Shown piece after piece: positions 1 through 35,300 of a stretch of DNA of 35,300 nucleotides; the stretch's first letter is position 1, and each line of letters opens with the position of its first letter. The notes beneath the pieces were generated by a model. The model was not told the origin of the DNA. It ran no database searches and was given only the letters and a program-made list of their open reading frames with translations. Origin of the DNA: Pseudomonadota bacterium. GTDB taxonomy: Bacteria; Pseudomonadota; Gammaproteobacteria; Burkholderiales; Rhodocyclaceae. A program made the position numbers and the translations under genes. The DNA lies in assembly GCA_018262245.1 (NCBI GenBank), contig JAGTRV010000010.1:1-35300 (forward strand), in the 5' to 3' direction.

Positions 1-2
1 CG

Positions 3-2555
<2,553 letters not shown>

Positions 2556-2597
2556 GGCTGAGTGCCTGGCGAGTACATGGTGACGTGCGAAATAAAA

Positions 2598-2642
2598 CCG
2601 TAACGCAGCAGTAACCAGCGGGTCACGGGTGGGTCGTATCGT
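2598..2642 (+). promoter_or_regulatory. PhoB box (tandem half-sites) with a -10 element upstream of plcP
   Basis: Four heptamers start at 2598, 2609, 2620 and 2631, a strict 11-bp period: CCGTAAC, CAGTAAC, GGGTCAC, GGGTCGT. The first three match the Pho half-site CTGTCAY/CTGTAAC at most positions, and the fourth is degenerate. Half-sites 2-3 (2609-2626) are followed after exactly 10 bp by TATCGT (2637-2642), 4/6 to the -10 consensus; PhoB-dependent promoters use this geometry, the box replacing the -35. Transcription would then begin near 2649, the A of the start codon. The repeats are seen; PhoB control is inferred. Confidence 0.6.
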
Positions 2643-2648
2643 GGGGTC

Positions 2649-3452
2649 ATGCCCAAGGTCAGATCCGTTTTTCTCTCTGATATCCACCTTGGCACGCGGG
2701 CGTGCCAGGCGGACAGACTCCTCGATTTCCTGCGCGAACATCCCGCCGAACAGACTTATCTGATCGGTGATATTGTCGATTTCTGGGCGATGAGCCGGAG
2801 CATCAACTGGTCGCAGGCCCAGAATACCGTCGTCCAGAAACTGCTGCGCCGGGCGCGGCATGGCGACAGGGTGGTGTTCATTCCCGGCAATCACGATGAG
2901 GTGCTGCGTGAATATTGCGGCATCGTCTTCGGCGATGTCGAAGTCGTCGATGAACTGGTCCACGAAACGGCCGATGGTCGGAGCTTTCTGCTCATCCACG
3001 GCGACCAGTTCGACCAGGTGACGCGCCATCATCGCTGGGTTGCCGTGCTCGGTGACCATGCCTACGAACTGCTGGTGCGCATCAACACCTTGTTGTCATG
3101 GGGGCGGCGCAAGCTGGGCATCGCCGGCTACTGGTCGCTGGCCGGCTACGCCAAACGCAAGGTCAAGACGGCACTCACTTTCATTTTCGATTTCGAAGAA
3201 TCCGCCATTCACCACGCCAGGGAGCGCGGGCTGGATGGGGTGATCTGCGGACACATCCATTGGGCGACGATCCGCGAGCTCGATGGCCTGACTTACGTGA
3301 ATTGCGGCGACTGGGTCGATTCCTGCACGGCCATTGTCGAGCACTTCGACGGCCGGCTGGAACTGGTCACCTGGGGCGAGCCCAAACCGGTCCGCCTGCT
3401 GGCCGCACCAGCGCCGGTAGCCGAGCAGGTTGCAGAAACAGTGGAGGCGTGA
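2649..3452 (+). CDS. plcP: Calcineurin-type metallophosphoesterase, PlcP-like phospholipase C (LpxH superfamily)
   Basis: 267 aa, cytoplasmic, no signal peptide. The dinuclear-metal motifs of the superfamily are all present: D11-x-H13 (SDIHLG), D41 (IGDIVDF), N81-H82 (GNHDE), H118 (IHGDQ), H202/H204 (CGHIH). Automatic annotation would call it LpxH (UDP-2,3-diacylglucosamine diphosphatase). The stretches LGTRACQA, VVQKLLRRAR and CGDWVDSCTAIVEH, and the length, are more like the rhizobial/marine PlcP branch as I remember it, which removes the head group of phosphatidylcholine or phosphatidylethanolamine during phosphate starvation and releases diacylglycerol. A GT4 glycosyltransferase starts one base after the stop, the plcP-agt arrangement known in other bacteria, and Pho-box repeats lie directly upstream. 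There is no convincing Shine-Dalgarno before the ATG, but a later start would remove the first metal motif. LpxH remains the alternative. Confidence 0.8.
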   Translation: MPKVRSVFLSDIHLGTRACQADRLLDFLREHPAEQTYLIGDIVDFWAMSRSINWSQAQNTVVQKLLRRARHGDRVVFIPGNHDEVLREYCGIVFGDVEVVDELVHETADGRSFLLIHGDQFDQVTRHHRWVAVLGDHAYELLVRINTLLSWGRRKLGIAGYWSLAGYAKRKVKTALTFIFDFEESAIHHARERGLDGVICGHIHWATIRELDGLTYVNCGDWVDSCTAIVEHFDGRLELVTWGEPKPVRLLAAPAPVAEQVAETVEA

Positions 3453-3453
3453 A

Positions 3454-4635
3454 ATGCGCGTACTGATGGTTTCCGATGTCTATTTCCCGCGCGTCAATGG
3501 CGTTTCGACGTCCATCGAGACATTTCGCCGTACGCTGGTAGCGCAAGGGGTCGAGGTCAGGTTGGTCGTGCCGCGCTATGGCGACGAACCCGACGAAGAG
3601 GGCGTTATTCGTGTCGCCGGCCGCCCGGTGCTGGGGGATCCCGAGGACCGCCTGGTTGGCTGGCGGGCCATGCACCGGGCGGTGCTGGAGGCAGCCCGGG
3701 ATTGCGATCTGGTCCACATCCAGACCCCGTTCATCGCTCACTATGCCGGCCTGAAGGCGGCTCGCCAGCTCGGCCTGCCGGTGGTGGCGACCTACCACAC
3801 GCTGTTCGAGGAATACCTGCAGCACTACGCCCGGTTCATTCCTGCCGGCTGGCTGCGCGGCCAGGCTCGTGCCTTTTCCCGTCGCCAATGCAATCAGCTT
3901 GATGCGGTGATCGTACCATCGACGGCGATGCGCCAGCGACTGGATGCTTACGGCGTGACGTCGCCGATGCATGTGCTGCCGACCGGTATCCCGCTGGCGC
4001 AGTTCGCGGCAGGCGACGGCATGGTCTTCCGTCTGCGTCATGGCATTGCCGAGGACAGGCCGGTGGCGCTGTTTGTCGGTCGGGTGGCGCATGAAAAAAA
4101 TATCGGTTTCCTGCTCGAAGCCCTGGCTCAAGCCCGGCAGACGCGACCCGATACGCTGCTGGTCATCGCAGGCGAGGGGCCGGCGATGAGCGATCTGAAG
4201 GCACAAACTGCGGCGCTCGGCTTGCAGGATTCGGTCATCTTCATCGGCTATCTCGACCGCAAGCAGGCTTTGCCGGATTGTTATGCGGCGGCCGATGTCT
4301 TTGTTTTTGCCTCGCGGACAGAAACGCAGGGCTTGGTCCTGATCGAGGCGCTGGCTGCCGGCGTACCGGTGATCGCGCTGTCAGAAATGGGGACGACAGA
4401 CATTCTGGCGCCCGGCCGCGGCACGTTTTCACCGCCGGCCGATCCCAAAGCCTTCGGTGAAACACTCGGTCATTTCCTCAATCATCCGGCCGCCTGGCGC
4501 CACCTTTGCGACGAGGCGCCGCGCTATGCTCAGGAATGGACAGATGTGGCAATGGCCGAGCGGCTGGCGACGCTTTACCACCAACTGGCCGGTTTGCAGT
4601 GCTCGCCGGAAATGCCATTGACGGCCGCCGCATGA
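3454..4635 (+). CDS. GT4-family glycosyltransferase, candidate diacylglycerol glycosyltransferase
   Basis: 393 aa. The ATG at 3454 lies one base after the plcP stop and has a GGAG 7 bp upstream; an upstream TTG at 3430 is in frame but lacks support. The N-terminal domain opens with RVLMVSDVYFPRVNGVSTSI, typical of MgtA/PimB-like GT4 enzymes. The C-terminal nucleotide-sugar domain has FVGRVAHEKNIGFL, the E-x7-E motif in ETQGLVLIEALAAGVPV, and a glycine-rich acceptor side. Such enzymes are GT-B fold retaining transferases, usually membrane-associated, that use UDP- or GDP-sugars. Translational coupling to the PlcP-like lipase suggests that the acceptor is the diacylglycerol it releases, making glycolipid that saves phosphate. 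The family call is firm. The acceptor and sugar are inferences. Confidence 0.9.
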   Translation: MRVLMVSDVYFPRVNGVSTSIETFRRTLVAQGVEVRLVVPRYGDEPDEEGVIRVAGRPVLGDPEDRLVGWRAMHRAVLEAARDCDLVHIQTPFIAHYAGLKAARQLGLPVVATYHTLFEEYLQHYARFIPAGWLRGQARAFSRRQCNQLDAVIVPSTAMRQRLDAYGVTSPMHVLPTGIPLAQFAAGDGMVFRLRHGIAEDRPVALFVGRVAHEKNIGFLLEALAQARQTRPDTLLVIAGEGPAMSDLKAQTAALGLQDSVIFIGYLDRKQALPDCYAAADVFVFASRTETQGLVLIEALAAGVPVIALSEMGTTDILAPGRGTFSPPADPKAFGETLGHFLNHPAAWRHLCDEAPRYAQEWTDVAMAERLATLYHQLAGLQCSPEMPLTAAA

Positions 4636-4646
4636 TTTAATGGGCG

Positions 4647-4841
4647 ATGGCTGAACAAATTGAACTGGTTTGTGGCGGGTGCCACTATTTCCGAGCTGCG
4701 GATGCCTTGACGGGCGCTTGCCATCGTTTTCCACCCAGCTATGTGGGCGAAAATCCGATGAAGGAATCGCATCACTGGCGTTTTCCTATCGTCAGCGTGC
4801 ATGCCTGGTGCGGCGAATTCCTGTCGAAGTCAGGCGCCTAA
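4647..4841 (+). CDS. Small Cys/His-rich protein of unknown function
   Basis: 64 aa. The ATG at 4647 begins 11 bp after the glycosyltransferase stop, so it is probably the third gene of that transcript. It shows CGGCHYF near the N terminus, a third Cys in ACHRFPP, the HHWRFP segment and a C-terminal WCGEF, a spacing that suggests metal binding (zinc or iron). I recognise the general pattern from small uncharacterised proteobacterial proteins but know no function. Its TAA stop overlaps the TAG of the convergent downstream gene by four bases (4838-4841). Confidence 0.7.
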   Translation: MAEQIELVCGGCHYFRAADALTGACHRFPPSYVGENPMKESHHWRFPIVSVHAWCGEFLSKSGA

Positions 4842-5212
4842 ATATCTTCGAGAGGCGCGACCAGCTGATTCAGATTGCGCAGTCGTTCAGCCATCACCCG
4901 CATGACCTGGGTGGCGAAGAACGGGGTCTGCTGGACCAGGAACTGGAAACGCTTTTCATCGACGGCGACGAATTCGCAATCCGTCGTCGCGATCACGCTG
5001 GCCGAACGCGGCCCGGGCAGGACGATGCCGACTTCGCCGACGATGCTGCCGTGCTGCAAGGTTTCAACGACCCGCTCATGGACGACGACGTCGGCCGAGC
5101 CGGTGGCCAGCACGAACATCATGTGTCCTTCTTCGCCTTCACGGAACAGGGCCTGGCCGGCCGGGACGCGAATCATGGTTGGATTGTGGGCGAAGAGTTC
5201 GATGGAAATCAT
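4838..5212 (-). CDS. Single-domain cyclic-nucleotide-binding-fold (cNMP/Crp-like) protein
   Basis: 124 aa from the ATG at 5212; an in-frame TTG at 5233 would add seven residues and neither start has a clear Shine-Dalgarno. The protein is a cNMP-binding beta-roll: PAGQALFREGEEGHMMFVLATGSADVVV, then a GSIVGEVGIVLPGPRSASVIA segment that corresponds to the phosphate-binding cassette, and a C-terminal helix. There is no helix-turn-helix, so unlike Crp/Fnr it is not a DNA-binding regulator by itself. It probably works by binding a partner. The cassette has GEVGIVLPGPRSAS in place of the canonical GE(L)ALxxxxPRxA, so nucleotide binding is plausible but not certain. It sits between the GT4 gene and the porin, transcribed in the porin direction with about 100 bp between them. 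Confidence 0.8.
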   Translation of the reverse strand: MISIELFAHNPTMIRVPAGQALFREGEEGHMMFVLATGSADVVVHERVVETLQHGSIVGEVGIVLPGPRSASVIATTDCEFVAVDEKRFQFLVQQTPFFATQVMRVMAERLRNLNQLVAPLEDI

Positions 5213-5292
5213 GGGCAGCGCTTGTTCGATCAATAAAGCCCGTTTCTACCATGGGCAGCCCATCGGCGTCTTGTTCGAAATGTTACAAATGC

Positions 5293-5309
5293 AGCCGCGT
5301 GCTGCGGCT
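5293..5309 (-). terminator. Possible hairpin terminator after the porin gene
   Basis: The 6-bp stem AGCCGC/GCGGCT with a five-base loop lies immediately past the porin stop codon. The following minus-strand bases are only mildly T-rich, so it is a weak intrinsic terminator or only a stabilising 3' hairpin. Confidence 0.35.
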
Positions 5310-5312
5310 GGT

Positions 5313-6626
5313 TCAGAATTCGGCGTGGGCGCGCAGCGAGAGGATGTTGGCCGGGCCGCGATCCGCGTTGTAAGCCGGGTTTGAAATGCGCTGGTAATCG
5401 GCCGTCAGCCACAGTCCGGGCAGGGCTTTCAGGCTGTAGTAGGTTTCGAGAATGTTTTCCGGACGGTAGTTCAGGGCGCCATCGCCGATGAAGAAGGAAA
5501 TGCCACCCTTGGCCAGGTAGTCGCGCCGGTCATGGGAAAGGGCGTTGCGCATCCAGGCAACGCCGACCGTGTCGTCACTGCGACCCCAGAGGCTGCCCTT
5601 GAGGGAGAGCCCGGTGGCGAACGAGGCGTCCGCTTCGGTGAAGGCATAGGTTTCGGTGCGGCCATCGGCGCGCATGGCGCGCAGGAAGGCGCCGATGTTC
5701 TCGGTGATCGCCTGCTCGATATTGAGGCCGAATCCGTACTTGATCTTTTCGCCGTTACGTACGTTCAGGATGGCGATCTGATCGGGGCCGGGATTGTTGT
5801 CCAGCCAGGTGCTGCCATCGCGATAGGCGGCCAGGTTGGCGCGATTACGGAAGGCGAGCAGGCGGATCTTGCCAGGCTGGTCGGCGATTTCGTGGGCATG
5901 TTCGAGTTCGATCTGGTCGCCGTAATGGCGCTTGATCTGATAGTCGATTGGCAGGGCGTTAGGCTCGCGCGGGCCGGTCATCCGGCCGAAGCGAAATACC
6001 CAGTCGCCCTGATACCACTCGCCGGCGAAGCCCCAGCCAAAGCCGCGGGCATCGGCTGCATAGTCGAACGCGGCATGCGCCATGTTGCTCCAGTTCATGA
6101 ACTGGGTACGTGGGTCCTTGGCGTAGGCGTTGCCGTCGAAGATATCCAGCGTCGAGAAATTGCCCATGGTCAGCACAAAGCGATCTTTGGCGACATGGCC
6201 GGCCATCTGGTTGAAGGCGGATTCGACGAACTCGGTATCGTCACCCAGCGCCCAGATCTGGCGGAGAAAAAGGCGCTGGCGATAGGCCTTGATCGAGGTG
6301 CCGGAAACACGGGTTGCCTCGCCGTTGGTGAAGCCGCCCAGGCCGGTCAGCCGGGACAGCGGGTCACCCTGGCCAGCCTCGACGTTCAGGTAAATCTCGC
6401 TGCCCTGCCACAGTCGGGCACCGAGATAAGCTGTCGAGGTGAAGGTATAGCTGCTCTCTCCATCCGTGCTCAAGCTGTTGGGGCCGGAGTAGGTGGCGCT
6501 GAAGGATTTTGACTTCTGCGAGACATAGGTGGCCTGCCCCTTGGCCTGCCAGTTCTCGACGGTTTCGTCTGCGAGACAGGGCGTGGCGATGGCGATGCCG
6601 AGGAGGAAGAGGGGCAGGTGGCGCAT
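5313..6626 (-). CDS. Outer-membrane carbohydrate-type porin (OprB-like)
   Basis: 437 aa from the ATG at 6626. The ATG is chosen because it begins a normal signal peptide, MRHLPLFLLGIAIATPCLA, cut before DE; an in-frame TTG at 6635 gives three more residues. The mature protein is rich in alternating aromatic/polar beta strands, contains ARLWQGSEIYLNVEAGQG and TMGNFSTLDIFDGNAYAKDPRTQFMNWS, and ends in HAEF, the terminal phenylalanine recognised by the Bam machinery. The length fits the OprB family (16-18 strands). Family knowledge: OprB porins pass sugars, but relatives take other solutes. A Pho-type promoter precedes it, so the substrate may be linked to phosphate-limited growth. The start has no good Shine-Dalgarno. 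Confidence 0.85.
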   Translation of the reverse strand: MRHLPLFLLGIAIATPCLADETVENWQAKGQATYVSQKSKSFSATYSGPNSLSTDGESSYTFTSTAYLGARLWQGSEIYLNVEAGQGDPLSRLTGLGGFTNGEATRVSGTSIKAYRQRLFLRQIWALGDDTEFVESAFNQMAGHVAKDRFVLTMGNFSTLDIFDGNAYAKDPRTQFMNWSNMAHAAFDYAADARGFGWGFAGEWYQGDWVFRFGRMTGPREPNALPIDYQIKRHYGDQIELEHAHEIADQPGKIRLLAFRNRANLAAYRDGSTWLDNNPGPDQIAILNVRNGEKIKYGFGLNIEQAITENIGAFLRAMRADGRTETYAFTEADASFATGLSLKGSLWGRSDDTVGVAWMRNALSHDRRDYLAKGGISFFIGDGALNYRPENILETYYSLKALPGLWLTADYQRISNPAYNADRGPANILSLRAHAEF

Positions 6627-6661
6627 GAGGAACAAGGGGGATTTTGACGACGAAGGTGCGC

Positions 6662-6695
6662 ATTATAGGTTGCCAGGATGACCGGGAGGTTACGG
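6662..6695 (-). promoter_or_regulatory. PhoB-type promoter of the porin gene
   Basis: On the minus strand two heptamers, CCGTAAC (6695-6689) and CGGTCAT (6684-6678), are separated by 4 bp, as in a Pho box. Each is 6/7 to the half-site consensus. After exactly 10 bp comes a perfect TATAAT (6667-6662). No -35 hexamer is present, as expected for a PhoB-activated promoter. Predicted transcription start is near 6655, giving a leader of about 28 nt. Confidence 0.65.
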
Positions 6696-6706
6696 GAGGG
6701 CCTTGC

Positions 6707-6724
6707 GTGACATTTTCGTGACGA
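6707..6724 (-). promoter_or_regulatory. Second, distal Pho-box-like pair in the porin/dgkA intergenic region
   Basis: Minus strand TCGTCAC-gaaa-ATGTCAC has the 7-4-7 layout and matches the Pho half-site at 5/7 and 6/7. A further CGTGAC on the plus strand (6750-6755) is in the same 11-bp phase, and a perfect plus-strand CTGTCAT lies at 6728-6734. It could be an upstream PhoB site for the porin or serve divergent dgkA. The assignment is uncertain. Confidence 0.4.
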
Positions 6725-6782
6725 CGGCTGTCATCAAAGCTTAGCCAAGCGTGACTAAGGTGGGTGCTTTCACGGAGATGTC

Positions 6783-7199
6783 ATGCAGGAACCCTCTTCG
6801 CACGATCTGGGCCTTGATCCGGCCAACGAATCACCGTTCAAGGGCAAGACCGGCCTGCGCCGGGTCTGGAATGCCTTCAACTACTCGATGGCCGGCCTGA
6901 AGGCGGCCTATCTGTGCGAAGACGCCTTTCGCCAGGAGGTGTGGCTCGCTGTCTTGCTGATCCCCACTGCCTTCCTGCTGCCGGTACCGTGGCCGGCACG
7001 CGGCCTGATGGTCGCCAGCGTGCTGCTCGTGCTGGTCGTTGAACTGCTCAATTCGGCCATCGAGGCGGTGGTTGATCGCGTCAGCCTGGAAAATCATCGG
7101 CTGGCCAAGCGGGCCAAGGATATCGGCAGTGCCGCCGTGCTCATTTCGCTGCTGCTGGTGGTCGTGGTCTGGGTTTGCGTTTTGCTGGAGAGCGTCTGA
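6783..7199 (+). CDS. dgkA: Diacylglycerol kinase DgkA
   Basis: 138 aa, slightly longer than E. coli DgkA (about 122 aa) through an N-terminal extension. The ATG is preceded by GGAG. The family signature ELLNSAIEAVVDRVSLE...LAKRAKDIGSAAV carries the conserved Glu, Asn and Glu of the active site. Three membrane helices are visible (about residues 52-66, 70-92 and 114-136). It phosphorylates diacylglycerol to phosphatidic acid with ATP at the inner membrane. The stop overlaps the start of the next gene (TGATG), so the two are translationally coupled. Beside a PlcP-like lipase and two glycosyltransferases it probably recycles or removes diacylglycerol that is not turned into glycolipid. Confidence 0.95.
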   Translation: MQEPSSHDLGLDPANESPFKGKTGLRRVWNAFNYSMAGLKAAYLCEDAFRQEVWLAVLLIPTAFLLPVPWPARGLMVASVLLVLVVELLNSAIEAVVDRVSLENHRLAKRAKDIGSAAVLISLLLVVVVWVCVLLESV

Positions 7200-8320
7200 T
7201 GTCGATCGCCATTGCCTTTGTCACTGAAACATTCCCGCCTGAAGTTAACGGCGTGGCAATGACCGTCGGCCGGCTGGTTGGCGGCTTGCGTGAACGCGGC
7301 CATCGGGTCAGCGTCATCCGCCCGAGTCAGAGCAAGGCCGACGCGAGTAGCGAGCATGAACTGACCCTGCCGGGGTTTCCGCTGCCCGGCTATCCCGGTC
7401 TGCGCTTTGGCTGGCCGGCCAGCCGTCGACTCGCCCGGCAATGGCGACAGAACCGGCCTGATCTGGTGCACGTGGTGACCGAAGGGCCGCTTGGCTGGTC
7501 GGCGGTCAATGTCGCCCGCCGGCTGGGCATTCCGGTGACCTCCGGCTTTCATACCAATTTCGACCGTTACAGCGTGCATTACGGGCTGGGCTGGATGCGT
7601 CCGGCGGTTGCTGCCTATTTGCGTACCCTGCATCGGCGGACGCTGGCGACGATGGTGCCGACTGCTGCGCTGGCCGCCGATCTGGCCGGCGAAGGCTTGC
7701 GCGGTGTGCGGGTGGTCGGGCGTGGCGTCGATGCGGCGCTGTTCGATCCCGCCAGGCGCAGCCCGGAGCTGCGCGCCCGTTGGAGCGTTGAAGCGGATGG
7801 GCCGGCTTGCCTCTATGTGGGCCGAATGGCCGCCGAGAAAAATCTGGCCCTGGTCGAGAAAAGCTTTGCCGCGATCCAGGTCTGGCATCCCAAGGCAAAA
7901 ATGATCTGGGTCGGCGACGGTCCATCCGCCAAGCAATTGGCGGCTGATCATCCGGATCATCATTTCGCCGGCATGCGGACTGGCGAGGATCTGGCTGCTC
8001 ACTATGCCAGCGCCGACCTCTTCCTGTTTCCCAGCCTGACCGAAACCTACGGCAACGTGGTCGCCGAGGCGATGGCTAGCGGCTTGCCGGTGCTGGCCTA
8101 CCGCAGTGCGGCGGCGGCCGAGTTGATTGTCGATGGCGAGAATGGCCGCCTGGTGGCGCCGGGTGATGAAGATGGCTACAAGCGTGCGGCGCTCGATCTG
8201 GTGTCGAATCTGGAAAACTTGCCTGTGCTTGGGCGGGCTGCCCGGGGTTCCATGCTGCACCACCATTGGGCGATGGTTGTTGAGCGCTTCGAGACCGTCA
8301 TGCGGGAAGCGATGGCCTGA
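7199..8320 (+). CDS. GT4-family glycosyltransferase, second copy in the locus
   Basis: 373 aa. The ATG at 7199 overlaps the dgkA stop by one base, with GGAGAG upstream inside dgkA. It begins SIAIAFVTETFPPEVNGVAMTVGRLV, the GT4/MgtA N-terminal signature also seen in the first glycosyltransferase. The donor domain has YVGRMAAEKNLALVEKSF, a VGDGPS loop and the E-x7-E motif in ETYGNVVAEAMASGLPV. It is clearly homologous to the GT4 at 3454 but divergent in sequence, so the two may act in sequence (mono- then di-glycosylation) or with different sugars. Coupling to dgkA suggests a lipid acceptor. Exact donor and product cannot be read from sequence. Confidence 0.9.
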   Translation: MSIAIAFVTETFPPEVNGVAMTVGRLVGGLRERGHRVSVIRPSQSKADASSEHELTLPGFPLPGYPGLRFGWPASRRLARQWRQNRPDLVHVVTEGPLGWSAVNVARRLGIPVTSGFHTNFDRYSVHYGLGWMRPAVAAYLRTLHRRTLATMVPTAALAADLAGEGLRGVRVVGRGVDAALFDPARRSPELRARWSVEADGPACLYVGRMAAEKNLALVEKSFAAIQVWHPKAKMIWVGDGPSAKQLAADHPDHHFAGMRTGEDLAAHYASADLFLFPSLTETYGNVVAEAMASGLPVLAYRSAAAAELIVDGENGRLVAPGDEDGYKRAALDLVSNLENLPVLGRAARGSMLHHHWAMVVERFETVMREAMA

Positions 8321-8327
8321 AGGCCGG

Positions 8328-8702
8328 CTACGGGAACATCTGCTCCAGTCGTTCCTGCAGTGCGGTCGGGGTGAAGGGCTTGACGATGTAGCCAGCTGCG
8401 CCGCTCTGCATGGCATCCAGCACGTTGTCGCGCTGACCTTCGGCGGTAATCATCAGTACCGGAATGTGGGCCAGGTTGGGGTTGGCCTTGATCGCCTTGA
8501 GCAGCGCCAGGCCATCCATTTCCGGCATGTACCAGTCTGAAACGACGAGGCCGATTTTCTTGTGCTCTTGCAGCCGGGCCAGTGCGGATTGGCCATTGGC
8601 AGCCTGATAAATGTCGGTGAAACCGGTGCGCTTGAGCACTTCAACGATAACGCTGCGCATCGAGGCGAAATCATCGACAACCAGGGCGGTGGGTTTTGTC
8701 AT
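8328..8702 (-). CDS. Single-domain CheY-like response regulator
   Basis: 124 aa, a complete receiver with no output domain. Acidic pair D10/D11, phospho-acceptor D56 (VVSDWYMPEMDG), T86 (MITAEG) and K108 (VKPF) are all present, so phosphorylation should be possible. The residues VVDDFASMRSVIVEVLKRTGF resemble chemotaxis CheY proteins. There are no che genes nearby, so the kinase partner is unknown; the hybrid kinase at the left edge is a formal possibility only. It ends 8 bp from the convergent glycosyltransferase stop. The ATG lacks a strong Shine-Dalgarno. The FmdE-like gene lies 60 bp downstream on the same strand. Confidence 0.92.
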   Translation of the reverse strand: MTKPTALVVDDFASMRSVIVEVLKRTGFTDIYQAANGQSALARLQEHKKIGLVVSDWYMPEMDGLALLKAIKANPNLAHIPVLMITAEGQRDNVLDAMQSGAAGYIVKPFTPTALQERLEQMFP

Positions 8703-8762
8703 AGTTGGCAGGCGCTTGGGGAACTCAGTGTTTCATCTCGCCTGAAACCCTGTCAAGGTGCG

Positions 8763-9377
8763 CTAATGGGGAGCGCGCTTAATTTCGACGACGGCAGGAT
8801 CGTCGCCGTGATCGATCAGCAGGCGTTTGACGCGATCCTGCCAGAGCTTTCCGAAGAGCCCGGTTTCGGCGGCGTTGGCCGTGCCGCTGACGATTCCTGG
8901 CAATAATTTGCCGAGCATGGGGTCGGCGGGCACCAGGTGAGGCCGAAAAACGCAGTCGACCGTAGCGCCGGTATCGAGGCGCCGAAAGCGCATGCCCATA
9001 AGCTCGGCAACGCCAAACTTTAGCAAGCCACGCCGGGCATGTTGCCCGCCGAGCCCCTTGAAGCCCCCATCGCCGGCGGCACCGGTCAGCAAGGTAGCAA
9101 TGCTGGCGATAACCCCGGCCACGCCACTGTCGAGATCGTCTTGCAAGGCGACGGCGATATTGCCGCGTACCGGCGTTTCGCTGCCGTATAGCTCGCCTAG
9201 CGCCCGGACGCTCATCAGCCATGCCCCGGCCACGGTGGGGCAGGAATGCCCGGCCAGTTTGACGGCATCTGCAAAGGTGTACTCGATCAGACCACCATCG
9301 GCCGCACCAAGCAGTTCAGCCAGCGGGTCGCGCAGGGTGATCGCAGGAATCCGGGCAAAAAAATCGGGTAGCGGCAT
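8763..9377 (-). CDS. FmdE-like domain protein, function unknown
   Basis: 204 aa from the ATG at 9377, which has AGGAGA at good spacing; a longer frame to 9485 lacks a ribosome site. The region FADAVKLAGHSCPTVAGAWLMSVRALGELYG resembles the GHxCPG...AL..LG core of FmdE (formylmethanofuran dehydrogenase subunit E) proteins, whose His and Cys can bind metal. The body also has GVIASIATLLTGAAGDGGFKGLGG. There are no methanofuran or molybdopterin genes nearby, so the methanogenesis role of the family name should not be transferred. No signal peptide is seen. The family assignment is from memory of the motif and is moderate. Confidence 0.6.
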   Translation of the reverse strand: MPLPDFFARIPAITLRDPLAELLGAADGGLIEYTFADAVKLAGHSCPTVAGAWLMSVRALGELYGSETPVRGNIAVALQDDLDSGVAGVIASIATLLTGAAGDGGFKGLGGQHARRGLLKFGVAELMGMRFRRLDTGATVDCVFRPHLVPADPMLGKLLPGIVSGTANAAETGLFGKLWQDRVKRLLIDHGDDPAVVEIKRAPH

Positions 9378-9603
9378 GAGTTTTGTCTCCTTTGTCGGCC
9401 ATTGTCTTGGGATCGTTGCCGGAGGGCCTTGATGTTCATCATTAGCAAATGAGGTTTTGACCAAGATGTGGGCTAGTCCGGCCAATGCTTCCGCGATGAG
9501 CTTGGTCGCGTCGTTTCGGGTTGAAGACAGAGGGCATTTTGGATATGAAAATGGCGTATAAAAAGATTTACCAATATGTCATTTGTTGAGAAATGGGCAA
9601 TTC

Positions 9604-9632
9604 TTGACAAAAAATTGGTCTGGAATAACCTC
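9604..9632 (+). promoter_or_regulatory. Possible promoter of the ABC substrate-binding protein gene
   Basis: A perfect -35 TTGACA lies at 9604-9609 in an AT-rich stretch. The region where the -10 should be (about 9626-9631, TAACCT) is only 3/6 to consensus, so either activation is needed or the promoter is weak. The rest of 9378-9603 shows no gene. Confidence 0.35.
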
Positions 9633-9665
9633 TGCCCGTTGTCATAAACAGAAGATCTCAATTAT

Positions 9666-10799
9666 ATGAACTGGAAGCTGGTTGTCAGGGGGGTAGTCGG
9701 GGTGCTGGGCGTTGTTTCCTCAAGTTTCGTCATGGCTGAGACAGGCGTAAGCGATAGCACGATTCTGGTCGGCCAGTCTGTTCCGCTCAGCGGCCCGTCG
9801 CAGGAACTGGGCAGCGAGATGAAACTGGGGATCCAGCTTTATTTTGACCAGGTGAATAGCCAGGGTGGCATCAACGGTCGAAAGCTGGAACTGAAGGTAT
9901 TGGATGATGGCTATGAGCCGGAACGCACCGCCGCCAATACGCGTCAGCTGATCGGAAAAGAGGGCGTATTTTCCTTGCTTGGTTTTGTCGGAACACCGAC
10001 CAGTGTCGCTGCACTGCAGGTTTCGAATCCAGCCAAAGTGCCTTTTGTTGGTGCTTTCACCGGCGCTGATGCCTTGCGCGCACCGTTCAATCGCTATGTA
10101 TTCAATATCCGGGCAAGCTACGCCGAGGAGTGCGAGCGGATTGTCGAGCAGTTCACTTCGCTGAACGTCAAGCGCATTGCCGTGTTTTTCCAGAATGATG
10201 GCTTCGGCAAGGCTGTTCTGAGCGGCGTCGAGCGAGCGATGGAAAAGCGAGGTTTACAGGTAATCAATAGCACCGCTATCGAACGGAATTCGCTGAACGT
10301 TGCTCCCGCGGCAAAAGCGATTGCGGCAGTTCGCCCGGACATGGTGATCATGGCTGTCCCCTACAAACCCAGCGCAGCCTTTATCAACGCGATTCGCGGC
10401 GAAGGCGCCGCACCGCAGTTCTATACGGTTTCGTTTGTCGGGCCGCAAGCCTTGGCCAAGGAACTTGGGCCCAATGGCGCGGGGGTGGGCATTTCCCAGG
10501 TGATGCCTTTCCCTTGGTCGATCAACGCGCCGATTGTTCGTGAGTATCAGAAGTTGCTGCAGGGCAAGGCTGAACCCTCATACGTCAGCCTGGAAGGCTT
10601 CATCGCGGCGAAAGTTTTTGTCGAAGGGGTGAAACGCGCCGGCAAGGATCTGACCCGTGAAAAGCTCATCGGTGCCATGGAAGGGATGCACAGCTACGAT
10701 ACCGGTGGTTATGCCGTCAGCTTTGGTCCAAACGATCATAACGGCTCGAAATTCGTCGAACTGACGGTTCTGCGCCGTGATGGGAAAATCATGCGCTGA
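9666..10799 (+). CDS. Periplasmic ABC transporter substrate-binding protein, branched-chain amino acid type (Peripla_BP_6)
   Basis: 377 aa with a signal peptide (residues 1-24, cut after SSSFVMA). The mature start DSTILVGQSVPLSGPSQELGSEMKLGIQLYFDQVN and GGINGRKLELKVLDDGYEPERTAAN are typical of LivJ/Leu-Ile-Val-binding proteins. The protein has the two-lobe type I periplasmic fold throughout. No permease or ATPase gene is adjacent, so it either docks with a transporter encoded elsewhere or acts as a sensor partner. The ligand (branched-chain amino acid, amide, urea or aromatic acid) cannot be told. A strong terminator follows at 10847. Confidence 0.9.
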   Translation: MNWKLVVRGVVGVLGVVSSSFVMAETGVSDSTILVGQSVPLSGPSQELGSEMKLGIQLYFDQVNSQGGINGRKLELKVLDDGYEPERTAANTRQLIGKEGVFSLLGFVGTPTSVAALQVSNPAKVPFVGAFTGADALRAPFNRYVFNIRASYAEECERIVEQFTSLNVKRIAVFFQNDGFGKAVLSGVERAMEKRGLQVINSTAIERNSLNVAPAAKAIAAVRPDMVIMAVPYKPSAAFINAIRGEGAAPQFYTVSFVGPQALAKELGPNGAGVGISQVMPFPWSINAPIVREYQKLLQGKAEPSYVSLEGFIAAKVFVEGVKRAGKDLTREKLIGAMEGMHSYDTGGYAVSFGPNDHNGSKFVELTVLRRDGKIMR

Positions 10800-10846
10800 A
10801 CGGTGTTCGGCTGGCGGCGGCTGGGCATTGTCGCCGCAAGAACAGC

Positions 10847-10880
10847 AGAAGAGGCCGTCCAGGGACGGCCTCTTCTTTTA
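10847..10880 (+). terminator. Rho-independent terminator
   Basis: A perfect 12-14 bp stem, AGAAGAGGCCGT against ACGGCCTCTTCT, is followed by TTTTA. It lies between the convergent binding-protein gene and gloA and can serve both strands, better on the plus strand. Confidence 0.85.
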
Positions 10881-10912
10881 TGGGGACGGGTCTGTCCGTT
10901 GTCAGCCTTGGT

Positions 10913-11296
10913 CTAGCCGCGCTGGATCAATTCGATCTTGTAGCCGTCCGGGTCTTCGACAAAGGCGATGATCGTGCTGCCATGCTTCATCGGTCCCGCC
11001 TCGCGGACTACCTTGCCGCCGCGGGCCTTGATCTCGGCGCAGGCGCCTGCCGCATCCGGCACGGCCAGTGCGACGTGGCCATAGCCATTGCCGAGTTCGT
11101 AAGACGGCGTGTCCCAGTTGTGGGTCAGTTCGAGCACGGCTTCCTTGTCCTCGGAGCCATAGCCGACGAAGGCCAGCGTGAAGCGGCCGTCCGGATAGTC
11201 CTGGCGGCGAAGCAGCTGCATGCCGAGAATTTCGGTGTAGAAGGCGATGGATTTGTCGAGATCGCCGACGCGGATCATGGTGTGCAGAATGCGCAT
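10913..11296 (-). CDS. gloA: Lactoylglutathione lyase (glyoxalase I)
   Basis: 127 aa from the ATG at 11296, which has AGGAAA upstream. Metal ligands fall at H5, E56, H74 and E122, the same numbers as in E. coli GloA, with motifs [16 protein letters not shown] and YKIELIQR. It converts the methylglyoxal-glutathione hemithioacetal to S-lactoylglutathione in the cytoplasm, usually with Ni(II). It is the last gene of the glyQ-glyS-gmhB-plsC-metallopeptidase transcript, 10 bp after the preceding gene. Confidence 0.95.
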
Positions 11297-11306
11297 GCTG
11301 TTTCCT

Positions 11307-12026
11307 TTAGAGGTGCGGGATTTGCCGGGCCAACTGACGCAGTTCAAGGCGTCGGGTTTTCCAGTCCGGGCAGAGTTGTTCCACCACAGACCAGAAGCGC
11401 GGGCTGTGGTTCATTTCCTTGAGGTGCGCCAGTTCATGGCAAACGACGTAATCGACCACCGGCAGCGGCATGAAAACGAGCCGCCAGTTCAGCGCGATGT
11501 CGCCTCGGTGATTGCAGCTGCCCCAGCGGGTTCGGGCGGAGGAAAGCCGCAAGGGTGGCGTCGCGACACCGAGCCGGGGGGCGTGGATTTGCAGGCGCTC
11601 GGCGAAGACAGCACGCGCTTTCTCGCGCAGCGCCTTTTCAAGCAAGCCGTTGATGGCACCGGTACTGACCGGGTGAAGGTAGAGGGTGCCGGGGCCGAAT
11701 TGCCAGCGGGAACGCCCGACCGTCGTCAGGGCAATGGTCAGCGGCTCGCCTAGTATGGAAATGATTGTGCCGTCGGTGATTTCCTGCTTGCCGGGAACCG
11801 GGCGGTCGCGCCAGGCGGCCAGCTTGTCGAGCACCCAGTCGCCGTGCTGATGAATCAGTTTTTCAATATCGCCGATCCGGGCCCGGGTCGGCGCACCGAC
11901 CCGCAGGCCGCGATGGTCGATGGTCAAGCCTATCGTGCGCCGCTGGCTGCGCCGCAGTTGGTAGGAAACGTCCGCACCGGCAATGGCGATGCGGTGGCTT
12001 GTTTCAGGTGGCGTTGTGCTGGGCAT
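11307..12026 (-). CDS. YgjP-like (DUF45/SprT-type) zinc metallopeptidase
   Basis: 239 aa. The zinc-binding HExxH motif is H197-E198-LA-H201, followed by H207 in [10 protein letters not shown], as in the YgjP/M48-related family. The segment [26 protein letters not shown] is the family's conserved core. It has no signal peptide, so it is cytoplasmic; substrates are unknown. The ATG at 12026 lies inside the end of plsC (23-bp overlap), and no better downstream start is seen, so the genes are probably coupled. Confidence 0.85.
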
Positions 12027-12756
12027 CCGAGTAACGGTGCGGCGAGATGCGGTGCATTTCGTCTTCGATCCAGGCTTCGGCCTTCTGGTTGACCTCGGCT
12101 TCGGTCATGCCGGTGGCGTCGAAGGCCGGGCCAATGCTGACGGTGACGGTGCCCGGCGTTTTCAGGAAAGCCTGGCGCGGCCACAGTTCGCCTGCATTGT
12201 GGGCAATCGGCACGACCTTGCAGCCAACCCGGGTGGCGAGATAGGCGCCGCCTGGCTTGTAGCGTTTCTTGTGGCCCGGTGCGACGCGCGTGCCTTCCGG
12301 GAAGAGAATGACGTAGAAACCCTGCTGCAACCGCTCGCGACCCTGGACAACGACCTGGTCGAGTGCCTCCTTGCCGGCAGCACGGTCGATGGAAATCATC
12401 TTCATCGCAGCCAGGCCCCAGCCGACCAGCGGCACCTTGAGCAATTCCTTCTTGAGCACGAAAACGCAGTAAGCGCCATTCGGTACATAGTCCTGCAAGG
12501 TCATGGTTTCCCAGGCCGACTGGTGCTTGGCGAGAATGACGCAGGGTTCCTGCGGCATGTTTTCCAGACCGATGACCTTGGGGCGAATGCCCAGGATGTT
12601 CTCGACGCCGAACTGGATGCCAAGGCGCCACAGCTTGCCGAAACGGTAGCCCCACAGGCCGCGCAGGGCCAGTGCCGCGATGACGACGAGCGGCGCGGTC
12701 AGGATCGACCAGACCAAGGCGTAGGCCATGAAGACGCTGGAGCGCAGGGTTTTCAT
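12004..12756 (-). CDS. plsC: 1-acyl-sn-glycerol-3-phosphate acyltransferase
   Basis: 250 aa with an N-terminal membrane segment (about residues 9-32). The second acyltransferase motif FPEGTR is at 152-157. The first, normally H-x4-D, reads H78-QSAW-E83, so Glu stands in for the catalytic Asp; this is a conservative change that I believe is common in betaproteobacterial homologues. The enzyme acylates lysophosphatidic acid to phosphatidic acid at the inner membrane. Its ATG overlaps the gmhB stop (ATGA), so it is translationally coupled. Confidence 0.92.
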   Translation of the reverse strand: MKTLRSSVFMAYALVWSILTAPLVVIAALALRGLWGYRFGKLWRLGIQFGVENILGIRPKVIGLENMPQEPCVILAKHQSAWETMTLQDYVPNGAYCVFVLKKELLKVPLVGWGLAAMKMISIDRAAGKEALDQVVVQGRERLQQGFYVILFPEGTRVAPGHKKRYKPGGAYLATRVGCKVVPIAHNAGELWPRQAFLKTPGTVTVSIGPAFDATGMTEAEVNQKAEAWIEDEMHRISPHRYSDAQHNAT

Positions 12757-13304
12757 GGGGTGGTTTCCTTGAGGATGGAGTCGACAGCGGCCGAAAGGTC
12801 CTTGAATTCCAGCGTACCTTCGGGCAGGTTACCCTCGGTCTTGGTTTTCTCGCCCTTGCCGGTCAGCACCAGCATGGGCTGGCAGCCAGCGATGGCGCAG
12901 GCCTGCAGGTCGCGCAGTGAATCACCAATGGCCGGCACGCCCTTCAGGTCGACATTCAGTGTTTCGGAGATGCGCTTGAACATGCCGGGTTTCGGCTTGC
13001 GACAATCACACTTTGAGTCGGCCGCATGCGGGCAGTAGAAAATCGCATCAATCCGACCGCCCAGGGCCACGACAGCCTTGTGCATCTTGGTGTGGATCTG
13101 GTTCAGGGTTTCCATGTCGAACAAGCCGCGCCCGACACCCGACTGGTTGGTTGCGACGACCACCTTGTAGCCGCTCTGGCTAAGGCGGGCGATCGCTTCC
13201 AGGCTGCCGGGAATCGGCTTCCACTCGGCCGGGTTCTTGATGAACTGGGCCGAGTCGAAGTTGATGACGCCGTCGCGGTCGAGGATGACAAGTTTGGTGG
13301 GCAT
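12753..13304 (-). CDS. gmhB: D-glycero-beta-D-manno-heptose-1,7-bisphosphate 7-phosphatase
   Basis: 183 aa HAD-family phosphatase. Nucleophile D9 and acid/base D11 are in LDRDGV, the zinc-stabilised loop is C91-x-H93...C99-x-C101, and the C-terminal acidic motif is GDSLRDLQA. It removes the 7-phosphate in ADP-heptose synthesis for the lipopolysaccharide inner core. The gene lies between glyS (17 bp) and plsC (ATGA overlap), an order common in betaproteobacteria. Confidence 0.95.
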   Translation of the reverse strand: MPTKLVILDRDGVINFDSAQFIKNPAEWKPIPGSLEAIARLSQSGYKVVVATNQSGVGRGLFDMETLNQIHTKMHKAVVALGGRIDAIFYCPHAADSKCDCRKPKPGMFKRISETLNVDLKGVPAIGDSLRDLQACAIAGCQPMLVLTGKGEKTKTEGNLPEGTLEFKDLSAAVDSILKETTP

Positions 13305-13320
13305 GGCGGTCTTCCTGCGT

Positions 13321-15459
13321 TTAGGCGGACAGCTTGGAGATGTCGGCGACCTGATTCATCGCCACATGCAGCTTGGCGAGCAGGCCGAGACGGTTGGCGC
13401 GCAGGGCCGGGTCTTCGGCATTGACCATCACGTCATCGAAGAAGGCATCGACCGGCGCCCGCAACGCGGCCAGGGCCTGCAGCGATTCGCTGTAGTCACC
13501 GGTGACAAAGGCAGCGTCGGCCTGCGGCACGACTTCGACCAGGGCGTCGTGCAGTGCGATCTCGGCAGCTTCCTTGAGCAGCGCATTGTCAACCACGGCC
13601 TCGACCGCGTTTTCGACCTTCTTCAGGATGTTGCCGACCCGCTTGTTGGCTGCGGCCAAGGCGGCGGATTCCGGCAGACCCGAGAAGGCGCGCACGGCAG
13701 CCAGTCGCTTCGGGATGTCGCCCAGGCGTTGCGGCCGCTGCGAAACGACGGCATCAACTTCCTGCGCCGTGTAGCCCTGCTCGCGCAGGCTGCCGGCGAG
13801 GCGGTCGTAGATGAAGTCGGCCAGGGGCGCTTCGGCCGCCTTGAAGCCATCGACTGAGGCGAACGGCGCGGCGGCGGTTTGCAGCAGATGGTCGAGCGGC
13901 AGGGCCAGATTGTTTTCCGCCAGCATGCGGATGACGCCGAGCGCATGGCGGCGCAGCGCAAACGGGTCGCGGTCGCCGGTCGGAATCTGGCCGATACCGA
14001 ACATGCCGACCAGCGTCTCCAGCTTGTCGGCCAGGGCGACGACGGTGCCAACCATGCCGCGCGGCAGGGTGTCGCCGGCAAAGCGCGGCTTGTAGTGGTC
14101 TTCGACCGCATCGGCGATCTCGGCGGCAAGGCCGTCATGCAGCGCGTAGTAGCGGCCCATGGTGCCCTGAAGTTCCGGGAATTCGCCAACCATGTCGGTC
14201 AGCAGGTCGGCCTTGGCCAGCACGGCTGCCTGCTCGGCGTGCAGCGCCAGCGCTTCGCCACCCAAGGATTCGCCGATGGCGCGGGCGATGGCGGCAACGC
14301 GTTGCATGCGCTCGCCCTGGGTGCCCAGCTTGTTGTGATAGACGACCTTGGACAGGCCGATGACGCGGGACTCCAGCGACTTCTTGCGGTCCTGGTCGAA
14401 GAAGAACTTGGCGTCGGCCAGACGCGGGCGCACGACACGCTCATTGCCGCCGATTACGGCCGAGGCATCTTCCGGGCTGATGTTGCTGACGACGAGGAAC
14501 TTGTTGGTCAGCTTGCCGGTGGCATCAAGCAGCGGGAAGTACTTCTGGTTCGCCTTCATGGTCAGGATCAGGCATTCCTGCGGCACGGCGAGGAACTCCT
14601 GTTCGAACTGGCCGATCAACACGTTCGGGCGCTCGACCAGCGCGGTCACTTCGTCGAGCAGCGCCTCGTCGTCGATCGGCCGAAGCGCAGCGCCTGTGGC
14701 TTGGCCGGCCTTGGCAGCTGCGGCTTCAAGCTGGCGGGCGATTTCGGCCCGGCGCTCGGCGAAGGAGGCAATGACGGCGCCTTCGCTGGCCAGCTTGGCA
14801 GCGTATTCGTCGGCGTTGGCGAAGACGACCGGATCGACGGCCGCTTCAAAACGATGACCGTGCGTTTCGCGACCGGCATTCAGGCCGAGTACGGCGACCG
14901 GCACGACATCTCCGCCGTGCAAGGCGACCAGGCCATGGGCCGGACGGACGAAATTGACGCTGCTCCAACCGTCCTGCAACTGGTAGGTCATGACCTTGGG
15001 GATCGGCAGTGCGGCCAGTGCGGCCTCGATGGCCTTCTGCAGGCCTTCGGCCAGCGTGGCGCCCTTGGCCAGACTGTCGAAGAACAGCACGTCAGCCTTG
15101 CCGTCATTTTCGCGGCGCAGGCTGGCGACTACGGAAGCGGCGGCGCCCGCATCTATTCCCAATCCGGCCAGCTTCTTGAGCAGGGCCGGCGTGGCGTTGC
15201 CGGCCGCATCCAGGCCGACCGCAACCGGCATCAGCTTCTGGGCAACCGGCTTGTCGGCGGCGACAGCTGCAACATCGGTGACGTGGGCAGCCAGGCGACG
15301 CGGCGAGGCGTAAGCGGTGATGCTTGCCGTCGCCGGCGCCAGGCCGGCATTTTTCAGGGAATTCGCCAGTGCGTCAGAGAAGGCTTCACCGAGCTTCTTC
15401 AGCGCCTTGGGCGGCAGTTCCTCGACGAACAGTTCAACGAGCAGATTCTTGGACGACAT
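13321..15459 (-). CDS. glyS: Glycine-tRNA ligase beta subunit
   Basis: 712 aa starting at the ATG at 15459 (MSSKNLLVELFVEELPPKAL), two bases after the glyQ stop; the frame is open further upstream but that part is glyQ shadow. The family hallmarks LFVEELPPK, YASPRRLA, LLDEVTALVERP and DQDRKKSLESRV, plus a C-terminal anticodon-binding region, are present, and the length is standard (about 690-720). With GlyQ it forms the bacterial alpha2beta2 glycyl-tRNA synthetase. Confidence 0.97.
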   Translation of the reverse strand: MSSKNLLVELFVEELPPKALKKLGEAFSDALANSLKNAGLAPATASITAYASPRRLAAHVTDVAAVAADKPVAQKLMPVAVGLDAAGNATPALLKKLAGLGIDAGAAASVVASLRRENDGKADVLFFDSLAKGATLAEGLQKAIEAALAALPIPKVMTYQLQDGWSSVNFVRPAHGLVALHGGDVVPVAVLGLNAGRETHGHRFEAAVDPVVFANADEYAAKLASEGAVIASFAERRAEIARQLEAAAAKAGQATGAALRPIDDEALLDEVTALVERPNVLIGQFEQEFLAVPQECLILTMKANQKYFPLLDATGKLTNKFLVVSNISPEDASAVIGGNERVVRPRLADAKFFFDQDRKKSLESRVIGLSKVVYHNKLGTQGERMQRVAAIARAIGESLGGEALALHAEQAAVLAKADLLTDMVGEFPELQGTMGRYYALHDGLAAEIADAVEDHYKPRFAGDTLPRGMVGTVVALADKLETLVGMFGIGQIPTGDRDPFALRRHALGVIRMLAENNLALPLDHLLQTAAAPFASVDGFKAAEAPLADFIYDRLAGSLREQGYTAQEVDAVVSQRPQRLGDIPKRLAAVRAFSGLPESAALAAANKRVGNILKKVENAVEAVVDNALLKEAAEIALHDALVEVVPQADAAFVTGDYSESLQALAALRAPVDAFFDDVMVNAEDPALRANRLGLLAKLHVAMNQVADISKLSA

Positions 15460-15460
15460 A

Positions 15461-16393
15461 TCAGGCAGCTTTCTTTTCAATCTGGGCGAGGACTTCGGCC
15501 GCCCATTCCTTGGGCGCCATCGGGAAGCCGAGGCGGGCGCGGCTGTCGAGATAGGCTTGGGCCACGGCGCGGGCCAGGTTGCGGATGCGGCCGATATAGG
15601 CCGCACGTTCGGTGACCGAAATGGCGCCACGGGCGTCGAGCAGGTTGAAGGTGTGCGCGGCTTTCAGCACTTGCTCGTAGGCCGGCAAAGCCAGCTGGGC
15701 GCCCATCAGGTGTTGCGCCTGCTTTTCGTGTGCACCGAAGGCGGTGAACAGGAAATCGGCGTCGGAATGCTCGAAGTTGTAGGTCGATTGCTCGACTTCG
15801 TTCTGGTGATAGACGTCGCCGTAGGTAAGGCCTTCGGTCCAGGTCAGGTCGAAAACGTTCTCGACACCCTGCAGGTACATGGCCAGCCGCTCGAGGCCGT
15901 AGGTGATTTCGCCGGTGATCGGCTTGCAGTCGATGCCGCCGACCTGCTGGAAGTAGGTGAACTGTGTCACTTCCATGCCGTTCATCCAGACTTCCCAGCC
16001 GAGGCCCCAGGCGCCCAGCGTCGGGTTTTCCCAGTCGTCTTCGACAAAACGGACGTCGTTCTTCTTCAAGTCGAAACCAAGCGCTTCGAGCGAGCCGAGG
16101 TAGAGCTCGAGAATGTTGTCCGGTGCCGGCTTGAGCACCACCTGGAACTGATAGTAGTGCTGCATGCGGTTCGGGTTTTCGCCGTAGCGGCCGTCCTTTG
16201 GGCGGCGCGATGGCTGCACGTAGGCGGCTTTCCATGGCTCGGGGCCGATGGCGCGCAGGAAGGTGGCGGTGTGGCTGGTGCCGGCACCCACTTCCATGTC
16301 GTAGGGCTGAAGCAGGGCGCAGCCCTTGTCGCTCCAGTACTGTTGCAAACGCAGGATGATTTCCTGGAAGGTCGGTTTCTTGCTGGTCGTCAT
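15461..16393 (-). CDS. glyQ: Glycine-tRNA ligase alpha subunit
   Basis: 310 aa from the ATG at 16393, so that the protein begins [20 protein letters not shown] as in other GlyQ. An in-frame ATG at 16444 is rejected because it would lie upstream of the likely -10 element at 16425. Class II synthetase motifs [36 protein letters not shown] and [20 protein letters not shown] are clear. First gene of the six-gene minus-strand operon. Confidence 0.97.
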
Positions 16394-16424
16394 CGGACGC
16401 ACTCGGTGTAAGCGGAAACCCGTG

Positions 16425-16430
16425 ATTTTA
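16425..16430 (-). promoter_or_regulatory. Likely -10 element of the glyQ operon
   Basis: The minus strand reads TAAAAT, 5/6 to consensus, placing the transcript start about 24 nt before the glyQ ATG. No good -35 is visible at the usual spacing, so confidence is limited. Confidence 0.4.
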
Positions 16431-16534
16431 CTAGCTTTTGCCATGATTCGGCAGAGCCCCGCCAGCGTGGGTTTTGGCGCTGCCTGGCTGCGGAATTTTG
16501 TGGGGTGTACTGATGTCTTTGGGTCGTCAAGTGT

Positions 16535-16549
16535 TGTTGCTGCGCAACA
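16535..16549. promoter_or_regulatory. Operator-like inverted repeat, copy 1
   Basis: The 15-mer TGTTGC-TGC-GCAACA is a perfect 6-3-6 palindrome. A second copy with the same arms lies exactly 80 bp downstream, and a TATAAT (16592-16597) lies between them. Confidence 0.5.
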
Positions 16550-16591
16550 CTATTGCCTTCGGCTTGACGGCTTTGTTTTGACTTAATTCAA

Positions 16592-16597
16592 TATAAT
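16592..16597 (+). promoter_or_regulatory. Possible -10 element of the lytic transglycosylase gene
   Basis: A perfect TATAAT sits in an AT-rich stretch between the two inverted repeats. TTGACG (22-bp spacer) and TTGACT (8-bp spacer) are at wrong distances, so the -35 is not resolved. It would give a leader of about 160 nt. Confidence 0.4.
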
Positions 16598-16614
16598 CAA
16601 TAAACTGGATTTTA

Positions 16615-16629
16615 TGTTGCGGTGCAACA
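16615..16629. promoter_or_regulatory. Operator-like inverted repeat, copy 2
   Basis: TGTTGC-GGT-GCAACA has the same arms as copy 1 and extends to 7-bp arms (A/T). It lies about 20 bp past the TATAAT, so a bound protein would block or loop this promoter. Confidence 0.5.
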
Positions 16630-16766
16630 TCGGATTTTCCGGCCCAAACCGGCCTTTCTTGGGAATTCGGGCGACAAGATAGTCACTGCCCGACCGATGT
16701 CGTATCCCCCTGTAACCGTTCGCTGTCGGAGTCGTTTTCCTCAGTGGCAACAGTGAAGGAGGTCAC

Positions 16767-17447
16767 ATGATCGCTTCGACCGTTCTCCCGTCTGCTTTGC
16801 AGCGCATCTCTACCGTAGCTCTCGATTTTTTCCAGAAGTTCCTCATGATCGCGGGTCTTGTTTTCATCGTTGGCTTGATTGGCGTACAAACCGGCCGTCT
16901 CGACCTGGTCGGGAATCTCAAGTCGCTTCTGCCCAGTGCCGAAGCATCCGTAGCCGAAGAGGCCTCTGCCGAAGAGCTTGAACCGGAACCTGCCTCGCTC
17001 AATGCTCGTATGCGGGGGGCCATGAACTATGTCTCCCACCGTTATCGCGTTTCCGATGAGGCCTTGAGGCCGATTTTTGCCACAGCTCAGGCGGTCGGCC
17101 GCGAATTGCATCTCGACCCCTTGCTGATCATCGCAGTGATCGGCGTCGAGTCCGGATTCAATCCGTTTTCGCAAAGTGTCGTTGGTGCGCAGGGACTGAT
17201 GCAGGTCGTGCCACGCTTCCATCACGACAAATTGCCAGAGGATGCTGACTCCTTCCTTGATCCGGTCACCAACGTCCTGGTCGGTGCTCGCGTCCTGAAG
17301 GAATCTATCAGCCGTAACGGTGGTCTGGAAGATGGCCTGCAGCAATTCGGCGGGGCGGCCAATGACGCCAATCGTCGCTACGCGACCAAGGTGCTGGCTG
17401 AAAAGCAGCGTCTGGAGCAGGCGGTACAGCGCCTCCGCGCCGCCTGA
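16767..17447 (+). CDS. Membrane-anchored lytic transglycosylase (SLT domain)
   Basis: 226 aa with a strong GGAGG before the ATG. An N-terminal membrane anchor (about residues 24-41, KFLMIAGLVFIVGLIGVQ) is followed by an acidic linker (55-75) and an SLT domain. The catalytic Glu is E128 in GVESGFNPFS, with GAQGLMQVVP and an FGGAANDANRRYATKV C-terminal motif. The enzyme cleaves peptidoglycan glycan strands, forming 1,6-anhydro-muramic acid. The anchor has no cleavage site, so the domain probably faces the periplasm while held at the inner membrane. Two operator-like repeats precede it. Confidence 0.9.
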   Translation: MIASTVLPSALQRISTVALDFFQKFLMIAGLVFIVGLIGVQTGRLDLVGNLKSLLPSAEASVAEEASAEELEPEPASLNARMRGAMNYVSHRYRVSDEALRPIFATAQAVGRELHLDPLLIIAVIGVESGFNPFSQSVVGAQGLMQVVPRFHHDKLPEDADSFLDPVTNVLVGARVLKESISRNGGLEDGLQQFGGAANDANRRYATKVLAEKQRLEQAVQRLRAA

Positions 17448-17539
17448 TTATTGCGCTCGCTGTCGGGCTGCCAGTGCTACCGGGGAACAATCGGCAGCGC
17501 GCGCGGTCCGAACGGTATCGTATTGATTCAGGGAATTCC

Positions 17540-18088
17540 GTGTCGCAATCCGCTCATTCTCTCGCCACATTGGCCGGTGGCTGCTTCTGGTGTCTGGAGG
17601 CGGCCTTCGAGCAGCTTGACGGTGTCGTTGCCGTGCTACCCGGCTACATGGGCGGTCACGACCCTTGGCCGACGTATGAGGCCGTCTGTCGTGGTGACAG
17701 TGGTCATGCCGAAGTCGTGCAGATCGAATTCGATCCGGCAATCATTGACTTCGAAACGCTGCTGACTGCCTTTTTCACCATCCATGACCCGACGACGCTG
17801 AACCGCCAGGGACATGATATGGGCACGCAGTACCGCTCGGCCATCTATTTTTACGATGCTGGCCAGCAGTCTGCGGCCGAGGCGATGATCGCCCGCCTCA
17901 ATGCCGAAGGTGTCTGGGCTTCACCTATCGTGACCGAGGTCACGCCGGCGAGTACCTTCTTCGTCGCCGAGGATTACCACCATCAGTATTTTCGGCGGAA
18001 TCCCCATCAGGGCTACTGCATGGCAGTGGTTGCGCCCAAGGCCATGAAGTTGCGCCAGGTTTTCGCAGAGCGGATCAAGGCGGGCTAG
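17540..18088 (+). CDS. msrA: Peptide-methionine (S)-S-oxide reductase
   Basis: 182 aa from a GTG start at 17540 with AGGGA six bases upstream; the open frame reaches further back without a start signal. The catalytic motif GGCFWC (Cys15) and later GHAEVVQIEFDP, GTQYRSAIYF and HHQYFRRNPHQGYC are family-typical. It reduces methionine-S-sulfoxide with thioredoxin. There is no signal peptide, so it is cytoplasmic. The second Cys in QGYC may be the resolving one. Confidence 0.93.
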   Translation: MSQSAHSLATLAGGCFWCLEAAFEQLDGVVAVLPGYMGGHDPWPTYEAVCRGDSGHAEVVQIEFDPAIIDFETLLTAFFTIHDPTTLNRQGHDMGTQYRSAIYFYDAGQQSAAEAMIARLNAEGVWASPIVTEVTPASTFFVAEDYHHQYFRRNPHQGYCMAVVAPKAMKLRQVFAERIKAG

Positions 18089-18128
18089 TACCGCTTTTCC
18101 CTTGGTGGCACCAAGTTGCAGCCAAGGC

Positions 18129-19592
18129 TCAATATTTTCTATTCAGAGCCAGCAACAGCATTGCCACGATCATGGCCAGTGCGATCCAGTCCCCAAAGCG
18201 CCCGTAAGGCGTCATTCCGGTATAGGCGCGTACTTCGCCGTGCAGGACTCCGGTTTCAAAGGCTGGCAGTGCCGCGCTAACCTGGCCGCGGGCGTCAACG
18301 ATGGCGGTCATGCCGGTGTTGGTGGCGCGCAGCATCGGGCGGCCGGTTTCCAGTGCGCGCATCTGGGCGATCTGCAGGTGTTGTGGCTGGGCCAATGAGT
18401 GGCCGAACCAGGCGGTGTTCGACAGGTTGGCGAGGATGCCCGCTGCGGGCAGGGCGCGGATGATCTCGTTGCCGAAGACGTCTTCGTAGCAGATATTGAT
18501 TGCTACTTTCTGGCCGGCTACGGCGAGTGGCGCCTGCTTTTCCGGGCCGCGCGTGAAGGATGAGGCTGGAATGTTGGCATAGGCCATGAACCACGCAAAG
18601 CCGGGCGGGATAAATTCGCCATAAGGCACCAGATGACTCTTGCTATAGACCTGCAGCGGCGAGGCGCCGAGGCTGACCGCGCTGTTGTAGTAGGCGTTGC
18701 CATCGCCGGTCAGCGTGCCGAAAATCAGGTCGCCGCCCTGGCGTTGGGCCAGTGTCTTGAGGTCGTCGAGATAGTCGCCTGGCAACTGGTCGATGAAGAC
18801 CGGCATCGCGGTTTCCGGCAGCAGCGTCAGTTGGGCCGGGTTGGCTTCGATCAGTTCGCGATAGAGGTTTAGCGTCCGGATGAAGGCTTCCGGGCGGAAT
18901 TTCATTTCCTGCGGGATGTTGCCCTGAATCAGTGCGACGCGAACCGGTTCGCCGACGGGGTCGGTCCAGGCAACCTGGCGCAAACCGAAACCGAGTAGGG
19001 CGAGCGCGGCAAGGCAGGGCAGGCCAAGGCGCCAGCGGACGAGTAGGGCGCCGGATAGCGCAACGATCAGCGACAGGCCGTGCACGCCGAGCAGTGGGGC
19101 GAAACCGGCCAGCGGGCTGGGTGGCGCTTGCGAATAGCCGACGGTCAGCCAGGGGAAACCGGTGAAAATCCAGCCTTTGACCCAGTCCAGCCCGGCGATC
19201 AGTGCCGCGAACAGCAATGCCTGCTGCCAAAGGTTGCCTGGCTGCCAGCGCTTGAATACCCAGCCGGCGATCATCGGGAACAACGCCATCACTGTGCAGA
19301 ACAGGAAGGCTGCCGGGCCGGCCAGCCACCACGGCATGCCGCCGAAGACGGAAAGGCTGACGTAAACCCACGATACGCCGCACAGGAAGAAGCCGAGACC
19401 GAAGCTCAGCCCGGTCAGTAGCCCCTGGCGTGGTGATTCAGCGCGTTGCAACAGGGCGAACAAGGCGCCCCAGATGACGGGGGCCAGCCAGAACAGGCCG
19501 AACGGCGCAAAGCAGAGGACGCCCGCCGCACCGATCAGGGCGGCAAGGCCAAAGCGGTGCAGCGGCCGCTCAGGCAGGCGTATCTTCAGCAC
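18129..19592 (-). CDS. lnt: Apolipoprotein N-acyltransferase
   Basis: 487 aa from a GTG at 19592 that overlaps the corC end by 23 bp; no ribosome site is obvious and no ATG is available. Several membrane helices occupy the first 200 residues, then a nitrilase-like domain carries the catalytic triad Glu (LLPETAMP), Lys (YSKSHLVPYGE) and Cys (INICYEDVFGNE). A last membrane helix closes the protein (MIVAMLLLALN). It adds the third acyl chain to lipoproteins at the outer face of the inner membrane. Usual downstream partner of corC. Confidence 0.95.
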   Translation of the reverse strand: MLKIRLPERPLHRFGLAALIGAAGVLCFAPFGLFWLAPVIWGALFALLQRAESPRQGLLTGLSFGLGFFLCGVSWVYVSLSVFGGMPWWLAGPAAFLFCTVMALFPMIAGWVFKRWQPGNLWQQALLFAALIAGLDWVKGWIFTGFPWLTVGYSQAPPSPLAGFAPLLGVHGLSLIVALSGALLVRWRLGLPCLAALALLGFGLRQVAWTDPVGEPVRVALIQGNIPQEMKFRPEAFIRTLNLYRELIEANPAQLTLLPETAMPVFIDQLPGDYLDDLKTLAQRQGGDLIFGTLTGDGNAYYNSAVSLGASPLQVYSKSHLVPYGEFIPPGFAWFMAYANIPASSFTRGPEKQAPLAVAGQKVAINICYEDVFGNEIIRALPAAGILANLSNTAWFGHSLAQPQHLQIAQMRALETGRPMLRATNTGMTAIVDARGQVSAALPAFETGVLHGEVRAYTGMTPYGRFGDWIALAMIVAMLLLALNRKY

Positions 19593-20418
19593 CGGTCTGC
19601 GGTTTGGGTGGGTCGATGAGCAGGGTGTAGAGACGGCGGCTATCGGCACGCAGCACCTGGAAGCGCAGGCCGCCGATGTCGACAACCTCGTTGCGCTTGG
19701 GCATGCGGCCAAGATGGCGCAGGATCAGGCCGCCGACCGTGTCGAACTCTTCGTCGGAGAATTTGGTCGAGAAGGCGGCGTTGAAGTCCTCGATCTCGGT
19801 GCGTGCCTTGACGCGGTAGCGGCCGGAGGCGTCGAGACGAATGTTGTCGTGGGCTTCGTCAAAGTCGTATTCGTCCTCGATGTCGCCGACGATCTGTTCC
19901 AGTACGTCCTCGATGGTCACCAGGCCGGCGACGCCGCCGTATTCATTGACGACGATGGCCATGTGGTTGCGCGAGACACGGAATTCACGGAGCAGCACGT
20001 TCAGTCGCTTGGATTCCGGAATGAACACGGCCGGACGGAGCCAGTCGCGCAGGTTGAATTCTTCTTCGGTGTGAATGCGCAGCAGATCCTTGGCGAGCAG
20101 GATGCCGAGCACATTGTCGCGATCGCCATCGACGACCGGAAAGCGCGAGTGGGCGGCTTCGATGACAATCGGGACAATTTCGTCCATCGGGTTGTCGACG
20201 TCGATGACGTCCATCTGGGCTCGCGGGATCATCACGTCGGTGACGCGGGTTTCGGAGGCCTGCAGGGCACCTTCGATGATGGTCAGCGCATCGGCGTCCA
20301 TCAGGTTGCGCTCGTAGGCGCTGTGCAGAATCTGAACCAGTTGCTCGCGATCTTCAGGTTCGCGCAGCAGCAGGGAGGTCAGACGTTCGATAAAACCGGG
20401 TTTACTGTCACTATCCAT
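19570..20418 (-). CDS. corC: CorC/HlyC-type CBS-domain protein
   Basis: 282 aa. It has two CBS motifs (VTDVMIPRAQMDVIDVD... and ...ESKRLNVLLREFRVSRNHMAIVVNEYGGVAGLVTIEDVLEQIVGDIEDEYD), then the CorC_HlyC transporter-associated domain. There are no membrane segments, so it is a soluble CorC rather than the membrane CNNM type. Linked to magnesium/cobalt efflux and envelope homeostasis. It starts 5 bp after the ybeY stop in the miaB-phoH-ybeY-corC-lnt operon. Confidence 0.95.
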   Translation of the reverse strand: MDSDSKPGFIERLTSLLLREPEDREQLVQILHSAYERNLMDADALTIIEGALQASETRVTDVMIPRAQMDVIDVDNPMDEIVPIVIEAAHSRFPVVDGDRDNVLGILLAKDLLRIHTEEEFNLRDWLRPAVFIPESKRLNVLLREFRVSRNHMAIVVNEYGGVAGLVTIEDVLEQIVGDIEDEYDFDEAHDNIRLDASGRYRVKARTEIEDFNAAFSTKFSDEEFDTVGGLILRHLGRMPKRNEVVDIGGLRFQVLRADSRRLYTLLIDPPKPQTGAEDTPA

Positions 20419-20423
20419 AATGT

Positions 20424-20873
20424 TTAAACCGCATACGGGTCTGGATAACCCATTGCAGCGAGAATCTCCCTTTCTTCGTCTTCCATCGCCTGGGCATCAT
20501 CGTCATTGTCATGATCCCAGCCCTGCAAATGCAGCATACCATGCACCGTCAGGTGCGCGTAATGAGCGTCCAGCGGTTTGTTCTGCTCGGCTGCTTCCTT
20601 GCTCACGACGCTCGGGCAGATGACCAGATCGCCCATCACCACCGGTTCGGTATCGTAGGGAAAGGACAGCACGTTGGTTGCGTAATCCTTGCCCCGATAT
20701 TCCTTGTTCAGCGACTGGCCTTCGTCGGCATCGACCAGGCGGATGGTGACTTCGCCGCCGCCAACCAGCGCGGCACGGGCCCAGCGCACGAAATCTGCCC
20801 GCAAGGGTAGTCCTTCCCGGTTACAGGCGTATTGCACCGAAAGATTAAGTCGGTTGCTGGGTGCGTTTTTCAT
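20424..20873 (-). CDS. ybeY: Endoribonuclease YbeY (rRNA maturation factor)
   Basis: 149 aa from the ATG at 20873, which lies inside the phoH end (29-bp overlap). The zinc-site motif [24 protein letters not shown] (H-x3-H-x5-H) and [20 protein letters not shown] are family-defining. It takes part in 16S rRNA 3' maturation and ribosome quality control. Confidence 0.96.
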
Positions 20874-21843
20874 AGGCGTCGACGATGCGGGCGACCAGCG
20901 GGTGGCGCACCACATCTTCCTTCTTGAAATGGGTAAAGGCCAGGCCACGCACGTTGTCGAGTATGGAGATGGCTTCGTTGAGGCCGCTCTTGTGGCCCTT
21001 GGGCAGGTCGATCTGGGTGATGTCGCCGGTGACCACCGCCTTGGCACCAATGCCGATGCGGGTCAGGAACATCTTCATCTGCTCCGGCGTTGTGTTCTGC
21101 GCCTCGTCGAGAATGATGAAGGCGTGGTTCAGCGTCCGGCCGCGCATGAAGGCGAGCGGCGCGATCTCGATGGCGCGCTTTTCGTAGAGCTTGGCAACGC
21201 GGTCGGCACCCATCAGGTCGTACAGCGCATCATAGAGCGGGCGCAGGTAAGGGTCGATCTTCTGGGTCAGGTCGCCGGGCAGGAAGCCGAGGCGCTCGCC
21301 TGCTTCAACGGCAGGGCGGGTCAGGATGATGCGCTCGACCAGATCACGCTCGAAGGCGTCGACGGCGGACGCGACAGCCAAGTAAGTCTTGCCAGTGCCG
21401 GCCGGGCCGATGCCGAAAGTGATGTCGTGTTCCTGGATCGCCTTCAGGTAAGCCACCTGGCGCGGCGTGCGGCCATGCAACTGGGTGTTGCGGGTAATCA
21501 GTTGCGGACCATCCACCGGACCCTCGCTGCGTTGCGACACGCGGCGAACCGGCGCGTTGGTCAGTTCGATCAGACCAAGCTGTATTTCATCCACCGACAG
21601 CGGCGCCCGCGACATGGCGTAGAAGTGCCGGATGGCATCGGCAGTCAGTCGGGCTTTTTCGCCCAGGATCGAGAACCGTTCGTTGCGGCGACGAATCACC
21701 ACGTCAAAACCGGTTTCGATCTGCCGGATGTTTTCGTCCAGCGGGCCGCATAGATTGGCCAGTTGGGCGTTGTCGACTGGCGACAGCGCCAGCTCGACCG
21801 GTTTCTGCTTCGGCGCCGGCTTGGTGGCAGCACCTGTTTTCAT
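20845..21843 (-). CDS. phoH: PhoH-like ATPase
   Basis: 332 aa from the ATG at 21843, four bases after the miaB stop; a TTG at 21867 inside miaB is an alternative. Walker A is GPAGTGKT, Walker B is FIILDEAQN, and motif [11 protein letters not shown] is present. It is the YbeZ-type PhoH usually paired with YbeY and probably acts on RNA. The name reflects Pho regulation in E. coli of a relative; no Pho box is seen here and it is inside the miaB operon. Confidence 0.95.
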
Positions 21844-21847
21844 GCCA

Positions 21848-23185
21848 CTAGTCTTCTCGGATGACAATTTCGCCCCTCAGCGTGTGCGACAGCGACGACG
21901 TGATGCGGACATCGACGAAGGTGTTGATCAGGCGCGGATTGCCGGAAAAGTTGACGATGCGGTTGTTGTCGGTCCGGCCGGCCAGATCATGCACGTCTTT
22001 CTTCGAGGTGCCCTCGACCAGAACACGCTGGATGCTGCCAACCATGGTCTGGCTGATCGCCTGTGCCTGTTCGTCGATGCGCTTTTGCAGACGCAGCAGG
22101 CGGGCTGACTTCACGTCGGCCGGGGTCGAATCGTCCAGCTCCAGCGCCGGGGTGCCGGGGCGCGGGCTGTAGATGAAGGAGAACGAACTGTCGAAACCGA
22201 CATCGTCGATCAGCTTCATCGTTTTCTCGAAATCCTCGTCAGTTTCGCCAGGGAAGCCGACGATGAAGTCAGACGACAGCGAAATGTCTGGCCGTGCGGC
22301 GCGCAGCTTGCGGATGATCGACTTGTACTCCAGCGTCGTGTAGCCGCGCTTCATCGCTGCCAGCACACGATCGGAGCCGGCCTGAACCGGCAGGTGCAGG
22401 TGCGAAACCAGTTTCGGGACCTTGACGTAGGTGTCGAACAGGCGCTGCGTCATCTCGCGGGGGTGCGAGGTTGTGTAGCGGATGCGCTCGATGCCCGGCA
22501 CTTCGGCGATGTATTCGATCAGCAAGGCGAGGTCAGCCTTTTCCTCGGTGCCGTCCATGTCGCCGCGATAGGCATTGACGTTCTGGCCGAGCAGCGTCAC
22601 TTCGCCAACGCCATGGGCCGCCAGATCGGCGACTTCGGTCAGTACATCGTTGAACGGCCGCGAAACCTCGCCACCGCGGGTGTAAGGCACAATGCAGAAG
22701 GTGCAGAATTTGGAGCAACCTTCCATGATCGAGACAAAAGCCGAAGCGCCCTTGATTTCAGACGGCGGCATCGCGTCGAACTTCTCGATTTCCGGGAAGG
22801 AAACGTCGACGGCAGCCTTGCCCTTGGCCTTGCGTTCGGCAATCAGTTGCGGCAAACGGTGCAGCGTCTGCGGTCCGAAGACCACATCGACATACGGTGC
22901 CCGAGCGATGATCGCATCGCCTTCCTGGCTGGCGACGCAGCCACCGACGCCGATCACCAGGTTCGGATTCAGTTTTTTCAGGTGGCGGACACGGCCGAGG
23001 TCATGGAAAACCTTTTCCTGCGCCTTTTCGCGCACCGAGCAGGTATTGAACAGGATGATGTCGGCTTCTTCGGGATTGTCAGTCTTGATGACGCCTTCGG
23101 AAGCATTGAGTACGTCGGCCATCTTGTCCGAATCGTACTCATTCATCTGGCACCCAAAAGTGCGGATGAACAGTTTTTTTGGCAT
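21848..23185 (-). CDS. miaB: tRNA-2-methylthio-N6-dimethylallyladenosine synthase
   Basis: 445 aa. The N-terminal MTTase domain has cluster cysteines C12, C49 and C83. The radical-SAM CxxxCxxC is C157, C161, C164 (GCSKFCTFC). The C-terminal TRAM domain is present. It methylthiolates i6A37 of tRNAs reading UNN codons, with two [4Fe-4S] clusters. First gene of the operon; a TATAAT on this strand lies at 23246-23251. Confidence 0.97.
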
Positions 23186-23245
23186 GAAATTACTTTAAAA
23201 ATCAGTGGGTGCCGCTTCGGCAAGCGTTCGGCAGAAAAGTTGCGC

Positions 23246-23251
23246 ATTATA
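23246..23251 (-). promoter_or_regulatory. -10 element of miaB operon promoter
   Basis: The minus strand reads TATAAT about 60 bp upstream of the miaB ATG. No good -35 at 17 bp. It lies just 6 bp from the -35 of the divergent tRNA-Met promoter, so the two promoters compete for space. Confidence 0.5.
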
Positions 23252-23257
23252 ACGCGG

Positions 23258-23287
23258 TTGACCGCCTGGTCGCCCGCAATCTATAAT
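23258..23287 (+). promoter_or_regulatory. Promoter of tRNA-Met
   Basis: TTGACC (23258-23263), an 18-bp spacer and a perfect TATAAT (23282-23287) place the transcript start about 11 bp before the tRNA. A GC-rich stretch (CCGCGCC), like a stringent discriminator, follows the -10. Confidence 0.75.
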
Positions 23288-23304
23288 CCGCGCCCTCTAA
23301 GCGT

Positions 23305-23381
23305 GGTGATGTAGCTCAGACGGTTAGAGCGATGGATTCATAACCCATAGGTCGGCAGTTCGATTCTGCCCATCACCACCA
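23305..23381 (+). tRNA. tRNA-Met (anticodon CAT)
   Basis: 77 nt including an encoded CCA. Acceptor stem GGTGATG pairs with CATCACC; the D arm contains AGCTCAGACGGTTAGAGC; the anticodon loop reads TTCATAA (anticodon CAT); the T arm is GGCAG-TTCGATT-CTGCC. The layout suits elongator tRNA-Met. Its 3' end is the core of a repeated attachment site, and an integrase gene lies directly downstream. Confidence 0.95.
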
Positions 23382-23388
23382 CCAATGC
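23364..23388 (+). repeat. Attachment site attL of element 1 (tRNA-Met 3' end)
   Basis: TTCTGCCCATCACCACCAC (19 identical bases), then one mismatch and AATGC, shared with 31363-31387. It covers the T-arm 3' strand, the acceptor 3' strand and CCA. Confidence 0.85.
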
Positions 23389-23391
23389 TAA

Positions 23392-23418
23392 AGGGCCCTG
23401 ATTCGTCAGGGCTCTTTT
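23392..23418 (+). terminator. Terminator behind tRNA-Met
   Basis: Stem AGGGCCCTGA/TCAGGGCTCT (one G-T pair) with a TTCG tetraloop, followed by TTTT. It separates the tRNA from the integrase gene. Confidence 0.85.
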
Positions 23419-23446
23419 CATTTGGGCGCCCTCCCGTGTCTCCGAT

Positions 23447-23465
23447 TGGGACATTCAACGGGACA
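23447..23465 (+). repeat. Direct repeat TGGGACA / CGGGACA before the integrase
   Basis: Heptamers at 23447-23453 and 23459-23465 (12-bp period) lie immediately upstream of the integrase ATG. The same half-site forms a palindrome at 25295-25309. Candidate arm-type integrase or regulator sites. Confidence 0.35.
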
Positions 23466-23476
23466 AACACGGCACC

Positions 23477-25183
23477 ATGCCCAGACCTTCGAGCATTCAA
23501 AGCACCTACCTGCAACGTCGGGGTGCGGCTTATTATTTTCGCTACACCGTTCCGCCTTCGCTCACCCACGCACTGGGCCGTAAGGTTCTCAAGGTGTCCC
23601 TGCGGACCGCCTACCTGCACCCCGCACGACTCCGCGCGGCCACCGTCATGGCTGCTCTTCAGGGGATAATTGCGGACTTCACAGAGACAAACGACAAGGC
23701 GCACCGCATGGACAACCTGAAGGAGAAACTGGAGGCCATGCTGCGGGACATGAACGAGCGCTGGTTAGATCATCACCTAAGCCGCCGTCGCCCACTCGAA
23801 GAGGACCAGCTAGGCGCTGAAGATGACACCATTTCTATGGTTCAGTCTGATTGCATGGAGGCATTGCAGACTGGCAACTGGAAGCGCTGGGAGAACCTCG
23901 CCCGTAATTTCGTGAAGGAACACGACCTACCGGTTGAAGAGGGCAGCATTGAATTTCGTTACATCTGCTTTGAGGTGGGCAAGCTGGAAGCACGCGCTCA
24001 CGATTCGTCACTCGCTACCCTGCGCGGAGATTTCACAGTACAGCCGCCGCCTTACACAGTCCCCGCGCCTGCCGTCATTGCGCCGTCGCAGTCGCTTGAA
24101 GGGGATGCTGCAATGCTGCTATCTGATGTCTATGAGGAGTTCTGTAAGCACAAGACCGCACAGAAGGCGTGGAAGCGGCCTGATGTGTCTCGCGCCCATG
24201 ATTACGATCCCATCATTCCACCGTTCATTGCTCTGGTTGGTGACAAGCCGCTGGGCTCCCTTTCGTTGGCTGATGTCCGGAAGTTCGTAGATGTGACGCT
24301 GGCCGGGGTAGGGCGCAAGATGGGCACCAAAAAGCGTGACCTTGACCGCGTGAAGGCCTTACTGAACTACGCGCACAAACATCTTGGCGGGCCTGCCGTA
24401 ACAGGGCCATTGTCCTTGGAGATGAGTTACAACGAAATTCACGATTCGTATGAGCCGTTCAGTCCTGACGAACTTGAGCGGCTGTTCAACTCCTCGGATT
24501 ACAAGGCCAATACCTTTAAAAAGGCCTCACAGTTCTGGCTTCCCCTTCTTGGGCTCTATACGGGGGCGCGTATTGATGAGCCAGCAAGTATGCTGCTAAG
24601 CGAGATTGTCCGGGAGGGCGACATCTGGGCTTTCTATATGAGCGGCGATGAGGCCAACGGGGGAGGGAAGAATGCGTACGCTCCACGCTGGCTCCCTATT
24701 CACCCAGTCTTGATAGAGCTGGGCTTCATTGAGTACGTTCAGTTGCTTAAAGATGAAGGGCATGAGCGCCTGTTTCCTGACATCGGGGCGGCTGCACGTG
24801 ATGGTTACGGTAAACGGGCTACTACGGACTTCACAGCTTATCGTCGCGGCGTTGGCGTTGGGGGTGACAGGCTCAACCCGGTCACCAAGAAATGGGAAGG
24901 AAGCAGCACAAAGGTATTCCACTCTTTCCGGGCCACCGTAAGCACAGGCCTCGTCTATGCGGATGTCGATGGCTCAACGGCGCGGCGTCTCGTGGGGCAT
25001 GAAGCTAAGGATGTGCATGGAAAAGTGTATGAAAAGCACCTTGACCAGCGCTGGCTAGTTCCTGCTCTGGCTGCTCTATCGAAGCTGGATTACGGCCTGA
25101 GTCATCCGAAGTTTGTCGATACGGATGCCTACCGGAAAGCCCGGAAGAGAATCCGCCGCGTGCCTGTGGGGGCTACGGCCTGA
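23477..25183 (+). CDS. Tyrosine-type site-specific integrase (DUF6538 N-terminus), intact
   Basis: 568 aa. The N-terminal DUF6538-like segment (YLQRRGAAYYFRYTVPPSL) is followed by a long linker and a core-binding domain (about 205-320). The catalytic domain has R365 in YTGARIDE, HSFR (H482, R485), GH (H508 in LVGHEA) and the nucleophile Y518 in GKVYEKHL. All expected residues are present, so the enzyme is probably active. It lies 95 bp downstream of the tRNA-Met attachment core, typical of integrases that use a tRNA 3' end. No Shine-Dalgarno is clear before the ATG. Confidence 0.93.
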   Translation: MPRPSSIQSTYLQRRGAAYYFRYTVPPSLTHALGRKVLKVSLRTAYLHPARLRAATVMAALQGIIADFTETNDKAHRMDNLKEKLEAMLRDMNERWLDHHLSRRRPLEEDQLGAEDDTISMVQSDCMEALQTGNWKRWENLARNFVKEHDLPVEEGSIEFRYICFEVGKLEARAHDSSLATLRGDFTVQPPPYTVPAPAVIAPSQSLEGDAAMLLSDVYEEFCKHKTAQKAWKRPDVSRAHDYDPIIPPFIALVGDKPLGSLSLADVRKFVDVTLAGVGRKMGTKKRDLDRVKALLNYAHKHLGGPAVTGPLSLEMSYNEIHDSYEPFSPDELERLFNSSDYKANTFKKASQFWLPLLGLYTGARIDEPASMLLSEIVREGDIWAFYMSGDEANGGGKNAYAPRWLPIHPVLIELGFIEYVQLLKDEGHERLFPDIGAAARDGYGKRATTDFTAYRRGVGVGGDRLNPVTKKWEGSSTKVFHSFRATVSTGLVYADVDGSTARRLVGHEAKDVHGKVYEKHLDQRWLVPALAALSKLDYGLSHPKFVDTDAYRKARKRIRRVPVGATA

Positions 25184-25294
25184 CCACAAAAACAGGGGAG
25201 GAGGGACGGACGGCGGGGCAATCCACGTTTGTTGTGAAATCACCCCGCAAGCCGCGTCGTTACTCGGCACCTCGTTCATTCTGTCCGCTGTGGG

Positions 25295-25309
25295 TGTCCC
25301 ATTGGGACA
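25295..25309. repeat. Perfect inverted repeat TGTCCCA-T-TGGGACA
   Basis: A 7-1-7 palindrome nested in a wider inverted repeat (CCGCTGT at 25285, ACAGCGG at 25307). It lies between the convergent integrase and ParB-like genes and shares the TGGGACA half-site with the repeats before the integrase. It could be a terminator-like hairpin (no T-run) or a protein-binding site. Confidence 0.45.
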
Positions 25310-25338
25310 GCGGTAGTTGCACCGGGCGGGGCGGTGTC

Positions 25339-26088
25339 CTATAGGAGTTCCAATGGGTCCGCCTCGAAATGCTCCTTCAGCTTCATTTGCGCAATGACCC
25401 GCTCTGCCTCATCAATAGCCTGCTGCCTTAGTTCAGGATCGCGCAGGGCATCGCAAGCAGCAAGAGCATCCCGCAGGGCTTGGTTGGTTCTCCGCAGGTT
25501 TTCTGGATCACGGTCAATCTGCGGTGGCTCGGCTTCCCGGGTCTGCGTGTCGTCCTTCGCCATCGCCTTAAATGTGACAGGGTGATCAAGCTCCATGTAT
25601 CGGTGCAACGTTGAGCGCTTGATGCCCAGTTCCTTCTCCAAGTCCCGGTAAGACATCACAATCTCACCGCCCACTTTGTGGAGCCCCGCTTGCAGGAACA
25701 ACGAAAGGCGCCGCCGCTTATCTGCTGACGTAAGCCCCTGCCCTTGCGTGGCATTCGCCCGGCTCGCTACGGCCTTGGCTTCCCTCCATTTCATTGGCGT
25801 GATGATCGCCTCAAGGTTTTCATGTCCTAGGCTGAGGTGCGCCGCTTCGAACCTGTGCCATCCCTCAACGAGGAAGAGTTTGCCGTCGATTTGTGCAAGG
25901 CTGACAGGCGGGAACTTCTGCCCGCAGTGCATCTCGTCTGCGTACTTCTTGACCACGCCGGGGAGAGTTCCTTTTACTCGAATCTGGAACTCCTCGCTGC
26001 GAGTGACATCCGAAGCACGTACGGCCTTGGAGCCCTCGCCTATCTGCCACGGCCAGTTATCGCCTCGCTTGGCTCTCGGTTTTTTCAT
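25339..26088 (-). CDS. ParB-like (ParB/Srx fold) protein with helix-turn-helix
   Basis: 249 aa from the ATG at 26088, chosen because GGAG lies 7 bases upstream; an in-frame ATG at 26109 has none. The N-terminal ParB/sulfiredoxin-like segment contains FPPVSLAQIDGKLFLVEGWHRFEAA (the GxxR-like box is GWHRF). The middle part has a helix-turn-helix (VMSYRDLEKELGIKRSTLHRYM) and the tail is a charged helix. Proteins of this fold can be CTP-dependent partition proteins, nucleases or element regulators. There is no ParA here, so classical partition is unlikely; regulation of the element is a fair guess. It overlaps the small gene upstream by 32 bp. Confidence 0.75.
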   Translation of the reverse strand: MKKPRAKRGDNWPWQIGEGSKAVRASDVTRSEEFQIRVKGTLPGVVKKYADEMHCGQKFPPVSLAQIDGKLFLVEGWHRFEAAHLSLGHENLEAIITPMKWREAKAVASRANATQGQGLTSADKRRRLSLFLQAGLHKVGGEIVMSYRDLEKELGIKRSTLHRYMELDHPVTFKAMAKDDTQTREAEPPQIDRDPENLRRTNQALRDALAACDALRDPELRQQAIDEAERVIAQMKLKEHFEADPLELL

Positions 26089-26278
26089 TGCGTACTCCAC
26101 GCTCTTCATTTGATTGACGATGCTCGCCCAAGATGCGGGCCAATACTTGATTGTTGTTCAGGCGCTCACCAGTACGCCGTTCGATGTCTCGCTGAAAGTC
26201 CTTCAGATAATCGAATGCGGACACCGGGAAGGCCACCTGCCGAAATACTAACTGCTCGCTGTTGTTGGGATGAATCAT
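26057..26278 (-). CDS. Small protein, possible ribbon-helix-helix-like partner of the ParB-like protein
   Basis: 73 aa: VFRQVAFPVSAFDYLKDFQRDIERRTGERLNNNQVLARILGEH suggests a short strand followed by two helices, as in small element-encoded DNA-binding proteins. The C-terminal tail is very charged. It lies between the RNase H-like gene (39 bp) and the ParB-like gene (overlap), so it probably belongs to one transcript. I do not recognise a named family. Confidence 0.6.
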   Translation of the reverse strand: MIHPNNSEQLVFRQVAFPVSAFDYLKDFQRDIERRTGERLNNNQVLARILGEHRQSNEERGVRNEKTESQARR

Positions 26279-26317
26279 TGATCTGCTTTCGTAAATGGGG
26301 TTGTCCTGCTGGGGCTG

Positions 26318-26761
26318 CTATTGGTTGGCCTTGCTGATGCCTTGGTTGGCTAACCGGTTTGCCTGTTCATTGCCAGAATGACCACTCACCCAGACCCATT
26401 CCACCTGATGTGCGGCTGCCAGTTCATCAAGGCGCTGCCACATCTCGGCATTGACGACCGGCTTCTTACCTGACTTTTTCCAGCCCCGTGCCTTCCAGTC
26501 GCTTAGGTACTTGGTCATCCCATCGACGACATACTGGGAGTCCGTAATTAGGCGCACCGGTAGGGGCTTTTTCAGGGCCTCAAGGGCTTTGATAGCTGCG
26601 GTCAGTTCCATCTCACTATTCGTGGTCCAGAATGTTCCTCCGCACAACTCCAGCCTGCGTTCATTCCGGTAGATGACCACTCCCCAGCCGCCGGGGCCGG
26701 GATTGCCTTTGCAGGCCCTGCCAATGTGGATGACTACCGGATTATCTGCGGTGGCGCTCAT
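26318..26761 (-). CDS. RNase HI homologue lacking two catalytic aspartates
   Basis: 147 aa from the ATG at 26761, which has GAGG upstream; the frame extends to 26848 without a better start. The RNase HI fold is unmistakable: ACKGNPGPGGWGVVIY, NSEMELTAAIKALEAL, LITDSQYVVDGMTKYL, GWKKSGKKPV, WQRLDEL and WVSGHSG. Of the catalytic set (E. coli D10, E48, D70, D134; H124), E52, D74 and H128 are kept. D10 is replaced by G14 (HIGRAC where TDGAC is usual) and D134 by N135 (EQANRLAN where ERADxLA is usual), with a nearby three-residue deletion. It should not cleave RNA-DNA hybrids in the normal way. First gene of the minus-strand ParB-like module. Confidence 0.88.
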   Translation of the reverse strand: MSATADNPVVIHIGRACKGNPGPGGWGVVIYRNERRLELCGGTFWTTNSEMELTAAIKALEALKKPLPVRLITDSQYVVDGMTKYLSDWKARGWKKSGKKPVVNAEMWQRLDELAAAHQVEWVWVSGHSGNEQANRLANQGISKANQ

Positions 26762-27289
26762 TGGCTGCCTCGTCGGGCTTCGTACTTCATCATCTTCTTC
26801 CTTCAAGTTAATGGGCTGGAAGGAGCCGTTTCTCGTTGCTCTTTCCAATAGGTGGGTTTTACATAAACAAATGCTATTAAAATTGTATATGCTATAGCTA
26901 GGTTATATGTAATAAATTTGTGCTTTATCCTTGTCCCTCAAGGCTTTCCAGTAATCTGCGCCTGTTCATGCATTTGGCGCTGTTTGAGCGCTCCAGAGAC
27001 ACGGTGGAACGTGGCCATCGATTCGCCTGCAGATGCCTTCTGCGGTGCCCTTGCGTGCGTTCTGGAGGCGTCCTGAGTGCGGAGATAGACGGCGCGCTTC
27101 GGGCTTGGCGAATAGCAGCCTGCCAGCATCTGGAGACTACAAGCCAGCTATGAGTACGCGGACGGCTGAGGTTTTGGCAGTGAAGGGCGTAACTTAGGCG
27201 GAGTGGCGAGCAGAAGGCATCTCGGGTACTCTTCTCAAAAAGTCATTGGCATTTATTGCTTACACTACTTGAGAGTAAATAGGGGTCTT
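26762..27289. other. Intergenic stretch in element 1 without a supported gene
   Basis: About 530 bp. The first 180 bp is very AT-rich on its right side (26860-26930, several TATA-like hexamers), suited to promoters for the minus-strand RNase H operon. A 63-codon minus-strand frame at 26938-27129 could be a decayed gene end but has no ribosome site. The last 60 bp before 27290 holds the likely promoter and AGGGG ribosome site of the next gene, with imperfect inverted repeats TACTCTTCTCAA and TTGAGAGTA. Confidence 0.5.
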
Positions 27290-27811
27290 ATGAAGTTCGT
27301 TCCTTGGGTTGTTTCAGTTGTCTGCTTGGCGTTGCTCGGGTGGGTGTGGCAAGACTCGCAGGCAAAGCTGGCGCAGAAAGATGCTGAACTGGTAAATATG
27401 AAGCAGCAATACAGCGAACTGGTAGCCGATGCCAATGTAAAGATTGCCGCTGCAAGCAGTAAGGCTAAGCAGATTGCGGAGGAGGCGAATAACCAGATAA
27501 AACAACTGGCAGATGAAGCCAACGATAAACTCCAGCAGGCCAATCAACGGGAAGTCCCGGTGTCCGTTGGGTTTCGTAAGGCTCTGATGAGCAACGGGCA
27601 TGTTGCAATGTTTACCAACACCTCTGCACAGTCAATAGCGGTTGTGGTGGAGGTCAGCAGGGCCTCCTCAGGTCAGACCCGGAGCTTTGACATGACCCTT
27701 GATTCAGGCCGAAAGAGGGAGCTCGGGGAGCGTGAAGGGTGGGCCTTTGTGACTGGCGACACGCTCACCCTCTCTCAACCAGAGCATAAATCCTTGATCG
27801 TTAAGTTCTAG
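27290..27811 (+). CDS. Membrane-anchored coiled-coil protein with C-terminal beta domain
   Basis: 173 aa from the ATG at 27290 with AGGGG upstream. One N-terminal membrane segment (about residues 4-20, VPWVVSVVCLALLGWVW) is followed by a long heptad-like coiled coil (about 22-88, rich in Ala, Lys, Glu and Gln) and a C-terminal domain of about 80 residues with beta character (GHVAMFTNTSAQSIAVVVEVSRASSG...). The anchor probably places the coil and domain in the periplasm. No family recognised. Its codon use is unlike the chromosomal core. It stands alone on the plus strand. Confidence 0.75.
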   Translation: MKFVPWVVSVVCLALLGWVWQDSQAKLAQKDAELVNMKQQYSELVADANVKIAAASSKAKQIAEEANNQIKQLADEANDKLQQANQREVPVSVGFRKALMSNGHVAMFTNTSAQSIAVVVEVSRASSGQTRSFDMTLDSGRKRELGEREGWAFVTGDTLTLSQPEHKSLIVKF

Positions 27812-27998
27812 CAAGGGGCGCTACGCCGATGGCGTGGCCTCCTGCTGGCTCATCTCCGAATCTGCAAGGGCGTCGCGAATGTTATGCATAAGCGCGCGGC
27901 TATTCCATCAATAGGGCCGCACTTTTCTAGCCTCGCACACCAAGTTTATTCCCCAGCTTCTGAATTTACACACCTACTTAGAATCAACTAACAGGCCT

Positions 27999-28400
27999 AT
28001 GAAATTCTCAAAAAGCAAATGGCTGGCCTATACGTTTCTTGTCGGGCTACTTCCGGTCTTGACTAGGTTATTGGCATGGGCCAATACCACAACAGGGATG
28101 GTTAGCCCTATCGCCGCGTCAGACTTCGTGGCATTCGGCTTGGTCCTGCACGTGTCAGTAATAAATGAACTGGAGCACCTTCCCGGCAAAGAAAAGGAAT
28201 GGAAGACCATTCAAAATGGGACATCGCTGGTATTTGTTGCGCTGTATAGCTCACTCTACGCCTTAACCATCATTGGAGAGAAAAACGCTAGCCTGATCGA
28301 CGCAAACGTGATGCTTCGAAGCAGCATGATCCTTGCTATGGTTTCTACGCTTCTTAGCTTGTCGGTTTTTCATCGCGTATCGAAGTTGGGCTCAAAATGA
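27999..28400 (+). CDS. Small multi-pass membrane protein, first gene of a three-gene operon
   Basis: 133 aa with about four membrane segments: residues 9-28 (YTFLVGLLPVLTRLLAWA), 40-56, 76-92 and 107-125. A short charged loop (ELEHLPGKEKEWK) lies between segments 2 and 3. No family recognised. Its TGA overlaps the ATG of the next gene (ATGA), which argues for translational coupling. AT-rich relative to core genes. Confidence 0.7.
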   Translation: MKFSKSKWLAYTFLVGLLPVLTRLLAWANTTTGMVSPIAASDFVAFGLVLHVSVINELEHLPGKEKEWKTIQNGTSLVFVALYSSLYALTIIGEKNASLIDANVMLRSSMILAMVSTLLSLSVFHRVSKLGSK

Positions 28401-28525
28401 GTAACTTAATCTACGCGGTAACCGGATTAGTTTCCGTTATCGGAATCGGCGTTGCCATTTGGTCATTCATAGATACCCGCAAGACCTATTACACCGAGTA
28501 CAAAAATAGGAAAGCCAATGATTAA
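28397..28525 (+). CDS. 42-aa single-pass membrane protein, second gene of the operon
   Basis: 42 aa: a membrane helix (about residues 5-25, IYAVTGLVSVIGIGVAIWSF) and a basic/aromatic tail (DTRKTYYTEYKNRKAND). The ATG overlaps the previous stop and its TAA overlaps the next gene's start by 8 bp. The overlaps on both sides and the hydrophobic profile support a real gene despite the short length. Confidence 0.65.
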   Translation: MSNLIYAVTGLVSVIGIGVAIWSFIDTRKTYYTEYKNRKAND

Positions 28526-29450
28526 CAGCATTATTTATCTTGACGAAGCCAAGATGTATTCAATGTCTTCACAGATATTCGAGGGCTTAACTGAATATGT
28601 GTTGAAAGAAGTTAATTCGACAAAAGAGAACTCGGAAGAGCAAAAAGGGCCAGTGGGGAGTGGCAGAATTGTTGCGGATGCTATGAAGCTGAGTGAGAGA
28701 GCCATAGAAAAAAGGTTCCTCCATGACCATTCGCTGTCACTGTTTGAGGCTCGGCTTGCTGAGCTTGCGCTTGTTTGCAGCCTAGACTCAAGCGCCGCTG
28801 ACGAGGTGCCGCCACTAGAAGGCAAGTCGTTTATACGGGTTAGTGCGCGAGCTAGCTTCATCGATGCCGCAAAGATTACCTCAATGCTTGAAACCTTCAA
28901 TGCGCTAGGTGAAGCGATTACCCACGTCACTAAATTTTCTGAAATCGAAGCTAATCGTAAGGAAATCGAAGTGTTGAAAGCTTCGTCGAAGGACAAAGCC
29001 AGGCTTGAGAAATTGCGACAACTCGAAAGACAATTGACCAACACTACTGAACTCGCCAAGCAAGGTGGGATGTACCATGACCCGAAGTTCCTGAAACATT
29101 TGGCACTTGTGACCCAGTTTGGATTCTCTGATCAGCTGGAGATTCAGCAGCGCATTGGGGAGCGTTTGTTCTCTGCTTGTCTAAAACGGGAGTGTCTGCG
29201 AGAACCAGAAGAATTCATTATCCGAAAATACTCTCGGAATACAGAAAGAAACTTAGTGGTTCTAGGTGTCATTACTCAGTCAAAATTCACTTCCGGCGAT
29301 GCTGTGAGTGAGATTTCCGGCGAAGGCATGAGCATGAAAGAAGCCGTAACGAATATGGTCAATCATATTGCAGTGCTTGAAGGCTCGCTTTCGGGAAAAG
29401 CAACCTCTGAAGTAGTGATTGATCCAATAGCCGTCTATGTGACTCTCTAG
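28518..29450 (+). CDS. DUF6414-like protein, third gene of the operon
   Basis: 310 aa, soluble. It begins INSIIYLDEAKMYSMSSQIFEGLTEYV, which I recognise as the start of the DUF6414 family (…YLDE.KMYS.SSQ.FEG.TEY). A predicted long helix or coiled coil occupies about residues 145-185 (EIEANRKEIEVLKASSKDKARLEKLRQLERQL), and the C-terminal third is mixed alpha/beta. No enzyme motif seen. Members that I recall sit in variable or defence-rich regions, but no function is established. It is coupled to the two membrane proteins, which suggests a membrane-associated complex. Confidence 0.75.
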   Translation: MINSIIYLDEAKMYSMSSQIFEGLTEYVLKEVNSTKENSEEQKGPVGSGRIVADAMKLSERAIEKRFLHDHSLSLFEARLAELALVCSLDSSAADEVPPLEGKSFIRVSARASFIDAAKITSMLETFNALGEAITHVTKFSEIEANRKEIEVLKASSKDKARLEKLRQLERQLTNTTELAKQGGMYHDPKFLKHLALVTQFGFSDQLEIQQRIGERLFSACLKRECLREPEEFIIRKYSRNTERNLVVLGVITQSKFTSGDAVSEISGEGMSMKEAVTNMVNHIAVLEGSLSGKATSEVVIDPIAVYVTL

Positions 29451-29534
29451 TAGTAGATGCTTACGACACCAGTATGACGAAGTCTCAGAAAGTAACGCTT
29501 TTGTTGTCTGCCATAAACAGTCGGCAAAGCAGAG

Positions 29535-30143
29535 CTACACCCTTCCATTTTCATTTTTGAGGTCTAGGTACTGATACAGCGTTTCCCTGCTGATCCCGTG
29601 CTCCCTCGCAAGTCCAGCGCGGTTCTTCCCCGCCCGCTCCTTGTCCTGTACCTTCAGTGCCTCAACCTGCTCCACTGAAAGAGTTGGCTTCCTGCCTTTA
29701 TAGACGCCCTTCGTCTTGGCAATGGCGATGCCTTCCCGTTGGCGTTCCTTTATCAGGCTCCTCTCGAACTCCGCAAAGGCGCCCATCACTGACAGCATGA
29801 GCCGTGACATAGCCGAGTCCGCCCCCGTAAAGGTCATGGACTCCTTCATAAACTGCACGGCAATTCCCTTGTCTGTTAGGCTATCAACGATGCGCCGTAA
29901 ATCGTCCAGATTGCGGGCTAATCGGTCCATTGAATGACAAACCAAGGTGTCACCCTCCCGGACATACTCAAGGGCTGCTTGTAGCTGGGGGCGGTTGGTA
30001 TCCTTCCCGCTGGCCCTGTCGGTGAATACCTTATTCAGCGTTATCCCTTCGAGCTGGCGCTCGGTATTCTGGTCAAGCGCGGATACACGGACATAGCCAA
30101 TCATCTGGCCTTTGTGTTGGGTGCTAGCTGCGGTGGTGGTCAT
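29535..30143 (-). CDS. Serine recombinase (resolvase/invertase family)
   Basis: 202 aa. The catalytic serine lies in IGYVRVSALDQNTERQ; the arginine-rich site is in HSMDRLARNLDDLRRIV; FAEFERSLIKERQREGI forms the long helix. The C-terminal helix-turn-helix is GLAREHGISRETLYQYL. It is similar to Tn3 resolvases and DNA invertases. No transposase is next to it. It may resolve element dimers or act at a site in the divergent region (30144-30332), which has short inverted repeats. Confidence 0.93.
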   Translation of the reverse strand: MTTTAASTQHKGQMIGYVRVSALDQNTERQLEGITLNKVFTDRASGKDTNRPQLQAALEYVREGDTLVCHSMDRLARNLDDLRRIVDSLTDKGIAVQFMKESMTFTGADSAMSRLMLSVMGAFAEFERSLIKERQREGIAIAKTKGVYKGRKPTLSVEQVEALKVQDKERAGKNRAGLAREHGISRETLYQYLDLKNENGRV

Positions 30144-30173
30144 TCTAGGTCGCTCCTGCTATTGTCAGGATAG

Positions 30174-30202
30174 ACTCTAAGACGTTGCGCTGGATGTGTC
30201 AA
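30174..30202 (-). promoter_or_regulatory. Promoter of the serine recombinase gene
   Basis: The minus strand has a perfect TTGACA (30202-30197), a 17-bp spacer and TAGAGT (30179-30174), 4/6 to the -10. It overlaps a short inverted repeat (GTC...GAC), suggesting autoregulation by the recombinase. Confidence 0.55.
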
Positions 30203-30332
30203 TAAATTCTAATGTAAACCCTATTCGGACTGATTTGGGTGTCCTGCCTGACATCAGGTTAGGGTACGCCTCAACCTTACGCATTTAATTCTTTCTTCGC
30301 GGCATGGTTAAATTCCATTTTGCATAGTTTCC

Positions 30333-31166
30333 ATGGGGTGGCATGTGGCCAATACAGACATCTCTGTCATCGAAAAAAAATCAACCGGGCGAAAAAAGCG
30401 AAAAGTACCTCGGTGGATTCCCACTTATTTCCGCGAGAGTGTTGAGGCTGCTCAGACGTTGTTTAAAGTTGTTCGACTAGGCGAACATGGCATCGCTATG
30501 ACCACAGGTGGTCCAGAGAGATTAATGGCCCTTGTCCAGATCAATAAGGCGTTGGGGGAGGACAAGCCGGGAGAGCATGAAGCTTCGGAAAAACTCGAGC
30601 GGGCCAAGCGTGAAGCGGAGTTCGCACAATCTGAGATTGATAAGGGCTTTCCCGTACTTCGTAGCTTAGCGGTTGTAGGTATTTGGAGCTGGCTTGAGCA
30701 CTTCGTGAAGGGATTTGCCGTGATGTGGATTTGCAACAATAAAGATGTGTTTTCACTCCCGGCAATTCAAAAGCTGAAAATAAAATTCGGGGACTATATC
30801 CACTTAGATAAGTCAGAGCAGGCCGCTTATTTAGTCGAGATTCTTGAGCAAGAAACTGCTAGTTCTCTGAAGCGTGGCGTGACTCGATTCGAGACCCTTT
30901 TGGAGGTATTTTCTCTCGATGGAAATGTCCCTCCAGAATGCGCTAAGGCACTCTTCGAACTCCAGCAAATCAGGAACGTAGTCGCTCACAGAAATTCAAA
31001 GGCTGACCGCAGGATCATCGCTGAATGCCCTTGGCTTAAATTGAAAACGGGCCAACCTCTAGAAATATCTGATGTCATGATGGACGCCTATGGATCGGCG
31101 TCAATTGAGTATTTGATGACAATCTTACGCCGAGTCTGCAAGCAGTACGGAAGGGACATTCCGTAA
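30333..31166 (+). CDS. HEPN-type protein, possible RNase of a defence or toxin system
   Basis: 277 aa. The C-terminal half is all-helical and has R214-NVVA-H219 in QQIRNVVAHRNSKADRR, the R-x4-H motif of HEPN ribonucleases, followed by CPWLKLKTG as in uncharacterised HEPN proteins. The N-terminal 100 residues are basic then charged-helical with no recognised domain. A helix with GIWSWLEHFVKGFAVMWI (about 116-133) is hydrophobic but probably buried. No antitoxin-like (MNT) gene is adjacent. The ATG at 30333 lacks a ribosome site; a GTG at 30345 is an alternative. Divergent from the serine recombinase. Confidence 0.7.
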   Translation: MGWHVANTDISVIEKKSTGRKKRKVPRWIPTYFRESVEAAQTLFKVVRLGEHGIAMTTGGPERLMALVQINKALGEDKPGEHEASEKLERAKREAEFAQSEIDKGFPVLRSLAVVGIWSWLEHFVKGFAVMWICNNKDVFSLPAIQKLKIKFGDYIHLDKSEQAAYLVEILEQETASSLKRGVTRFETLLEVFSLDGNVPPECAKALFELQQIRNVVAHRNSKADRRIIAECPWLKLKTGQPLEISDVMMDAYGSASIEYLMTILRRVCKQYGRDIP

Positions 31167-31340
31167 CCCCCTCCATGGGGGGGAATCTGCAGGCTCCGCT
31201 TTGGGAGGGAGGTCTGACAAATTTTTGCTGAGTTTTCCTGCTCTTGACTAGGGACATACGCTGGTACAATTAATCCACATAGACACATGAGTGCGCTGCA
31301 GCTTTCCCTTCCGGGTCAGTAGCTTGGCGAATTCAGGTGC

Positions 31341-31380
31341 CCAAGCTTGGTGGTGATCTCCTTTCTGCCCATCACCACCA
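31341..31380. repeat. Inverted repeats at the element 1/element 2 junction
   Basis: CCAAGCTTGG (31341-31350) is a perfect 10-bp palindrome. TGGTGGTGAT (31348-31357) pairs with ATCACCACCA (31371-31380), which is the tRNA-derived end. The structure spans the attachment core. Confidence 0.6.
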
Positions 31381-31387
31381 CGAATGC
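31363..31387 (+). repeat. Second attachment repeat (attR of element 1, attL of element 2)
   Basis: 24 of 25 bases match 23364-23388 of tRNA-Met. Only the T-arm/acceptor 3' part is present, no full tRNA. It is followed by a terminator and an integrase, repeating the order seen after the real tRNA. Confidence 0.85.
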
Positions 31388-31390
31388 AAG

Positions 31391-31424
31391 AAGCCGTTGA
31401 TCCGCAAGGGTCAGCGGCTTTTTC
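31391..31424 (+). terminator. Terminator after the second attachment repeat
   Basis: Stem AAGCCGTTGA/TCAGCGGCTT (one G-T pair) with a 10-base loop, then TTT. Position and downstream CATTTG match the terminator behind the true tRNA. Confidence 0.8.
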
Positions 31425-31454
31425 ATTTGCCGTGCGCCTGCCGGGTGGGTCACA

Positions 31455-32845
31455 ATGGGCAGTTACCTAAAGTTGAACCGGCACGGGACGGTGTTTTATT
31501 TTCGTCGTCGAGTCCCTGATGATTTACGGCGTGTGCTTGGGCGTCGTTTTTTGGTGAAAACGCTTGGTGCAGCGGGGCGTCGGGAGGCTATTATTCTGGC
31601 CCGGGCGTTGGCATCTCGAACAGATGTCTTCTTTCATCACCTCAGAACCATGCCAAACCACGACGAAAAAATACAAGTCGATTTGATCTTCAAACTCGAC
31701 TTCAACGATCTAGGCGGCCTCAAAAGCGTTCATATCGAAGCGGAAACACCGGAGGAACACGAGCAGGCCAAAGCGATGCTTAATGACACGCTCGACAAGA
31801 TTCCGGTGAATTCAAACGACATTGCCCGCAAAAAGCCGGGGATGTCTTTTTCCGGGGCGATGGAGGCTTATCTTGAGTTGCAGAAGAAGGCCAGCACTCG
31901 GGGAACCTATCGCAGTAGGCTTAAGCACGCTCTTGCCTATTTTGGCGCAGAAAAAGACATTCGCCACATTGAACAAGCAGAACTCTCAAGGTACGCCAAA
32001 TTCGTAAATCAGGATGTTGCGGATTCAAGCACGGCAGGGTTTTACATCACTACCTTTTGTGGGCTTTTAAATCACTTTCGTTTAACAGAAGGGTGGGGCG
32101 GGAAGCTGACGACAGAGCGCCTAATCGAGAAGGCTGAGACGCCGGATTCGGAGGCACGTGATGCGTTTTCCTCTGTGCAGTTGAAAGCGTTGCTTATCAA
32201 CGCAGCAAAATATCGTGCAAAAGAGCCTCACAAATATTGGGTCACAGTTGCAATGCCGTTCTTGGGGTGCCGGATTGAGGAGTTGGCTCAGGTCAATTTA
32301 CATACCGACCTACTTCGAAGCGAGGTGGCCAAGGTTTGGTATCTCGATGTGAATGCGAAGGCAGATTCTGATGGTTTGAAGCGCAAATCGGTGAAGAACA
32401 AGGCAAGCTGGCGGTGCATTCCAATTCATTCCGCACTTGTTCGGCATGGGTTTGTCGATTACCTGATCGAACAGCGTAAGAAGGGGTTTTCTCGTCCATT
32501 CGAGTCTGGCTGGAAACCAGCAGAATTCGACAATGGCGCGGCTCTGAAGTGGAGTCACTACATCACGAATTGGGGTGGCAGGGAGCTGAAGAAGCTAGTG
32601 TCAGATGGCATAATTGCCGATGAAGAGAGGAAGCTCGCTTATTTTCACAGCATGCGTCTGCATTCTCTGGGTGCTTGGGGCGAGCGGGAATTTCGGCAGA
32701 GCTGAGCGAGGCCGCCCTCGGTCATGCTTACGCCGGAAGTGAGCGCGAGCGGTACCACAAACTCAAGTCAGACCCAGAACAGTTGGCTCGTTGTGAGATT
32801 GAGCCTGGCTTGATGGGGCTTGCTGCTGATCTTCTTGCAAACTGA
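31455..32845 (+). pseudogene. Tyrosine integrase of element 2, broken by a frameshift
   Basis: The first frame (416 aa, stop at 32703-32705) has a DUF6538-like start (YLKLNRHGTVFYFRRRVPDDL), core-binding domain, the arginine box (MPFLGCRIEELAQV) and H398-SM-R401. Right after R401 the family sequence continues in the -1 frame: AFSGCLGRAGISAELSEAALGHAYAGSERERYHK, which supplies the GH and nucleophile Tyr, and runs to a TGA at 32843. A one-base deletion at about 32658 (a lost base in what was probably a His codon) explains this. The full protein would have been 463 aa. The short product lacks the catalytic Tyr. A sequencing error is the alternative. Confidence 0.85.
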
Positions 32846-32957
32846 GCCATCTTGGTACGCCTGCGGCTTGCGGGGGAGCTGCGACGGGACGTTTTAACCA
32901 CTCGGAGCCCTCCGCGTTTTTTGGTCGGGCGTCCAGCCAAACAGAGAGGGAGATCAT

Positions 32958-33317
32958 ATGAAGCCAACTAAGCGTAATCTTGCGATCATCGCTGGCGTAA
33001 TTGCTATCGGCGCAGCAAGCGTCGGCATCGCAAAGTACGACGACTATCGCGCCAAGGCACACATGCAGCGACTTATTGAGTGTGATGCCATGAAGCACGA
33101 TATCCAACGTCATGTCTATGCCTTGGCTGGATATCCTGACGACACGGTAGCCAAACTGATCGAATCCAACCTGCAAGATGGGTCAATGAAGCCAGCGGCG
33201 GGAGAGATCGTTAAAGAGATTATGCCTTTTCGTTCATCCTGGGAGGGCATTCAGGACAGCAGGGAGCGAGATACCGCCGTGTGGTCGATGGCCTCGATGG
33301 TCTGCAAGCGCAAGTAA
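32958..33317 (+). CDS. Small secreted or membrane-anchored protein, unknown
   Basis: 119 aa with GGGAG before the ATG. A signal/anchor segment (residues 8-24, AIIAGVIAIGAASVGIA) follows a basic start (KPTKRN). The rest is polar with three cysteines (two in the mature part) and no recognised motif. A terminator follows at 33379. Confidence 0.65.
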   Translation: MKPTKRNLAIIAGVIAIGAASVGIAKYDDYRAKAHMQRLIECDAMKHDIQRHVYALAGYPDDTVAKLIESNLQDGSMKPAAGEIVKEIMPFRSSWEGIQDSRERDTAVWSMASMVCKRK

Positions 33318-33378
33318 TCCAAACACACTGCGCTATGTTTGGGCGATATGACAGCTAGAGTGCCAAGCCAGTAATACG

Positions 33379-33423
33379 AAAGCCCGTACATATCGATTCA
33401 CTTCGGTATCTACGGGCTTTTTT
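33379..33423 (+). terminator. Rho-independent terminator
   Basis: Stem AAAGCCCGTA/TACGGGCTTT (10 bp) with an imperfect inner stem, followed by TTT. Symmetric enough to act for the minus strand as well (AAA before the stem). Confidence 0.8.
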
Positions 33424-33477
33424 CGCAAAGCTGGCACGATTCTTGTTATTGATGCGTCAGTATCTGTCCGTTTTCGG

Positions 33478-33645
33478 TCACACTTTCCGTGACACGATCA
33501 GGTGCAGCTCCGGCACCCACTCTTGAACATCACTGCCCCCTCGCATAGACAGGACCAGAGGCTCCCCGGCCTCACGCTTCCAGTCTTCCGCGAAGACCTC
33601 ATAACGACCAACACGAGCGAAGAACTGGCGACCACGTAACAGCAT
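33478..33645 (-). CDS. Small protein of 55 aa, unknown
   Basis: Begins MLLRGRQFFARVGRYEVFAEDW and ends LHLIVSRKV. A GGGAG lies 8 bases before the ATG, a good ribosome site. The composition (alternating hydrophobic and charged residues, aromatic-rich start) looks coding. A longer frame on the same strand (33498-33698) overlaps it in another phase and has no such site. Confidence 0.55.
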   Translation of the reverse strand: MLLRGRQFFARVGRYEVFAEDWKREAGEPLVLSMRGGSDVQEWVPELHLIVSRKV

Positions 33646-33893
33646 TTTGATGACTCCCTTTGTGTTGAAAGGTCGGCACCATAACGGATTCTCACCACCG
33701 TGAACAGCGGTTTTTTACTGTTGATTCAATGGATTAAGTGCTTACCGGCAACTATCCCGCACTGGCAACTATTAAAGCTCCGCCGTGCCCTTGGTTTGAG
33801 GTATTTTGTTGCCGATGTGAAACTTTCGCCATTCTGAGAAGGCCACCAAGCCTCCACGAGCGTTCAACTGTTCAACTTCAAGGATGTTGGCCA

Positions 33894-34763
33894 CTATTCA
33901 AGGCGTTCCCAATAGAACACTCCGCAAATAGGCGGCTGTAGTGGTGGGCCTTGGTAGGTGTAATGGTCGGGCCGTTGAGTTACCTCATTCATCAGCCCCG
34001 CAAGATTATCGGCGAGGAGGTCTATCGACTGATCGTCCGTGCCCGTGAATCCGCCCCAGGTGAACTTTCCGTGAGTTGCAGGGCCACCAAGGAGCAACCA
34101 CATCAACTCAGCATAGGGGCCGATGAAGTCGTTTGGTGGCTTGTCTGACATGACCTGAAACCACACCGGAACGTCTGGTCGTCCCATGCGTTCACTTACT
34201 GCTGCCTGTAGGTGTGTATGGATGCGCAGCATGTAGTGAGACACATGGATTGCCATTGGTGCATGTCTACCTGAGACTACGAGAGTCTGTGGTGCACCGT
34301 CATCTGAGCATGTGTAAGGGCCGAACTCTACCTTGGCTTTCCCGTTGTCCATTATTCGCCTGTAGCATCCAGTGATTCCCAAGGCGTCGGCGAATGTTGC
34401 CTCATGTTGAATGACTGCACTTTCCTTGATGGAGGATGCCAGTACCAATACCGGGTGATTCTTCAGGGCATGGAAGAGTGTTTGGTGAAAGTGCCTCTTG
34501 TAGGTTTGGTTAGCATTCTTCCATTGCTTCAGGGTACGAGTGGATGGGTTGAGCATTGCTCCAAGTTCGTCAGCTAGCGCTTGGTGCTCCACATTCTGGG
34601 AAATGACCAGCACCGAGTGGTGCCACTCCGAGCCATCAACTTGTTCGGATGGGGAGTGGTCTATCGACATCAGGAGCGGAGACAGAGCCGGGTTGCTTAG
34701 GTTGGCAACAAACCAACGCATGGCTGCCATTAGGTCTGGGGCGGCGATGCTTCTGTCTCGCAT
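33894..34763 (-). CDS. Protein of unknown function
   Basis: 289 aa, soluble, with GGAAGG before the ATG. No motif recognised. It is rich in Trp, His and Met; segments HHSVLVISQNVEHQALADELG and HPVLVLASSIKESAVIQHEA suggest alpha/beta secondary structure, and WLLLGGPATHGKFTWGGFTGTDDQSIDLLADNLAGLMNE is a likely conserved core. Codon use is AT-richer than the chromosomal core. Same strand as the membrane protein 48 bp upstream, so they may form an operon. Confidence 0.7.
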   Translation of the reverse strand: MRDRSIAAPDLMAAMRWFVANLSNPALSPLLMSIDHSPSEQVDGSEWHHSVLVISQNVEHQALADELGAMLNPSTRTLKQWKNANQTYKRHFHQTLFHALKNHPVLVLASSIKESAVIQHEATFADALGITGCYRRIMDNGKAKVEFGPYTCSDDGAPQTLVVSGRHAPMAIHVSHYMLRIHTHLQAAVSERMGRPDVPVWFQVMSDKPPNDFIGPYAELMWLLLGGPATHGKFTWGGFTGTDDQSIDLLADNLAGLMNEVTQRPDHYTYQGPPLQPPICGVFYWERLE

Positions 34764-34811
34764 GATTGCCTTCCGTCCGTGTCACCAAGGCGGCTCTTCC
34801 GTTGGTAAAAG

Positions 34812-35171
34812 TTATCCTCTATGAACAATCGCGTTATTCAGCGCCGTGACAACCTTCTGAAGGTATTCCTTCTGGTGTGTCTTGAGGGCGCTAGTTTCGC
34901 CCCCTGCTGTATGGAGCATGACGTGATAGACAGTCTTCTGCATGGCAAGCCAGATCACGCCGACAACCGATAGCACCAAACCACCATAGGCACCACTGAG
35001 GGCCGGAAGAGCGCCAAGGATAACGAACAGTATCGGCAAAATCCTGCTGGGCTTCTGCTCCATAGGCTTTACTGACGTGATGTTGTTCATGGCAAACGTC
35101 TGGCCATCTACGATGAATCGAGAGTTTGTTACCCGAACGCCTTCGTACTCAAAGAATGTAGTTTCGCTCAC
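34812..35171 (-). CDS. DUF6232-like membrane protein
   Basis: 119 aa from a GTG at 35171 with AAGGGGGG upstream. The sequence FEYEGVRVTNSRFIVDGQTFAMNNITSVKP followed by two close membrane segments (about residues 43-57 and 60-77, ILPILFVILGALPAL, YGGLVLSVVGVIWLAM) and a beta-rich tail fits the DUF6232 family as I recall it. Function unknown; such proteins are often cargo of mobile elements. Probably co-transcribed with the following unknown gene. Confidence 0.7.
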   Translation of the reverse strand: MSETTFFEYEGVRVTNSRFIVDGQTFAMNNITSVKPMEQKPSRILPILFVILGALPALSGAYGGLVLSVVGVIWLAMQKTVYHVMLHTAGGETSALKTHQKEYLQKVVTALNNAIVHRG

Positions 35172-35300
35172 TGCGCCCCCCTTGATTGGTTTGGAATATG
35201 ACGCAATTCTAGCTTGGTTTGTTCGGTGGCTGATATGCTGGTTACTTGCCCCGGACTTTCACACAAGCTACACTACAAGCAGGTGCCAGACGGTGTGTAA

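Follow-up and report, generated by a model that had tools for sequence, protein, structure and literature searches.

In Pseudomonas aeruginosa, the intracellular phospholipase PlcP is accompanied by two GT4 glycosyltransferases, Agt1 and Agt2 (PA3219, PA3218, PA0842), and Agt2 forms glucuronosyl-diacylglycerol in Escherichia coli and in vitro (PMC8528852, in the sections available). In SAR11 and in methanotrophs, a GT4 gene comes after plcP, which is under phosphate control (PMC4796936, PMC8231724, PMC9239053), and the accessible portions of the reports on these bacteria and on Agrobacterium term the glycosyltransferases Agt homologues (PMC4796936, PMC8231724, PMC9239053, PMC3972451). A diacylglycerol (DAG) kinase has also been listed, in the available text, with PlcP-like genes under phosphate starvation in P. 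putida BIRD-1 (PMC5082522), and with a metallophosphoesterase, 'LpxH' or PlcP, and a glycosyltransferase in SAR11 HTCC7211 (PMC3686209) and in HIMB59 islands (PMC10734472).

The locus described here lies in a 35,300-nt stretch of DNA (assembly GCA_018262245.1, contig JAGTRV010000010.1), the whole of which is called the window, and its features are collected in Table 1. The host is a bacterium of the Dechloromonas/Azonexus group, and its conserved four-gene set probably swaps phospholipid for sugar lipid. With the P. aeruginosa system, as far as the available sections describe it, the locus shares PlcP (52% identity), an enzyme of the Agt2 type (49%), a total of two GT4s and Pho boxes (PMC8528852). 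All genes named in the first-pass annotation of this DNA were found at the locus by open reading frames and domain matches. GT4-1 starts one base after the plcP stop codon, and the dgkA stop overlaps the GT4-2 start in TGATG (7197-7201). No sigma-70 promoters appeared in a scan of the locus.

Table 1. Predicted features of the locus, in window positions.
Feature	Position	Strand	Basis
Three tandem PhoB half-sites, 11-bp spacing, 5' of plcP	2598..2626	+	matrix from pstS promoters
plcP, 267 aa, intracellular phospholipase C of the PlcP family	2649..3452	+	Metallophos domain, identity to PlcPs
GT4-1, GT4 glycosyltransferase, clade distinct from Agt1/Agt2	3454..4635	+	ETQGLV motif, clade
Cys-rich small protein, 64 aa, four Cys	4647..4841	+	ORF
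Protein with a single cNMP-binding domain	4838..5212	-	PF00027, 63 bits
OprB-family porin	5313..6626	-	PF04966
Two PhoB half-site pairs, porin strand, oprB/dgkA intergenic region	6678..6724	-	pstS-promoter matrix
Weaker PhoB half-site pair facing dgkA, CTGTCATCAAAGCTTAGC	6728..6745	+	pstS-promoter matrix
dgkA-2, integral-membrane diacylglycerol kinase, module-linked copy	6783..7199	+	PF01219, 116 bits, over cut-off
GT4-2, Agt2-type GT4 glycosyltransferase	7199..8320	+	49% to P. aeruginosa Agt2, clade

The metallophosphoesterase belongs to the PlcP family, sharing 52% identity with the P. aeruginosa enzyme and 49% with that of Sinorhizobium meliloti, and hydrolysis of phospholipids is predicted for it from these characterised relatives. 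Its relatives bear the database name 'UDP-2,3-diacylglucosamine diphosphatase', which would make it an LpxH and the locus a part of lipid A synthesis. This is scarcely credible, because the protein scores 45 bits against the LpxH model, far below the cut-off of 190, and shares only 30% identity over 136 residues with the genome's own LpxH, which is encoded on a different contig (G000:C128) and exceeds the cut-off at 239 bits. Moreover, 39 of the 41 genomes searched hold an LpxH over the cut-off, always elsewhere than plcP. PlcP and LpxH also form separate groups with support of 86 in a quick tree, one LpxH row of which (L277, branch 8) almost certainly stems from a frame cut in the wrong place. 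The LpxH identity was therefore rejected, and the preference for PlcP expressed in the first-pass annotation is borne out by identity, model score, phylogeny and the separate lpxH alike.

Judged by its sequence, the Agt-like enzyme of the locus is the DgkA-coupled GT4-2 and not the glycosyltransferase adjacent to plcP. GT4-2 shares 49% identity with P. aeruginosa Agt2 and 33% with Agt1, and Agt2 falls inside the GT4-2 clade (support 99), the members of which have the motif E-T-F/Y-G-N in common (E-T-Y-G-N in GT4-2). The glycosyltransferase clades cited here come from quick trees; one tree-building step drew on 34 of 128 GT4-2 rows and 26 of 75 GT4-1 rows. The enzyme most likely transfers a sugar onto DAG, with glucuronic acid the most likely donor moiety and glucose a possible one. 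In the P. aeruginosa sequence record, the neighbors of Agt2 are plcR/phospholipase C and a DegV-family gene, while its relative here is coupled to dgkA and lies near plcP. A DgkA identity for PA0841, which adjoins Agt2 in P. aeruginosa, would have meant that the pair was known before; it was rejected, as the recorded neighbor encodes a DegV-family protein of 319 residues and one paper reports PA0841 altered at residue 304.

A supply of UDP-glucuronate is evident in the relatives alone, because the window's own genome, which is 84% complete, gave only a below-cut-off match to a nucleotide-sugar dehydrogenase. A UDP-glucose-dehydrogenase-like gene of this family (about 450 bits) was present in 10 of 10 relatives searched, and the one such protein scanned fitted TuaD best (502 bits, cut-off 700). 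Upstream of this gene, two-half-site scores in the 10 relatives did not exceed 1.7 bits, compared with a median of 14.9 for plcP, so no Pho box was found there and its membership in the same Pho regulon was rejected.

GT4-1 comes straight after plcP, in the same orientation, in 39 of 40 loci of the genus and lies 372 bp off (between match ends) in the 40th. It is about 30% identical to both Agt1 and Agt2 (31% to Agt1), forms a clade separate from Agt1 with support of 100, and possesses the motif E-T-Q-G. In contrast, the Agt1 group has D-T-F/Y-G, in agreement with D256-T257-F258-G259 of the SAR11 GTcp in the text available, a pattern from which both GT4-1 and GT4-2 differ. On these grounds of clade, identity and motif, GT4-1 was rejected as a canonical Agt/Agt1. 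No curated family scored over its cut-off for GT4-1, which has no characterised close relative; this was counted against the main scheme. Its product is probably a second, neutral glycolipid, either mono- or diglycosyl-DAG. The first-pass annotation had described PlcP with a following glycosyltransferase as the known route, but this wording does not fit the present pair because the clade of GT4-1 differs from that of Agt1. Thus, a glycosyltransferase next to plcP need not be an Agt, a point of importance for surveys in which lipids are deduced from the genes around plcP.

The dgkA-2 product belongs to the prokaryotic DgkA family, for which DAG is the predicted substrate. It keeps the stretches FRQE, NSAIEAVVDR and RAKD, which we take to be the catalytic region of DgkA. 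These are conserved in the alignment with the solved DgkA (PDB 3ze4), from which dgkA-2 differs in being a second copy within a Pho module and in about ten extra N-terminal residues. Another DgkA is encoded elsewhere in the window's genome. In a quick tree built from 32 of 63 linked and all 31 solo copies, 24 solo copies from the genus form a group (support 100) that excludes the linked DgkA, and the linked copies are spread over more than one clade, with 4 label changes and support at few forks. Of the 35 same-genus loci with a GT4-2, 8 have no DgkA next to it, and 4 of 42 PlcP-carrying same-genus genomes lack GT4-2, indicating that both are non-essential.

PlcP, GT4-1, DgkA and GT4-2 form one module. 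Among the 80 named loci, taken as the best of 594 confirmed and hence leaning to near relatives, all four genes occur in one cluster with gaps below 2 kb in 22. Within these 22, the order PlcP-GT4-1-DgkA-GT4-2 was seen 12 times, GT4-1-DgkA-GT4-2-PlcP eight times, GT4-1-DgkA-PlcP-GT4-2 once and an arrangement with PlcP inverted once. Loci of the best 80 holding all four genes are named Dechloromonas, Azonexus, Rhodocyclus, Azovibrio, Sulfuritalea and Rugosibacter. Neighborhood comparison supports the view that the DgkA-GT4 pair belongs with the PlcP/GT4-1 set. PlcP was found in 42 of 48 same-genus genomes, and the six without it lack both GT4s; a GT4-2 relative is present in 38 of the 42 and in none of the 6 (Fisher p = 1.7e-5, uncorrected for kinship), while GT4-1 is present in all 7 PlcP-carrying genomes put into the GT4-1 search. 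GT4-2 is solitary, with the other three genes all more than 2 kb off, in 31 of the best 80 of 594 loci, an observation that was counted against the module.

Phosphate control was assessed with a matrix for a 7-bp half-site, trained exclusively on 21 pstS promoters of the genus. Because TIGR00975 detected PstS in only 8 of 48 genomes, pstS beside pstC was taken as the promoter reference. The predicted Pho box of plcP is firm: its half-sites CCGTAAC, CAGTAAC and GGGTCAC (11-bp spacing, p = 0.004, 500 shuffles) form the top-scoring triple site of the window, both strands considered, at 14.3 bits against 6.9 for the next unrelated site, and the array recurs in all 40 same-genus loci examined. Between oprB and dgkA, the porin strand holds a site at 6678-6695 (p = 0.006), whereas the site facing dgkA (6728-6745) is marginal at p = 0.054. 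Of the Pho boxes proposed earlier at two promoters, those of plcP and the porin strand thus stand, but that of dgkA, taken alone, is weaker than the first-pass annotation implied.

The relatives were tested at p<=0.05 with 60 shuffles, requiring three half-sites for plcP and two for the other genes, with the window included in each set. Boxes were found at plcP in 41 of 42 regions, the miss being a stop-bearing copy in another family, at oprB in 7 of 9 and at the cNMP gene in 18 of 21. At dgkA, 15 of 27 regions had two half-sites and only 5 had three. Control regions gave 0 of 40 for GT4-1, 1 of 18 for ORF p9, 0 of 4 for RR and 1 of 6 for the Cys-rich ORF. GT4-2 carries its own box in 7 of the 9 loci in which DgkA was not found and in 1 of 28 with DgkA, indicating that whichever gene leads the dgkA/GT4-2 unit has the box. 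In addition, phoR lies directly upstream of plcP in genome G037 and phoB upstream of it in G007. pstC shares a contig with plcP in 29 of 42 PlcP-carrying same-genus genomes at 4.5-22.7 kb, and in one at 69.5 kb; it is on another contig or was not found in 12, including the window's genome.

The remaining genes are variable. The porin occurs in 10, the cNMP gene in 21 and relatives of the Cys-rich ORF in 18 of 40 same-genus loci; the latter matched no Pfam or NCBIfam family, and its four Cys are kept in 16 full-length matches. A Pho box precedes the cNMP gene in 16 of the 17 loci that lack the porin and in 2 of the 4 that have it, but not in the window. The extension by these three genes described in the first-pass annotation is therefore present here but is not a constant property of the locus, although oprB and the cNMP gene share the predicted Pho control.

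Taken together, a PhoB-controlled four-gene module for lipid remodelling is the likely function of the locus. At low phosphate, PlcP would cut phosphatidylethanolamine and phosphatidylglycerol to DAG and a phospho-headgroup, freeing phosphate. GT4-2 would glycosylate the DAG to an anionic glucuronosyl lipid, or possibly a glucosyl lipid, in place of phosphatidylglycerol, and GT4-1, standing where Agt1 stands elsewhere, would form the neutral one. DgkA would convert unglycosylated DAG to phosphatidate, averting the build-up of non-bilayer DAG and providing precursor for the lowered but still necessary synthesis of phospholipid. It is plausible that DgkA sets the split of DAG between glycolipid and phosphatidate. 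Its re-phosphorylation of the PlcP product would run counter to phosphate saving, which counts against the scheme.

The two unrelated GT4s of the module could also act in sequence, GT4-1 adding a sugar to the GT4-2 product to give diglycosyl-DAG with no separate monoglycosyl-DAG. A processive second enzyme, Pgt, works alongside Agt in A. tumefaciens (PMC3972451, available text), and GT4-1 occurs without a GT4-2 relative in only 4 of the 42 same-genus genomes that carry PlcP. These four (G006, G009, G022, which is 74% complete, and G036) nevertheless keep PlcP and GT4-1, which favors GT4-1 accepting DAG itself, and the second-best curated model for GT4-1 is a monoglucosyl-DAG synthase (130 bits, cut-off 400); sequential action is thus possible but rather unlikely. 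That both GT4s decorate lipopolysaccharide or exopolysaccharide, PlcP just freeing phosphate with no glycolipid replacement, appears improbable. The GT4 family is very broad, and among solved structures GT4-1 matches Tll1590 and phosphatidylinositol mannoside mannosyltransferases best, but GT4-2 groups with Agt2, a DAG glycosylator, and none of the 10 window proteins scanned around the locus belongs to a polysaccharide-export or polymerase family.

A known role of E. coli DgkA is the salvage of DAG from headgroup-transfer reactions. The linked copy might likewise be a generic salvager of DAG arising mainly from the decoration of glucan or lipid A by phospholipid headgroup transfer, present here only through co-transcription with the GT4. 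Consistent with this, DgkA-GT4-2 pairs with neither PlcP nor GT4-1 on the DNA retrieved occur in 8 of the best 80 of 594 loci, DgkA is missing beside GT4-2 in the 8 same-genus loci noted above, and it lies near plcP in only 2 of 18 loci (G068, G077) from other families of the order. However, the genome already holds another DgkA of a group separate within the genus, and the linked copy accompanies PlcP and both GT4s across several gene orders, with a Pho-controlled head of the kind that precedes GT4-2. We consider salvage unlikely, and a DgkA acting within the remodelling module is preferred.

The kind of pathway is already known, while the gene composition is new. The DAGK_cat fold is unrelated to DgkA. 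The kinase of SAR11 HTCC7211 is a 'catalytic domain' (DAGK_cat) protein in the available text (PMC3686209), in contrast to the integral-membrane DgkA here, and the portions available on the HTCC7211, HIMB59 and P. putida BIRD-1 sets mention no pairing with an Agt2-type GT4 (PMC3686209, PMC10734472, PMC5082522). No report in the literature searched joins PlcP with Dechloromonas or with Rhodocyclales. The earlier view that the arrangement is undescribed in this group holds to that extent, but a DAG kinase with PlcP-like genes had been reported in P. putida, SAR11 and HIMB59, as the excerpts available indicate.

More speculatively, DAG kinase may be a general, overlooked third part of PlcP remodelling, for which unrelated kinases were recruited independently. 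The kinases meant are the integral-membrane DgkA here, DAGK_cat in SAR11, DagK in P. putida and DGK in the HIMB59 islands. PlcP and the kinase would then run a controlled DAG/phosphatidate cycle that splits acyl chains between glycolipid and phospholipid, here with non-orthologous replacement of Agt1 by GT4-1, a new class of DAG glycosyltransferase. The locus also poses the puzzle of why a kinase that would undo the product of PlcP is retained within the same gene set. It predicts phosphate-saving glycolipids in a betaproteobacterial group for which the literature searched contained no such report.

The window is a complete contig (C14) of a 3.78-Mb genome that is 84% complete, and all of the genes named in the first-pass annotation are present on it. 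A GT4-family glycosyltransferase gene, GT4-1, starts one base downstream of the gene for a PlcP-like phosphoesterase. A second GT4 gene, GT4-2, overlaps dgkA by TGATG, and between a cysteine-rich ORF and dgkA the opposite strand encodes a protein with a cNMP-binding domain as well as an OprB porin (Table). The position of the porin gene within the locus differs from genome to genome. The stretch bearing integrase-like and resolvase-like ORFs is probably an integrated mobile element.

Table. Additional features of the contig and their occurrence in relatives
Feature	Position	Strand	Remarks
Four-cysteine ORF, 64 aa	4647-4841	+	No family match; relatives in 18/40 same-genus loci
Single cNMP-binding-domain protein	4838-5212	-	Pho box upstream in 16/17 porin-less loci
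OprB-family porin	5313-6626	-	PhoB-type sites upstream in 7/9 regions
206-aa protein, no name, no Pfam match	8763-9383	-	Related proteins encoded close to GT4-2 at many loci of the genus
Integrase-like and resolvase-like ORFs	23477-32705		GC down to 48-57%; named from sequence reading, not family search

The phosphoesterase could have been the lipid A enzyme LpxH, but this identity was rejected because the protein scores 45 bits against the LpxH model (cut-off 190) while the genome's own LpxH scores 239 bits and is encoded on another contig. LpxH is also over the cut-off in 39 of the 41 relatives searched, at positions other than plcP. In a quick tree, 33 PlcP rows and 22 LpxH rows fell on opposite sides (support 86), with the window's protein among the former. 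Both the separate lpxH and the phylogeny bear out the initial assignment to PlcP. The protein is 52% identical to PlcP of P. aeruginosa and 49% identical to that of S. meliloti, the references being taken from plasmid records with chromosome-like stretches, where plcP precedes a glycosyltransferase gene (P. aeruginosa) or lies beside AHL-synthase and LuxR genes (S. meliloti). Between themselves the two references share 46.6% identity, in agreement with the 46% printed in the part of PMC8528852 consulted.

The glycosyltransferase following plcP had been read as part of the known route from phospholipid to glycolipid, and this is the chief point to be corrected. GT4-1 shares only about 30% identity with either Agt1 or Agt2 of P. 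aeruginosa and stands in a separate group (support 100). The relative of Agt2 is instead the DgkA-coupled GT4-2, which is 49% identical to it and belongs to a group that includes Agt2 (support 99). The glycosyltransferases beside plcP in 11 loci from other families of the order are 47-55% identical to Agt1 and group with it (support 99). The motifs follow the same division: members of the Agt1 group read D-T-F/Y-G-L, GT4-2 and Agt2 read E-T-F/Y-G-N, and GT4-1 reads E-T-Q-G-L. The names Agt1 and Agt2 were assigned to records without PA numbers by matching gene context to PA3219/PA3218 (the plcP-glycosyltransferase pair) and PA0842 (a glycosyltransferase gene beside plcR and phospholipase C); we take PA0842 to adjoin plcR in P. 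aeruginosa. On plasmid pTs417 of Ca. Thiodictyon, plcP is divergent from a GT4-1 relative (53% identical), and since this host is gammaproteobacterial, PlcP and GT4-1 also occur together outside the Rhodocyclales. Two P. aeruginosa plasmid records (L306, L308) bear chromosome-like stretches with plcP-agt1 or agt2, and on a plasmid of Mitsuaria sp. 7 (L311) plcP adjoins ppk1 and a Ppx/GppA phosphatase gene.

PlcP was found in 42 of 48 same-genus genomes, and the loci of 40 of these were fetched (all but G022 and G036). GT4-1 lies within 150 bp after plcP in 39/40 loci, and GT4-2 is present in the stretch in 35/40, directly preceded by DgkA in 27 of the 35. The cNMP, cysteine-rich and porin genes occur in 21, 18 and 10 of the 40 loci, respectively. 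Both GT4 genes are missing from all six genomes without PlcP, two of which are <85% complete. A GT4-2 relative is present in 38/42 genomes with PlcP (Fisher p=1.7e-5, kinship not accounted for), although it is only 50-52% identical and elsewhere in the genome in G016 and G019, and on another contig in G010. Among named loci (best 80 of 594), the four genes are clustered in 22, in three collinear orders and one with PlcP inverted; these several orders argue for function and not just an inherited block. Two counts point the other way: GT4-2 has none of the other three genes within 2 kb in 31 of the same 80, and DgkA lies nearby, following plcP and its glycosyltransferase gene, in only 2/18 plcP loci fetched from other families (G068 and G077). 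A second PlcP copy (L125; G061:C7:19938-20663), with two in-frame stops, no Pho box and a GT4-1 relative alongside, is probably a decaying duplicate.

The linked DgkA aligns with the solved DgkA across the FRQE, NSAIEAVVDR and RAKD stretches. The window's genome has a second copy elsewhere, and the six PlcP-less genomes have one each. A quick tree with 63 rows unites 24 solo copies of the genus (support 100) and places the linked copies elsewhere, not as one clade; few of its forks are supported.

The module is very likely phosphate-controlled, judging from promoter sequences. The box CTGTCAT-N4-CTGTAAC recurs in the pstS promoters of 21 genomes from the genus, and a matrix of its 7-bp half-site, built from these promoters only, was read at 11-bp spacing. 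Of the Pho boxes proposed at two promoters, that of plcP was upheld. The triple half-site at 2598-2626 (p=0.004) is the best on both strands of the 35.3-kb window, and 41/42 plcP upstream regions have a significant one; the sole miss is the stop-bearing second copy, which belongs to another family, so the count within the genus is 40/40. Controls gave 0/40 for GT4-1, 1/18 for ORF p9, 0/4 for the response regulator and 1/6 for the cysteine-rich ORF. The second promoter stood in part: between oprB and dgkA, the site on the strand of the porin gene is significant (p=0.006), while that facing dgkA is marginal (p=0.054; 15/27 regions significant). Besides the porin-less loci (Table), the cNMP gene has a box in 2/4 loci with the porin, the window's not among these, and GT4-2 has its own in 7/9 loci without DgkA vs 1/28 with it. 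These patterns support Pho control of the second unit. The cNMP-domain protein is possibly a phosphate-controlled cyclic-nucleotide sensor. Additionally, plcP follows phoR in G037 (428 bits) and lies downstream of phoB in G007 (350 bits), both over the cut-off. In 29/42 PlcP-carrying genomes of the genus, pstC shares a contig with plcP at a distance of 4.5-22.7 kb; one genome has it 69.5 kb off, and in 12, the window's included, it is on a different contig or was not found.

By analogy with known systems, PlcP would free diacylglycerol (DAG) plus headgroup phosphate, and GT4-2 and, more tentatively, GT4-1 would glycosylate the DAG. DgkA may then send surplus DAG to phosphatidate. According to the part of PMC8528852 consulted, glucuronosyl-DAG is the product of P. 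aeruginosa Agt2 both in E. coli and in vitro, and the enzyme uses UDP-glucose to some extent. Supply of UDP-glucuronate is plausible from gene content: a nucleotide-sugar dehydrogenase scores about 450 bits in 10/10 relatives searched, and the window's own genome has such a gene below cut-off only. One scanned dehydrogenase fits the UDP-glucose dehydrogenase TuaD best (502 bits, cut-off 700), and no Pho box was seen upstream of the nucleotide-sugar dehydrogenase gene in these relatives. In G047, a TviB-like dehydrogenase gene (L332) is preceded by a weak Pho-like site, which scores 5.3 bits with two half-sites and 6.0 bits with three.

Lipid remodelling by PlcP and Agt has been described in detail (PMC4796936, PMC9239053, PMC8231724, as far as excerpted). 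A DAG kinase alongside PlcP is not a new idea, as excerpts of earlier papers list, for P. putida BIRD-1, DagK and PlcP among the lipid-renovation proteins that depend on Pho (PMC5082522), a metallophosphoesterase, a glycosyltransferase and a protein with a DAG kinase catalytic domain among SAR11 HTCC7211-specific genes (PMC3686209), and DGK, 'LpxH' and a glycosyltransferase in HIMB59 phosphate islands (PMC10734472). A literature search covering few subscription journals returned no report pairing Dechloromonas or Rhodocyclales with PlcP, and among the matches listed by a wider one, no title or opening of an abstract pointed to a module of this kind. Overall, the locus is real, and with a non-Agt GT4 next to PlcP and a dedicated DgkA paired with a GT4 of the Agt2 type, it is a new form of a known pathway. 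The puzzle of the DAG kinase is its best part.
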